Origin: an uncultured Oscillospiraceae bacterium
GTDB lineage: Bacteria > Bacillota > Clostridia > Oscillospirales > Oscillospiraceae
NCBI GenBank assembly: GCA_947626905.1
Contig: CANQUE010000008.1
Span: 1 to 55,129, forward strand
Direction of reading: 5' to 3'
DNA: 55,129 nucleotides
Of this stretch, positions 1-55,129 are shown one piece after another. The translations under genes were made by a program, and so were the position numbers. The notes under the pieces are model-generated. The model ran no database searches and had not been told where the DNA came from. It was given only the letters and a program-made list of their open reading frames with translations. How positions within the stretch are numbered: the stretch's first letter is position 1; the number at the start of each line of letters is the position of its first letter.

Positions 1-543
1 GGCCGCGGCAAGTGGTACGGCTCCGCCACCGAGCAGCTGGTGTTCGTGCCCTACCTGATGAGCGGCGTGGCCTTCTCGGCCATGTATGTGGCCATGTTCA
101 ACCGGCCCCGGCTGGGCGGGCTGATCCCGTCGCTGTACGGCACCTTCGGGCTGATCGTGCTGACCAGCGTGGTCAAGCACTTCCCCTTCGCCAGCCGCTC
201 CGGCACCGCCAATATGATGCAGATCTCCACAGAGCTGGAGGAGGCGGCGGATATCAACGGCGCCAATTTCTGGCAGCGGATGGCCAAGATCGTCCTGCCG
301 CTGGCGAAAAACGGCTTCGTTTCCGGCTTTATGCTCACCTTCATCAGCATCGCCAAGGAGCTGGACCTGATCATCATCATGATGGATAAGCGGACCCAGA
401 CCATGAGCTACCTGGCGTTCACCTATTCCCAGGAGGGCTACAACCAAATGGCGGACGCCATTTCGGTGTGCGTGCTGTTCTTCATACTGGTGTGTTATAT
501 CATAGCCAATAAATTTGGCGCAGATATAGGCAAGGCGTGGTAA
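1..543 (+). CDS. ABC transporter permease, C-terminal part (5' end outside window)
   Basis: The reading frame is open from base 1, so only the last 180 residues are present. They contain the EAA loop (EEAADINGANFWQRMAKIVLP), the cytoplasmic segment by which binding-protein-dependent permeases contact their ATPase, flanked by hydrophobic membrane segments (around LTFISIAKELDLIIIMM and AISVCVLFFILVCYIIA). The type fits iron(III)/thiamine/polyamine or sugar (CUT1) permeases. The ATPase gene begins 40 bases downstream and the binding lipoprotein follows, so this is the membrane subunit of one importer. The substrate cannot be told from the sequence. The missing 5' part may include a fused or separate second permease. 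Confidence 0.88.
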   Translation, partial: GRGKWYGSATEQLVFVPYLMSGVAFSAMYVAMFNRPRLGGLIPSLYGTFGLIVLTSVVKHFPFASRSGTANMMQISTELEEAADINGANFWQRMAKIVLPLAKNGFVSGFMLTFISIAKELDLIIIMMDKRTQTMSYLAFTYSQEGYNQMADAISVCVLFFILVCYIIANKFGADIGKAW

Positions 544-583
544 CCGGAAGGTTGAATCAGAGAAAGGGAAGGTTTATAATACA

Positions 584-1705
<1,122 letters not shown>

Positions 1706-1820
1706 CGGCCCCGGTTTCTGACGCCGCCGCGGCGGCGAGGAAATACAGCGACCAAAGCGAACCGTTTAGATCCACACAGTCAAAAAACCAACGCGACAAT
1801 ATGAAAGGAGAACTGAACCC

Positions 1821-3185
1821 ATGAAAATGAGCAAGATCCTGGCCCTTCTTCTGGCGCTGGCGATGGTGCTGAGCCTGGCCGCCTGCGGCGGCAGCGGCAG
1901 CAGCAGTGAACCCGCAGTCGAAGAGGGCGGCGGACTCAAGGCGGAGGGCGGCGAACCCGCGGCGGAGGGCGGCGAGCCCGAGGCCGAGCCCGCCGAGGAG
2001 GGCGGCGAGCCCGCCGGCCCGTCCGTGGAGGACTCCGCGTACTACGGCCCCATCTATGACGAGTGGAGCGAGATGACCACCGATGAGCTGTACCAGGCGG
2101 CCCTGGACGAGGCCGACGGCCAGCCCATCCGCATCTATGCCACCTCCTCCAAGATGCTGAAGGTGGAGGAGGACTTCGAAGAGCAGTTCCCCGGCTTGGA
2201 TCTGGAGATCCAGGACCTGGACAACGACGAAGTCATCGAGAAGTGCCGCCTGGAGGTGGACTCCGGCAACGTGGTGGGCGACGTGATGCAGACCAAGGAC
2301 GTGAACGGCGACGTGTTCTTCGACTTCTATGAGGGCGGCTACTGCACCGCTTTCTATCCCAAGGACATCTGCGAGCACATCGACGAGACCGCCCTGCGCT
2401 TCGGCTATCCTCTGTACACCTCCCAGAGCTTCTGGTACTACAACACCGAGGAGTATCCCGACGGCCAGCCCATCCACAACTGGTGGGAGATCGTGGAGAC
2501 CAACGAGGACGGCACCCCCAAGTGGAAGCTGTTCACCAAGGAGATCGCCCAGGAGACCGCCTATATGTCCCTGTTCACCAGCTTCATCAACAACGCCGAC
2601 CAGATGGAGCAGGCCTATGAGGACCTGTACGGCGAGCCTCTGGAGTACACCTATCCCACCGACGGCAACTGGGAATTCGACTTCAGCCAGTATGAGAACA
2701 ACGCCGGCGTGGAGTACCTGTGGCGCTTCACCCAGCTGGCCAAGAGCATGACCTTCATCGGCGACGGCGACGAGCTGGTCCTGGCCGTGCACAACTCCGA
2801 GAACGGCCCCACCCTGGCCCTGGCCTCCGCCGGCAAGATCGAGAACCGGGAGGAGTCCGGCTACCACATCGGCTGGCTGACCAACCTGGAGCCCTATACC
2901 GGCCTGCAGAACTATGAGTGCCTGTACGTGGTGGAGAACTGCCCGCACCCCGCGGCCGCCCGCCTGTTCATCCGCTGGCTCACCGGTGACGCCGATGGCG
3001 CCTCCGGCGGCCTGAAGCCCTTCCAGAAGACCGGCAACTGGGTGGTCCGTGACGACATCGAGGACGAGGACAACCCCGTGCCTCTGAAGGAGACCGGCGC
3101 CATCGACTCCGATCTGGGCGCGATCTACAACACCTTCCTGGATGCCCAGGATATGTGGATCCAGTGGCTGGATATGGCCCTGTAA
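1821..3185 (+). CDS. ABC transporter solute-binding lipoprotein
   Basis: A 454-residue extracellular binding protein of the importer. The start has an AAAGGAG site 9 bases upstream. A lysine-containing hydrophobic signal ends in the lipobox LSLAAC (Cys about residue 23), so the mature protein is lipid-anchored. A low-complexity linker of repeated GGEPAAEGGEPEAEPAEE-like units (about residues 30-65) precedes the globular domain, which looks like a type-2 periplasmic fold (IRIYATSSKMLKVEEDF early, hinge-like segments later). It ends just before an intrinsic terminator. The iron- or organophosphate-type class is a guess from its partners; the ligand is unknown. Confidence 0.9.
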   Translation: MKMSKILALLLALAMVLSLAACGGSGSSSEPAVEEGGGLKAEGGEPAAEGGEPEAEPAEEGGEPAGPSVEDSAYYGPIYDEWSEMTTDELYQAALDEADGQPIRIYATSSKMLKVEEDFEEQFPGLDLEIQDLDNDEVIEKCRLEVDSGNVVGDVMQTKDVNGDVFFDFYEGGYCTAFYPKDICEHIDETALRFGYPLYTSQSFWYYNTEEYPDGQPIHNWWEIVETNEDGTPKWKLFTKEIAQETAYMSLFTSFINNADQMEQAYEDLYGEPLEYTYPTDGNWEFDFSQYENNAGVEYLWRFTQLAKSMTFIGDGDELVLAVHNSENGPTLALASAGKIENREESGYHIGWLTNLEPYTGLQNYECLYVVENCPHPAAARLFIRWLTGDADGASGGLKPFQKTGNWVVRDDIEDEDNPVPLKETGAIDSDLGAIYNTFLDAQDMWIQWLDMAL

Positions 3186-3219
3186 GAGCCAGATCGTTTC
3201 AGCGAGAGATTTTGACCGA

Positions 3220-3262
3220 CCCCGCGCGGCAGACCAAAGCCGCCTGCCGTGCGGGGCTTTTT
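3220..3262 (+). terminator. Intrinsic terminator after the ABC importer
   Basis: A 13-bp stem (3220-3232 with 3244-3256, one G-U pair) with an 11-base loop is followed by CTTTTT. It separates the importer from the next three-gene unit. Confidence 0.85.
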
Positions 3263-3292
3263 ATGCCGCGAGGCAGAAAGGGCGGTTGAGCC

Positions 3293-3874
3293 ATGGCCAG
3301 TCAGGACAATTTTGACCGCCAGATCCGGGACGCGGAGCGGGATCGGGATCGCCAGGCGCGCCGGGAGAAGTGGGCCAAGAGGGAGAAGAAGTTCTTCCGG
3401 ACCTTCCTCTTCACCGAGGACGGAAAGCCCAAGAGCAGTTTCGGCATTTATACCTTCTGCCTGAGCTTTGTGTTTTTGGCGGCGGATATGGTGATCTACG
3501 GGCTGGTGATCGACGCGCTGACGCCGCTGATGTCCTGGCCGCCGATGGTGTCCAACCTGGTCCAGGCCCTGGCGGCCACCGTGCTGACGCTGGTGATCCC
3601 CCTGGCCGTGCACTGGCTGGGAAAGGACAAGCGGCTGGCCTTTGGCAGCTACCTGTGGCTGGCGCTGTATGCCGTGGTGGTGGTGATCGCCATGGCCGTC
3701 TTCCTCCGGGGGACCGGAGCCATGGGGGCGTTTTTGGTGTTCTTCGGCTGGTTCGTGGCCATCCCGCTGGCAGCGGGGCTGGCGGTGACGGGGCTGCTGT
3801 GCCGGCGGGACCATCATCCCCCGGAGCCGGCCCAGGAGGATAAGCCCTGGAAGAAGTATACTGACAGGCGGTAA
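3293..3874 (+). CDS. Four-helix membrane protein of unknown function
   Basis: A 193-residue protein I do not recognise. The first 45 residues are strongly charged (Arg/Lys/Asp/Glu-rich, probably helical and cytoplasmic). About four hydrophobic segments follow: TFCLSFVFLAADMVIYGLVI, an ALAATVLTLVIPLAVHWL segment, ALYAVVVVIAMAVFL and AFLVFFGWFVAIPLAAGLAV. A charged tail ends the protein. It starts 30 bases after the upstream terminator, with an AAAGGGCGG-like site, and its stop lies 2 bases before the next start, so it is the first gene of a short operon. No catalytic motif is visible. Confidence 0.75.
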   Translation: MASQDNFDRQIRDAERDRDRQARREKWAKREKKFFRTFLFTEDGKPKSSFGIYTFCLSFVFLAADMVIYGLVIDALTPLMSWPPMVSNLVQALAATVLTLVIPLAVHWLGKDKRLAFGSYLWLALYAVVVVIAMAVFLRGTGAMGAFLVFFGWFVAIPLAAGLAVTGLLCRRDHHPPEPAQEDKPWKKYTDRR

Positions 3875-3876
3875 CC

Positions 3877-4830
3877 ATGCTTACGCTGCACTTTATCAAT
3901 GTGGCGGACGGGGACTGTATCCTGGCCGAGGAACAGGACGGGGACAGGACTTTCCGTCTGCTGGTGGACGCGGGGAGGCCGGAGATGGCCCCCGTGTCCG
4001 GATCGCTGCGCTGTACCGCGGCGGAATATCTGCGGGAGAAGGGGATAACCCGTCTGGACGGACTGGTGGTCACCCACTTGCATATCGACCACTTCGGGGG
4101 CCTGCGGGAAGTGTTCAGGACCGTGACGGTCGCCGACGCGTGGGCCGGCTTTTTCCCGGAGGGGCCCGGCGGGCCGGACCGGTCGAAGCTGGCGGATATC
4201 AAGACCGTGCGGGGCCTGGCGGACTGCCTGGAGCGCTGGGCGGAGGACTGCGAGGCGCTGCGGGCCATGGGCTGTCGGCTGCATACCGTGACGGAGGACT
4301 GCGAGGTGTCCTTCACGGAGCGGCTGCGGGGCCGGATCGCCTGTCCCGATCCCGCCGCCAGCGCGTACCAGCGGGGCGCCTACGGGGACATCCTGGCCGG
4401 CAGGCCCGTGCCGGAGGGGCTGCAATACTGGTCCGCCAAGTACCGCAATCCCGGCTCTCTGCGGCTGCGGCTGTTCTATGCCGGGCGGGCCGTGGAGCTG
4501 GCGGGGGATTGCTACGGCGCCGCCTGGGAGGACCGGGCGGAGCGGTGCGATCTCTTTAAGGTCCCCCACCACGGGGACGCCAAGTCCCTGACGGAAACAC
4601 TGGCGGCGCGGCTGCACCCCGCCTGGGCGGTGATCTCCTGCGGGGCGGAGTACAATCCCAAAAAAGACCGGCCCTCCCGGGCGGCGGCCGCCCTTTTGGA
4701 GCGGCAGGGGGCCCGGGTGTGGTTCACAGACCGCTTCGCCGCGCCCTGGCACGAGCCGGAGAACTGGCGCAGCGTCGATTTCATCATCAAAGAAGACGGG
4801 ACCGTGCAGGTCCCCGGGAGGCAGGCATGA
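3877..4830 (+). CDS. Metallo-beta-lactamase-fold hydrolase, ComEC-type
   Basis: A 317-residue soluble protein with the metallo-beta-lactamase signature THLHIDHFGG (about residues 66-75), the two-metal site HxHxDH, preceded by the typical N-terminal strand MLTLHFINVADGDCIL. A later Asp (ELAGDCYG) and the HHGD segment (KVPHHGDAKS) fit the remaining metal ligands. This subgroup resembles the extracellular nuclease-like domain of ComEC and stand-alone MBL hydrolases acting on phosphodiesters. No signal peptide is seen, so it is cytoplasmic. Its stop overlaps the start of the next gene (ATGA), indicating translational coupling with a HAD protein. Substrate unknown. Confidence 0.85.
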   Translation: MLTLHFINVADGDCILAEEQDGDRTFRLLVDAGRPEMAPVSGSLRCTAAEYLREKGITRLDGLVVTHLHIDHFGGLREVFRTVTVADAWAGFFPEGPGGPDRSKLADIKTVRGLADCLERWAEDCEALRAMGCRLHTVTEDCEVSFTERLRGRIACPDPAASAYQRGAYGDILAGRPVPEGLQYWSAKYRNPGSLRLRLFYAGRAVELAGDCYGAAWEDRAERCDLFKVPHHGDAKSLTETLAARLHPAWAVISCGAEYNPKKDRPSRAAAALLERQGARVWFTDRFAAPWHEPENWRSVDFIIKEDGTVQVPGRQA

Positions 4831-5582
4831 TCACATCAGTACTGTTTGACATGGGCGGGACGCTGGAGGACATTTATGTGGACGAGGCGTCCGAACGGGA
4901 GGCCGTAGAAAAGCTGCAAGCCATGCTCGCCGGCTGGGGGCTGGACCCGAAGGTGGGCTATGACCAGCTCAAGGCCCGGGTGGACGCCGGATGGGTCCGG
5001 TACGGGCAGTTCCGGGACGCCCGGGATGTGGAGCTGAAGCCCATCCCCATCTGGCGGGACTATGTGCTGGCGGATTTTGCCTTCCCGGCGGAAAAGCTGG
5101 AGCCCCACTGTGAACAGATCGCCCATATGTGGGAGGTCACCCACTACCACCGGGCGCTGCGGCCCCGGGTGGGGGAGATGCTGGCCGGGCTGAAGAGCCT
5201 GGGGCTGAAGCTGGGGGTGGTCAGCAATACCGCCGCCATGTACCAGGTGTTCGACATCCTGGAGGAGTACGGCATCCGGGACTATTTCCAGGATGTGACC
5301 CTCTCCTCCGTCACCGGGATCCGCAAGCCCTGCCCGGATATCTTCCAGGTGGCCATGCGGCAGTTGCGCTCCACGCCGGGCGAGAGCGTATATGTGGGAG
5401 ACACGGTGTCCCGGGACATCATTGGCTCCAAACGGGCCGGCTTTGCCGTGGCCATCCAGATCGGCTCCCAGCTGACCAGGGAGAAGGACAAGGGCATCCG
5501 CCGGGAGTTTGAGCCGGACTATATGGTGGAAGACATCTATGAAGTATACCCTGTGGTGAAAAAGCTGCTGGAGGGCCGGTAA
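4827..5582 (+). CDS. HAD-superfamily hydrolase with DxGGT motif (HAD-A)
   Basis: A 251-residue HAD protein. The start at 4827 overlaps the upstream stop as ATGA; an upstream in-frame extension is rejected because it runs through the preceding gene. Motif I is FDMGGTLED, with nucleophile Asp but Gly at the usual acid/base position. Motif II is VVSNTA, the motif III Lys is in IRKPCPDIF, and motif IV is YVGDTVSRD. The helical cap lies between motifs I and II (about residues 15-110). It is most similar to the HAD starting at 7063 (same MIxxVLFDMGGTL start and similar AIQI segment) and less to the three that follow that one. HAD family certain; reaction unknown. Confidence 0.9.
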   Translation: MITSVLFDMGGTLEDIYVDEASEREAVEKLQAMLAGWGLDPKVGYDQLKARVDAGWVRYGQFRDARDVELKPIPIWRDYVLADFAFPAEKLEPHCEQIAHMWEVTHYHRALRPRVGEMLAGLKSLGLKLGVVSNTAAMYQVFDILEEYGIRDYFQDVTLSSVTGIRKPCPDIFQVAMRQLRSTPGESVYVGDTVSRDIIGSKRAGFAVAIQIGSQLTREKDKGIRREFEPDYMVEDIYEVYPVVKKLLEGR

Positions 5583-5613
5583 AGAGTCCGGGCCCGAGGC
5601 GGACTGCACACAG

Positions 5614-5661
5614 AAAAACGCCCCTGCTGCGCCGGGGAAGCGGCACGGCGGGGGCGTTTGG
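5614..5661. terminator. Bidirectional terminator between convergent genes
   Basis: The arms AAACGCCCCTGCTG (5616-5629) and CGGCGGGGGCGTTT (5646-5659) form a 14-bp stem with a 16-base loop. T-rich flanks occur on both strands, serving the HAD gene on plus and the LacI-type gene on minus. Confidence 0.75.
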
Positions 5662-5682
5662 TATACCTTTGAGGGCGGAGCG

Positions 5683-6699
5683 TCAGTCTTCTCTGTTCAG
5701 CGGGGCGCAGGAGCTGCGCTCCACCAGGGTGGGGAGCAGGATGCGGTGGGAGTATCCCGCCAGCTCGCTCTGGATCTTATCCAGCAGGCTGTCCACCGCC
5801 ACAGAGGCCATCATCTTTTTCGGCTGCTCCACGGTGGTCAGGTTGATCCGGGGCAGACCGCTGTCCCGGATGTTGTCGAACCCCAGCAGGGACACATCCT
5901 CCGGGATGCGCAGGCCCGTTTCCTCCGCCGCCTGCATGATGCCCAGGGCGTTGGTGTCGGTGGCGGCGAAGATGGCGGTGTAATTCTTCTCCTGGGCGAA
6001 CAGCTGCTTTGCCAGCTGATAGCCGTATTTGATGGAGGTGGCTGGGAAGGCGTTGTTGCAGTACCGGGGGGTCAGATCCAGGTCCTTGCAGGCGGCGGCA
6101 TAGCCCTCCGCCCGGAGCTGGTGGGTGGTGCTGCCCCGGCGGCGGCCGAAATAGAGGATGTCCCGGTGCCCCAGATCATAGAGGTACTCCACGCCGATAT
6201 AGGCGCCCCGGTAGTTGTCCACAGACACATAGCTCTCCGGCACTTCCCGCAGGTTCTCCCCGATGAATACGGTGGGGATGTGGGAGAGATAGGGCCGCAG
6301 GGACTCGTAGCTCTCCGGGCCGGCCGGGAAGATCATCACTCCGTCCACCTGGCGGCCGATCATCAGCTCGAACAGCTCCCGCTCCTGGTCCAGGTTCCGG
6401 GAAGAGTTGCACAGCACGATGTTGTACCCCCGGGCCCGGGCCTGCCGGTCGATGTGGTACGCCAGCTCCGACATAAAGGGGTTGTTGACCCCGGTGAGGA
6501 TCAGGCCCAGCAGCTTGGTGCTCTTCATCACCATGGCCCGGGCCACGGTGTTGGCGGTGTAGTTCATCTCTTTGCACAGCTGCAAAATGCGCTTGCGGGT
6601 CTCATCGCTGATCTCCGGACTGCCGGACAGGGCCCGGGAAACGGTGGAATAGGACACGTTGGCCGCCTTGGCGATATCTTTGATCGTGACGTTTTTCAT
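5683..6699 (-). CDS. LacI/GalR-family transcriptional regulator
   Basis: A 338-residue repressor-type protein. The N-terminal helix-turn-helix begins MKNVTIKDIAKAANVSYSTV followed by SRALSGSPEIS, the hallmark of the family, with the hinge helix near residues 48-58 (NTVARAM). The rest is a periplasmic-binding-protein-like effector domain (LLGLILTGVNNPFMSELAY onward; VFIGENL; YFGRRRGSTTH; AIFAATDTNALGIM). It is divergent from the HAD/mutase/kinase operon, whose promoter region holds a CAAACGTTTG palindrome of the LacI type. It is therefore the likely regulator of that operon (inference). An AGGAGG-like site stands upstream of the ATG. Effector unknown, presumably a sugar or sugar phosphate. Confidence 0.95.
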   Translation of the reverse strand: MKNVTIKDIAKAANVSYSTVSRALSGSPEISDETRKRILQLCKEMNYTANTVARAMVMKSTKLLGLILTGVNNPFMSELAYHIDRQARARGYNIVLCNSSRNLDQERELFELMIGRQVDGVMIFPAGPESYESLRPYLSHIPTVFIGENLREVPESYVSVDNYRGAYIGVEYLYDLGHRDILYFGRRRGSTTHQLRAEGYAAACKDLDLTPRYCNNAFPATSIKYGYQLAKQLFAQEKNYTAIFAATDTNALGIMQAAEETGLRIPEDVSLLGFDNIRDSGLPRINLTTVEQPKKMMASVAVDSLLDKIQSELAGYSHRILLPTLVERSSCAPLNRED

Positions 6700-6744
6700 A
6701 TGTACCTCCGGGCGGAAATGTTCTACAAGTTTTTTCGTTCTCTT

Positions 6745-6773
6745 ATTGTAATTCTTTTCTTAAAAAATTGCAA
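6745..6773 (-). promoter_or_regulatory. Predicted sigma-A promoter of the LacI-type gene
   Basis: On the minus strand the -35 is TTGCAA (6773-6768) and the -10 is TACAAT (6750-6745), with a 17-base spacer. It lies about 45 bases before the ATG at 6699. Confidence 0.6.
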
Positions 6774-6961
6774 GGAGTTTTTGCAATTTGCGAGAATTTT
6801 GCGCTGGGCGCATCTGGAAGGCAGCGGAGAGGCAGAGAACACGGCCCTGGAAGGACGCTTTTCTAAGGCGGAGAAGCCCCCCGGAAAACCAGGCGTTTTC
6901 AAGGGAGGCGCCGCCGTCGGGAGCGGAGGGAAAAGGGGGCGAGAAAATCTTCTCCTTTCTC

Positions 6962-6990
6962 TTGACAAAGGAACAGGTTTGATGTAAAAT
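6962..6990 (+). promoter_or_regulatory. Sigma-A promoter of the HAD/mutase/kinase operon
   Basis: A perfect TTGACA -35 (6962-6967), a 17-base spacer and a TAAAAT -10 (6985-6990). The predicted start is near 6997. This is one of the strongest promoter matches in the window and is placed to be blocked by the operator just downstream. Confidence 0.85.
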
Positions 6991-7009
6991 CAACATCGGA
7001 AATAAAGCG

Positions 7010-7019
7010 CAAACGTTTG
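7010..7019. promoter_or_regulatory. LacI-family operator candidate
   Basis: A perfect 10-bp palindrome CAAACGTTTG with the central CG step typical of LacI/GalR operators. It sits about 13-22 bases after the predicted transcription start, where a bound repressor would block initiation or early elongation. No second copy was noticed elsewhere in the window. Confidence 0.65.
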
Positions 7020-7062
7020 AGTATTCGACGAGAGATCATCAGGAAAGGACGGTGCGGAAACG

Positions 7063-7821
7063 ATGATACGTGCGGTGCTTTTCGACATGGGCGGCACGCT
7101 GCACACCTCCTCCTCTCCCCCGGGGCAGGCGGAGTGGTTCGCCCAAAGGCTCCTGACCCGCCTGGGGGACTACGGTATCGTGCTGGACGTCACGCCGGAG
7201 AAGCTGGCGGCGCTGCTGCAGGTCAACGGGGAGGAGTACAAACACTGGTCCGAGGACAATCTCCGGGAGCTGCCCCAGGCGGAGATGTGGAGCCGGTTTT
7301 ATCTGAAGGAGTTTGCCCTGGCGCCGGAGACCCTGGAGCCCATGGCGGAGGAGCTGAGCTTCCTGTATGATTACGAGCGGACCCGGTGCATGCGCCGGCC
7401 CCATCTGCGCCAGACCATGGACGCGCTGCGGGCCATGGGTCTGCGGCTGGGGGTCATCAGCAACGTCACCAGCCGGACGGTGATGCCCCAGTATCTGGCG
7501 GAGTACGGACTGGATACATACATGGAATGCGTGCTGCTGTCCAGCGTCACCGGGGTGCGCAAGCCCGCGGCGGAGGCGTTTCGCAACGCCGAGCGGATCC
7601 TGGGCCTGGCGCCGGAGGAACTGGCGTATGTGGGGGACACGATCAGCCGGGACGTGCGGGGCGTACGGAATGCCGGCTGGCGGCTGGCCATCCAGATCGC
7701 CAACCCCTCCGTGGCCCACCGGGACGTGGGACTGGAGCATATCAAGCCGGATCATCTGATCCGGGACCTGGAGGAGATCCCCGGCATCATCCGCCGGGAA
7801 AACGAAAAAGAGATCCAATGA
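7063..7821 (+). CDS. HAD-superfamily hydrolase with DxGGT motif (HAD-B)
   Basis: A 252-residue HAD protein and first gene of the LacI-linked operon. Motif I is FDMGGTLHT (Gly in place of the usual second Asp), motif II VISNVT, motif III Lys in VRKPAAEAF, motif IV YVGDTISRD. Its closest relative here is HAD-A at 4827, on the other side of the regulator. Its stop is 43 bases before the next HAD gene. The helical cap lies between motifs I and II. A GGAAAGGACGG-like site precedes the start. Fold assignment is firm. Substrate unknown; a small phosphorylated metabolite is the usual case for this fold. Confidence 0.9.
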   Translation: MIRAVLFDMGGTLHTSSSPPGQAEWFAQRLLTRLGDYGIVLDVTPEKLAALLQVNGEEYKHWSEDNLRELPQAEMWSRFYLKEFALAPETLEPMAEELSFLYDYERTRCMRRPHLRQTMDALRAMGLRLGVISNVTSRTVMPQYLAEYGLDTYMECVLLSSVTGVRKPAAEAFRNAERILGLAPEELAYVGDTISRDVRGVRNAGWRLAIQIANPSVAHRDVGLEHIKPDHLIRDLEEIPGIIRRENEKEIQ

Positions 7822-7864
7822 GCGGCCGCGCTCTTGTGAATAAACGACACAGGGAGGAAAGACG

Positions 7865-8596
7865 ATGAACCGCAATATCGACACCATTTTCTTTGATGTG
7901 GGGGCCACGCTCCGGTATGTGGTGGAGGACCCTGAATTTGCCATGGCCGCCGACCGGGAGCTGATGGAGCTGGTGGGCGCCACCGAGCCCCACGATGTGT
8001 TTTTCGCCAAGCTGAACGAGAACTGGAAGGCCTACCGCAAGTGGGCGAAGACCGCGCTGCTGGATGTGTCGGAGATGGAGCTGTGGCTGCAATATCTGCT
8101 GCCGGACTATCCCGCCGAGCGCATCGCCCCCAACGCCCCCCGGCTGACCCGCCTGTGGCGGGACCATGACGGCCGCCGGGTGCCCCATGACGACGTGAAG
8201 GACACCCTCCGGGAGCTCCAGCGCCGGGGCTATAAGCTGGGCATCATCGCCAATACCATCACGGAGACCGAGATCCCCGACTGGATGTGCCACGACCAGG
8301 TGGCGGACTGCTTCAAGACGGTGATCCTGTCCTCCAAGGTCCGCCTGCGCAAGCCGGACCCGGCCATCTATCTGCTGGGCGCCCGGTGCATCGGCTCTGT
8401 GCCGGAAAACTGCGCCTATGTGGGCGACAACCCGGTCCGGGACGTGGAGGGCGCCGTGGACGCCGGTTTCGGCAGCATGATCCTCTATGAGAACGCGGGC
8501 ACCGCCGACCGGGAGGGCAAGACCCCCACCGTGCTGCCCGACTATACCATCAAGGCCATCCGGGAGCTGCTGGACCTGTTCCCGCCCCGGGACTGA
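7865..8596 (+). CDS. HAD-superfamily hydrolase, divergent motifs (HAD-C)
   Basis: A 243-residue HAD protein with an AGGGAGGAAAG site before the ATG. Motif I is FDVGATL (Gly at D+2, Ala next). Motif II reads IIANTI, with Ala where most HADs keep Ser or Thr. Motif III Lys is in LRKPDPAIY and motif IV is YVGDNPVRD. It forms a sub-family with the next two genes: the same N-terminal NIDTIF-type start, the same length, and a shared [ND]EI..W segment after motif II. Three in-line duplications are the simplest explanation. The loss of the motif II hydroxyl makes phosphatase activity less certain for this copy than for its neighbours. Confidence 0.88.
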   Translation: MNRNIDTIFFDVGATLRYVVEDPEFAMAADRELMELVGATEPHDVFFAKLNENWKAYRKWAKTALLDVSEMELWLQYLLPDYPAERIAPNAPRLTRLWRDHDGRRVPHDDVKDTLRELQRRGYKLGIIANTITETEIPDWMCHDQVADCFKTVILSSKVRLRKPDPAIYLLGARCIGSVPENCAYVGDNPVRDVEGAVDAGFGSMILYENAGTADREGKTPTVLPDYTIKAIRELLDLFPPRD

Positions 8597-8606
8597 GAGG
8601 GCGCGT

Positions 8607-9329
8607 ATGGAGAAGATCGAGGGCGTATTCTTTGACCTGGGCGGCACTTTGCGCATCCTCTACGACGAGCCGGAGCACCGGGCGGCGGCCCGGGCGCGGA
8701 TGGCGGAGCTGGCGGGTTACGAGGACGTGGACGGCTTCATCGATATGGTGGAGGAGCGCTATAAGCCGTATCGGGACTGGGCCCTGACGGAGAACCGGGA
8801 GAGCGGCGACTATGAGCTGTGGGCGAAATGGCTGCTGCCGGAGCTGGGCGAGGAAAAGCTGCGGGCCATCTGCCACGAGATGACCTACCAATACCGCCAG
8901 ATCAAGGGCAAGCGGTACCTGGTGGAGGGGGGCCTGGAGGTCATCCGGACCCTGAAGGACCGGGGCTACCGGCTGGGCATCATCAGCAACCTGATCGGGG
9001 AGAACGAGATCTACGACTGGCTGCGGGAGGATGGGCTGGAGGCATACTTTGACGCGGTGGTGCTCTCCTCCGTCTGCCATATCCGCAAGCCGGACCCGGC
9101 GATCTACCGCATGGGCTGCGAGGCCATGGGATTGGAGCCGGGCCAGTGCGTGTCGGTGGCGGACAATCTGGACAGGGACATCACCGGCGCCATCGCCGCC
9201 GGCGTGGGGGCCAATATCCTGTTCATCAGCCCCGAGAAGCTGGCAAAAAAGACCATCACCGACGCCAACCGGCCGGATTATATCGTGCACAAGTTCATCG
9301 ACATCCTGGACCTGCCCATTTTGCAGTGA
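8607..9329 (+). CDS. HAD-superfamily hydrolase (HAD-D)
   Basis: A 240-residue HAD protein starting at 8607, 10 bases after the previous stop, with a GAGAGG site. A longer in-frame upstream reading is rejected because it overlaps HAD-C and the family N-terminus MEKIEGVFFDLGGTL begins here. Motif I is FDLGGTL, motif II IISNLI, motif III Lys in IRKPDPAIY. Motif IV is SVADNLDRD, where Ala replaces the usual Gly before the first acidic residue. It shares the NEIYDW segment with its neighbours. Probably a cytoplasmic phosphoesterase acting with the other copies on related substrates (inference). Confidence 0.88.
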   Translation: MEKIEGVFFDLGGTLRILYDEPEHRAAARARMAELAGYEDVDGFIDMVEERYKPYRDWALTENRESGDYELWAKWLLPELGEEKLRAICHEMTYQYRQIKGKRYLVEGGLEVIRTLKDRGYRLGIISNLIGENEIYDWLREDGLEAYFDAVVLSSVCHIRKPDPAIYRMGCEAMGLEPGQCVSVADNLDRDITGAIAAGVGANILFISPEKLAKKTITDANRPDYIVHKFIDILDLPILQ

Positions 9330-9342
9330 GGGGGATATTGAC

Positions 9343-10074
9343 ATGGAGAAAAACATCAACACCATATTCGTGGATCTGGGGGACACCTTCCGGGTCATCC
9401 GCCCGGACGAGGAATATATGCTCCAGGCCAAGACGGAGATCCGGGACCTGCTGGGCGCGGACGCGGACCCGCTGGAGTTTTACAAGACCGTCATCGAACC
9501 TAGGTATGACAAATACCGCGAGTGGGCGCTGCACTATTACTGCGAGGCGCCGGAGAAGATCCTGTGGACCCGGTGGCTGGCCTATGACTTCCCCAAGGAC
9601 CGGGTGGAGGCCGCCGCGGGCAAGCTCACTTACGCCTACCGCCGGACCAAGGGTGAGCGGGTCGTCACCGAGGGCGGCGCGGAGACCGTGAAGGAGCTGA
9701 ACGCCCGGGGCTATACCGTGGCCATCGTCAGCGACCTGGTAGGCGTGAACGAGGTGGACGAGTGGCTGGACCGGGACGGCCTGCGGCCCTATTTCAAATC
9801 CGTGCAGCAGTCCTCTCTGTGCCTGATACGCAAGCCCCATCCCGCCATCTATTACTACGCCCTGGAGGAGACCGGCGCGGACCCGGAGAGGACCTGCTTC
9901 GTGGGGGACAACCTGGAGCGGGACATCATCGGGGCCAAGGCCGCGGGCCTGGGCATGACCATCGGCGTGCGCTATCCGGGGAAGAAACACCAGCCGGTGA
10001 CCGAGGAGAACAAGCCGGATCTGTTCATTACCCATTTCACCCAGCTGCTGGATATCTTCCCGCCGCTGGCATAA
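9343..10074 (+). CDS. HAD-superfamily hydrolase (HAD-E)
   Basis: A 243-residue HAD protein starting at ATG 9343, 13 bases after HAD-D. A longer upstream reading overlaps HAD-D and is rejected. Motif I is VDLGDTF: nucleophile Asp, Gly at D+2, then an extra Asp at D+3. Motif II is IVSDLV, motif III Lys in IRKPHPAIY, motif IV FVGDNLERD. It is the third of the short-start trio (MEKNINTIF) and the last HAD before the permuted mutase, whose start lies 16 bases beyond. Family certain, specificity unknown. The D+3 Asp is the most visible difference from its sisters. Confidence 0.88.
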   Translation: MEKNINTIFVDLGDTFRVIRPDEEYMLQAKTEIRDLLGADADPLEFYKTVIEPRYDKYREWALHYYCEAPEKILWTRWLAYDFPKDRVEAAAGKLTYAYRRTKGERVVTEGGAETVKELNARGYTVAIVSDLVGVNEVDEWLDRDGLRPYFKSVQQSSLCLIRKPHPAIYYYALEETGADPERTCFVGDNLERDIIGAKAAGLGMTIGVRYPGKKHQPVTEENKPDLFITHFTQLLDIFPPLA

Positions 10075-10090
10075 GGAGGAGAAGGATTCT

Positions 10091-11653
10091 ATGAGCGAGA
10101 ACGTTATGCACGGAGGAGAGGCGCTGGCCCGGGCGGTGGAGGCCGCCTATGCCCAGGGGCAGACGGATTACAGCCTGGAGCCCATGATCCTGGAGGATGG
10201 GTCCGGCGCGGCCGTGGGCCGGATCAAAGACGGCGACCAGGTGGTGTTCTGCTGCCGCCGGGGCGAGCGGGAGATCGAGCTGACCGAGGCGTTCACCGAG
10301 AAGGACTTTCCCCACTTTTCCCGGGCGTATATGCCGGATCTGACCTTCGCCATCATGACGATGTACCATGAGAAGTTCAAGGACCTGCCCATCGCCTTTG
10401 CCCCGGAGCGGGTGCAAAACTGTCTGGCCCAGGTCCTGTCCGACGCGGGCCTGCGGCAGTTCCACTGCGCCGAGTCGGAGAAGTACGCCCATGTGACGTT
10501 CTTCTTCAACGGCGGGCACAACCAGCCCTTCCCCGGGGAGACGGATCTGCGGGTGCCCTCTCCCAAGGGGATCCCCTTTGACCAGAAGCCGGAGCTGAGC
10601 CTGCCGGCGGTGGCGGAAAAGGTGAAGGGGGCCGTGGACGAGGGATATGACTTCATCGTCACCAACTTCGCCAACGGCGATGTGATCGGCCACACCGCCA
10701 ACACCCAGGCCAAGCTGGCGGCGGCCGCCATCGTCAGCCGCTATTCCAGTCAGGTGGCGGAATACGCCAAGGACCACGGGTATCTGGTGGCCATCACCGC
10801 CGACCATGGCAACATCGAAAAGCTCTATACCAAGGACGGCAAGCCCGACGGCGCCCATACCACCAACCTGGTGCCCTTCATCGTGCTGGACCCCCAGGGC
10901 CGGGATATCGATCTGCAGGACGGCCGCCTGGGGGATGTGGCCCCCACGGTGCTCAGCGTGCTGGGAGTGGACCAGCCCGCCTGCATGACCGGCCACAGTC
11001 TCATCCGCTCCGCCGGGATCACACAGAAGAAGATGATGCTGATGATCCTGGACGGCTGGGGCTTCGGCACCCACGACGAGGGGGACGCCATCTATCTGGC
11101 GGACACGCCGGATTGGGACGCGCTGCTGGAAAAGTATCCCAGCTGCAAGCTGAGCGCCTCCGGGGAGGATGTGGGCCTGAAAGCCGGCAAGGCGGGCAAT
11201 TCCGAGGCCGGCCATTCCAATCTGGGCGCGGGCCGCGTGGTGGCCCAGGACGATGTGCGCATGGACAACGCCATCAAGGACGGCTCCTTCCGCGCCAATC
11301 CGGTGTTTGCCAGCCTTCTGGAGAAGGCCAGACAGGGCCATGCCCTGCATCTGATCAGCCTGCTCACCGAGAAATCCAGTCATGGCTGCATCGACTATCC
11401 CCTGATGCTGGCGGAGATGGCCGAGGGCGTGGAGGAGATCTATCTGCACATCATCTTTGACGGCCGGAGCACCGAGCCGGGCAGCGCCCCGGCGCTGCTG
11501 CGGATGGTGGACGGGAAGCTGGCGGCCCTGGGCCGGGGCCTCATCGTGGACGGCATCGGCCGGGGCATCGCCCTGGACCGGGACGCCAATTATGGCCGGA
11601 TCGAGAAGGCGTACCGCTGCCTGGTGGAGGGCGAGGGCGCCCGTTACCGGTAA
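10091..11653 (+). CDS. gpmI: Circularly permuted cofactor-independent phosphoglycerate mutase-like enzyme
   Basis: A 520-residue protein of the alkaline-phosphatase superfamily whose segments are in swapped order. Residues about 10-305 match the later part of a normal iPGM (VGRIKDGD; EKYAHVTFFFNGG; NFANGDVIGHTAN; ITADHGN; AHTTN; MTGHSLI). A short linker (about 306-314) joins to residues 315-520, which match the normal N-terminus (MLMILDGWG; GNSEAGHSNLGAGR; FDGRS; GRGIALDRD; EKAYRCLVEGEG). Metal-site residues by family knowledge: D321, S371 (nucleophile), D197, H201, D238, H239, H256, all present at native spacing. Phosphotransfer residues R57, R60, K131, H431, R459, R491 and R497 are kept, but the Asp of GRD is Ser460. 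AAGGAGGAG precedes the ATG, so the permuted start is real. Whether it still interconverts 2- and 3-phosphoglycerate is open. Confidence 0.9.
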   Translation: MSENVMHGGEALARAVEAAYAQGQTDYSLEPMILEDGSGAAVGRIKDGDQVVFCCRRGEREIELTEAFTEKDFPHFSRAYMPDLTFAIMTMYHEKFKDLPIAFAPERVQNCLAQVLSDAGLRQFHCAESEKYAHVTFFFNGGHNQPFPGETDLRVPSPKGIPFDQKPELSLPAVAEKVKGAVDEGYDFIVTNFANGDVIGHTANTQAKLAAAAIVSRYSSQVAEYAKDHGYLVAITADHGNIEKLYTKDGKPDGAHTTNLVPFIVLDPQGRDIDLQDGRLGDVAPTVLSVLGVDQPACMTGHSLIRSAGITQKKMMLMILDGWGFGTHDEGDAIYLADTPDWDALLEKYPSCKLSASGEDVGLKAGKAGNSEAGHSNLGAGRVVAQDDVRMDNAIKDGSFRANPVFASLLEKARQGHALHLISLLTEKSSHGCIDYPLMLAEMAEGVEEIYLHIIFDGRSTEPGSAPALLRMVDGKLAALGRGLIVDGIGRGIALDRDANYGRIEKAYRCLVEGEGARYR

Positions 11654-11677
11654 GCGTATTTTTCAGGAGGCGCATTT

Positions 11678-12397
11678 ATGGCTGACGTACCTGTGGATCT
11701 GACCGCGCTGACGCTGGCCCCCTGGCAGGTGCTGCTGCGGCTGGGCTGCGCCATGCTCATCGGCGGCGTGGTCGGCACCGAGCGGGAGTATACCCACCGG
11801 CCCGCCGGGATGCGCACCCATATGCTGGTGGCCATCGGCGCCTGCGCCGTGATGCTCACCAGCCAGATGATCTTCACCCAGTACCGGGCCTATGGAGCCA
11901 CCCCCGACCCGGCCCGGCTCAGCGCCCAGGTGATCACGGGCATGGGCTTTCTGGGCGCGGGCACCATCATGAAAGAGGGCGTTACCATCAAGGGCCTGAC
12001 CACCGCGGCCAGCATTTGGGCCACCGCCTGCATGGGCATCGCGGTGGGCGGCGGTTATTACAGCGTGGCCCTGATCGGCGCGGCGTTCATGATGATCACG
12101 CTGGTGGTGTTCGAGGGGCTGCAGCAGAAGATGATGCGCAACCACTATGAGCTGTACCAGTTCACCATCCGGTGCACGAACCTGACCGACACCCTTGAGC
12201 ATGTGAACCGCCTGGCGGAGGATTTTGCCGCCAAGATCACTCACATCCAGGTGGAAGGCCGGGAGGGAGAGGTGGTCGTGTCCTTCAAGGCCGACTTCTC
12301 CGGCCGCCGGTCCAAGGACCGGCTGGATATGTTCGTGGCGGCCCTGGACAATGACGAGAGCACCAGCACCGTGGAGCTGGACCGCAGCCGCATATAA
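11678..12397 (+). CDS. MgtC/SapB-family membrane protein
   Basis: A 239-residue protein. The N-terminal half has about four membrane segments with the MgtC hallmarks RLGCAMLIGGVVGTERE and RTHMLVAIGAC, then VITGMGFLGAGTI and GLTTAASIW. The C-terminal 90 residues are soluble and look like the ACT-type domain of longer MgtC proteins. In other bacteria MgtC members affect magnesium and phosphate balance and the membrane ATP synthase. Here it sits 24 bases after the permuted mutase, with a CAGGAGG site, inside an operon of phosphoesterases. A link to phosphate homeostasis is plausible but inferred. Confidence 0.92.
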   Translation: MADVPVDLTALTLAPWQVLLRLGCAMLIGGVVGTEREYTHRPAGMRTHMLVAIGACAVMLTSQMIFTQYRAYGATPDPARLSAQVITGMGFLGAGTIMKEGVTIKGLTTAASIWATACMGIAVGGGYYSVALIGAAFMMITLVVFEGLQQKMMRNHYELYQFTIRCTNLTDTLEHVNRLAEDFAAKITHIQVEGREGEVVVSFKADFSGRRSKDRLDMFVAALDNDESTSTVELDRSRI

Positions 12398-12414
12398 CAT
12401 ACGACACAGCGCCC

Positions 12415-12437
12415 GCCCCCGCTCCGGCAGCGGGGGC
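12415..12437 (+). other. Intercistronic hairpin without T-tract
   Basis: A 9-bp stem GCCCCCGCT / AGCGGGGGC with a 5-base loop lies between the MgtC-like and PfkB genes. No T-run follows, so it more likely protects or processes the mRNA than ends it. Confidence 0.5.
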
Positions 12438-12459
12438 GCCGGCGCGAAAGGGAGGACCG

Positions 12460-13341
12460 ATGAAAGAATATGATCTGATGATCGTGGGCCCCGCCACCCG
12501 GGACCGGAACACCGACTATACCGGCCGGGAGGAATATATCGTGGGCGGCGCCGTCACCTACTGCACCCCCGCGGCCATGGCCGCCGGCGCGAAGGTGTTC
12601 GCCGCCGTCAAGGCGGACCCGGCCGACAAGGACATCCTGGACTGCTTTTCCATGGACCCCGCCGACATGGCGGTGCTGCCCTCGGCGGCCACGACCCTGA
12701 TGAGCAACAAATATTTCACCCCGGACCGGGAGCGCCGCCACTGCGGCTGCCAGGCCCAGTCTGATCCGGTGACGCTGGAGGAGATCCCCGCCGTGCCCTG
12801 CAAGCTGTACCATCTGGCGGGGCTGCTGTACGGCGATTTTCCCAACAGCCTGATCCAGGGTCTCCACGGCCGGGGCATGGTGTCCGCCGACGCCCAGGGC
12901 TTTTTGCGCCACAACGAGGGCGGGGAGCTGCGGTTCCACGACTGGGCGGACAAGATGACCTACCTGCCCTATATGGACTTTTTCAAGACCGACGCCGCCG
13001 AGGCGGAGATCCTGACCGGCCTTTCGGACCGCCAGGCCGCCGCGCGGCAGCTCTTCGCCTGGGGGGCGAAGGAGGTCATGGTGTCCCACAGCTCTGAGAT
13101 CATGGTCTATGACGGCCGCCGGATCTATACCTGCCCCATCAAGGCCCGGAACCTGACCGGCCGCACCGGGAGGGGGGACACCACCTTCGGCTCCTATCTG
13201 GCCATGCGCCTGACCGGGGCGGACGTGCCCACGGCGCTGGAGTACGCCACCGCCTGCGTTTCCCTGAAAATGGAGACCCCCGGGCCCTTCCGGGGCACAA
13301 AACAGGACGTGGAAGCGTATATCCGGCAGTTTTACCGCTGA
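12460..13341 (+). CDS. PfkB/ribokinase-family carbohydrate kinase
   Basis: A 293-residue kinase with a GGGAGG site before ATG. The C-terminal PfkB signature with anion hole and catalytic Asp is GRTGRGDTTFGS (about residues 231-242). The N-terminus MKEYDLMIVGPATRDRNTDY followed by GGAVTYCTPAAMAAGA is the substrate-lid half. Family members transfer phosphate from ATP to a sugar, nucleoside or related alcohol. It is the last gene of the LacI-linked operon and is followed by a strong terminator. Together with the mutase-like enzyme and HADs it suggests a substrate that is phosphorylated, isomerised and dephosphorylated. The actual sugar is unknown. Confidence 0.9.
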   Translation: MKEYDLMIVGPATRDRNTDYTGREEYIVGGAVTYCTPAAMAAGAKVFAAVKADPADKDILDCFSMDPADMAVLPSAATTLMSNKYFTPDRERRHCGCQAQSDPVTLEEIPAVPCKLYHLAGLLYGDFPNSLIQGLHGRGMVSADAQGFLRHNEGGELRFHDWADKMTYLPYMDFFKTDAAEAEILTGLSDRQAAARQLFAWGAKEVMVSHSSEIMVYDGRRIYTCPIKARNLTGRTGRGDTTFGSYLAMRLTGADVPTALEYATACVSLKMETPGPFRGTKQDVEAYIRQFYR

Positions 13342-13391
13342 CGCCGGAGCGAGCGCCTGTCCCGGGCGGCCGGGAAATTCCCCTGAGCCCC

Positions 13392-13425
13392 AAGCCTTCC
13401 GGCCCGGACGGCCGGAAGGCTTTTT
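13392..13425 (+). terminator. Intrinsic terminator of the HAD/mutase/kinase operon
   Basis: AAGCCTTCCGGCC pairs with GGCCGGAAGGCTT (12-13 bp, 5-base loop), followed by a T-run. It closes the 7063-13341 operon. Confidence 0.9.
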
Positions 13426-13483
13426 GTCCGGCGCCCCATGACGGCCGAAAGGCGGAAGATAGGCCGCCGGCGCAAAGAGAGAA

Positions 13484-13512
13484 TTGATTTCATTTCATTG
13501 GTATGATAGAAT
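13484..13512 (+). promoter_or_regulatory. Predicted sigma-A promoter of the sensor kinase unit
   Basis: TTGATT (13484-13489), a 17-base spacer and TAGAAT (13507-13512), 39 bases before the kinase start. Confidence 0.65.
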
Positions 13513-13551
13513 ACCATTGAAGAACTATGAGGAAAGCGAGGCGCACGGGAC

Positions 13552-16509
13552 ATGATGGAAAAACGGTCCAATAAGATCCTGCTGTCTGTGCTGCTGTGCG
13601 CCGTGGGCCTGGCCGTGATCTTCGTCGGGGTCGTCTATTTCCGGTTCATCTCGCGCCGGATCTTTGAGGACAGCACCGGCCATTTGGAGGAGATCTACGG
13701 CCAGGTGAACCGCTCTTTTGGGGATTTTATCGACAGGAGCTGGGACTTGCTGGACAGCAGCGGGGATTACCTCGCCCTGGCGGCGGAGGAGAATGCTGGC
13801 GCGGTAGAGGAGTACATCGCCGACAAGCAGGGCCAGTGGGGGTTCACCTCCTTTTACTTCCTCTCCCATGACCAGAGCTGTATGACCCCGGACGGGACCC
13901 GGCTGTCCCTGGAGCTGGGCGATGGGTGGGGTACCCTGGCCCGGGAAGGGTCTGTGATGGCGGGGGTCACCCTCTCCGACGGCCGGGACGTCACGGTCTT
14001 TGCCGTTTCGGTCCCCACCGGCCGGTACAGGGGCTTCGATTATGACGCCATCGCCATCGGCTATACCAACGCGGACCTGGCGAATTCCCTGAACGTGGAC
14101 GCCTTTTCCGGATACGCCAACTGCTTTGTGATCCGCGATGACGGCGCGGTGCTGCTGTCCACCCAGGAGGGCGGCAACGTGTTCAAAAATTACCTGTCCT
14201 ATCTCGACGCCGCCTCCGACCTGGACGAAGAGGGGCTGACGGGGCTGAGGAGCGACTGGCAAAACGGCGTTTCCGGGCTGATCCAGTGCCAGGTCGGCGG
14301 CGTCAGCTGCTGCATTTTGTACCTCCCCGTGGGCTACCAGGATTACGTGATGCTCAGCGTGGTGCCCCAGAGCGCGGTCAGCGCGGGCTTTTTGTCCGTG
14401 CAGAAGACCACGATCATCGCTCTGGCCGTGCTCTTTCTGCTGATCGGCGCCACGGTGTTCGCGGTGATCCTCTCCCGCAGCAAAAAGCGCTCCCTCCGGG
14501 ACCAAACGGAGCTGCGGTACCGGGAACTGATGTTCGATATGCTGTCCAACAACGTGGACGATATCTTCATCATGCTCAACACGGAAGATCACGGCGTGGA
14601 TTATATCAGCCCCAACATCGAGCGGCTTTTGGGCATCCCGGCGGAGGAAGCCCGGAGGGATATCCGGGTCATGGAAAAGTGCGCCGTGGATTATGACGTG
14701 GTGATCCCCAAAGGGGAGCTGGCGGCCATCCCCCTCAACGGCAACCGGTACTGGGAATGCGAGTATATGCACCAGGGCACCGGGGAACGCCGGTGGTACC
14801 GCATGACGGTCTATCACATGCGGCTGCAGGAGATGGGGCGGTATGTGATCGTCCTGTCCGACCGGACCCAGGAGCGGCTGAACAACCAGCAGCTGCAGCA
14901 GGCCCTGACCGCCGCCCAGAGCGCCAACGAGGCCAAGAGCAACTTCCTGTCCAACATGTCCCACGACATCCGCACGCCGATGAACGCCATCGTGGGCTTC
15001 GCCCTGCTGCTGGAGAAAAACGCGGATCAGCCGGACAGGGTGCGGGAATATACCCGCAAGATCACCGCCTCCAGCCACCACTTGCTCAGCCTGATCAACG
15101 ATGTGTTGGACATGAGCAAGATCGAGAGCGGCAAGACATCCCTGAATCTGGACAGCTTCAGCCTGCCCCAGCTGCTGGAGGAGCTGAAGATCATCCTGCT
15201 GTCCCAGGCCAAAGCCAAGCGGCAGCAGCTCACCGTCCACGTCCAGGGCACGCCCCCGGAGGTCATCGTGGGGGACAAGCTGCGGCTGAATCAGATCCTG
15301 ATCAACCTGCTGTCCAACGCCGTCAAGTATACCCCGGAGGAGGGGAAGATCGAGCTGCTGGTCAGCGAGCTGCCCCAGGCGTCGCCCCAGTATGTGAAGC
15401 TGCGGTTCGTGGTGCGGGACAACGGCATCGGCATGAGCGAGGAGTTCCAGCGCCATGTGTTCGCTCCCTTCAGCCGGGAGATCAGCTCCGTCACCAACAC
15501 CATCCAGGGCACCGGCCTGGGCATGGCCATCACAAAGAACCTGGTGGACCTGATGGGCGGCGTCATCTGGGTGGAGAGCCAGCCGGGCCAGGGCAGCACC
15601 TTCACGGTGGAGCTGTCTTTCGCGCTGCCGGAAAAAGAGGAGACCGTCCGGTTGTTCCAGCAGAAGATCTCCCGCATGCTGGTGGCGGACGACGAGATGG
15701 ACGTGTGCCAGGGGATCATGGAGATGATGCATGGCTCCGGCGTGGACATCTCCTGCGTGACGGACGGCGCGGCTGCGGTGGAAGCTGCGGTGCAGGCCCA
15801 CCGCAGGGGCGAGGGCTTCCAGGTGATACTGCTGGACTGGAAAATGCCCGGCATGGACGGCGTGGAGGCCGCCCGCAGCATCCGCCGGCAGATCGGCAGC
15901 GATGTGCCCATCCTGGTGCTGACCAGCTACGATTGGAGCGACATAGAGGACGAGGCCCGTCAGGCCGGCATCAACGCGTTCATGCCCAAGCCCTTTTTCA
16001 CCTCCACGTTTTGGAACACGATCGCGCCGCTGTTCGGCGCTCCCGCCGCTCCGGCGCCGCCGGAGGAAGCGCCCGCCGGGCAAATGGCCGGCCACATGTT
16101 CCTGGTGGCGGAGGACAACGAGCTGAACGCGGAGATATTGACGGAGATGCTCCATATGGAGGGGGCCCGCTGCGAGCTGGCGGAGAACGGCCGGCAGGCG
16201 GTGGATATGTTCCTCCGGTCCGAGCCGGGGACCTACGACATGATCCTGATGGATGTACAGATGCCGGTGATGAACGGATACGAGGCCACCCGGGCCATCC
16301 GGGCCAGCGGCCATCCGTCGGCCAAGACGATCCCCATCGTGGCCATGACGGCCAACACCTTCGCCGAGGATGTGCGCAACGCCCTGGACGCCGGCATGGA
16401 TGGGCACCTGGGCAAGCCCATCGATATGGACGCCGTGCGGGAGCTGGTGGGAAAGCTCCTGGACGAGCACGCCCGGGAAAAGGAACAGAGGGGGGAGAGC
16501 CAGCCATGA
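13552..16509 (+). CDS. Hybrid sensor histidine kinase (PAS, HisKA, HATPase, two receiver domains)
   Basis: A 985-residue membrane kinase. One membrane helix lies near residues 9-30, an extracytoplasmic sensor fills about 35-280, and a second helix is near 283-305 (TTIIALAVLFLLIGATVFAVI). A PAS-like domain spans about 320-445. The phosphorylated His is His471 in NMSHDIRTPMNAIVGF. N-box INLLSNAVKY and DNGIGM/GTGLGM mark the ATPase domain. Two receiver domains follow, with Asp762 (LLDWKMPGMDG) and Asp901 (LMDVQMPVMNGY). There is no Hpt or DNA-binding output, so phosphate must pass to another protein; the separate Hpt protein at 36528 is one candidate. The stop overlaps the next start by ATGA, coupling it to a binding lipoprotein. 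Confidence 0.93.
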   Translation: MMEKRSNKILLSVLLCAVGLAVIFVGVVYFRFISRRIFEDSTGHLEEIYGQVNRSFGDFIDRSWDLLDSSGDYLALAAEENAGAVEEYIADKQGQWGFTSFYFLSHDQSCMTPDGTRLSLELGDGWGTLAREGSVMAGVTLSDGRDVTVFAVSVPTGRYRGFDYDAIAIGYTNADLANSLNVDAFSGYANCFVIRDDGAVLLSTQEGGNVFKNYLSYLDAASDLDEEGLTGLRSDWQNGVSGLIQCQVGGVSCCILYLPVGYQDYVMLSVVPQSAVSAGFLSVQKTTIIALAVLFLLIGATVFAVILSRSKKRSLRDQTELRYRELMFDMLSNNVDDIFIMLNTEDHGVDYISPNIERLLGIPAEEARRDIRVMEKCAVDYDVVIPKGELAAIPLNGNRYWECEYMHQGTGERRWYRMTVYHMRLQEMGRYVIVLSDRTQERLNNQQLQQALTAAQSANEAKSNFLSNMSHDIRTPMNAIVGFALLLEKNADQPDRVREYTRKITASSHHLLSLINDVLDMSKIESGKTSLNLDSFSLPQLLEELKIILLSQAKAKRQQLTVHVQGTPPEVIVGDKLRLNQILINLLSNAVKYTPEEGKIELLVSELPQASPQYVKLRFVVRDNGIGMSEEFQRHVFAPFSREISSVTNTIQGTGLGMAITKNLVDLMGGVIWVESQPGQGSTFTVELSFALPEKEETVRLFQQKISRMLVADDEMDVCQGIMEMMHGSGVDISCVTDGAAAVEAAVQAHRRGEGFQVILLDWKMPGMDGVEAARSIRRQIGSDVPILVLTSYDWSDIEDEARQAGINAFMPKPFFTSTFWNTIAPLFGAPAAPAPPEEAPAGQMAGHMFLVAEDNELNAEILTEMLHMEGARCELAENGRQAVDMFLRSEPGTYDMILMDVQMPVMNGYEATRAIRASGHPSAKTIPIVAMTANTFAEDVRNALDAGMDGHLGKPIDMDAVRELVGKLLDEHAREKEQRGESQP

Positions 16510-17792
16510 TAAGACGCCGTTTTTCCGCGCTGGTGCTGGCGCTGGCCGCCGCGCTGGTGCTGTCGGCCTGCGGGGCCGGGACGCCCTCCGGCGATCCGGA
16601 CGCCCAGGTCCTCACCCTGATGGGGAAGAAGAGCGATCTGGAAAAGAGCTATATGACCCGGGTCTTTGAGGCCTATGAGACCGCCACCGGCAACCGGCTG
16701 GAGATCATCTCCTATGAGGACAACGAGTATGAGGCGCTGGCCCAGGCGCAGTTTGAACAGGGCCATGTGCCGGATGTGTTCCTGCACTTTCACAACGCGG
16801 ATCTCGCCCGGTTCGACACGGAGGAGAATTTCTATTATCTCAACGGCGAGAGCTGGGTGGACGATCTGACGGACAGCGCCCGGGCCTACTGCCAGGACGG
16901 GGAGGGGAACCTGCTGGGGCTGCCCTTCTGGGAGAGTTCCGTTTCCGGCTGCTATTACAACAAGACGCTGCTGGACAGCCTGGGGCTGAAGCCCGCCACC
17001 ACCCAAAAGGAGTTCGATATGCTCTGCCAGGCCCTGGCCAGCACCGGCTATACCCCCATCTGCTGGCCCGCCGACGGCTGCGGATGGATGGTCCAGTTCG
17101 CCATGGACCCGATCTTCGCGGACGATCCGGCCCTGCTGGAAAAACTCAACCACAACGAGATCACCTATGCCGATATACCCCAGATGACGGACATGGTCCG
17201 GTGGATCGCCGGCGCCGCGGAGAAGGGTTGGTTCGGGTCGGACCACATGGCCACCGGCTGGGATGATATCAGCCCCGCCCTCGTCTCCGGCAAGGCGGTG
17301 ATGACCTTCATCTGGGACACCTGGTTCTATACGGACCTGGAGCAGGGGGGCCAGTATTCCGCGGAGGACTTCGCCCTGATGCCCGTGTTTATGGGCACCG
17401 CTCCCTCCGGCACCTATGAGGGCGGCAATCTGAACATGATGATGGTCAACAAGAACAGCGACCATCTGCAGCTGGCGCTGGATTTTCTCAGCTTCTGCGC
17501 CGCGCCGGAGAATTACAACGCCGCCTTTGACGGCATCTCCACGGTGAGCTGCTTCAAGGGACAGACGACGAACATCCAGTCGAAAATGGTGACCGACGCC
17601 CACGACTCCATCGAGGCCAACGAGCGGGCGTCCACCGCCGCGTCCAAGATCATCGGCTACAGCTCCGGAGATGCGGTGGCGGCCATGAACGGCCTGTTCA
17701 GCGGGCGGATGGACATCGACGGCTGCCTGCAATATATGGACAAGTGCCGGATGGCCAACGCCGGGTGGGACGATCCCGCCCCGGGCGCGTAA
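16506..17792 (+). CDS. Extracellular solute-binding lipoprotein coupled to the sensor kinase
   Basis: A 428-residue sugar-type (family 1) binding protein. The start at 16506 overlaps the kinase stop as ATGA; a longer upstream reading lies inside the kinase gene and is rejected. The signal MIRRRFSALVLALAAALVLSAC gives a lipobox LSAC with Cys at residue 22. The domain contains NRLEIISYEDNEYEALAQAQ, YYNKTLLDSLG and FIWDTWFYTD, typical of carbohydrate ABC binding proteins. No permease or ATPase gene is next to it. It may therefore present ligand to the kinase sensor domain or serve a transporter encoded elsewhere (inference). Confidence 0.9.
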   Translation: MIRRRFSALVLALAAALVLSACGAGTPSGDPDAQVLTLMGKKSDLEKSYMTRVFEAYETATGNRLEIISYEDNEYEALAQAQFEQGHVPDVFLHFHNADLARFDTEENFYYLNGESWVDDLTDSARAYCQDGEGNLLGLPFWESSVSGCYYNKTLLDSLGLKPATTQKEFDMLCQALASTGYTPICWPADGCGWMVQFAMDPIFADDPALLEKLNHNEITYADIPQMTDMVRWIAGAAEKGWFGSDHMATGWDDISPALVSGKAVMTFIWDTWFYTDLEQGGQYSAEDFALMPVFMGTAPSGTYEGGNLNMMMVNKNSDHLQLALDFLSFCAAPENYNAAFDGISTVSCFKGQTTNIQSKMVTDAHDSIEANERASTAASKIIGYSSGDAVAAMNGLFSGRMDIDGCLQYMDKCRMANAGWDDPAPGA

Positions 17793-17852
17793 CGGCGCGG
17801 TCGGCAAACACAAATATAGTAAGGACACAACGGTGTCCGCGGAGGTTTTTTC

Positions 17853-18527
17853 ATGTACAAGATCGAGACCCATTTACATACCACCCACACCAGCAAATGC
17901 GGCTGGCTGGAGGCACCTGTGCTGGCCGAGGCGTACCAGGCCGCCGGCTACAGCGCCATCGCGGTGACGGATCACTACAACCGCACCACCTTTGAATATC
18001 TCCAGGTGGACCTTGGCTCCGGCGTCGACAAGGTGGAGGCGTTCCTGACCGGATACCGCCGCATGGCGGAGGAGGGGAAAAAGCGGGGCCTGACCATCTA
18101 TAAGGGCGCGGAGCTGCGCTTTGACGAGTGCGACAACGACTATCTGCTCTATAACTGGCCGGACGAGCTGCTGGCCGATCCGGAGAGCATATTTCGCATG
18201 GGCATCGCCGCCTTCGCCCCTCTGGCCCGCCAGGCCGGCGCCCTGCTCATCCAGGCGCATCCCTACCGGAAGGGCTGCACCCCGGCCATCCCCTGCTATC
18301 TGGACGGGATAGAGATCGTGAATCTGAATCCCCGGCATGAGAATCGCAACGAGCGGGCGGTGGAGTTCGCCGACCAGTTCCACATCTCCGTGCGCACCGG
18401 CGGGTCCGACTGCCACCGGCCCGAGGACATCGCCCGGGGCGGTATCCTGGCCGACACGGTGCCGGCAGACGAGGCCGCCTATGTGCAGCTGATCCGCTCC
18501 GGGAAATTCACCATCATCGGGGCATGA
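17853..18527 (+). CDS. PHP-domain phosphoesterase
   Basis: A 224-residue protein of the polymerase-and-histidinol-phosphatase superfamily. Metal-binding motifs in order: ETHLHTTHTS (about residues 5-14), AVTDHYN (about 37), GAELRFD (about 88), AHPYRKG (about 137) and GSDCHRPEDI (about 185). Members hydrolyse phosphomonoesters or phosphodiesters with two or three metal ions. GGAGG stands 9 bases before the ATG. It lies 60 bases after the binding lipoprotein, probably in the same transcript, and is followed by a strong terminator. It adds a further phosphoesterase fold to this neighbourhood. Substrate unknown. Confidence 0.88.
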   Translation: MYKIETHLHTTHTSKCGWLEAPVLAEAYQAAGYSAIAVTDHYNRTTFEYLQVDLGSGVDKVEAFLTGYRRMAEEGKKRGLTIYKGAELRFDECDNDYLLYNWPDELLADPESIFRMGIAAFAPLARQAGALLIQAHPYRKGCTPAIPCYLDGIEIVNLNPRHENRNERAVEFADQFHISVRTGGSDCHRPEDIARGGILADTVPADEAAYVQLIRSGKFTIIGA

Positions 18528-18562
18528 GCCCCGGCGCAGTCGGATACAGACGCCGCCGGCGC

Positions 18563-18604
18563 AAAAAGCCCCGCCCTTTCCGTTGGGAAAGGGCGGGGCT
18601 TTTT
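18563..18604. terminator. Strong bidirectional terminator
   Basis: AAAAAGCCCCGCCCTTTCC pairs with GGAAAGGGCGGGGCTTTTT around a 3- to 4-base loop. It has A/T tracts on both sides, ending the PHP unit on plus and the pilus operon on minus. Confidence 0.93.
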
Positions 18605-18637
18605 GCTATATGGGCGCGCGTCCCGGGGCGGCCCCGT

Positions 18638-19690
18638 TCACAGCTTCCGGGCCAGCATATCCGGATTGGAGCTGTGGGCCAGCGCCTCGGCGGAACTGAT
18701 CTTTCCGGCCTTGCACAGCTTCAAAAGGCTGGAGTCCATGGAGAACATCCCGTCTGTGGAGGAGGAATAGATGAGCCCGTCGATCTGATGGATCTTGTTC
18801 TCCCGGATCATGTTCCGCACGGCGGTGGTGGCGCACATCAGCTCAAAGGCGGCGGTGACGCCTCCCTCGGTGTTGGGCACCAGCTGCTGGCTCACCACGG
18901 CCTGGAGCACGCTGGCCAGCTGGACGGCGATCTGGCGCTGCTGGCTGGAGGGGAATACGTCGATGATCCGGTCGATGGTGTTCGCCGCGCCCAGGGTATG
19001 CAGGGTGGACAGCACCAGGTGGCCGGTCTCCGCGGCGGTCATGGCGATGGAGATGGTCTCATAGTCCCGCATCTCGCCCAGGAGGATCACGTCCGGGCTC
19101 TGGCGCAGGGCCGCCCGCAGGGCCACGTTGTAGCTGGCGGTGTCGGAGCTGATCTCCCGCTGGGAGATGATGCTCTTCTGGTGCCGGTGCAGGTACTCCA
19201 GGGGGTCCTCCAGGGTGATGATGTGCTTTTCCTGGGTGCGGTTGATCCGGTCGATGATGCAGGCAAGGGTGGTGGATTTGCCGCTGCCGGCGGGGCCGGT
19301 GACGAGCACGAGGCCCTTTTTCAGCCCGCTCAGGCCGATGACGGCATCGGGGATGCCCAGCTGGACGGGGTCCGGCAGATCGAAGGTGATCACCCGGATC
19401 ACCGCGGCAAAGGAGCCGCGCTGGATGTAGGTGCTCACCCGGTAACGGCTCAGGCCGGCGATGGCGAAGGAGAAATCGTCGTCGCCGGTCTGGCGCAGCC
19501 GCTCGATGTCCCGATGGGCCAGGGCGTATATCTCCGTGACCAGGGTCTGGGTCTGGTCGGGCATGATCCGCTCGCCGTCGATCTCCAGGAGCTTTCCGCC
19601 CTTCTTATAGCTGAGGGGGCGGCCGGCTACGATGAAGAGGTCGCTGGCCCCCTGGCGGGTGGTCTCGGTGAGAAATTCCAGTACAGTCAT
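18638..19690 (-). CDS. pilT: Type IV pilus retraction ATPase PilT
   Basis: A 350-residue secretion ATPase. Walker A is GPAGSGKST (about residue 133), the Asp box is IITLEDPLEYLH, Walker B contains VILLGEMRD, and the His box is HLVLSTLHTLGAANTIDRI. The PilT-specific C-terminal motif AVRNMIRENKIHQIDG marks it as PilT rather than PilB. PilT disassembles pili and drives retraction and twitching. It is the last gene of a minus-strand operon with PilC-type and pilin-like genes. A GGAGGAAATAGG site precedes the ATG. No assembly ATPase PilB is in the window. Confidence 0.95.
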   Translation of the reverse strand: MTVLEFLTETTRQGASDLFIVAGRPLSYKKGGKLLEIDGERIMPDQTQTLVTEIYALAHRDIERLRQTGDDDFSFAIAGLSRYRVSTYIQRGSFAAVIRVITFDLPDPVQLGIPDAVIGLSGLKKGLVLVTGPAGSGKSTTLACIIDRINRTQEKHIITLEDPLEYLHRHQKSIISQREISSDTASYNVALRAALRQSPDVILLGEMRDYETISIAMTAAETGHLVLSTLHTLGAANTIDRIIDVFPSSQQRQIAVQLASVLQAVVSQQLVPNTEGGVTAAFELMCATTAVRNMIRENKIHQIDGLIYSSSTDGMFSMDSSLLKLCKAGKISSAEALAHSSNPDMLARKL

Positions 19691-19704
19691 CCTATTTCCT
19701 CCTG

Positions 19705-20157
19705 TCAGTCCGCGGGCAGGCTGGACGGGTCCAGCAGATGCAGCGAGTCGTCCGCGTTCCAGTCATAGTCGGACACGGCCTGCCAGCGTCCGATCCGGTA
19801 TCCGTCCTCGTCCAGGGCGATCTCCACGGCCAGCACCTGGTCCTCGCCCAGGGGCACCTGATAGCTGGCCCGGCCGTCCTCCGTCAGGGTCACGTCCTGG
19901 GCGGCCGCCCAGTCGGCCAGGGCTTCGGGCCCCTCCTCCCGGGCTTGGAGCAGGCCGGTCAGCAGGTCGTTGGCCTGGTTCTCCGCCGCGTAGTAGGCGG
20001 TGGTGCGCTCGGCGCTCTTTTGGCTCAGGCGGAGATTCGCCTGGGCGCTGACCAGGGACAGAACGGCGAAGGTCAGCAGGGAGAGCATCACGAAGATCAG
20101 CACGATGGAGGTGGTGCCGGTGCTGATGATGGTGCGGTGGGGGCGGTTGTTATCCAT
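19705..20157 (-). CDS. Pilus-associated membrane protein, PilX-like
   Basis: A 150-residue protein with one N-terminal hydrophobic helix (TSIVLIFVMLSLLTFAVLSLV), then a helical region (SQKSAERTTAYYAAENQAND) and a soluble beta-rich tail. The pattern matches PilX-type minor pilus proteins, which start with a helix and a YxAEN-type segment. The start is ATG 20157; a longer reading upstream lies out of frame with, and over, the preceding gene. It overlaps the upstream pseudopilin by 8 bases and ends 14 bases before pilT. Probably a minor pilin-like subunit. Function inferred from context. Confidence 0.75.
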   Translation of the reverse strand: MDNNRPHRTIISTGTTSIVLIFVMLSLLTFAVLSLVSAQANLRLSQKSAERTTAYYAAENQANDLLTGLLQAREEGPEALADWAAAQDVTLTEDGRASYQVPLGEDQVLAVEIALDEDGYRIGRWQAVSDYDWNADDSLHLLDPSSLPAD

Positions 20158-20590
20158 GGGCCGCCTCCTGTTCGGGCCATCGAAGGTCCAGCTCATATAG
20201 TATAGCGCCGGCCTGGCCGCCCATCGTGATGTGGCAGGCCCGGACCGGGCCCTCCGCGGCGGTCTCGGCCCGCAGGACATAGGCGGCCTCTTCCTCCCCG
20301 CAGGGGGCGAAGTCCTCGCCGTAGCAGACGAAGAGGACGCCCTCCGCGTCCTGGGCGGCTCCGGGGAAATACGCCGCGAACTGCTCCGGAGAGGCGTCCG
20401 AACAGCGCAGCACGTTGGCGGCGCTGGACACCGTGGAGGAGGCAAAGGCCAGGTCCCGGGCCTGGACGGTGAGGGTGTGGGCCTTGACAAAGGCCTGCAC
20501 GCATATGGCGGCGCCCAGGGAGAAGAACAGTATGGCGATGATCAGCTCGATGAGAAACAGGCTGGAACGGGCGTTCGAATGACGGTCCAT
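20150..20590 (-). CDS. Type IV pilin-like (pseudopilin) protein
   Basis: A 146-residue protein with a short polar leader and the helix SSLFLIELIIAILFFSLGAA. This has the pilin pattern of a Glu at position 5 after the expected cleavage (LFLIE), although Ser, not the usual Gly, occupies position -1. The rest is a small soluble domain with two Cys pairs' worth of residues (LRCSD, VCYGEDFAPCG), which may form disulfides. It sits between the DUF4860-type gene and the PilX-like gene. Processing by a prepilin peptidase is expected, but no such gene is in the window. Confidence 0.78.
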   Translation of the reverse strand: MDRHSNARSSLFLIELIIAILFFSLGAAICVQAFVKAHTLTVQARDLAFASSTVSSAANVLRCSDASPEQFAAYFPGAAQDAEGVLFVCYGEDFAPCGEEEAAYVLRAETAAEGPVRACHITMGGQAGAILYELDLRWPEQEAAHG

Positions 20591-20623
20591 GCTGCCCCTC
20601 CTTTCCTGAAAATGTGCGCCGGC

Positions 20624-21112
20624 TCAGCCGTCGCTGCGCAGATGGGTCAGATAGCGGACGGTCCGGCCGCCGCTGTCGGAGGAGGAAAACTCATAAAAGC
20701 CGCCGCCGGCGTCGGTGATGGTGAAGTCCTGCACCTGCAATACCGGCTCGCCCATGGAGGCGGTGACGGCTGTATCCTCCCGGACGGTGAGCTCATAGAG
20801 GGTCTCTCCGTCGGCGTAGATATAGGTGAGATAGCCCGTCCCGCCCACGTTGTCCCGCAGCACCAGCGCGGGGGCGCCCTCCACCTGGCCCAGATACGCG
20901 CCGCCGTCGGCGTCGTGCTGGCGGAGCTTTTCCGCCACGTAGGAGATGGCGGTGCGGGTGGAATAGGTGTCCTGCATCTGATTCGCGGTGGAGCGGTATG
21001 CCTGGATGCCGATCATCACCAGGATGAAGGCCGCCGCCGCGAACACGCAGAATAGCCCCAGCGTGAACATCAGGTCGGTGGTATGGGTCTGGTCAGAGCC
21101 GTTTTTCCCCAT
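20624..21112 (-). CDS. DUF4860-type pilus operon protein
   Basis: A 162-residue protein with one membrane helix (LMFTLGLFCVFAAAAFILVMI, about residues 14-34) followed by YRSTANQMQDTYSTRTAISY and a beta-rich domain. I recognise the pattern as the DUF4860 family seen beside pilin-like genes in Firmicutes. Topology (helix near the N-terminus, soluble domain outside) resembles pseudopilins without the leader. It lies 33 bases before the pseudopilin and 13 bases after the preceding gene. Function unknown; a minor pilus component is the best guess. Confidence 0.75.
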   Translation of the reverse strand: MGKNGSDQTHTTDLMFTLGLFCVFAAAAFILVMIGIQAYRSTANQMQDTYSTRTAISYVAEKLRQHDADGGAYLGQVEGAPALVLRDNVGGTGYLTYIYADGETLYELTVREDTAVTASMGEPVLQVQDFTITDAGGGFYEFSSSDSGGRTVRYLTHLRSDG

Positions 21113-21125
21113 GGCTGGCCTCCCG

Positions 21126-21452
21126 TCAGGACTTGGCGATGACGGACACGTCCGGCATCAGGTTGGAACCGATGATCTCATAGGAGACGATGTATTTGTC
21201 CTCGTCGTAGCGCAGGCCGTAGTGGTCCTGCAGATAACCCAGACTGTCGGGATAGAACCCCTCCAGGGCATAGCAGTGCACGGCGCTGCGGAGGATGGAG
21301 TTTTTCAGCCCCTCCGCCTCCTGCCGGGCGGTGACGCCGGACAGACTGTCCAGCCCCAGCAAAAACAGCGCCAGCACCCCCGCGAAAAACGCGGCGGCGC
21401 CCAGCTTTCGCCACAGGCCGGCGTGGGTGCGGTTTTTCTCGAACCGATTCAT
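21126..21452 (-). CDS. Small pilin-like membrane protein
   Basis: A 108-residue protein: a basic N-terminus (MNRFEKNRTHAGLWRK), one hydrophobic helix (LGAAAFFAGVLALFLLGLDSL), then a helical segment and a C-terminal part with YALEGFYPDSLGYLQDHYG. That last feature recurs in pilin-like proteins of Gram-positive type IV systems (a conserved AxxGxYPxSLxxL-like run). It starts 15 bases after the PilC-type gene. No classical prepilin cleavage site is visible. Likely a pilus-associated protein; function not known. Confidence 0.72.
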   Translation of the reverse strand: MNRFEKNRTHAGLWRKLGAAAFFAGVLALFLLGLDSLSGVTARQEAEGLKNSILRSAVHCYALEGFYPDSLGYLQDHYGLRYDEDKYIVSYEIIGSNLMPDVSVIAKS

Positions 21453-21466
21453 AGGTCCTCCCGGCC

Positions 21467-22504
21467 TCAGCCGATGTTGGACATGATCCCCATGAGGGGG
21501 AGCATGACGCTCAAAAGGATCATCCCCACCGCCACGGACAGCACGGCCACCAGGGTGGGCTCCAGCTTGGAGATGAGGGAGGCCATGCGCTGGGCGATAT
21601 CGTCGTCATACTGCTGGGCGATCTGGCGCATCACGTCGTCCACGGCGCCGGCCTTCACGCCGATGCGGACCATGCGGGCGTATACCCCGGAGAACATCTC
21701 CTCCCGGTCGATGGCGTCGGCCAGGCTCTCGCCGCCGGCGACGGCCTGGCGGATATTCTGGACCTTCCGGCCCACAACGGGATGCTCCACCAGCCGGGAA
21801 ACGGTGTCCAGACTCTCGTCGATGTTGAGGCCGCTGTGCAGCGCCAGATGCATCCCGCTGGCGAAGCGGGCGCAGGCGATCTGTTCGGAGAGCTTTTTCG
21901 TGCCGAAAAACCGGGTGGAGAAGCGCCGGATCTGCTCCCGGCCCCGGGCGGTGCAGAAGAAGTACAGGCACACCGCCGCGGCGGCGGCCGCCAGCACCAC
22001 GAACAGGACGCTGTACCGGCTCAGGGACTGGCCCATGCGCAGCACGGCCCCGGACAGGCCGGTCAGGCCCGTGCCCAGCTGGGCGAACACCTGGTTGAAC
22101 ACCGGCAGCACCTTCACGATCAGCACCAGCATCACCACCACCATCATCCCCAGCATCACCAGCGGATAGGTGACGGCGCTCTTGATGCTCCGGGCCAGCT
22201 CCTCCTCCCGCCGGTAATAGGCGGCCAGCGATCCCAGCACGTCGTCCAGCTGGCCGGCCTGGTCGCCCAGCCGGACCATGCTGCACATATATACGGGGAA
22301 GCAGCCGGCCTGCTCCACAGCGTCGGAAAAGCCGCTGCCGGTCTCCATATTCTCGATCATTCCGCGCAGCAGGGCCTTTCCGCCGCCCTCCGGCACGTCC
22401 TCCTCCATGATGGACAGGCCCTCCAGGGTGGAGATGCCGGAGCGGAGGATCATGGCCAGCTGGCCGCAGAAGGTGGCGAGTTCGGCGTTGGATAGGGGTT
22501 TCAT
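21467..22504 (-). CDS. pilC: Type II secretion F / PilC-type platform protein
   Basis: A 345-residue inner-membrane platform protein. The start is ATG 22504 (MKPLSNAELATFCGQLAMIL followed by RSGISTLEGL); a longer upstream reading overlaps the transglutaminase-like gene out of frame and is rejected. Two GspF domains repeat: residues about 10-130 and 210-330, each with a LRSG/LHSG-type helix and a (V/I)RxGxxAGxxDDV motif (VRLGDQAGQLDDVLG; VRIGVKAGAVDDVMR). Three membrane segments lie at about 150-175, 190-215 and near the C-terminus. It anchors the pilus motor. AGGAG-type site upstream. Confidence 0.93.
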   Translation of the reverse strand: MKPLSNAELATFCGQLAMILRSGISTLEGLSIMEEDVPEGGGKALLRGMIENMETGSGFSDAVEQAGCFPVYMCSMVRLGDQAGQLDDVLGSLAAYYRREEELARSIKSAVTYPLVMLGMMVVVMLVLIVKVLPVFNQVFAQLGTGLTGLSGAVLRMGQSLSRYSVLFVVLAAAAAAVCLYFFCTARGREQIRRFSTRFFGTKKLSEQIACARFASGMHLALHSGLNIDESLDTVSRLVEHPVVGRKVQNIRQAVAGGESLADAIDREEMFSGVYARMVRIGVKAGAVDDVMRQIAQQYDDDIAQRMASLISKLEPTLVAVLSVAVGMILLSVMLPLMGIMSNIG

Positions 22505-22523
22505 AGCTCTGGCTCCTTTCTCG

Positions 22524-23435
22524 TCAGTGCAGCTGCTGCAGGGTGTAGTTGGACCCGTCGCCGATGAATTGGAGGATGGCGGAGCTGCTGCCGCCGGAGG
22601 AGGCGAAGGTGGGGTCCATCCGGGTCCAGTCCTGGCCGGTGAACTCGATGAGCTTGTCGATCCAGCCCACGTCCTCGATGTACACGCTGATCCAGCTGTG
22701 GTAGGCGTTCCCGGCATACCCGATCTCCAGTCGGGTGGGGATATCCTGGGAGCGGAGCATGGCGGCGGTGAGGGCGGCGTAATCGAAGCAGATGCCCTTG
22801 CCGGTATGGAGGGTGTCGTCCACCGAGGGCAGGTAACCCGTCGTCATGGCGGCGGCCTTTTCCGTGTCGTAGGTCACGTTGTCCACCACGTAGTGGTAGA
22901 TCGCCTCCACCGCGTCCAGGTCGCTGCCCGCGTCCTCCACGGTCTGGGCGGCCACGGCCACGGCCTCGGTGTCCCGGTCGAAGAGCACGTATTGGTTGGG
23001 ATAGAGGTAGGGCAGATATTCGCTGTCCAAGGTCACGTCCAGGGTCTGCTTGAACAGCACCGCGTAGCGGGTGCCCTCGATGTTCTCGTACCCGTCCACC
23101 GCATAGGTGCCGTCGCCGCCGGTGAGGGGCAGGGGCACATAGTCCTGGGAGGGGGGGAGGAAGTATTTATATGTGACGCCGTCGCTGCCGGTGAGCTGGA
23201 GGTTGGCTTTGGCGGCGGAGCCGGTATACCGGGCCATCACATAGCCCTGGCTGGCGTTGGACACGTCCACGGTCAAGGGCTCCGCGCCCAAGACGGCGGC
23301 GCCGGGGGCCTGGGGGTCGTATACCACCGGCTCGTTGGGCCGGGCGTCGGTCTGGCCGGGGGCCTGGGGGCTGCCGCTGCCGCAGCCCGCCGCGCACAGC
23401 AGCAGCACCGCGCAGACGAAGAAGATCTTTTTCAT
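22524..23435 (-). CDS. Lipoprotein with transglutaminase-like domain
   Basis: A 303-residue protein starting at ATG 23435; AGGGGTG lies about 9 bases upstream, so this start is preferred over a GTG six codons earlier. The signal MKKIFFVCAVLLLCAAGC ends in a lipobox (Cys about 18). The C-terminal domain carries a transglutaminase-like Cys-His-Asp triad: GKGICFDYAALTAAMLRSQ, AYHSWISVYIEDVGW and MDPTF. Such domains act as peptidases or crosslinkers, or only bind. Its place in a pilus operon beside a divergently read giant adhesin suggests a role in surface-protein handling (inference). Confidence 0.88.
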   Translation of the reverse strand: MKKIFFVCAVLLLCAAGCGSGSPQAPGQTDARPNEPVVYDPQAPGAAVLGAEPLTVDVSNASQGYVMARYTGSAAKANLQLTGSDGVTYKYFLPPSQDYVPLPLTGGDGTYAVDGYENIEGTRYAVLFKQTLDVTLDSEYLPYLYPNQYVLFDRDTEAVAVAAQTVEDAGSDLDAVEAIYHYVVDNVTYDTEKAAAMTTGYLPSVDDTLHTGKGICFDYAALTAAMLRSQDIPTRLEIGYAGNAYHSWISVYIEDVGWIDKLIEFTGQDWTRMDPTFASSGGSSSAILQFIGDGSNYTLQQLH

Positions 23436-23449
23436 GCTCCGCTCACCCC

Positions 23450-24040
23450 TCACTGCGCGGCCGCGCCGCTGCCCAGGCGCTTGCGCAGCGTCTCCCGGGC
23501 GGCGGCGATGTACCGCTTCACGCTGCTCAAGCTCACGCCCATGAAGTCGGCGATCTCTTCCAGCTTCAGGCCGTAGCGGTATTGCAGGGTGAAGGCCTGC
23601 CTCTCCTTCAGCGTGCAGGGCTTCAGCATCTGCTGCAGATAGCTCTGGGTGTCCCGGTCGTAAACGTCGCGGTAGGCCTCGGACTCGCTGTGCACGGCGT
23701 AATCCTGCAGATCGTACTCGTCGGTGGTCATGGGCACGAACAGGTCCTGCCGGCGTTTCTTCTCTTCGGCCATGTCGCAGCAGACATGATAGGCGATCTG
23801 GCGGATCCAGGCGAGGAACAGCCGGTCCAGCCGCAGGGAGGAGATATTTTTATATATGGAGATGTAGATCTCCTGCAGCGCGTCGTGGATCTGATCCGGG
23901 TCCCGCAGGAAATAATGCACATACCGATAGAGCATGTCATACGTCTGGTCATACAGCTCCGCGAAGGCTTCGTGATCGCCGTTGCGGATGCAGCTGGCCA
24001 GATATTCAAGATATCGGTAATCGGTGTTGCCTTTGGCCAT
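23450..24040 (-). CDS. RNA polymerase sigma-70 family (ECF-type) factor
   Basis: A 196-residue sigma factor. Region 2 is ELYDQTYDMLYRYVHYFLRD with DALQEIYISIYKNIS, and region 4 is KERQAFTLQYRYGLKLEEIA followed by DFMGVSLSSVKRYIAAAR, a helix-turn-helix. The start chosen is ATG 24040, with AAGGA 6 bases before; a TTG one codon upstream is possible. It lies between a one-pass membrane protein (60 bases upstream) and the transglutaminase-like lipoprotein. It probably controls surface genes and perhaps its own operon, though the operon also has a sigma-A promoter. The regulon is unknown. Confidence 0.92.
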   Translation of the reverse strand: MAKGNTDYRYLEYLASCIRNGDHEAFAELYDQTYDMLYRYVHYFLRDPDQIHDALQEIYISIYKNISSLRLDRLFLAWIRQIAYHVCCDMAEEKKRRQDLFVPMTTDEYDLQDYAVHSESEAYRDVYDRDTQSYLQQMLKPCTLKERQAFTLQYRYGLKLEEIADFMGVSLSSVKRYIAAARETLRKRLGSGAAAQ

Positions 24041-24077
24041 CAAAAATCCTTTCGGCCGAAAAAGAAAAGGCCGATCT

Positions 24078-24102
24078 GACGCCTGTCCCCGGGACGGGCG
24101 TC
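24078..24102 (-). terminator. Hairpin and T-tract between the membrane protein and sigma genes (possible attenuator)
   Basis: On the minus strand the imperfect palindrome GACGCC...GGCGTC overlaps the stop codon. It is followed by CGGCC, a T-rich stretch and CGGCCG. It may lower transcription into the sigma gene or act in mRNA processing. Confidence 0.4.
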
Positions 24103-24835
24103 AATCCAAAAGGTCTACCACCACGGACAGGGCATTGCCCGCCATGTCCGGGATGCGGAGGGTCAGCGCCTGCTGGGGGAAGGCGACGGCGACATACCCC
24201 TCGTCGGGATGGACGGTGAAGTCCGCCTGGACGCCGCCGGGCCCGGAGGCGGTCACGCCGTCCCAGTCCACGCCGGAGCGGTCGTCCTCCAGGTAGATGT
24301 ATATGTCGTTGTCCTGGCGGAAATGGCGGACCACCCGGGGGGCGGTGTCGTCCAGACAGTCGATGTTGACCGTCTTGGAGTCGGTGAGGCCCAGGGGGCT
24401 CTCCACGGTGAGGACAAGCTGGCCGTTTTCGTCCAGGGTCACGTTATAGGAATTGCGGTCCAGGGGGATCAGATCCACCGGCACGCCGTTGAAGATCCCG
24501 GTGATCCGGGTGAAGACGTCCAGGGGACTGACGGAAAAGCCCACGTCCACCTGGTTGGTGCCGGAGAAGGCCACGTTGATCTCCGTCAGGGGGTAGGGGA
24601 ACACCACCAGCATGGCCGCCAGCGCCAGCGCCACCACCAGGATCAGCGCCAGCACCACCTTGGGGGTGCGGTAGCGCAGCACATAGGCGGTGTGGTAGTT
24701 CCTGCGGGGCTCCTCCGCGGGGTCCAGGCCGATCTGGGGCGCGATGCGCTGGAACAGCTCCTCCTCCGCCCGGCGTTCCACGGCGGGAAGGGGCTCGGAG
24801 TCGGGAATATTCATATTATCCGGGTCAAATTGCAT
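24101..24835 (-). CDS. One-pass membrane protein, possible anti-sigma factor
   Basis: A 244-residue protein and first gene of the pilus operon. The N-terminal 55 residues are acidic and cytoplasmic (PAVERRAEEELFQRIAPQIG). One membrane helix, VVLALILVVALALAAMLVVF, spans about 60-80. The remainder is an extracytoplasmic beta-rich domain with VDWDGVTASGPGG and IPDMAGNALSVVV-like Ig-type strands. I do not recognise a family. Gene order directly before an ECF-type sigma factor and the cytoplasm-helix-outside topology suggest an anti-sigma factor, but no anti-sigma motif such as the ZAS zinc site is visible. AGGAG stands 9 bases before ATG. Confidence 0.6.
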   Translation of the reverse strand: MQFDPDNMNIPDSEPLPAVERRAEEELFQRIAPQIGLDPAEEPRRNYHTAYVLRYRTPKVVLALILVVALALAAMLVVFPYPLTEINVAFSGTNQVDVGFSVSPLDVFTRITGIFNGVPVDLIPLDRNSYNVTLDENGQLVLTVESPLGLTDSKTVNIDCLDDTAPRVVRHFRQDNDIYIYLEDDRSGVDWDGVTASGPGGVQADFTVHPDEGYVAVAFPQQALTLRIPDMAGNALSVVVDLLD

Positions 24836-25007
24836 AATAATTCACTCCTGTGATGAGTCGGATCGGGGCGGATGGCGTCATGTTGGCAGTGAATATCAAA
24901 GAGAGTATTGCATGAATATAGGTGAAAATCATTGAAAATTATGTATATTTTGGGAAAACGAGGGGAAAACGGCCCGGCGGGGGCGAAAAAGGGAAAAATC
25001 ACATCTT

Positions 25008-25036
25008 ATTATAGCGCCCGGCAAGGCGTTCGTCAA
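25008..25036 (-). promoter_or_regulatory. Sigma-A promoter of the pilus operon
   Basis: On the minus strand TTGACG (25036-25031), a 17-base spacer and a perfect TATAAT (25013-25008). The leader before the first ATG (24835) is about 165 bases. Confidence 0.85.
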
Positions 25037-25073
25037 CGATTTGGCGGGAGAAAAACTTTTTTCCATGAAAAGG

Positions 25074-25120
25074 TTACAATTTAATTACAATTTTCGATTT
25101 TGTGAGCCTAAATTGTGAGC
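25074..25120. repeat. Paired short direct repeats upstream of the adhesin gene
   Basis: TTACAATTT occurs at 25074-25082 and 25085-25093 (11-base period). TTGTGAGC occurs at 25100-25107 and 25113-25120 (13-base period). Spacing near one helical turn suggests binding sites for a regulator; this is inference. Confidence 0.4.
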
Positions 25121-25157
25121 TAAACCGTCATAAATAGCAGAAAGACAAAAGAACGCC

Positions 25158-25187
25158 CTGAAAAAACCCGAAGTTCTCAATTATAAA
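25158..25187 (+). promoter_or_regulatory. Weak candidate promoter of the adhesin gene
   Basis: TATAAA (25182-25187) with CTGAAA about 18 bases upstream (25158-25163). The -35 match is poor, so activation or an alternative sigma factor may be needed. This is a low-confidence call. Confidence 0.3.
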
Positions 25188-25262
25188 TAGTAAGCAATTA
25201 CTTGTTATATATTGTTATTGGCAGGGTCACAACGGTCGTCCGGGGAAATGGAGGAACAAAAA

Positions 25263-28200
25263 ATGCGGATGTGGAAAAGGATCTTGGCGCTGGCGCTGGT
25301 CTTCCTGTTTGCGATGAACAGCATGGGCATGGCGCTGCCCGCCCTGGCGGACGGCGAACCGGCGGAGACCGCCGGTCCCGCAGAGCGCTCTGCGGAGCCT
25401 TCGGCCGATGAGCCGAAGGCTGATGAGGACGTAGAGAACGATACAAATATAACTACAACGGACGAAGCCGCGCCCGGGGATGACCTGGGGGCGGGCTCCG
25501 GCGTTCCCGAGACCGGGGAGCAGGAGGGCGAGGCCCAGGCTCCCGGCCAGGAGGAGAACGACGGCGCGGACGCCGAGGGCCAGCCCACCGGGGAGCCGGA
25601 AGAGGGAATGAATAATATTCAGACCCCCGAGGACCCCGCCGAGGGCGACAAGGCTCCCGCCGAGGGCGAGGACCAGACCCAGGATGAGCCCGAGAGCGAG
25701 CCCAGCTATAACTTCGGCGGCGTCGAGGAGCCCAGCTTCGACGGCCAGATGCCCGCGGCGCCGAAGGAGGAGGGCGACTCCGGCGAGGACGGCGAGGACG
25801 AGGCGGCCCCCGGCGAGGGGGAGGAGCTGCCCCAGGGCGACGCCGGCGTGATGCTCATGTCCTATGAGGGCGACATCGAGGTGGAGACCGGCGGAAAGAT
25901 CGACCTGGGCGGCGGCGATGATAACGGGAACCACCAGTGGACGATCGATGACGGCAGTCTTGCCAAACTGAGCGCTACGAATAAACCCAAGGTGACTATA
26001 ACGGCGCTGGACAAAACAGGCAGCACGACGGTCACCCATACCTACACGGACAAGGACGGAAAGAACCACAAGGATACATACAAGCTGAAGATCGTCCAGC
26101 CGACCTCGAGTACGGTAACGTTCTATCTCTACCTTGAGATCAGCGGCGAGGCCAGCGACATATTGGATGAGTACGCTGCTACGCACCCGTCGGTGTTTTC
26201 TACCTCCAATGGCCTTTGGATCGCTGCCGGAAAGGTGGATGTGCCCAATCCGCTTCCTAACGGGAAGTACATTCCAGAACCTGCGGTTTTTTGGAATTTA
26301 GGATCACTTGGCGGTGGCCCGTTCAGTGGGCGTGAGAGGGCGTCCCAATCGGAGGTCAAGGCGTATATCGCCGAACACGCGTCTATCCAAATGCACCCGG
26401 ACGCCGCGGATCTGTGGGATCTTCCCGGATTTGACTTTAGCGGCATCGACTGGACGTCCGGCCAGATTACATACGGCTTTAACGCGGACGGCTATTATAG
26501 TGGCAGTGGCGAGAAGAGCAGCTGGCATGTTAATTTTACATATAATCTGGCTTCACAGTCCGATATCACGGTCAACTATCTGGACGCGGTCACAAAGCAA
26601 CCGATCGACGGCGTCACGCCTTACACCAGGGAGCAGGACATTAACACGGCCTACGACCTTGAGGCGGAAGGCCGGGTCAAGCGCACGGACATTGAGGACT
26701 ATGAGTGGGACCACACGGAAGGCGACCCGGTCGCTGGTACGGTTTCCGGCCGGGATATCGTCGTCAACGACTACTATAAGGTAAAGGATTGCACCGTCAC
26801 TTACAAGTCCAACGGCACCGCGCCCGTCGGCTACACCGATCCCGGCTCTGTTTCCTGCAAGAAGGGCACGGGGATCCAGATCGATTACCCCGAGATCAGT
26901 GGATATACGCGGGAGGGCAACGTATACACCAAGTACGACGAGCACGACAACGTGCTGGAAAAGTATACCTTCAGCGGCTGGAACAATGGGGGAGAGAACT
27001 TCAGCGGCAAAACGCTGAAAGTAGAAGGCGACGTCACCCTCACCGGCGAATGGACCCTGGTGGAGACCCATAAGCCGGAGGAGTACCAGCGGGATATCGT
27101 CGTCCAGTATGTGGACGGCAACGGCAATACGATCCACGCCCAGAAAACGGTCGGTCAAAAGTACGTAAATGAGACCTATAATGTGACTGGCCAGATCGAA
27201 ACCACCATCACAGGTTATAACGGGAACCAGTATGTCCTTAGAAAGACGGAAAACGCCTCGGGCAAGGTCAGTGGCGAGGGCGATGTCATCGTCACGGCCG
27301 TGTACGACATCGACCTGACCGGGGACGGCCAGGCGGACAAGGATCAGACCTTGAAAGTGGAGTTCAAGGGCAACGAGAAGGAGTATACCTATGACGGCGA
27401 GAGCCATGCGGCCGAAGGCTATACCATCACCGTATATGTGGACGACGTCCAGGTGTATGCGGGCCCGGCCGGCAGCGCTCCTGCCTGGCTGATGCGTGCG
27501 AGTTACAGCGGCGGCGTCGGCGGTCTGCGCATCACCGGAACGGACGCGGGCACCTATCCGTTGAAGCTGGACAGAAGCAACTGCAATGTGAAAACAAGGC
27601 AGAGCTTCAAGGCTACTGAAATCAGCACGGTGGACGGCCAGCTGAAGATCAACAAGCGGCCCATCACCATCACCATCCAGGGCACTGACGTAAACAAGCC
27701 CTATAACGGCGAGGAACAGAGCAACGCGGAGTTCACCGTGACGAAGCCCGATCTGGGCACCGAGATGCTGAATCGCGTTGTTTCCAGCCTGCAGGTGAAG
27801 GCCTTGACGGAGGCGGAGAAGAAAGCCGTCGCCGCCAGCGGCACCGACGCCGATACATACACGCAGACGCTGACGAGCCACACGTTCCAGCTGGAGGGCA
27901 CGAGCGCCAAGAACTTCGAGGTGACTTTCTCCGTCACCAACGGCACCCTCACCATCGACAAGGCCAAGGTCACCGTCCAGGCCAACGGCGGCAGCAAGGA
28001 ATACGACGGCAAGCCGCTGGAAGCGGAGGGCTATGCGGTCACCGGGGGCCAGTTCTTCGGCGACGATGAAAGCAACTACACCTTCACCGTGAGCGGCAGC
28101 CAGACCACCCCGGGCAGCAGCAACAGCACCGTGAAGTGCACCCCGAATGCCGGCATTCACGAGAACTACGAGATCACCACGAACGAGGGCACGCTGACGG

Positions 28201-31200
28201 TCACGGGCCGGAAGACCCCCTTCGAGATCACCGTCCAGGCCAAGTCGGACGAGGTCACCTATAACGGCGAGCCCCAGAAAGTGGACGGCTTTGATACGCT
28301 GACCTTTGAGCAGAACGGCGTGACCTTTGAGGTGGAGGGCCTGAGCGCCCACGCCGAGGGGACCGACGCGGACGAGTATCCCTCTGTGGTCCAGGGCGAC
28401 GCCATCGTGTACCAGACGGTGGACGGCGAGAAGGTCGACGTGACGAGCCAGTTCGCCGTGCATAAGGAGAACGGCAAGCTCACCATCAACAAGGCCTCCA
28501 TGACCGTAACGGTGACGGGGGAGACGATCGAGCAGCCCATTCCCTATGACGGGAATGACCACTCCGTAGAGAAATATACCGTATCGGCCCAGTGCGACAC
28601 CGTGGAGGCGCTGAAGGCCGGCCTGGAGATCGGGCTGGAGGACCTGGCGTCGGCGTACGGCGTGACTTTGACCGTGGAAGGCAACAAGGTCACGGGGACC
28701 AACCAGGGCGATTACGCTACTAAGATCCAGGCGGTGACCAACGATCCGAAGAACTATGACGTAACGGTCAACGTCGTGGACGGCGGCTTTACGATCCGCC
28801 CGGCTCTGGTGGGCGAGATCGAAGCCACCGTGAGCCTGGCTGGCTGGACCTATGGCGACGAGCCCAACGATCCGGCGTCCAGCGTGACCTGGGCGACGGG
28901 CGATCATGCCGGCCAGACGGTGACGGGATACGGCCCGGTCAAGTATACTTATTCCAGCGACGGCACGACTTGGTCCGACGAGGTGCCCACCGATGTCGGC
29001 GAGTACCTGGTCAGAGCCACCTGGGATGCCACGGCTGACGGCAACCTGCCCGCTAAGACCGCGCAGGTCCAGTTCTCCATCTCCCCGCGGGAGATCACCG
29101 TCCAGGCCCCGGATATGACCAAGGCCTCCGACGAGGCCGATCCGGCGGTGGACGCCAGCAAGGCGGTCATCACCGACGGCGAGGTGAAGGCGGGCGACGA
29201 TCTGGGCCTGACGTTCATCTATGAGGCACATGACAATGTGCCCGGCGTGAAAGAGGACGTCATCACCGGCATCGGCAGCAATCCCAACTACGATATCACT
29301 GTCCTGCCCGGCGACCTCACCATCGATCCCGTCATCACGGTGACGGTGGACAACGGCAGCGCGGATCATGATGCGCGGACCGTGGTGAAGTACAGCGAGG
29401 ACGGCGCGACCACCGTCACCTTCACGGCGGAGGAGGGCTATGCTCTGGATACCGTGACCGTGGACGGCGAGGCCGCGACGCTGAGCGAAGAGAATACCTA
29501 TACCTTCAACGACAACACAAAGAACCATGACATCCATGTGGTCTTCTCCCTGGATGAGACCGGCGACAAGGTCCCCGACCAGTACCAGGCGAAGGTGACC
29601 TATAAGATCGAGAACGGCACCTGGGCCGACAGCACCACGAAGGAAATCACCAAGGTGGTGGACCTGTATGAGCTGAAGGACGGCAAGTGGGAGAAGATCG
29701 CCGACGCCGACGTCGACATGAATCCCCCCACGGGGATGCAGCCCGCCAAGGGCTATGACAAAGAAACGGGCGCTTGGGATAAGGACCTGAAGGTCCCCGC
29801 CCCGGAAACGACCGTCACCTATACCTATTCCTTTAAGCTGCAGACGCACACCGTAACGGTGAAGTATGTGGATCAGAATGGGCAACCCATCGAGGGGAAG
29901 GCAGACGATACCTATTCCTTTGAGTACGGCGCGGACATCAGCGACGTGAAAGGGCCGGCGATTAATAGCACCTTCACTGCTGGCGGCAAGACCTACCGGG
30001 TCAGTAGTAAAGATAACTCGCTCCCCAACGAGATGGGCGAGGATGATCTGACCATCATCGTCCGTTGCTTCCTGCAGGTGACCGTGTCCTATGAATTCGC
30101 GGCGGGCAAGCCCGAGTCCTGGACGGCCCCCGAGGCGGCCACCATGGACGTGAACACGAAGTATACCGTTGACAGCGCCACGTATGAAGACGTGGTCAAC
30201 GGCAAGGTCAAGTACCACTTCGCCGGCTGGTACAAGGGCGATGAGAAGGTCGAGACCTTCGATGTCACGGAGGACACCACCCTCACCGGCAAGTGGGAAA
30301 CGATAGAGGCCCATGAGGTCAACTATCAGAACGCGCCCGGCAAGGATAACTGGGTGTTGAGTTCTTTCAGTGAGTTTGACCAGTACAAAGCCTGGCCCAA
30401 TGGCAAGGCCCGGTTCCCGGGCGACGTCTTCTCCATCAGTGAAGACGCCCCCGCCTGGACGGCCGAAAAGACGGTCACCGCAGTCGATGAGACCAACGGC
30501 AAGACCTATGCTTACACCTTCTCCGGCTGGTTCACGGACCCGGATTGCACGCAGCCGGCCGCGGACAAGCAGACCATGGCAGACGGGCTGATGACGTTCT
30601 ACGGCTACTGGACCAAAGAGCTGAAGAAGTACACCGTTACCGTCCAGTTCGTGGACGAGGACGGCAACACTCTGAACGCGAATGCATGGAGCGGGGAATT
30701 CGAGTCCGGCGCGACCTATGAAGTGCCCAAAGAAGCCATCCCCACCAGCATCCCTGGCCCCGATGGCGTCAGCTATGCCAAGGATAGGGTGGACGGTGCG
30801 CTCACCGGCACCATGCCCGCCGATGACGTGCATATCACGGTCTACTACTCCGTGGATAAGAACGGCGACGGCACCCCCGACAAGTACCAGATCACCGTGA
30901 AATACGAAGTGGTCAACGGCGCTTGGAACGACGGCGAGAAGGCGGACGTGGAGGTAGTGGTGACCCTGATGGAAGGCGGTAAGCCCTCCGAGACCGGCTC
31001 CGCCACCCTGACTCCTCCCGCGGTGGGCAATGAGCCCGATGATGGCTATAAGGCCGGCGCTTGGGGCGAACCGGCCCCCGGCACCGTGACCGCGGACAAT
31101 GACGGCGACACCTACACCTACACCTATGAGAGGGACGACACCAAGACCCAGCCGACCTCCTACACGGTCACTTACACGATCGAGGGAGAGAATCCGGAAA

Positions 31201-34100
31201 CAGAAACCTTTACCGGCACCGACTGGGTGAACGAAAAGAACCCCCAGGTCGAGGTCACGAAAGAGATCGCCCCCGCGAATAAGTACGAGGGCTACAAGCT
31301 GGACGAGAGCAACCAGACGTATCCCGCCGTGGGCGAGAAGGTCGCCGATGGCAGCAATTTCACCGTCAACTATGTGAAGGACAAAGACGCTACCAAGCCC
31401 CTGACCTACACGGTGATATACCACAAGGACGGAGCAGAGGTAGAGAGAGAGTCTGCTTCCGTGGAGATCTGGGTGAACGCCAGCAGCGCGAAGGTGGAGC
31501 TGAGCAGCATCAATACCACCGATAAGTTCGGTGCGGATTGGCTCTTCGAGAGCGTCAGTCCTAAGCTGCCTGCCGAAGTCACCGAGGGCGGCGAGATCCA
31601 CGTGTACTACGTCAAGGACAGCAACCACGACAGTATTCCCGACAAGTACCAGTACACCGTGACTTATCATGTGGTCAACGGCGCCTGGGACGACGGCAAG
31701 GAAGCGGACGTGGAAGAGCTGGTGACTCTGCGGAACGCGAGCGGCGAGCTGGATCTCAACGGCTTCGACACGCTGGAGCCCCCCGCGGTGGGCCATGAGG
31801 CCAACGAAGGCTATAAGGCCGGCGATTGGGCCCCCGAGATCCCCGGCACGGTGAATATCAACAGCGACCGGGAGTATACATACACCTACGTGAAGGACAG
31901 CTTCACCGTCACCGTCCAGTTCGTGGACGAGGCCGGCAACCAGCTGGGCAATGCATGGAGCCAGGAATTCGAGTACGAGGCGCCCTATGAAGTGCCCGCG
32001 AACGTGATCCCCGACAGCTTCACCGGCCCCGACGGCATCAGCTATGCCAAGGATACGGTGGAAGGCGCGCTCAGCGGCACCATGCCCGCCGGTGACGTGA
32101 CCATCACGGTCACCTACTCCGCGGATAAAGAGGGCGACAAGATCCCCGACAAGTACCAGGCGACGGTGACCTACCGCATCGAGAACGGCACCTGGGACGG
32201 CACCGCGAAGGAAGACATCACCGAGGTGGTGGACCTGTATGAGCTGGTGGACGGCCAGTGGGTCGAGAAGACCGGCGTCACCCTGGCGAAGGTCCCCACG
32301 GAGATGCGGGCCGACGAGGGCTATACGGGCGGCGCTTGGGACAAGGAACCGGTGGTCCCCGCCGCGGGAACGACTGTCACCTACACCTATTCCTATGCGC
32401 TGCAGGAGCACACCGTAACGGTCCAGTACGTGGACGAGGCGGGCACTGTGCTCAAGAGCGACGAACCCCAGACCTTCCAGTACGGCAAAGAGTACAATAT
32501 GACCGTTCCGGCCGTAGGCGACAAGTTCCAGGCCAACGGGAAGAACTATCTGGTCGACAGCTTTGACGCGACCGACTTCACAGGCACCATGGGCACGGAG
32601 GACGTGGTCATCACCGTCCAGTGCAAGCTGGAGGAGTACATCGTCACCCTGAATCTGGCGGAAGAGGGCACTGACGAGGTGCTTGAAACCAAGGAGCTGG
32701 ACACCACCAATGGCGGCGAGTATACCGTGACGGAAGATAACGCGCCTGATTCCCTGCCGCATGGCGATCACAATTACACCCGGGTCACTGAAGTGCCCAT
32801 CACCGGCACGACCCAGGAAAACGCGGAAGTGACCGTGTACTACGCCCTGGACGACATGGGCGAGGGCGGCGAACCCGACGGCACCCCCGACAAGTACCAG
32901 GTGGAGATCATCTACCGGGCTGAGGGCGAGGGCACCGTGACCCCCGAGGGTTCCCAGATCATCACCTTTGCGGACGGCGCCACCAGCGGTCCCGTGGAGG
33001 CCAAGTCCGAGGCCCAGCCCAGCGGAGGCTATGCTTTCGATCGCTGGACCAAGGATGACGCGAAGATCGAGGCCGAGGCGCAGCTGAGCGACAGCTTCGT
33101 AAGCGAAGGCGGCAAGACCTATACATACGTGGCCTACTTCGACGAGGACAACATGGGCGAGCCGGACGGCAGCACCGATCCCGAGAACCCCACGCCTGAT
33201 CCCGATCCCACCCAGCCCGACGCCGGCGACGGCATCCCCGACAAGTACCAGGCGAAGATCGCCTACCGGGCCGAGGGCAACGGCACCGTGACCCCCGCGG
33301 GCAGCGCCACAGTCACCTTCGAGGGCGGCGCTGAGAGCGGCACGGTGAACGTCCAAGCCACGGCGACTGCCGCCAGCGGCTATCGGTTCAGCCACTGGGA
33401 TCTGAACGGCGAGACCATCGAGTCCGGCAGCGAGCTGACCTATGCGCTGGAGGCGGAGGGCAATAACGTCTACGTGTTCACCGCCCACTTCGTGATCGTG
33501 AATATCCCGTCGATCGATCCCACCGATCCCGGCGACCCGGATAACCCCGAAAACCCGGAGAACCCGACCGATCCCACCGATCCTACGGACCCGACCGATC
33601 CCGACAATCCCGACAACCCGGACAATCCGGACAATCCGGATAACCCCGACAACCCGGACAATCCCACGAACCCGGACAATCCCACCAACCCGGATACCCC
33701 CGACACCCCGCCCGCGCCGGTGAACCCGGATGACCCCGCCGGCCCCGCCGGCCCCGAAGGTCCTGACGGCCCCGACGCTCCCGCGCCGGACGCGCCGGAA
33801 GGCCCCGACGCCCCCGCCTCTGTGGAGGTAGAGATCGGGGAGAACGATACGCCTCTGGCCGACCTGCCCGTGCTGCCCGATCAGGGCGATCAGGCCGATC
33901 AGCCCGATTATGAGCTGTACGAGGAAGCGGAGATAGACGAGAACGAGACCCCGCTGGGCCTGCTGGACAACGTCCAGAACTGCTGCATCCTGCACTTCAT
34001 CCTCATGCTGGCGGCCCTGCTGGTGGCGGTGTATTACACCCACGATCAGAAAAAGCGCCAGGCCCGTGAGTTCCAGGTCCGCAGCGAGCTGGCCGAGTAA
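25263..34100 (+). CDS. Giant modular surface protein (adhesin-like)
   Basis: A 2945-residue secreted protein. GGAGGA at 25250-25255 sets the start at ATG 25263, giving a signal peptide to about residue 29 (ALPALA). Then: a Glu/Asp/Pro-rich region to about 195; an Ig-like module (about 205-280); MucBP-like modules (DITVNYLDAVTKQPIDG; DIVVQYVDGNGNTI); an InlB-type repeat (YTFSGWNNGGENF); MBG-like modules (about 700-1360; ITVQAKSDEVTYNGEPQKV type); alternating MucBP/InlB-like modules joined by repeated D.xGDxxPDKYQ units; a DNP repeat (about 2760-2820); and a C-terminal helix NCCILHFILMLAALLVAVYY followed by a KKRQAREF tail. There is no LPXTG. Probably mediates adhesion to host or other cells; the ligand is unknown. 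Confidence 0.9.
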   Translation: MRMWKRILALALVFLFAMNSMGMALPALADGEPAETAGPAERSAEPSADEPKADEDVENDTNITTTDEAAPGDDLGAGSGVPETGEQEGEAQAPGQEENDGADAEGQPTGEPEEGMNNIQTPEDPAEGDKAPAEGEDQTQDEPESEPSYNFGGVEEPSFDGQMPAAPKEEGDSGEDGEDEAAPGEGEELPQGDAGVMLMSYEGDIEVETGGKIDLGGGDDNGNHQWTIDDGSLAKLSATNKPKVTITALDKTGSTTVTHTYTDKDGKNHKDTYKLKIVQPTSSTVTFYLYLEISGEASDILDEYAATHPSVFSTSNGLWIAAGKVDVPNPLPNGKYIPEPAVFWNLGSLGGGPFSGRERASQSEVKAYIAEHASIQMHPDAADLWDLPGFDFSGIDWTSGQITYGFNADGYYSGSGEKSSWHVNFTYNLASQSDITVNYLDAVTKQPIDGVTPYTREQDINTAYDLEAEGRVKRTDIEDYEWDHTEGDPVAGTVSGRDIVVNDYYKVKDCTVTYKSNGTAPVGYTDPGSVSCKKGTGIQIDYPEISGYTREGNVYTKYDEHDNVLEKYTFSGWNNGGENFSGKTLKVEGDVTLTGEWTLVETHKPEEYQRDIVVQYVDGNGNTIHAQKTVGQKYVNETYNVTGQIETTITGYNGNQYVLRKTENASGKVSGEGDVIVTAVYDIDLTGDGQADKDQTLKVEFKGNEKEYTYDGESHAAEGYTITVYVDDVQVYAGPAGSAPAWLMRASYSGGVGGLRITGTDAGTYPLKLDRSNCNVKTRQSFKATEISTVDGQLKINKRPITITIQGTDVNKPYNGEEQSNAEFTVTKPDLGTEMLNRVVSSLQVKALTEAEKKAVAASGTDADTYTQTLTSHTFQLEGTSAKNFEVTFSVTNGTLTIDKAKVTVQANGGSKEYDGKPLEAEGYAVTGGQFFGDDESNYTFTVSGSQTTPGSSNSTVKCTPNAGIHENYEITTNEGTLTVTGRKTPFEITVQAKSDEVTYNGEPQKVDGFDTLTFEQNGVTFEVEGLSAHAEGTDADEYPSVVQGDAIVYQTVDGEKVDVTSQFAVHKENGKLTINKASMTVTVTGETIEQPIPYDGNDHSVEKYTVSAQCDTVEALKAGLEIGLEDLASAYGVTLTVEGNKVTGTNQGDYATKIQAVTNDPKNYDVTVNVVDGGFTIRPALVGEIEATVSLAGWTYGDEPNDPASSVTWATGDHAGQTVTGYGPVKYTYSSDGTTWSDEVPTDVGEYLVRATWDATADGNLPAKTAQVQFSISPREITVQAPDMTKASDEADPAVDASKAVITDGEVKAGDDLGLTFIYEAHDNVPGVKEDVITGIGSNPNYDITVLPGDLTIDPVITVTVDNGSADHDARTVVKYSEDGATTVTFTAEEGYALDTVTVDGEAATLSEENTYTFNDNTKNHDIHVVFSLDETGDKVPDQYQAKVTYKIENGTWADSTTKEITKVVDLYELKDGKWEKIADADVDMNPPTGMQPAKGYDKETGAWDKDLKVPAPETTVTYTYSFKLQTHTVTVKYVDQNGQPIEGKADDTYSFEYGADISDVKGPAINSTFTAGGKTYRVSSKDNSLPNEMGEDDLTIIVRCFLQVTVSYEFAAGKPESWTAPEAATMDVNTKYTVDSATYEDVVNGKVKYHFAGWYKGDEKVETFDVTEDTTLTGKWETIEAHEVNYQNAPGKDNWVLSSFSEFDQYKAWPNGKARFPGDVFSISEDAPAWTAEKTVTAVDETNGKTYAYTFSGWFTDPDCTQPAADKQTMADGLMTFYGYWTKELKKYTVTVQFVDEDGNTLNANAWSGEFESGATYEVPKEAIPTSIPGPDGVSYAKDRVDGALTGTMPADDVHITVYYSVDKNGDGTPDKYQITVKYEVVNGAWNDGEKADVEVVVTLMEGGKPSETGSATLTPPAVGNEPDDGYKAGAWGEPAPGTVTADNDGDTYTYTYERDDTKTQPTSYTVTYTIEGENPETETFTGTDWVNEKNPQVEVTKEIAPANKYEGYKLDESNQTYPAVGEKVADGSNFTVNYVKDKDATKPLTYTVIYHKDGAEVERESASVEIWVNASSAKVELSSINTTDKFGADWLFESVSPKLPAEVTEGGEIHVYYVKDSNHDSIPDKYQYTVTYHVVNGAWDDGKEADVEELVTLRNASGELDLNGFDTLEPPAVGHEANEGYKAGDWAPEIPGTVNINSDREYTYTYVKDSFTVTVQFVDEAGNQLGNAWSQEFEYEAPYEVPANVIPDSFTGPDGISYAKDTVEGALSGTMPAGDVTITVTYSADKEGDKIPDKYQATVTYRIENGTWDGTAKEDITEVVDLYELVDGQWVEKTGVTLAKVPTEMRADEGYTGGAWDKEPVVPAAGTTVTYTYSYALQEHTVTVQYVDEAGTVLKSDEPQTFQYGKEYNMTVPAVGDKFQANGKNYLVDSFDATDFTGTMGTEDVVITVQCKLEEYIVTLNLAEEGTDEVLETKELDTTNGGEYTVTEDNAPDSLPHGDHNYTRVTEVPITGTTQENAEVTVYYALDDMGEGGEPDGTPDKYQVEIIYRAEGEGTVTPEGSQIITFADGATSGPVEAKSEAQPSGGYAFDRWTKDDAKIEAEAQLSDSFVSEGGKTYTYVAYFDEDNMGEPDGSTDPENPTPDPDPTQPDAGDGIPDKYQAKIAYRAEGNGTVTPAGSATVTFEGGAESGTVNVQATATAASGYRFSHWDLNGETIESGSELTYALEAEGNNVYVFTAHFVIVNIPSIDPTDPGDPDNPENPENPTDPTDPTDPTDPDNPDNPDNPDNPDNPDNPDNPTNPDNPTNPDTPDTPPAPVNPDDPAGPAGPEGPDGPDAPAPDAPEGPDAPASVEVEIGENDTPLADLPVLPDQGDQADQPDYELYEEAEIDENETPLGLLDNVQNCCILHFILMLAALLVAVYYTHDQKKRQAREFQVRSELAE
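33517..33711 (+). repeat. Pro-Asn-Asp coding minisatellite in the adhesin
   Basis: Tandem 9-base units of the GACAACCCG/GACAATCCG and GATCCCACC type encode runs of DNP and DPT. They form a rigid stalk before the membrane helix. Short near-identical units are prone to length change by slippage. Confidence 0.85.
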
Positions 34101-34127
34101 CAACAACACGAACGGGAGGATATGACG

Positions 34128-34304
34128 ATGCATCAGTATTTCCATACGACTTTCGGCTTCTGCCTGTGGGACCTGGCCGCGCTGGTGGCGCTGGTCGCCA
34201 TGATCGTGGTGCTCGTGGTGCATGGGGCGAAGCAGCGCAAACGGGAACGGGACTTTGAAGATGAGCTGAGCGAGAAGATCGCCAGCGAGCACAAAGCTCC
34301 GTAA
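34128..34304 (+). CDS. Small membrane protein paired with the adhesin
   Basis: A 58-residue protein. GGAGGA at 34115-34120 favours ATG 34128 (7-base spacing) over an ATG at 34122, which would leave only one base. Layout: short N-terminus MHQYFHTTFGFCLW, one helix DLAALVALVAMIVVLVVHG, then a basic-acidic tail (KQRKRERDFEDELSEKIA). The helix plus KxRxRxF...ELxE tail resembles the end of the adhesin just upstream, suggesting a shared membrane partner or a helper of anchoring (inference). It lies 27 bases after the adhesin stop and before a terminator-like hairpin. Confidence 0.75.
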   Translation: MHQYFHTTFGFCLWDLAALVALVAMIVVLVVHGAKQRKRERDFEDELSEKIASEHKAP

Positions 34305-34318
34305 GACAACAATCCAAC

Positions 34319-34354
34319 GGCCGCCCGGTATCCACCGGGCGGCCCTGTGTTTTG
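34319..34354 (+). terminator. Terminator of the adhesin operon
   Basis: GGCCGCCCGGT pairs with ACCGGGCGGCC (11 bp, 4-base loop), followed by a loose T-rich stretch ending TTTT. Confidence 0.75.
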
Positions 34355-34369
34355 GCGGCGCCATTTCGA

Positions 34370-34398
34370 TTGACAAATGCTGGAACGTATTATATCAT
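34370..34398 (+). promoter_or_regulatory. Predicted sigma-A promoter of the c-di-GMP/phosphorelay cluster
   Basis: Perfect TTGACA (34370-34375), a 17-base spacer and TATCAT (34393-34398), 39 bases before the GTG start. Confidence 0.75.
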
Positions 34399-34437
34399 GA
34401 AGGCATATGGTGAATCCACATCGAAAGGGGCGCGCCG

Positions 34438-36531
34438 GTGGAGGCAAATACGAGAAAACAGACGATACTTGTGGTGGACGATTCGGAAATGAATCGCTCC
34501 ATCCTGGCAGATATGCTGGAAGAAGAATATGAGATCCTGGAGGCGGAAGACGGCGAAGAGGGCGTGAACATCCTGCGGGAGCATTGGAAGGACATCGCCC
34601 TGGTGCTGCTGGACGTGGTCATGCCCCGGATGGACGGCTTCGGCGTGCTGGAGGCCATGAACCGGGAGGGCTGGACGGAGGACGTGCCCGTTATCATGAT
34701 CTCCGCCGAGAGCGGCTCGGCCCAGGTGGCCCGGGCCTACGACCTGGGAGTGAGCGATTTCATCGCCCGGCCCTTCGACGCGGTGATCGTGCGCCGGCGG
34801 GTGATGAACACCCTGCTGCTGTACGCCAAGCAGAAGCGGCTGATGTCCATGGTGGAGGAACAGATCCGGGAGACGGAACGGCACAGCAGCCTGATGATCG
34901 AGATCCTCAGCCATATCGTGGAGTTCCGCAACGGCGAGAGCGGCCTGCATATCCTGCATGTGCGCACGCTGACCGAGTTTTTGCTGCGGGCGCTGGTCCA
35001 CAAGACCAACCGCTACAAGCTGAGCGACCAGGATATATCCCGCATCAGCGTGGGCTCGGCCCTGCACGACATCGGAAAGATCGTCATCGACGAGAAGATC
35101 CTCAACAAGCCCGGCAAGCTCACCGCCGAGGAGTTCACCGTCATGAAGACCCACGCCATGAAGGGCGCGGAGATGCTGGACGCGCTGGAGGAGCAGCAGC
35201 GGGACGACCCGCTGGTGCGCACGGCCTACGAGATCTGCCGCTGGCACCATGAGCGCTACGACGGCCGGGGCTATCCGGACGGCCTGGCGGGGGACGATAT
35301 CCCCATCGCCGCCCAGGTGGTGGCCCTGGCGGACGTCTATGACGCGCTGACCAGCCCCCGGGTGTATAAAGAGCCCATCCCCCACGAAAAAGCGGTACAG
35401 ATGATCCTGGAGGGGAAATGCGGCGCGTTCAACCCGCTGCTGCTCCAGTGCCTGACGGAGAACGCCGGGAGCATCCGCCAGGAGCTGGCCGGCGGCGCGA
35501 GCACGGACGCGGCCCGCCGGGAGAGCCAGAATATCGTCAAGCAGTCCATCCAGGCGGCCACCGGCAGCCTTTCGGCCTCGGACCGGACGCTGCGGCTGCT
35601 GGATTACGAGCGGATGAAGCACGGCTTCTTCTCCGCCATGACCCAGGAGATCCAGTTCGAGTACACCGTTTCTCCCTCCATGCTGGTCATCTCGGCCTGG
35701 GGAGCGGAGAGGCTGGGGCTGGACGAGTTCATCCCCGCCCCGGCCGACGACGAGAAGCTCCGCGCCGTGCTGGGGGACGACGGCTGGCCGGAGATGTCGG
35801 CCCATATGCGCCGCACCACCCCGGAACACCCGGATATCCACTATGAGAGCCAGATCGTATGCGGCGGGGAGCCCCGCTGGCATCGGATCATGCTGCGTAC
35901 CATCTGGACGGCGGACTCGCCGCCCCGGTTCGACGGCGCGCTGGGCAAGGCCGTGGACATCCACGACACCCACGAGAAGCTGGCCGCCCTGGAAAACCGG
36001 GCCAGCCGGGACGCCATGACCGGCCTGCTCAACCGCGCCGCCGCCAAGGAGCGGATCAAGCTCCGGATGGAGGAGCGGCCGGAGGGCAACTATGCCCTGG
36101 CCATCTTCGACCTGGACTTCCTCAAGACGGCCAACGACCGGTACGGCCACCAGTTCGGCGACCAGGTGCTCAAGGAAGTGGCCCGGCGCCTGGTGCACAG
36201 CGTGCGCCGCTCCGACATCGCCTGCCGGGCGGGCGGGGACGAGTTCATGCTGTTTTTGGAGTACAACACCGACCTGGGAAAGACCGTCGACCGCATCTTC
36301 CACAGCTTGTGCGGCCCCTTCGGGGAGTATAACATATCCGTCACCATGGGCGTGGCCCGGGCGGAGGTGACCGGCCGGGATTATGAGCGGCTGTTCCGCG
36401 CGGCGGACACCGCCCTCTACGCGGCCAAGCGAAGCGGCAAAGGGAAGTATTTCTTCTACGACAGATCCATGCGGGACACCCTCTCGGCGCTGTCGGATAT
36501 AGACGGTGAAACGGAGGAACAGGGGAAATGA
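34438..36531 (+). CDS. Response regulator with HD-GYP and GGDEF domains
   Basis: A 697-residue protein starting with GTG 34438, AAAGGGG 7 bases upstream. A receiver domain (1-125) has phospho-acceptor Asp59 in LLDVVMPRMDG. An HD-GYP domain (about 150-345) has H210-D211 (ALHDIGKI) and HHERYDGRGYPDGL, the signature of cyclic-di-GMP phosphodiesterases. A PAS-like segment (about 380-500) precedes a GGDEF domain (about 515-690) with intact GGDEF at 599-603 and RRSD five residues before it, the product-inhibition site. Synthase and degradase are thus in one chain under phosphorylation control. The stop overlaps the Hpt gene (ATGA). Confidence 0.94.
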   Translation: MEANTRKQTILVVDDSEMNRSILADMLEEEYEILEAEDGEEGVNILREHWKDIALVLLDVVMPRMDGFGVLEAMNREGWTEDVPVIMISAESGSAQVARAYDLGVSDFIARPFDAVIVRRRVMNTLLLYAKQKRLMSMVEEQIRETERHSSLMIEILSHIVEFRNGESGLHILHVRTLTEFLLRALVHKTNRYKLSDQDISRISVGSALHDIGKIVIDEKILNKPGKLTAEEFTVMKTHAMKGAEMLDALEEQQRDDPLVRTAYEICRWHHERYDGRGYPDGLAGDDIPIAAQVVALADVYDALTSPRVYKEPIPHEKAVQMILEGKCGAFNPLLLQCLTENAGSIRQELAGGASTDAARRESQNIVKQSIQAATGSLSASDRTLRLLDYERMKHGFFSAMTQEIQFEYTVSPSMLVISAWGAERLGLDEFIPAPADDEKLRAVLGDDGWPEMSAHMRRTTPEHPDIHYESQIVCGGEPRWHRIMLRTIWTADSPPRFDGALGKAVDIHDTHEKLAALENRASRDAMTGLLNRAAAKERIKLRMEERPEGNYALAIFDLDFLKTANDRYGHQFGDQVLKEVARRLVHSVRRSDIACRAGGDEFMLFLEYNTDLGKTVDRIFHSLCGPFGEYNISVTMGVARAEVTGRDYERLFRAADTALYAAKRSGKGKYFFYDRSMRDTLSALSDIDGETEEQGK

Positions 36532-36890
36532 CCATGCAGGAGTGCTATCAGGCCATGGGGGCCGACTATGAGGACGTGCTGGGCCGGCTGCGCAGCGAGC
36601 GGCTGATCCAGAAATTCGTGCTCAAATTCCTGGACGACGGCAGCTATGAGCTGCTGTGCCGGAGCATGGAGGAGGGCCAGATCGAGGAGGCCTTCCGGGC
36701 CAGCCATACCATCAAGGGCGTGTGCCAGAACCTGGGCTTCACCCGGCTGGGCCAGTCCAGCCACGACCTGACCGAGGCCCTGCGGGGCGGGAAGAGCCCG
36801 GCGGCGGACGGCCTGCTGGAACAGGTGAAGGAGGATTACCGCCAGACGGCGGGGGCCATCCGCGCCTTTAAGCAGTCCAACGGCCTGTAA
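36528..36890 (+). CDS. Hpt (histidine phosphotransfer) protein
   Basis: A 120-residue helical protein. The Hpt motif is ASHTIKGVCQNLGFTRL (phospho-His about residue 61), followed by the usual helix. Hpt proteins carry phosphate between the receiver domains of hybrid kinases and a final response regulator. Its ATG overlaps the stop of the REC-HD-GYP-GGDEF gene and a hybrid kinase without its own Hpt lies 49 bases downstream. A relay kinase to Hpt to c-di-GMP enzyme is the natural reading (inference). Confidence 0.9.
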   Translation: MTMQECYQAMGADYEDVLGRLRSERLIQKFVLKFLDDGSYELLCRSMEEGQIEEAFRASHTIKGVCQNLGFTRLGQSSHDLTEALRGGKSPAADGLLEQVKEDYRQTAGAIRAFKQSNGL

Positions 36891-36939
36891 GAGCCGGCGT
36901 GTCCGGTATGCCCACCCACGAAAGGAAGAAGGAGAAGCC

Positions 36940-39525
36940 ATGAAAAAGCGCTTTCGCCGGCAGACGAGCGTGATCGACACGGTGGTGGTGATCGTTGTGA
37001 TCGCCGCGCTGTTTCTCACTGCCTATGTCCAGATCAGCCGGAGCCTCCGGGCCCGCTCCTTTAGCCGGATGGAGGAGGCCGTACAGACCGTCATGGAGGA
37101 GGTGGCCTCCAAACTGGAGCGGGACAGCAGCATCCTCAACGCCACGGCCGATATCCTGGCCGCCACCAACTTCGCCGGCGGAGAGGATGAACTGGATGTG
37201 GACAGCCTGCTGGAGACGATCAAGAACGTGGAGCCCCTCTTTGACACCATGAATATCCGCGTGCTGCTGTCGGATGAGCGGGTCCTGCTGCCGAACGGCC
37301 AGATCACCGACGTGTCCTCTGTCGACAGCATCTCCTTCGCCCGGGAGGCGCCTCTGGGCGAGCACGTGTCCAACCGGGTGGAGAGCATGAGCGGCGACTA
37401 TATCCTGCGGCACTTTGTGCCTGTGGTGCAGGACGGCGAAACGGTGGCTCTGGTGTACGGCATCACCCAGCTGGACGAGCTTCCCAACGTGCTGAACATC
37501 AATAATATCTACAACGCCAGCGCCAGCATCTATATCGTCGACACCAGAAACGGCGATTTCATCCTGGACACCCGGCATGGCGATCTGACCAACGTGGGCG
37601 ACTACAGCGAAAAGGATGCCGGCCGGGAGACCAAGGGCGAGCAGGATTGGGACGAGTACACGGCGGACATCCTGGCCCTGAACACCGGCTACGTGGTGTT
37701 CCGCACGGACCAGACCGACGGCTGGGAGTATATGTACTACGGCCCCGCCGGCATCAACCAGTGGGCCATCGCGGTCTCCGTACCGGAGAAGGAGGCCTTT
37801 GCCAGCGTGTTCGTGGTGCGGGATATCTGCATTTTGATCGGCGTGCTGATGGCGGTGACCGTGGCGGTGTACTACGCCATCATCCGCCACAAGGCCAAAC
37901 AGGAGATGGACCGCGCCGTGGAGCGGGCGGTGCTGGAGGAGAAGCTGAAGAAGGCGGAGGCCGCCGAGAAGGCCAAGACCACGTTCCTCAGCAATATGAG
38001 CCATGATATCCGCACGCCGATGAACGCCATCATCGGCTTCGCCACCCTGGCGGGGGCGAATCTGGACAACAAGGAGCGTACCCAGGAGTATCTGGCGAAG
38101 ATCCTGTCCTCCAGCAACCATCTGCTGAGCCTGATCAACGACGTGCTGGACATGAGCCGCATCGAGTCGGGCAAGCTGAACATTGAGGAAAAGCCCTGCT
38201 CCTTCTCGGATATCTTCCGGGATATGCGCAACATCATCCAGACCCAGATGCAGGCCAAGCAGCTGAGCTTCTTCATGGATACCATGGACGTGGTGGACGA
38301 GGATATCTACTGCGACAAGCTGCATATCAACCAGGTGCTTTTGAACCTGCTGTCCAACGCCATCAAATTCACCCCCGCCGGCGGGTCCGTGTCCATGACG
38401 GTCCGGCAGAAGCCGGGCGCGCCCAAGGGATACGGCGCCTATGAGATCCGGGTCAAGGATACGGGCATCGGCATGAGCCCGGAGTTTGCCGAGCACATCT
38501 TCGAGCCCTTCGAGCGGGAGCGCAACTCCACCGTCAGCGGCATCCAGGGCACGGGGCTGGGCATGGCCATCACCAAGAGCATCGTCGATGCCATGGGCGG
38601 CACCATAGAGGTGACGTCGGCCCCCAACGCGGGCACCGAGTTCGTCATCGACCTGCAGTTCCGGCTCCAGTCGGAGCACCGGCAGGTGGGCGTGATCCGG
38701 GAGCTGGACGGCATGCGGGGCCTGGTGGTGGACGACAGCTTCTCCACCTGCGACAGTGTGACGAAGATGCTCACCCAGATCGGCATGCGGGCCGAGTGGA
38801 CCATGCACGGCCGGGAGGCTGTGCTCCGGGCCCGGCAGGCCGTGGAGATGGGGGATGAGTTTTACGCCTACATCATCGACTGGGCCCTGCCGGATCTGAA
38901 CGGGCTGGAGGTGGTCCGGCAGATCCGGGCCGTCGCGGGGGATCATTTCCCCATCATCATCCTCACCGCCTATGACTGGACGGCCTTTGAAGAGGAGGCC
39001 CGCCAGGCGGGCGTCACCGCGTTTTGCAACAAACCCATCTTCCTGTCCGAGCTCCGGGATACCCTGGTCAACGCCCTGAGCGGGGCGGAAGCGGTCCCGG
39101 CGGCCATCTCCCTGCCGGATTCGGAGGAGGAGGTCAAGGGCAAGCGGATCCTCCTGGTGGAGGACAACGAGCTGAACCGAGAGATCGCGGTGGAGCTTCT
39201 CACCGAGAGCGGCTTCGTGGTGGACGAGGCCCAGGACGGTACGGTGGCGGTGGAGAAGGTGCGATCCTCCCAGGCCGGCTGGTATGACATGATCCTCATG
39301 GACGTGCAAATGCCCATCATGAACGGCTACGAGGCCACCCGGGCCATCCGGGCCCTGCCCGAGCCGGAGAAGGCGAACATCCCCGTGGTGGCCATGACGG
39401 CCAACGCCTTTGACGAGGACAGGCGCCTGGCCCTGGAAAGCGGGATGAACGATCACATCGCCAAACCCATCAACGCCCAGAAGCTCATCGAGGTCATCAG
39501 CCAGCAGCTGAAGAAAAAGGAATGA
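36940..39525 (+). CDS. Hybrid sensor histidine kinase with two receiver domains
   Basis: An 861-residue membrane kinase with AAAGGAAGAAGG before ATG. A membrane helix lies about 13-30 (VVVIVVIAALFLTAYV). An extracellular sensor of the Cache type (about 35-285) precedes a second helix near 290-312. The kinase core has His355 in NMSHDIRTPMNAIIGF and DTGIGM/GTGLGM. Two receiver domains carry Asp647 (IIDWALPDLNG) and Asp788 (LMDVQMPIMNGY). It has the same architecture as the kinase at 13552 but no PAS domain or linked binding protein. It should pass phosphate to the Hpt protein next door and so set cyclic-di-GMP turnover. Confidence 0.93.
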   Translation: MKKRFRRQTSVIDTVVVIVVIAALFLTAYVQISRSLRARSFSRMEEAVQTVMEEVASKLERDSSILNATADILAATNFAGGEDELDVDSLLETIKNVEPLFDTMNIRVLLSDERVLLPNGQITDVSSVDSISFAREAPLGEHVSNRVESMSGDYILRHFVPVVQDGETVALVYGITQLDELPNVLNINNIYNASASIYIVDTRNGDFILDTRHGDLTNVGDYSEKDAGRETKGEQDWDEYTADILALNTGYVVFRTDQTDGWEYMYYGPAGINQWAIAVSVPEKEAFASVFVVRDICILIGVLMAVTVAVYYAIIRHKAKQEMDRAVERAVLEEKLKKAEAAEKAKTTFLSNMSHDIRTPMNAIIGFATLAGANLDNKERTQEYLAKILSSSNHLLSLINDVLDMSRIESGKLNIEEKPCSFSDIFRDMRNIIQTQMQAKQLSFFMDTMDVVDEDIYCDKLHINQVLLNLLSNAIKFTPAGGSVSMTVRQKPGAPKGYGAYEIRVKDTGIGMSPEFAEHIFEPFERERNSTVSGIQGTGLGMAITKSIVDAMGGTIEVTSAPNAGTEFVIDLQFRLQSEHRQVGVIRELDGMRGLVVDDSFSTCDSVTKMLTQIGMRAEWTMHGREAVLRARQAVEMGDEFYAYIIDWALPDLNGLEVVRQIRAVAGDHFPIIILTAYDWTAFEEEARQAGVTAFCNKPIFLSELRDTLVNALSGAEAVPAAISLPDSEEEVKGKRILLVEDNELNREIAVELLTESGFVVDEAQDGTVAVEKVRSSQAGWYDMILMDVQMPIMNGYEATRAIRALPEPEKANIPVVAMTANAFDEDRRLALESGMNDHIAKPINAQKLIEVISQQLKKKE

Positions 39526-39535
39526 TCTTATTTGG

Positions 39536-39574
39536 AACGCGGGACCGCGCCGGCTGGCCTGGTCCCGCGTTTTT
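39536..39574 (+). terminator. Terminator of the phosphorelay cluster
   Basis: AACGCGGGACC (39536-39546) pairs with GGTCCCGCGTT (39561-39571), followed by a T-run. Confidence 0.85.
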
Positions 39575-39642
39575 CCGGCGCGGGAGTTTTCCGCCGGCCG
39601 GTTTGGTGATATAAGGCCGGTTTTTCGGAAGGAGGGACGCAT

Positions 39643-41016
39643 ATGGCACGGCTGTCTGTGAAAGGCGGGACGATGGACATGACCCGGGGCGCCATCTGGC
39701 CGGTGCTGGTGTCCTTCTCCATCCCCCTGCTGCTGGGGGATCTGTTCCAGCTGCTGTATAACACGGTGGACTCCATCGTGGTGGGCCAGTTCGTGGGACT
39801 GTCCGCCCTGGCGGCGGTGGGGTCCACGGACCACATCTGCAAGCTGCTGGTGAATTTCTTCTCCGGCTTTTCCATGGGCGCCAGCGCCGTCATCAGCCAG
39901 TGCTTCGGCGCTCACGACACGGATAAGCTCCACCGGGCCATCCAGACCACTATGGCGCTGACCTTTACCGCCTGCGTGGTGCTGACCGGGGTGGGCGTGC
40001 TGGGCTGCGACTGGCTGCTGGAACAGACGGATACCCCGCCGGACGTGTTTTCCGAGGCCAGCCTCTATCTGCATATCTATTTCGCGGGCCTGCCGGGGCT
40101 GCTGATCTACAACATGGGCAGCGCCATCCTCCGGGCCCTGGGGGACACCCGGCGGCCCACGCTGTTTTTGCTGGGCTCCAGCGGGCTGAACGTGGCGCTG
40201 GACCTGCTGTTCGTGCTGGTCTTTCACTGGGGGATCGCGGGGGTGGCCTGGGCCACCATCCTGGCCCAGGCCGTTTCCGCCGTGCTGGTGCTGGTGGTAC
40301 TGACCCGCCTGCCAGAGCCGGGCTGCGCCTATGTGTGGCGGGAGCTGCTGGTGGATCGGGCCTTGGCCGGGCGCATCATCAACATCGGCCTGCCCGTGGC
40401 GCTGCAGAAGGCCATCGTGGCCTTTTCCAACGTGTTCATCCAGGCCTATATCAACGTCTTCGACACCGCCGCCATCGCCGGATGGGCCTGCTACCGGAAG
40501 CTGGACCAGTACCTGATGCTGCCCATGCAGAGCATGGGCCAGGCCGCGGCCACCTTCGTGGCCCAGAACCTGGGCGCCGGGCAGCTGGACCGGGCGAAAA
40601 AGGGCGTGTGGGCGGCGCTGGGGATCTCCTTCGCCGTGTCGGCGCTGGCGGCGGCGGTGATCTGCGCCGTGCCCTCGCCGCTGGTGCGGCTGTTCATCGA
40701 CGACGCGGGCACCCTCCGCTTCGGCGTGCTGTTCATCCGCCTGTGCACCCCCTTCGCCACCCTGTGCTCTCTCAACCAGGTGTTTTCCGGGGCCATGCGG
40801 GGCGCGGGCAGCAGCCGCATCCCCATGATCATCACCCTGTGCACCCATGTGTTTTTCCGCCAGGCGTTCCTGTTCGTCGTCAGCCGCCTGCTGCCGGGCA
40901 ACCTGACGGTGGTGGCGTTTGCCTACCCCCTGGGCTGGATCATCTGCGGCGTGGTCATAAGCCTGTGCTACCGCTTTTCCGGGTGGGACAAAAAGTGGCG
41001 GGATAAGCCGGCGTGA
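39643..41016 (+). CDS. MATE-family efflux transporter
   Basis: A 457-residue membrane protein with about twelve hydrophobic segments in two related halves. The N-terminus carries the family signature [20 protein letters not shown] with [20 protein letters not shown]. The second half begins near [24 protein letters not shown] proteins export cationic drugs or metabolites in exchange for sodium or protons. GGAAGGAGGG precedes the ATG. It is a single gene flanked by terminators. The substrate cannot be deduced. Confidence 0.93.
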
Positions 41017-41059
41017 AAGTCCGGACGTTCTGCCGTGCCGCCGTCGAGATCGACAAAAC

Positions 41060-41087
41060 ACCGGGGGCGCCGCCTCCGGCGTTTTTT
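41060..41087 (+). terminator. Probable terminator of the MATE gene
   Basis: A short GC stem (CGCCG 41068-41072 with CGGCG 41077-41081) is followed by six T. The stem is short but the T-run is good. Confidence 0.6.
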
Positions 41088-41098
41088 GCGGCTATGTG

Positions 41099-41127
41099 TT
41101 GCAATCGGGGCATGAGCGTGATAAAAT
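41099..41127 (+). promoter_or_regulatory. Predicted sigma-A promoter of typA
   Basis: TTGCAA (41099-41104), a 17-base spacer and TAAAAT (41122-41127), 41 bases before the start codon. Confidence 0.7.
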
Positions 41128-41168
41128 AACCCAATGTGTGTGCATACCATAGAAAAGAGTGAACGACC

Positions 41169-42980
41169 ATGCAAGAGCTGAGAAACATTGCCATCATCGC
41201 CCACGTGGACCATGGCAAGACCACCCTGGTGGACGCCATGCTCCGCCAGTCCGGCGCCTTCCGCCAAAACCAGCAGGTCCAGGAGCGCATCATGGACTCC
41301 GGCGACCTGGAGCGGGAGCGGGGCATCACCATTCTGGCGAAAAACACCGCCATCCACTATAAGGACGTAAAAATAAACATCGTGGACACCCCGGGCCACG
41401 CCGATTTCGGCGGCGAGGTGGAGCGGATCCTGAAAATGGTCAACGGCGTGCTGCTACTGGTGGACGCCGCCGAGGGGCCCATGCCCCAGACCCGGTTCGT
41501 GCTGGAGCACGCGCTGCAGCTGGGCCACAAGGTGATCGTGGTGGTCAATAAGATCGACCGGCCCGACCAGCGGGTCTACGAGGTCATAGACGAGGTACTG
41601 GAGCTGCTGATGGACCTGGGCTGCACGGACGAGCAGCTGGACAGCCCCATGCTCTTCGCCTCCGCCCGGCAGGGCATCTGCTCTGTCAGCCCGGATACCC
41701 CGGGAGAGGATCTGGAGCCCCTGTTCCAGGCCATCGTCAACTATATCCCCGCCCCGGAGCGGCGGCTGGACGAGCCGTTTCAGATGCTGGTCAGCTCCAT
41801 CGACTACAACGAGTATGTGGGCCGCATCGCCATCGGCCGCATCGAGCGGGGCCGGGTCACGCAAAACCAGGAGATCGCGGTGTGCGACTACCACGACGAG
41901 CGGCCGGTGCGCCGGGCCAAGGCGGTGAGTATGTACGAATACGAGCCCCTGGGCCGGGCCCCGGTGACGGAGGCCCTGGCCGGGAGCATCATCGCCATGA
42001 GCGGCATCGGCGACGTGACCATCGGCGACACCATCTGCGCCCCGGAGGCCATCGAACCGCTGCCCTTCGTCAAGATCTCCGCGCCCACCATCGAGATGAC
42101 CTTCTCCGTCAACGACAGCCCCTTTGCCGGCCGGGAGGGCAAGTGGGTCACCAGCCGGAACATCCGCCAGCGCCTGGAGCAGGAAACGCTGAAGGACGTT
42201 TCCCTGCGGGTGACGGAGACCGACTCCACCGACGCGTTCAACGTGGCCGGACGGGGGGAGATGCACCTGTCCATCCTCATCGAGACCATGCGCCGGGAGG
42301 GCTATGAGTTCCAGGTTTCCCCGGCCCGGGTCCTCTACCGGGACATCGACGGGAAAAAGTGCGAGCCCATGGAGCGGGTGGTGCTGGACGTGCCCGGCGA
42401 GTGCGTGGGCCCGGTGATGGAGAAGCTGGGCCAGCGCAAGGGCGAATTCGTACAGATGACCCCCGTAGGGGAGCGGATGAAGCTGGAATTTCTGGTGCCC
42501 ACCCGGGGCCTGTTCGGCTATCGCAGCGAATTTCTCACCGATACCCGGGGCGAGGGCATCATGGCCAGCGTGTTCGACTCCTACGCCCCCATGAAGGGGG
42601 ACGTGAAGCGCCGGAACACCGGCTCGCTGATCGCCTTCGAGACCGGCGAGGCGGTGGCCTATGGCCTGTGGAACGCCCAGGACCGGGGCGCGCTGTTCAT
42701 CAACCCCGGCACGGCGGTATACGCCGGCATGGTGGTGGGGGAGAGCCCGAAAAAAGAGGACATCGTGGTGAACGTGTGCCGCTCCAAGCACCTGACCAAC
42801 ACCCGGGCCTCCGGCTCCGACGAGGCCCTGCGCCTGATCCCGCCCCGACAGATGAGCCTGGAGCAATGCCTGGAGTTCATGGCCGACGACGAGCTTTTGG
42901 AGGTCACGCCGGAGCATCTCCGGCTGCGCAAGGCCATTTTGAACCACGAAAAACGGATGAAAAGCCAGTTCCGGAAATAA
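41169..42980 (+). CDS. typA: Ribosome-associated GTPase TypA/BipA
   Basis: A 603-residue translational GTPase. The G1 motif is [11 protein letters not shown]2 lies around RERGITI, G3 is [14 protein letters not shown], and G4 is [12 protein letters not shown]-like domains III and V and the BipA-specific C-terminal domain ([22 protein letters not shown]) follow, and the length is normal. TypA binds the ribosome under stress and in low temperature and helps large-subunit assembly. A single gene with its own promoter, upstream of rpsO. Confidence 0.97.
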
Positions 42981-43005
42981 ACCGGGGCGAAACGGCAAAT
43001 AATTT

Positions 43006-43034
43006 TTGACAAACGGACGATAGTGTGGTATAGT
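43006..43034 (+). promoter_or_regulatory. Sigma-A promoter of rpsO
   Basis: Perfect TTGACA (43006-43011), a 17-base spacer and TATAGT (43029-43034). The predicted transcript has a leader of about 85 bases. Confidence 0.85.
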
Positions 43035-43045
43035 ACCAACACTTG

Positions 43046-43078
43046 GGACCCGCGGTTCTTGGTCCGGGGCGCAGCCCC
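43046..43078 (+). promoter_or_regulatory. Structured rpsO leader (two adjacent hairpins)
   Basis: GGACC/GGTCC (43046-43050 with 43061-43065) is followed at once by GGGGC/GCCCC (43066-43070 with 43074-43078). S15 is known to control its own mRNA through leader structures of varied shape; a role here is inferred. Confidence 0.45.
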
Positions 43079-43125
43079 CCACTCAGACGCAGGGTATAGT
43101 AAAACCGAAAGGAAGGGCAAAAACC

Positions 43126-43392
43126 ATGATCACCAAGGAACAGAAGACCGCTATCATCGAGAGCAACAAGACCCATGAGAACGACACCGGTTCTCCGGAA
43201 GTCCAGATCGCCATCCTCACCGAGCGGATCAACCAGCTCACCGAGCACCTGAAGGTGCACAAGAAAGACAACCACAGCCGTATGGGCCTGTTTAAGATGA
43301 TCGGCAAGCGCCGCCGTCTGCTGGACTATGTGGCCAAGAACGACATCGAGCGCTACCGCGCGATCATTGCCAAGCTTGGCATCCGTAAGTGA
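43126..43392 (+). CDS. rpsO: 30S ribosomal protein S15
   Basis: An 88-residue protein of normal S15 length. It has the family features [20 protein letters not shown], the [11 protein letters not shown] loop and KRRRLLDYV that contact 16S rRNA helices, and a conserved C-terminus. It binds the central domain of 16S rRNA early in 30S assembly. GGAAGG precedes the ATG. It has its own promoter and terminator and stands just before pnp, the gene order common in bacteria. Confidence 0.98.
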
Positions 43393-43426
43393 GTTTCGCT
43401 TACACTGAGGGGTATGAAGGTTTTTT

Positions 43427-43460
43427 GAGTGGGACAAGTTCATACTGTCCCACTCTTTTT
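43427..43460 (+). terminator. Intrinsic terminator of rpsO
   Basis: GAGTGGGACA (43427-43436) pairs with TGTCCCACTC (43446-43455), followed by TTTTT. It separates rpsO from pnp, although read-through is usual in this pair. Confidence 0.92.
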
Positions 43461-43528
43461 ATGGCAAGTTTACCCGCGGGAGCGGGTTTTCTGGATAGAA
43501 TTTGGATGCTGAAGAAAGGAACGAACCC

Positions 43529-45673
43529 ATGATCATCAAACACAAGACATTTGACAACCTGCACCGCTGGGAGATAGACTTCTGCGGCCGGCCCCTGAAG
43601 CTGGAGGTGGGCCGCATGGCGGAGCTGTGCAACGCCGCGGTGCTGGTGCAGTACGGCCAGACCACGGTGCTGTGCACCGTCACCGCCTCCGCCCGGCCCA
43701 AGGACGACATCGATTATTTCCCCCTGGCCGTGGACTTCAATGAAAAGCTCTATGCCGTGGGCCGCATCCCCGGCTCCTTTATGCGCCGGGAGGGCCGCCC
43801 CTCTCTGCCTGCGGTGCTGGCCAGCCGCCTGATCGACCGGCCTATGCGCCCGCTGTTCCCCTCCGACCTGCGCAACGACGTGGTCATCGCCTGCGAAGTG
43901 CTGAATGTGGACCGGGACTGCTCTCCCGAGATCACCGCCATGATCGGCGCGGCCGCGGCCGTGTCCATCTCCGACGTGCCCTTCAACGGCCCCATCGCCG
44001 GCATCGTGCTGGGCTGGGACGGGGAGAAGTACCTGTTCAACCCCACCCACGCCGAGAAGGCGGTCAACCAGATGACCGTCACCGTGGCCGCCACCCACAA
44101 GAAGATCGTCATGATCGAGGCCGAGGCCAAGGAGATCCCCGAGGACGTGATGTATGAGGGCATCGTCCAGGCCCATGAGAAGCTGCAGAGCGTGCTGGAC
44201 CTGATCGACCAGATGGTGGCCGAGGTGGGCAAGCCCAAGTTCGAGTACGAGCACGCCGCCTTCGACGACGAGCTGTTTGAAAAGCTGGTCGCCAACGAGT
44301 TCGAGGGCATGGAGTACTGCATGGACACCGACGACAAGAACGTCCGGGAGGCCCGTGTCAACGAGTGGGTCACCGCCATGCAGGAAAAGTACGGCGAAGA
44401 GCATCCCGACATGATGCAGTACATGGACGAGATCCTCTATAAGCTGCAGAAAAAGGTGGTCAAAAAGTGGCTGCTGGCCGGCAAGCGTGTGGACGGCCGC
44501 GCCATGAATGAGATCCGTCCTCTGGACAGCCAGGTGGACGTGATCCCCGACGTCCACGGCTCCGCGCTGTTCACCCGCGGCCAGACCCAGGTGCTGTCCA
44601 TCACCACCCTGAACACCCTCTCCGCCGCCCAGAAGCTGGATACCATCTGGGAAGAGGAGGAGAAGCGGTTCATGCACCACTACAACATGCCCAGCTATTC
44701 CACCGGCGAGGCCCGGGCCAGCCGCTCCACCTCCCGCCGTGAGTATGGCCACGGCGCCCTGGTGGAGAAGGCCCTGGAGGCCGTCATCCCGCCGGTAGAG
44801 GAGTTCCCCTACGCCATCCGCGTGGTCAGCGAGGTGCTCTCCTCCAACGGCTCCACCTCCCAGGGCTCCATCTGCGGCACCACCCTGAGCCTGATGGCCG
44901 CCGGCGTGCCCATCAAGGCCCCCGTGGCCGGCATCAGCTGCGGCCTCATCCAGGACGGCGACGACTTCACCACCTTCATCGACATCCAGGGCGTGGAGGA
45001 CTTCCACGGCGAGATGGACTTCAAGGTGGCCGGCACCAAGAAGGGCATCACCGCCATCCAGATGGACCTGAAAAACGACGGCCTGAAGCACGAGATCGTG
45101 AAGAACGCCCTGGACATCACCTATGAGGCCCGGCTGCAGATCCTGGACGAGGTCATGCTGCCCGAGATCTCTGAGCCTCGCAAGGAGCTGGCCGCTACCG
45201 CCCCCAAGATGATCAAGATGAGCATCGATCCGGACAAGATCCGGGAGGTCATCGGCTCCGGCGGCAAGGTGATCCAGAAGATCACCGCCGACACCGGCTG
45301 CAAGATCGACATCGAGGACGACGGCACCATCTATATCGCCTCCCAGGACATCGAGGCCTGCCGCGCCGCCAAGAAGACCATCGACAACATCGTCTTCGTG
45401 CCCGAGGTGGGGCAGCTGTACTACGGCAAGTGCGTGCGCATCATCCCCATCGGCGCGTTCATCGAGCTGGTGCCCGGCAAGGACGGCATGGTCCACATCA
45501 AGGACCTGGAGTTCAAGCGCACCGAGAAGGTGGAGGACTGCATCAACGTGGGCGACTGGACCTGGGTCAAGGTCACCGAGATCGACGACCGGGGCCGGGT
45601 GAACCTGAGCCGCAAGGACGCCATCAAGGAGCGCCAGCAGGCCGGCCTGCCCATCGACCGGGCCGACGAGTAA
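43529..45673 (+). CDS. pnp: Polynucleotide phosphorylase
   Basis: A 714-residue exoribonuclease. AAAGGA 8 bases upstream supports ATG 43529 rather than an in-frame ATG nine codons earlier. Two RNase PH domains (about 1-230 and 310-550), the second with the phosphate-binding GSTSQGS and DGDDF segments, are joined by a helical linker. They are followed by a KH domain (IREVIGSGGKVIQKI) and an S1 domain (KDGMVHIKDLE...GRVNLSRK). PNPase degrades RNA with phosphate and can add tails. A small hairpin (43472-43487) lies in the leader. Confidence 0.97.
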   Translation: MIIKHKTFDNLHRWEIDFCGRPLKLEVGRMAELCNAAVLVQYGQTTVLCTVTASARPKDDIDYFPLAVDFNEKLYAVGRIPGSFMRREGRPSLPAVLASRLIDRPMRPLFPSDLRNDVVIACEVLNVDRDCSPEITAMIGAAAAVSISDVPFNGPIAGIVLGWDGEKYLFNPTHAEKAVNQMTVTVAATHKKIVMIEAEAKEIPEDVMYEGIVQAHEKLQSVLDLIDQMVAEVGKPKFEYEHAAFDDELFEKLVANEFEGMEYCMDTDDKNVREARVNEWVTAMQEKYGEEHPDMMQYMDEILYKLQKKVVKKWLLAGKRVDGRAMNEIRPLDSQVDVIPDVHGSALFTRGQTQVLSITTLNTLSAAQKLDTIWEEEEKRFMHHYNMPSYSTGEARASRSTSRREYGHGALVEKALEAVIPPVEEFPYAIRVVSEVLSSNGSTSQGSICGTTLSLMAAGVPIKAPVAGISCGLIQDGDDFTTFIDIQGVEDFHGEMDFKVAGTKKGITAIQMDLKNDGLKHEIVKNALDITYEARLQILDEVMLPEISEPRKELAATAPKMIKMSIDPDKIREVIGSGGKVIQKITADTGCKIDIEDDGTIYIASQDIEACRAAKKTIDNIVFVPEVGQLYYGKCVRIIPIGAFIELVPGKDGMVHIKDLEFKRTEKVEDCINVGDWTWVKVTEIDDRGRVNLSRKDAIKERQQAGLPIDRADE

Positions 45674-45690
45674 AAAAACGACCGTATCAC

Positions 45691-45726
45691 AAAAGGCCGT
45701 GCAGGCACATCCTGCGCGGCCTTTTT
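45691..45726 (+). terminator. Terminator of pnp
   Basis: AAAGGCCGTGCAGG pairs with CCTGCGCGGCCTTT (one G-U), followed by TTTTT. Confidence 0.85.
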
Positions 45727-45732
45727 GCGCGC

Positions 45733-45761
45733 TTTACACATCTCCCGGCGGAGCGTATAAT
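45733..45761 (+). promoter_or_regulatory. Sigma-A promoter of the small membrane protein gene
   Basis: TTTACA (45733-45738), a 17-base spacer and perfect TATAAT (45756-45761), 32 bases before the start. Confidence 0.8.
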
Positions 45762-45793
45762 GAGAGCAAGTCGGGATCTATCGGGAGAAGATC

Positions 45794-46231
45794 ATGAGCT
45801 TTAATTGGATCAACTGGATCAATATGGCGGCGGTAGTGTGGCTTATGCTGATCAATGGGATCGTTGCCCGAAAAGGACTGTCTGATCGTTTTAACAGTAA
45901 ACATTTGATCGTCAATATCTTTGAGCAAATAGGAAGATACGCATGTATGGCTCTTATGATCCTTCCCGTGTTCACAAGAGGTTGGAAATTTGGGTTTAGA
46001 TCTGTAACAGAGATGCTCGTTTGGATATGCCTAACGATACTGCTGCTGGTGATCTATAGCTTTCTCTGGGCCAAAAAGGTGAATGGCGGCGTGTTCGTTC
46101 TCTATGGGTTAGCATTTGTCCCTGCCGTTTTGTTCTTGCTGAACGGTATTATACTTCGTCATCCTGCTTTGGTCGCTGCCTCATTGGTTTTTGGGATTTT
46201 CCATTTTCTTATTGTCAAAGAAAACATATGA
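45794..46231 (+). CDS. Four-helix membrane protein of unknown function
   Basis: A 145-residue protein I do not recognise. Hydrophobic segments: NMAAVVWLMLINGIVA, YACMALMILPVF, MLVWICLTILLLVIYSFLW, and two close together near the end (YGLAFVPAVLFLLNGIIL; ALVAASLVFGIFHFLIV). GGGAG precedes the ATG. Its DNA is clearly AT-richer than pnp before it and the oxidoreductases after it, which suggests recent arrival. It stands alone between terminator-like hairpins. Confidence 0.7.
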   Translation: MSFNWINWINMAAVVWLMLINGIVARKGLSDRFNSKHLIVNIFEQIGRYACMALMILPVFTRGWKFGFRSVTEMLVWICLTILLLVIYSFLWAKKVNGGVFVLYGLAFVPAVLFLLNGIILRHPALVAASLVFGIFHFLIVKENI

Positions 46232-46309
46232 CTAGGCACCAACTTCCCATTCGTCGGGGAGGTGTTAAAGCGATCAGTCGTGATGGTCGCTGAAAGCGAC
46301 ACCATATCG

Positions 46310-46337
46310 AGCGCCTCCCTCGCGAGAGGGAGGCGCT
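46310..46337. other. Perfect 12-bp hairpin between convergent genes
   Basis: AGCGCCTCCCTC (46310-46321) pairs with GAGGGAGGCGCT (46326-46337) with a GCGA loop. No long T-run, so its use as a terminator on either strand is uncertain. A smaller hairpin precedes it near 46285. Confidence 0.5.
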
Positions 46338-46374
46338 TATCGGTCTTTGGCAAAATATGCAGGTTGGCAGGTCG

Positions 46375-47940
46375 TCAGCCCAGGCTGGCGATCAGGGCCT
46401 CGGCACAGCGCAGGCCGTCCACGGCGGCGGACATGATGCCTCCGGCCCAGCCGGCTCCCTCGCCGCAGGGATAGAGGCCCGCCAGAGCGGGGGACTGAAG
46501 GGTATCGGTCCGAAGCATCCGCACCGGACTGGAGGACCGGGTCTCCGGCCCGGTCAGCACTGCGTCCGGGCTGGCAAAGCCCCGCAGCTTCCTGTCAAAA
46601 ATGGGCAGGGCCCCGGCGACGGTATCGGCAATGACAGGCGGTAAAATATTATGTAAATCAATAGCCGCTACGCCCGGGGCGTAAGAGGGCTGCACCCGGC
46701 CAAAGCGGGAGGGCCCTCCGCGGAGGAAACTGCCCACGGTTTGGACCGGGGCCCTGTAGCCGCCTCCCGCGGCCTCGTAGGCCCGGCGCTCCAGCTCCCG
46801 CTGCCAGGCTACTCCGCCCAGGACCCCGGGATAGGGGAAGTCGGCGGGGGAGAGGGCGGCGAGAAGAGCGGCGTTAGAGTTAACATAATTTCTATCGTAC
46901 GGGCTGGCGCCATTGGTGCACACCAGGCCCGGCTCGCTGGCGGCGGGGACGATCTCGCCGCCGGGGCACATGCAGAAGGTATAGCACCGGCGGCCACCTG
47001 GCAACTGGCAGGCCAGGGCGTAGTCGGCAGGGGGAAGGGCCGGGTGTCCGGCGAAGGGACCGTACTGGGCCCGGTCGGTGTCCGCCTGCCGGTGTTCGAT
47101 GCGGACCCCCATGGCGAAGGGCTTGGGCTCCATGGGGATAAGTTTACATAACATTTCAAACGTATCCCGGGCGCTGTGGCCGCAGGCCAGGATCAGCCGG
47201 GAGCAGGGGATACGCTCTCCCGCCGCTGTGACGGCGGCGGTCAAATGGCCCGCCCGGGTTTCCAGCGATTCCAGCCGGGAAGAAAATCGCACCTCGCCCC
47301 CCAGGGCCTCGATCCGCTTTCGGATATTGGCGCAGACGTCCGGCAGCCGGTCGGTGCCGATGTGGGGCTTGGCGTCTGTAATTATGTCTACCGGTGCGCC
47401 GGCGTCGACCAGCTGACGCAGCACCCAGGGGATGCGACGGTCCTTCACGCCGGTGGCGAGTTTCCCGTCGGAAAAGGCCCCGGCGCCGCCTTCGCCGAAC
47501 TGGATGTTGCTCTCCGGGTCCAGCACGCCCTCCCGGCGCAGCCGCTCCACCTTGGCGGTGCGGGAGGCGGCGTCCTCTCCCCGCTCCAGCACCAGCGGCC
47601 GCAGTCCCGCCAGGGCCAGGGCCAGGGCCGCGAACATGCCTGCCGGGCCGAAGCCTGTCACCACCGGCCGCTCCGCCGGGATCGCGGCGGCTGCGGGCGG
47701 GGCGTAATCCTCCGCCGGGGCGGGGGAGGCGTCCCGGCACCGGGCCAGGGCCGCGGCCTCGTCCCGGACGGATACGTCCAGCGTGTACACGAAGTGTACG
47801 TCCGTCTTGCGCCGGGCGTCCACCGCCCTGCGGGCGATACGGACCTGCTCCGCCGGACAGCCCAGGGCCCGCTCCGCCTTTTCGGCCAGGAGCCCTTCCG
47901 GCTCCTCCAGGCCCAGCGCCACGTTCCGCAGCCGGATCAT
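46375..47940 (-). CDS. FAD-dependent dehydrogenase (COG2509-like)
   Basis: A 521-residue oxidoreductase starting at ATG 47940, overlapping the stop of the upstream oxidoreductase as ATGA; a longer reading into that gene is rejected. The N-terminal 90-residue domain (MIRLRNVALGLEEPEGLLAE) is typical of this family. The FAD-binding motif is VVTGFGPAGMFAALALA (about residue 93). Later blocks include ESNIQFGEGGAGAFSDGKL, THE-like HSARDTFEML and the C-terminal YPCGEGAGWAGGI. The electron partner and substrate are unknown. Confidence 0.92.
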   Translation of the reverse strand: MIRLRNVALGLEEPEGLLAEKAERALGCPAEQVRIARRAVDARRKTDVHFVYTLDVSVRDEAAALARCRDASPAPAEDYAPPAAAAIPAERPVVTGFGPAGMFAALALALAGLRPLVLERGEDAASRTAKVERLRREGVLDPESNIQFGEGGAGAFSDGKLATGVKDRRIPWVLRQLVDAGAPVDIITDAKPHIGTDRLPDVCANIRKRIEALGGEVRFSSRLESLETRAGHLTAAVTAAGERIPCSRLILACGHSARDTFEMLCKLIPMEPKPFAMGVRIEHRQADTDRAQYGPFAGHPALPPADYALACQLPGGRRCYTFCMCPGGEIVPAASEPGLVCTNGASPYDRNYVNSNAALLAALSPADFPYPGVLGGVAWQRELERRAYEAAGGGYRAPVQTVGSFLRGGPSRFGRVQPSYAPGVAAIDLHNILPPVIADTVAGALPIFDRKLRGFASPDAVLTGPETRSSSPVRMLRTDTLQSPALAGLYPCGEGAGWAGGIMSAAVDGLRCAEALIASLG

Positions 47941-49169
47941 AGGCCGTCCTCCAACAGCCCTCCGGCGGCCAGCCCTGCCAGCCGTCCGCTGGACCAGGCC
48001 CACTGGAGGTTGTACCCGCCGCAGTCCCCGTCTACGTCCAGCACCTCGCCGCAGGCATAAAGGCCCGGCACCAGGCGGCTGGCCATGGTTTCGGGATCGA
48101 AGCCGGAGGTGTCCACGCCCCCGGCGGTGACCTGGGCGTCCTCGAAGCCCAGTGTGCCGGTCAGGGGCAGCCCGAACCGCTCCAGGCCGTCCGCGATCTG
48201 GTCCAGCGCGGCGTCGGACAGGGCCCACAGCCGGGCCTCCAGAGGGATCTGCGCCCGGCGCAGGACGGTCCGGGAAATGGAATTATGTAAAACTCCACTC
48301 AACAGATTTTCCGCTTTATAATCGGAAAAATTGTTTCTTTTATTTTTCATATATTCAATTATGTCTACCTTGTCCAGCTCCGGCAGCAGACGCAGATATA
48401 CCCACGCGCCCTCCGCCTGTTCGGCGGCGGCCCGGGAGATGTCATAGATGGCCGGGCCGGTGAGGCCGTAATCGGTGAATTGGACCTCGCCGGAGGCGGA
48501 GGCGAGCACGGCGCCCTCCCGTTCCAGGGTCACGTGTGCCTGGGTGCGGACGCCCTTCATGGCCCGGGTCCAGGCGCCGCCGGTCTTCAGCTGCACCAGG
48601 GACGGGCGCAGCGCCGTGCAGCCGTGGCCAAAGGAGCGAAGGATCTCGTATCCGGACCGGACGCCCCCCACCCGGGCCCCGGCGGCCCCGCCGCAGGCCA
48701 CGATCAGCCTGTCCGCGGTGAAGCGCTCCCCCAGCGGGCCGGTGAGAAGAAATCTGCCGCCGGCCTTTTCCGCCCGGGCGATGGGCAGAGCGCACTGCAG
48801 GCAGCCGCCCCGGGCCTCCAGGGCCAGCCGCAGCACGTCCACCACGCTCCCCGCCGTGTCCGACAGGGGATAGACCCGGCCGGAGGGCTCGGCGCGGGTG
48901 GCCAGACCCAGGTCTTTGAACCAGGCCAGGGTCTGCTCCGGGCCGAAGCGGTACAGCGCCGGGCCGGAAAAGGCCGGCTCCCCGCCGTGGTAATTGTCCG
49001 GGCAGGCGTTCAGGTTGGTCAGGTTGCACCGGCCGTTGCCCGTGGCCAGCAGCTTCCGGCCCACCCGGTTCTGCCGCTCAAAAACGGTGACGGCGTTGTC
49101 CAGGCTCTCCCGGGCGGCCAGGGCCGCCGCCAGGCCGGAGGCGCCTCCGCCGATGATGGCGATATCCAT
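47937..49169 (-). CDS. NAD(P)/FAD-dependent oxidoreductase (BaiN/HI0933-like)
   Basis: A 410-residue flavoprotein. The start at ATG 49169 has AAAGGAGAG just upstream; a longer in-frame reading passes into the next gene region and is rejected. The FAD site is IAIIGGGASGLAAALAA, with the family motif GRKLLATGNGRCNLTN, and the C-terminus GLYACGEVLDVDGDCGGYNL. Some relatives take part in bile-acid dehydroxylation or related reductions in gut clostridia, but the general family is broad. It is translationally coupled to the second flavoprotein downstream, so the two may act together. Confidence 0.93.
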   Translation of the reverse strand: MDIAIIGGGASGLAAALAARESLDNAVTVFERQNRVGRKLLATGNGRCNLTNLNACPDNYHGGEPAFSGPALYRFGPEQTLAWFKDLGLATRAEPSGRVYPLSDTAGSVVDVLRLALEARGGCLQCALPIARAEKAGGRFLLTGPLGERFTADRLIVACGGAAGARVGGVRSGYEILRSFGHGCTALRPSLVQLKTGGAWTRAMKGVRTQAHVTLEREGAVLASASGEVQFTDYGLTGPAIYDISRAAAEQAEGAWVYLRLLPELDKVDIIEYMKNKRNNFSDYKAENLLSGVLHNSISRTVLRRAQIPLEARLWALSDAALDQIADGLERFGLPLTGTLGFEDAQVTAGGVDTSGFDPETMASRLVPGLYACGEVLDVDGDCGGYNLQWAWSSGRLAGLAAGGLLEDGL

Positions 49170-49242
49170 GGATGCTCTCCTTTGGTCTGTACCAGTATCA
49201 AAAAACGGACGAAGGATCACCTCGTCCGTTGCGCTGGCCGGG

Positions 49243-49446
49243 TCAGCGGCCATAATACTCGTCGATCTGCTGCTGTTCGTCGTTGATGACCCAGCGGGCG
49301 GCATAGGCCAGCCGGTCGCTGTAATAGCCGACCCGCAGCCGGTGGATGAACTGCTTCGGGTCGTTGATGCAGTCCGCGACTTTTTCCCCCCGGACGATCT
49401 TCTTCGCGTCCTGCAGGATGCGCCGTTCGGTTTTGCTGGAAGCCAT
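49243..49446 (-). CDS. Small conserved-type protein of unknown function
   Basis: A 67-residue charged helical protein (SSKTERRILQDAKKIVRGEK; FIHRLRVGYYSDRLAYAARW). AGGAGGT 7 bases before ATG 49446 fixes the start; a GTG three codons earlier falls in the binding site. No membrane segment, signal peptide or metal motif. It lies 73 bases upstream of the flavoprotein pair on the same strand and may share their transcript. Function unknown. Confidence 0.75.
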   Translation of the reverse strand: MASSKTERRILQDAKKIVRGEKVADCINDPKQFIHRLRVGYYSDRLAYAARWVINDEQQQIDEYYGR

Positions 49447-49621
49447 GGCGTCCACCTCCTAGGCAAGAGCATGATACCATACCCCGCCGGGATTGTCAAT
49501 CGGCGTAAGGCGGGGCCGTCCGCGATTTCGTGCGGACGGACCGGAGGGAGAGCGGCCATGACATGCTTCGCACCGACCCGCCCTTCTTCGGGCCGGTGCA
49601 TTTGGCGCGGCACGTCCCGCC

Positions 49622-49650
49622 TTGCGGTTTTATGGGGGAGGGGGTATAAT
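49622..49650 (+). promoter_or_regulatory. Predicted sigma-A promoter of the GNAT gene
   Basis: TTGCGG (49622-49627), a 17-base spacer and perfect TATAAT (49645-49650), 41 bases before the start. Confidence 0.65.
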
Positions 49651-49691
49651 GGCATCAGCATGACAGATCGGGAGTTGGAGGATGATATAAC

Positions 49692-50216
49692 ATGAGCAAG
49701 GAACCGATCATTGAGACAGACAGGCTGATCTTGCGTCCTCTCACCCTTGACGACGCAGAGGCCTGTTACAGCTGGAACAGCGACGAAAGAGTTACAAAGT
49801 ATATGTCATATTCTACATATACCAATATCAGTCAAACGATCGATTGGATAAAGTCGACTTTTACTGACGAAAGCGAATGGATCTGGGCGTTTGTTCTGAA
49901 AGAAGAAAACAAAGTGATCGGAACAGGGAGTATAGGACCAAGCGCCCAAATGAAGGGTTATTGGGGCATAGGATATAATCTCCACCATGATTATTGGCAC
50001 AAGGGATATTGTACCGAAGCGATGCGCGCTATTATCGATTTTGCGCACAAAGAGCTTGGTGTAAACAAGGTTTGCTCAGACCATGCGGTGGATAATCCGC
50101 GCTCTGGTAAAGTTATGGAAAACTGCGGTTTGAGATTCGACCATTACGGAGAATACACAAAGCTCGACGGAAGCAAAACATTTAAGGCGAAGTTTTATAA
50201 GATGACCTTGAGTTGA
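49692..50216 (+). CDS. GNAT-family N-acetyltransferase (RimJ/RimL-like)
   Basis: A 174-residue protein with the GNAT fold of RimJ/RimL type: ETDRLILRPLTLDDAE at the start, WAFVLKEENKVIGTGSIG in the middle, and the acetyl-CoA site region YNLHHDYWHKGYCTEAMRAI. Family members acetylate protein N-termini, amines or antibiotics. The gene is AT-richer than its neighbours and looks transferred. The next gene starts 57 bases on and may be co-transcribed. Substrate unknown. Confidence 0.9.
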   Translation: MSKEPIIETDRLILRPLTLDDAEACYSWNSDERVTKYMSYSTYTNISQTIDWIKSTFTDESEWIWAFVLKEENKVIGTGSIGPSAQMKGYWGIGYNLHHDYWHKGYCTEAMRAIIDFAHKELGVNKVCSDHAVDNPRSGKVMENCGLRFDHYGEYTKLDGSKTFKAKFYKMTLS

Positions 50217-50273
50217 ATTCTCGCTTGACGGGACAGGGGTCAGAGCGGAAAATCGAAAATATGAGGCGAAATA

Positions 50274-50591
50274 ATGGCGTCGAGTAAAGAATATTTAGAT
50301 TTTATTTTAGGGCAGTTATCCGAATTGGATGGAATTACATACCGGTCTATGATGGGAGAATTTATCATCTATTACCGCGGCAAGATCATAGGCGGTATCT
50401 ATGATGACAGGCTGCTCGTAAAACCAATAAAAGCAGCGATCCGCTATATGCCAACAGCTCTGTATGAATTACCCTATGAGGGGGCAAAAGAGATGCTGTT
50501 GGTGGACGAGGTCGACAACAGAGAGTTTTTGACGGGTCTATTCAGCGCTATGTATGAGCAACTGCCTGCGCCAAAACCAAAAAAGAAATAG
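50274..50591 (+). CDS. TfoX N-terminal domain protein
   Basis: A 105-residue protein that resembles the N-terminal domain of TfoX/Sxy (YLDFILGQLSELDGITYRSM, MGEFIIYYRGKIIGGIYDDR, LLVDEVDN). In Proteobacteria the full protein promotes competence gene expression. Single-domain versions in Firmicutes have no settled role. It has the same AT-richer composition as the upstream GNAT gene. GAGG lies before ATG. A KPKKK tail ends it. Confidence 0.85.
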   Translation: MASSKEYLDFILGQLSELDGITYRSMMGEFIIYYRGKIIGGIYDDRLLVKPIKAAIRYMPTALYELPYEGAKEMLLVDEVDNREFLTGLFSAMYEQLPAPKPKKK

Positions 50592-50838
50592 GCAACTTCC
50601 CTTTTGCCGGGCAGGGGACCGGCACAACAGACCGGGAGCGGAGCGCGAAGGGGAAGCGGAGGCCCCAAAGGGATGGACAAAATGGATCGTGCCGATTTTT
50701 TGCGCCGACACGGAGCCACGGGCAGGCGAAACGCGGTCACTTATGCGCCCAGGGGGGCGTTCCGTGCACAGAGCATTGACACGGATAGAAAAAAGTGTTA
50801 TTTCTGCCTTATCCTATCACTATTGGAGGTTTCTTGTC

Positions 50839-51735
50839 ATGAGAAAACTGACTGCCTTGTTTCTGAGCGCGCTCATGCTCATCAGCATGTGCACGCCGGC
50901 GTTCGCCGCCCCCGAGTTGGAGGACGCCCCGTTCACCCTGGAAGAGATCACGGAGATCAACGACCCCCGCTCCGTCCTGGAGAAGTACGGCACGCTGCGC
51001 ATCGACGAGCAGATGATGAACGCCGATGGTGAGCCGTTTGGCTTCTCTCACTTCCAGTTCTCCCTGACGGAGGATGGCCAGGTGCTGTCCAACGTCCACC
51101 TGCAGGAGGGCGACATCGAGGTCTTCGCCAACTTCTCCGTGGCCGACGATATGCCCGGCAGCATGTTCTGGAGCGGCAACAACGGCCAGGTCCTGTACTG
51201 CATGCCCTCCTGGGAGTATGAGCAGTTTGCCCTTGACCCCCTGGGTCTGGAGCGGGGCGAGCAGACCGTGGTCGATTACGGCGTGAACAACGGCGCGCTC
51301 ATCCTGGTGGTATCCACCCCCGATCCGGCGGATGAGGACGCCTACACCGTAACCGACATCTTCGCCGAGGAGGAGAGCGGACTGATCACCAACAAGAACT
51401 CCGTGACCTACGTCGCCTCCACCGCTGAAGACGAAGACGGCGATGTGGAGTACACCTGCTCCCACTACGTGTACCAGTACGGCATGCCCTATGATCCCGA
51501 GTTCGACGAGGCGGTCAACGAGGGCGGCGCGGAGAGCTTCTGCGCTCTGACGCTGGTGATCAACCCCGGCCAGGACAACGAGGAGACCCAGGAGCACAAG
51601 GTGGCCCTGGACCTGGAGGTGCAGTTCACCGCTCTGGAGGACGTGGCCATCTATGCTGACGAGGATCTGACCGAGGCCGTCGACACCATCGACACCTCCG
51701 CGGAGAGCGCCACCTATTACGTCGTGGTGGGCTGA
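50839..51735 (+). CDS. Secreted protein of unknown function
   Basis: A 298-residue protein. GGAGGT 8 bases upstream fixes ATG 50839; a longer in-frame reading is rejected. The signal peptide is MRKLTALFLSALMLISM with cleavage likely after AFA (about residue 24). The mature part is acidic and beta-rich, with FSHFQFSLTEDGQVLSNVHL and a C-terminal AIYADEDLTEAVDTI segment. No known domain is recognised. It stands alone. A TTGACA box at 50776-50781 lies upstream but lacks a clear -10. Confidence 0.8.
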   Translation: MRKLTALFLSALMLISMCTPAFAAPELEDAPFTLEEITEINDPRSVLEKYGTLRIDEQMMNADGEPFGFSHFQFSLTEDGQVLSNVHLQEGDIEVFANFSVADDMPGSMFWSGNNGQVLYCMPSWEYEQFALDPLGLERGEQTVVDYGVNNGALILVVSTPDPADEDAYTVTDIFAEEESGLITNKNSVTYVASTAEDEDGDVEYTCSHYVYQYGMPYDPEFDEAVNEGGAESFCALTLVINPGQDNEETQEHKVALDLEVQFTALEDVAIYADEDLTEAVDTIDTSAESATYYVVVG

Positions 51736-51860
51736 TCCTCCGGGAAAGAACACGCGAAAGGGGCTGATCCGCCCCGCGCCGGATCGCAGAGCGGCCGAAA
51801 ACCGAGGCGGCTTGCGACTGGCGAATGGGAACGGATGGTCCCATAAGAGCCGACAGCTAT

Positions 51861-51895
51861 AAAGTGCGGGTCCCGCCGTAAGGCGGGGCCCGCAC
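51861..51895 (-). terminator. Probable terminator of mgtE
   Basis: GTGCGGGCCCCGCC and GGCGGGACCCGCAC form a 13- to 14-bp stem with a 4-base loop, followed on the minus strand by TTTAT. The T-run is short. Confidence 0.6.
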
Positions 51896-51948
51896 ATCAA
51901 ATTATAGAGGTCCAAAGCAGGGACAGCGCTTCCCGTGCCCGCGCGCCG

Positions 51949-53325
51949 CTACAGCCGGAGGATGGACACGGCAAAGCGGAAATAGATGAGCAGGCTCAGC
52001 GCGTCCACGATGGTGGTGATGAACGGCGAGCTCATCACCGCCGGGTCGAAGCCCAGCCTTTCCGCCAGCATGGGCAACGTGCAGCCCACCACCTTGGCGC
52101 ACAGGATGGTGCACACCATGGTCAGGCAGATGACCGCGGCCACGGTGACGGTGACCTCCGGGTTGTGGAACAGCAGCCGGTCCACCAGCATCAGCTTGAC
52201 GAAGTTGGCGGCGGCCAGGGCCACGCCGCAGATCACCGCCACCCGGATCTCCTTCCAGAGCACCTTGAAGTAGTCGGAAAACTCGATGTCCCCCAGGGAA
52301 ATGCCCCGGATGACGGTGACGCTGGCCTGGGAGCCGGAGTTGCCGCCGGTGTCCATCAGCATGGGGATGTAGGCGGTGAGCACCGCGGCGACGGCCAGGG
52401 CGTTTTCAAAGCTGGTGATGATCTGGCCGGTAAAGGTGGCGGAGATCATCAGAAGCAGCAGCCAGGGGAACCGGGCCTTGAAGGTCTCCCACACGCTGGT
52501 CTTGAGATATGGTTTGTCGGTGGGCGTCATACCGCCCATGATCTCGATGTCCTCGGTGGTCTCCGTTTCCAGCACGTCCAAAGCGTCGTCCACGGTGATG
52601 ATGCCCACCAGGCGGTTTTCATTGTCCACCACCGGCAGGACGGTCAGGTCGTACTTGGAGAAGAGGGCCGTGGCGTCCTCCTGGTCGGTGAGGGTGCCCA
52701 CGCTAATGACGTTCTCCTGCATGATCTCCGCGACGGGCTCGTCGTCCTCCGACAGGATCAGGGTGCGGATGGAGACCGTGCCCAGGAGGTGCCGGCCGTC
52801 GTCGATGACGTAGCAGATGTTGATGGTCTCCTTGTCGGTGCCGGTGCGCTTGATGCGCTTGACGGCGTCGGCCACGGTCATGGTGGGCAGCAGGTCCACG
52901 AACTCCGTGGTCATCAGCGACCCGGCGCAGTCGTCCGGGTACTGGAGGATGTTATTGATGAGCCGGCGGGTTTCCGGGTCCGCCTGCTTCAGGATGCGCC
53001 GGACCACGTTGGCGGGCATTTCCTCCACCAGGTCCACCGCGTCGTCCACATACAGCTCATCCACCACTTCCTTCAGCTCGCTGTCGGAAAAGCCGCGGAT
53101 GAGCAGCTCCTGCGGGTCCGGCTCCATCTCCACGAAGGTCTCCGCCGCCATGTCCTTGGGCAGCAGACGGAACAGCAGCGGCAGCAGATGCTCGTCGATC
53201 TCGTCGAACAGCGCGGCCACGTCCGCCGGGTTCATGGTCACCAGGATGTCCCGCAGCGCGGGGTATTTTTTTTGCTCCGCCAGAGCGGTGATGGTCCCCT
53301 CCAGCGTCGCGGTGCGTTCAGCCAT
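51949..53325 (-). CDS. mgtE: Magnesium transporter MgtE
   Basis: A 458-residue magnesium channel with the full architecture. An N-terminal superhelical domain (about 1-135; ILVTMNPADVAALFDEIDEH) is followed by two CBS domains (about 140-265; ISVGTLTDQEDATALFSKYD), then five membrane helices (about 290-455; MLMDTGGNSGSQASVTVIRG). The N-domain and CBS pair sense internal magnesium and close the pore. GGAGGAAGG precedes the ATG. A structured leader lies upstream on the mRNA. Confidence 0.96.
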   Translation of the reverse strand: MAERTATLEGTITALAEQKKYPALRDILVTMNPADVAALFDEIDEHLLPLLFRLLPKDMAAETFVEMEPDPQELLIRGFSDSELKEVVDELYVDDAVDLVEEMPANVVRRILKQADPETRRLINNILQYPDDCAGSLMTTEFVDLLPTMTVADAVKRIKRTGTDKETINICYVIDDGRHLLGTVSIRTLILSEDDEPVAEIMQENVISVGTLTDQEDATALFSKYDLTVLPVVDNENRLVGIITVDDALDVLETETTEDIEIMGGMTPTDKPYLKTSVWETFKARFPWLLLLMISATFTGQIITSFENALAVAAVLTAYIPMLMDTGGNSGSQASVTVIRGISLGDIEFSDYFKVLWKEIRVAVICGVALAAANFVKLMLVDRLLFHNPEVTVTVAAVICLTMVCTILCAKVVGCTLPMLAERLGFDPAVMSSPFITTIVDALSLLIYFRFAVSILRL

Positions 53326-53354
53326 GTTCCTTCCTCCTTATCAAAGTGTGGGAA

Positions 53355-53422
53355 GGCACAGTGAGGCCCTTATTCGATCAGCGGGCGACGGACGCCCGCA
53401 TGGTTCGGCCTCGCTTTGTGCC
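53355..53422 (-). promoter_or_regulatory. Structured leader upstream of mgtE, possible regulatory RNA
   Basis: On the minus strand GGCAC pairs with GTGCC, GAGGCC with GGCCTC, and inside is a perfect hairpin GCGGGCG / CGCCCGC. This makes a three-stem element ending about 30 bases before the start codon. I could not match it to the conserved cores of the magnesium M-box that I know, so the class is open. Confidence 0.5.
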
Positions 53423-53587
53423 GGTACTACTATCGCCAGCGTCCATCGTTTCACTTCCTTTCTCAGCGGGTCTGTTTCCGCGATGCCGCGTCAGACGGCT
53501 TGGCAATACACAAAGTATTCCCTGCGCCGCCTTCCTCGCCTCGCGAAAACATCCCTCGCTGCGGTTTGTTAGGGATAAAAAACTGTG

Positions 53588-54235
53588 TCAGTCCAGCAGC
53601 CAGTCTCCCAGCAGCTCCACCGTGTCGGCCACATAGACCGCCCCGGCGGCGAGAAGCTCCTCCCGGGTGCCGTAGCCGTAGGCCACCCCCACGCAGGGAA
53701 TGCCGCACTCCAGCGCTCCCGCCACGTCGTAGTGCCGGTCGCCCACCATCACGGCCCGGGACATGTCCACGCCGTACCGGGTGTGGGCCAGGGCGATGAT
53801 CTCCGCCTTGGTGCTGTCCACCCGGGTGGGATCGCTGCCCACCACTGCCTGGAAATAGGGGGCCAGAGCGAACTTCTCCAGGATCCGCCGGGACATATCC
53901 GTGGGCTTGGAGGTGGCCACGTACAGCTTCCGCCCGGCGGCAACGAGGGTCCGCAGCAGCGCCTCTATGCCGGGGTAGGGGGCGTTTTCAAACAGGCCCT
54001 TGGGCACGTAGTATTCCCGGTAATCCGCCAGGATAGACCGGGCCTCGTCCAGACTCACGCCCCAGTATTCCACAAAGCTCTGGGGCATGGGCGGGCCTAT
54101 GAATTTATAATAATCCTCATTCCGTCCCGGGTCAAGCCCCCTCTTTTTTCGGGCGTAGATGATGGCGTTGGTGATGCCCAGGGCCGGGTCGGTCAGAGTG
54201 CCGTCCAGGTCGAAGAGGATGTGTTCAAAGCGCAT
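53588..54235 (-). CDS. HAD-family phosphatase, phosphoglycolate-phosphatase type
   Basis: A 215-residue HAD protein with canonical motifs: FDLDGTLTD (both Asp kept, unlike the five DxGxT copies at 4827-10074), VATSKPTD, the Lys in VDSTKAEII, and MVGDRHYD. The helical cap lies about residues 15-80. The start ATG is adjacent to the stop of the upstream permease gene, so they are probably co-transcribed. Acts on small phosphate esters; phosphoglycolate or sugar phosphates are likely. It provides a useful in-window reference for the divergent HADs. Confidence 0.9.
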   Translation of the reverse strand: MRFEHILFDLDGTLTDPALGITNAIIYARKKRGLDPGRNEDYYKFIGPPMPQSFVEYWGVSLDEARSILADYREYYVPKGLFENAPYPGIEALLRTLVAAGRKLYVATSKPTDMSRRILEKFALAPYFQAVVGSDPTRVDSTKAEIIALAHTRYGVDMSRAVMVGDRHYDVAGALECGIPCVGVAYGYGTREELLAAGAVYVADTVELLGDWLLD

Positions 54236-55129
54236 TTACCGCTCCTCCCGGAAGTAGCTCAGCCCCAGGCTCTTGGGGGGTTGGGACTCCTTGGACCGGC
54301 GCATGCTCACCATCACCAGCACGACGATGGTGACCACGTAGGGCAGCATCTTGAACAGCTCGATGCTGGCCCGGCTCAGCCCGGCGATGTAGTTGTAGGC
54401 CCAGTAGAGCACGCCGAACAGATAGGCCGACCAGATGGCCCGGGCGGGCCGCCAGGTGGCGAAGATCACCAGCGCCACCGCCAGCCAGCCCAGGGCCTCG
54501 ATGGTGCTGTCGGTGGTCCAGGTGCCCTTGATGTAGTCCATGACGTAGTATAGCCCGCCCAGACCGGATATGGCGGCGCCGGCGCAGGTGGCCAGATACT
54601 TGTAGCGGATGACGTTCACGCCGGCGGCGTCCGCCGTGGCGGGGTCCTCGCCTATTGCCCGCAGGTTCAGGCCCACCCGGGAGCGGCCGAGGAACCAGCT
54701 GGCCGTTAGGGCGATGAGGATGGCCAGATAGGCCATGAAGCCGAAGGAGAACAGCAGCTTTCCCACGCTGCCCATCCCCGCCAGGGCTGGGATATAGGCC
54801 CGGTAGGACTGGCTGGTGACGGCCACATGGATCTGGCCCACGCCGCCGGCCATGGTGTTCAGACTGCCGCCGAACAGGTTTGCCAGGCCCGCTCCGAAGA
54901 TGGTCAGGGTCAGACCGGTGACGTTCTGGTTGGCCCGGAGGGTGATGGTAAGAAAGGCGTAGATGAGCCCCCCCAGGGCGGAGGCGGCCAGCGCCGCCAG
55001 AAGGCTTATGACCAATCCCACGGCCCCCGAGGGCGCGGCCGCGTGGGTCTCGTAGAGGAACGCCGCCGCCAGGCCCGCGATGCCGCCCAGGTACATGATG
55101 CCGGGCACGCCCAGGTTCAGGTTGCCGGA
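54236..55129 (-). CDS. ABC transporter permease, nucleoside/sugar type (5' end outside window)
   Basis: The frame is open to the right edge, so the N-terminus is missing; 297 residues are present. About eight hydrophobic segments are seen. The start GNLNLGVPGIMYLGGIAG and the cytoplasmic loop LRAIGEDPATADAAGVNV are typical of the BMP-type nucleoside and simple-sugar permeases (YufQ/NupQ-like). Its stop codon immediately precedes the HAD start. The other permease, ATPase and binding lipoprotein should lie beyond the window edge. Substrate likely a nucleoside or sugar. Confidence 0.9.
   Translation of the reverse strand, partial: SGNLNLGVPGIMYLGGIAGLAAAFLYETHAAAPSGAVGLVISLLAALAASALGGLIYAFLTITLRANQNVTGLTLTIFGAGLANLFGGSLNTMAGGVGQIHVAVTSQSYRAYIPALAGMGSVGKLLFSFGFMAYLAILIALTASWFLGRSRVGLNLRAIGEDPATADAAGVNVIRYKYLATCAGAAISGLGGLYYVMDYIKGTWTTDSTIEALGWLAVALVIFATWRPARAIWSAYLFGVLYWAYNYIAGLSRASIELFKMLPYVVTIVVLVMVSMRRSKESQPPKSLGLSYFREER

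Follow-up and report, generated by a model that had tools for sequence, protein, structure and literature searches.

A naturally permuted relative of cofactor-independent phosphoglycerate mutase with a putative role in a bacterial inositol-phosphate utilization cluster

The window analyzed here, the whole 55,129-nucleotide stretch of DNA from an uncultured Oscillospiraceae bacterium, opens within a conserved gene cluster. Its upstream edge carries the C-terminal part of an ABC permease (positions 1-540, forward strand; residues 430-609 of a relative), followed on the same strand by a UgpC/PotA/PhnT-like ABC transporter ATPase scoring below NCBIfam cut-offs (584-1705), a solute-binding lipoprotein (SBP_bac_1, 1821-3185), a small protein with hydrophobic stretches and no Pfam match that recurs in the cluster (3293-3874) and a metallo-beta-lactamase-fold protein, which is a variable cluster member (3877-4830). 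An array of five HAD genes (4827-10074), each conserved separately, is interrupted by a divergent LacI-family regulator on the reverse strand (5683-6699), with one HAD gene upstream and four downstream of it. These are, all on the forward strand, HAD1 (motif FDMGGT, 4827-5582), HAD2 (FDMGGT, 7063-7821), HAD3 (FFDVGAT, 7865-8596), which is the best conserved of the five, HAD4 (FFDLGGT, 8607-9329) and HAD5 (FVDLGDT, 9343-10074). Directly downstream of HAD5 lies the gene of a 520-residue permuted protein related to cofactor-independent phosphoglycerate mutase (iPGM), from now on referred to as cpPGM (10091-11653, forward strand). A likely ribosome binding site, AAGGAGG, can be read in the sequence at 10073-10079. 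Two further forward-strand genes encode an MgtC-family membrane protein, another variable member (11678-12397), and a PfkB-family kinase that is closest to TM0415, a PPi-dependent inositol kinase (12460-13341).

Across the loci compared (L001 and L004-L089), orthologues, defined by >50% identity and >85% coverage, were counted 56 times for HAD5, 51 times for HAD4, 47 times each for HAD3, HAD2 and the PfkB kinase, 41 times for LacI and 30 times for HAD1; these counts include the window's own copy and some genomes fetched twice, and many loci end inside the cluster. The best NCBIfam matches of the ATPase and the fused permease are importers of glycerol-3-phosphate, polyamine, molybdate, sulfate and 2-aminoethylphosphonate, all below cut-off, and the solute-binding protein has no relative in the PDB at E 1e-5. 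HAD phosphatases normally carry a second aspartate in their DxDx motif. All five HAD proteins of the window keep the nucleophile aspartate and have glycine where this second aspartate is expected, and the motifs seen across loci are FDMGGT, FDLGGT, FFDVGAT, FFDLGGT, FVDLGDT and similar. HAD3 matches assorted HAD structures in the PDB (best E 6e-10) that indicate no specific function.

cpPGM consists of the two parts of an iPGM in exchanged order. Residues 1-305 (10091-11005, forward strand) represent the later part of the native chain, with residues 15-305 aligning to residues 219-509 of Geobacillus iPGM, and hold D197, H201, D238, H239 and H256 as well as R57, R60 and K131. A linker of six residues (306-311; 11006-11023, forward strand) connects the native C- and N-termini, and residues 312-520 (11024-11650, forward strand) represent the native N-terminal part (native 3-214), holding D321, S371, H431, R459, S460 (native D154), R491 and R497. 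The chain is cut at native 214/215 and does not have the native order. The first-pass annotation had described this gene as a permuted phosphoglycerate mutase encoded in a single frame, and the alignment of both halves to the Geobacillus enzyme bears out the permuted order; a model of cpPGM, one of the checks put forward at that stage, matches iPGM and has its fold. NCBIfam model TIGR01307 matches the whole protein with 462 bits (cut-off 330.65) as two stretches, and each piece alone scores 276 and 190 bits, under 330.65. Phosphopentomutase (DeoB), another mutase of the superfamily, gives a weak match of 20-26 bits, far under NCBIfam cut-offs. The permuted order may have arisen by tandem duplication followed by loss of the outer parts; no duplicated remnant was seen at the ends of cpPGM in the rows displayed.

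Homologues with the same order, which the first-pass annotation had suggested looking for, were found in 56 full-length rows, referred to as clade A, and in 11 more distant genomes. A permuted match is present in seven of 300 genomes of the same family, the source genome included (64-100% identity; the match in G258 is partial), and scanning named genome records revealed 56 permuted loci, 50 of which yielded full-length rows. These 50 rows and six from the family sample make up the 56 clade-A rows, of which 49 are <98% identical to one another and a few are the same organism reached by two routes; partial loci (L008, L081-L083, L086, L088 and L089) were left out of the row counts. More widely, clade A is rare, with two of 391 class genomes and two of 295 order genomes, source genome included. 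The 11 distant genomes, each with one collinear match of 41-44% identity (partial in G1256), come from a phylum sample of 398 genomes, belong to other classes and form two groups, B1 and B2. The cut position is identical across the permuted rows displayed. Among plasmids, 44 records matched, all at <60% identity, and the best 5 of the 44 did so in two pieces, as an ordinary iPGM would.

In a quick IQ-TREE analysis, 26 permuted and 28 ordinary rows (Geobacillus included) are split by a branch with an SH-aLRT of 100; this unrooted tree holds 54 of 67 rows, 13 having been removed by hand as near-copies or for speed. As this fully supported branch sets the permuted rows apart from the ordinary ones, a single origin of the permutation would suffice for the sequences compared. 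The usual chain order of iPGM is taken as ancestral, as inferred from the wider superfamily. No non-permuted relative with the substrate site of the permuted family was present among the matches listed, and the non-collinear ones among these are at most 47% identical.

The metal and nucleophile residues of iPGM (native numbers D12, S62, D403, H407, D444, H445 and H462) are kept in 56/56 clade-A rows and also in 10 aligned B rows, so that the intact metal site read earlier from the window's protein holds in all these rows. Likewise, H123, R153, R185, R191, R261, R264 and K336 are invariant in the 56 clade-A rows. Together with D154, these seven are what we take to be the substrate residues of iPGM. 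Native D154, presumably a substrate residue itself, is serine in 56/56 clade-A rows (compared with 24 ordinary iPGMs), corresponding to Ser460 of cpPGM. Comparing 35 permuted rows (25 A, 6 B1 and 4 B2, with the contig-edge-cut L141 left out of B1) with 31 ordinary ones, 13 columns are fixed differently, fixed meaning at least 90% within a group: G121S, V122S, S124G, D154S, M189L, W195Y, E231Y, N259C, F260R, P262G, A265E, Asp to His at 299 and T334S. The new arginine at native 260 is Arg56 of cpPGM. Most of the changed columns are next to residues by which known enzymes bind phosphoglycerate.

Genes for inositol catabolism accompany the cpPGM cluster of clade A in three different arrangements. 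In G300, iolE and iolD (over NCBIfam cut-offs) lie next upstream of the permease with iolB- and iolG-like genes (below cut-off), and these genes recur as a set in G301; G303 has its iol genes in divergent orientation to the permease, and in G328 they are located on the opposite side, beyond PfkB. The permease of the source genome is encoded in two pieces, residues 430-609 at the edge of contig C8 and residues 4-290 at that of contig C15. As iolE-B-D-G are on C15, the iol genes very probably adjoin the upstream end of the window. IolD over cut-off was detected in eight of the 300 family genomes, the source genome among them, that is, in 6/7 genomes with cpPGM vs 2/293 others (Fisher p 2e-10, ignoring kinship). 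Fifty of the 56 loci were used for wider counts, where IolD is over cut-off in 44/50 cpPGM genomes; in 10 of these it shares a contig with cpPGM at a distance of 6-20 kb. G783, among the most distant clade-A genomes (62%), has only a HAD gene beside cpPGM and IolD elsewhere. G729 is without IolD, and its cluster adjoins genes for IolG (452 bits, cut-off 355), IolM (504, cut-off 450), IolN (291, cut-off 245) and an IolO-like protein below cut-off (179 bits, cut-off 300), a Thermotoga-type IolGMNO set. Neither IolD nor IolM over cut-off was present in G258, G313, G315, G318, G321, G337 and G349. The iolD-type and IolGMNO pathways share only the inositol/inosose step, and the module of cpPGM, HAD proteins and kinase should therefore act at or before inositol. 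To our knowledge, no described iol cluster combines a permuted iPGM with a TM0415-like kinase and an array of HAD genes. Two loci (L093:1-7639 and L097:3487-11507) have an iol cluster that additionally encodes a LarA-type racemase, which is nickel-dependent, and a transketolase-like subunit, suggesting an unusual lower inositol pathway.

The kinase encoded downstream of cpPGM was compared with known structures using a profile of 11 orthologues, for which all PDB matches at E <1e-8 are TM0415 structures (best 6e-54). According to a partial text of the study of this Thermotoga maritima enzyme, it converts myo-inositol to Ins(1)P with PPi and not ATP (PMC5931981). The Km for inositol given there is high at 12 mM, which makes the acceptor of TM0415 itself uncertain; the true one may differ (PMC5931981). 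Mapped by hand, the inositol contacts D11, N78, Q141 and R145 of TM0415 correspond to D15, N83, Q146 and R150 of the window's kinase and are invariant in 11 rows. The PPi residues K171, R229, R232 and M266 are also kept, while F221 is replaced by I227, leaving four of five in common. The window's kinase thus probably adds a bacterial protein to the PPi-dependent group of TM0415.

Based on the conserved cluster and its co-occurrence with two inositol pathways, we propose that cpPGM, a natural permutant of the iPGM fold with a retooled substrate site, has a role in an inositol-phosphate utilization cluster of clade A, a reading that we regard with evenly balanced confidence. The substrate, the import step and the action of cpPGM as a mutase or phosphatase are the parts of it that we infer. 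The anion-type ABC importer would bring in an inositol phosphate, for example a product of phytate breakdown. Ser371 of cpPGM, forming a phosphoserine with the help of two metals, would take over a phosphoryl group from this substrate, which the kept arginines and the extra Arg56 may hold, and pass it on to a neighboring hydroxyl (mutase) or to water (phosphatase). The HAD proteins could shift or remove other phosphates, and the TM0415-like, probably PPi-linked kinase might act on inositol or an inositol monophosphate, linking it to PPi. The free ring would then enter inositol catabolism via IolG. Counting against this reading are the seven cpPGM genomes with neither inositol marker, the glycine in place of the second aspartate in the HAD proteins, the below-cut-off matches of the transporter, the high Km of TM0415 and the genomic settings of B1 and B2. 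A bolder and rather doubtful version is that one permutation gave rise to an inositol-phosphate phosphomutase with the chemistry of iPGM, shuttling phosphoryl groups between vicinal hydroxyls by means of Ser371 and two metals. It would move a phosphate that is difficult to remove, for example the axial 2-phosphate that phytases leave behind, to a neighboring position accessible to the HAD proteins or the kinase, letting gut bacteria feed on phytate leftovers.

An alternative is that cpPGM has remained a phosphoglycerate mutase, present as an additional, permuted copy that is co-regulated with a catabolic operon and serves lower glycolysis. With iPGM/GpmI (1ejj; TIGR01307) it has in common the fold, the metal ligands, the nucleophile and the catalytic Arg, Lys and His residues, and its TIGR01307 score exceeds the equivalog cut-off. 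However, it is permuted at 214/215, carries D154S and 12 more fixed differences around the substrate, is 37-45% identical to ordinary rows and differs in gene neighborhood, being linked to inositol genes and not to glycolysis genes. Further, an ordinary iPGM (683 bits) is encoded elsewhere in the source genome, on a contig other than that of cpPGM. An ordinary iPGM is likewise found, at least in part, in 36/50 cpPGM genomes and was not seen in the other 14/50, 13 of which were tested for a cofactor-dependent PGM, with six over cut-off and seven not. These 14 genomes mildly favor a retained mutase activity; the missing enzyme could reflect gaps in metagenome-assembled genomes (MAGs), or cpPGM could serve in its place there. 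A housekeeping phosphoglycerate mutase is thus not favored given the ordinary iPGM elsewhere and the fixed substrate-site changes, cpPGM is probably not the glycolytic mutase of the cell, and we consider retained mutase activity unlikely. cpPGM belongs to the iPGM lineage by descent and is not classed as a phosphoglycerate mutase because both chain order and D154, when tested, differ from that enzyme. Of the name given in the first-pass annotation, the permutation and its natural occurrence have held up, and the mutase identity is called into question by the substrate site, the second iPGM and the inositol neighbors.

The genomic settings of B1 and B2 bear on a second alternative. In B1, an ABC transporter ATPase is located beside cpPGM in 7/7 loci (L131-L134, L136, L140 and L141), in 6/7 together with a permease, and the operons of the three loci with genes listed (L131, L132 and L140) also encode a GntR-like regulator and a solute-binding protein. 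One L131 operon protein matches cyclic 2,3-diphosphoglycerate synthetase (cDPGS) at E 1e-127, and its counterparts in L132 and L140 look alike by eye. The L131 importer is PhnS2/PhnU2-like; this operon (L131:3916-10634) combines an organophosphate-type ABC importer with a permuted iPGM-like gene. Among the four B2 loci (L135, L137, L138 and L139), a phosphohexomutase-like gene is near cpPGM in three and RapZ-like genes are found in three, as called by eye and named by match for L135 only. B1 and B2 share the substrate-site changes and adjoin cDPGS or phosphohexomutase-like genes, not inositol genes; the changes may therefore not be specific for inositol phosphates, and the inositol tie is one of clade A only and not of the permuted family as a whole. 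Accordingly, the entire family might use vicinal bisphosphates as substrates, for example 2,3-bisphosphoglycerate or the cyclic form of this compound, with the arginine at native 260 holding the second phosphate and the clade-A inositol link being a use of that activity or partly coincidence. F260R and D154S, common to clades A, B1 and B2, as well as the synthetase and importer of the L131 operon are consistent with such a role. Clade A, however, lacks an adjoining synthetase and is linked with two inositol pathways, and B2 shows neither context, making this an improbable account overall.

It is very improbable that cpPGM is non-catalytic or regulatory and retains only the fold, as the loss of D154 throughout clade A might suggest, given that the 56 rows show no variation at the seven metal and nucleophile positions or at seven other catalytic ones and that dN/dS (NG86) of 0.14-0.47 among five close cpPGM rows points to purifying selection. 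An assembly or binning artefact, conceivable because the named sources are MAGs or uncultured records, can be rejected with near certainty, since the same join recurs in one frame in the 56 full-length rows from many assemblies and in the 11 distant genomes, with a separate ordinary iPGM in the source genome.

The permutation is coupled to fixed changes in the substrate site and to new genomic settings and therefore represents a case of topology change with probable change of function. A literature search of partial coverage found no natural iPGM permutant in print and, among the matches listed, no paper describing this gene cluster; iPGM paralogues are called rare in a passage of an earlier article (PMC2964296). 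By analogy, a gut source of inositol phosphates for the cluster is plausible, since Ins(2)P and inositol are reported as intermediates of phytate breakdown by Mitsuokella in an excerpt of another study (PMC7618129). Should an inositol phosphate prove to be the substrate, gut and rumen bacteria would have in this cluster an intracellular pathway for phosphates derived from phytate, and a misleading automatic name would be corrected, as TIGR01307 labels cpPGM a phosphoglycerate mutase. Elsewhere in the window, an open frame of 2962 amino acids (25212-34100) carries a single MucBP domain and short repeats close to its end and probably encodes a large surface protein.
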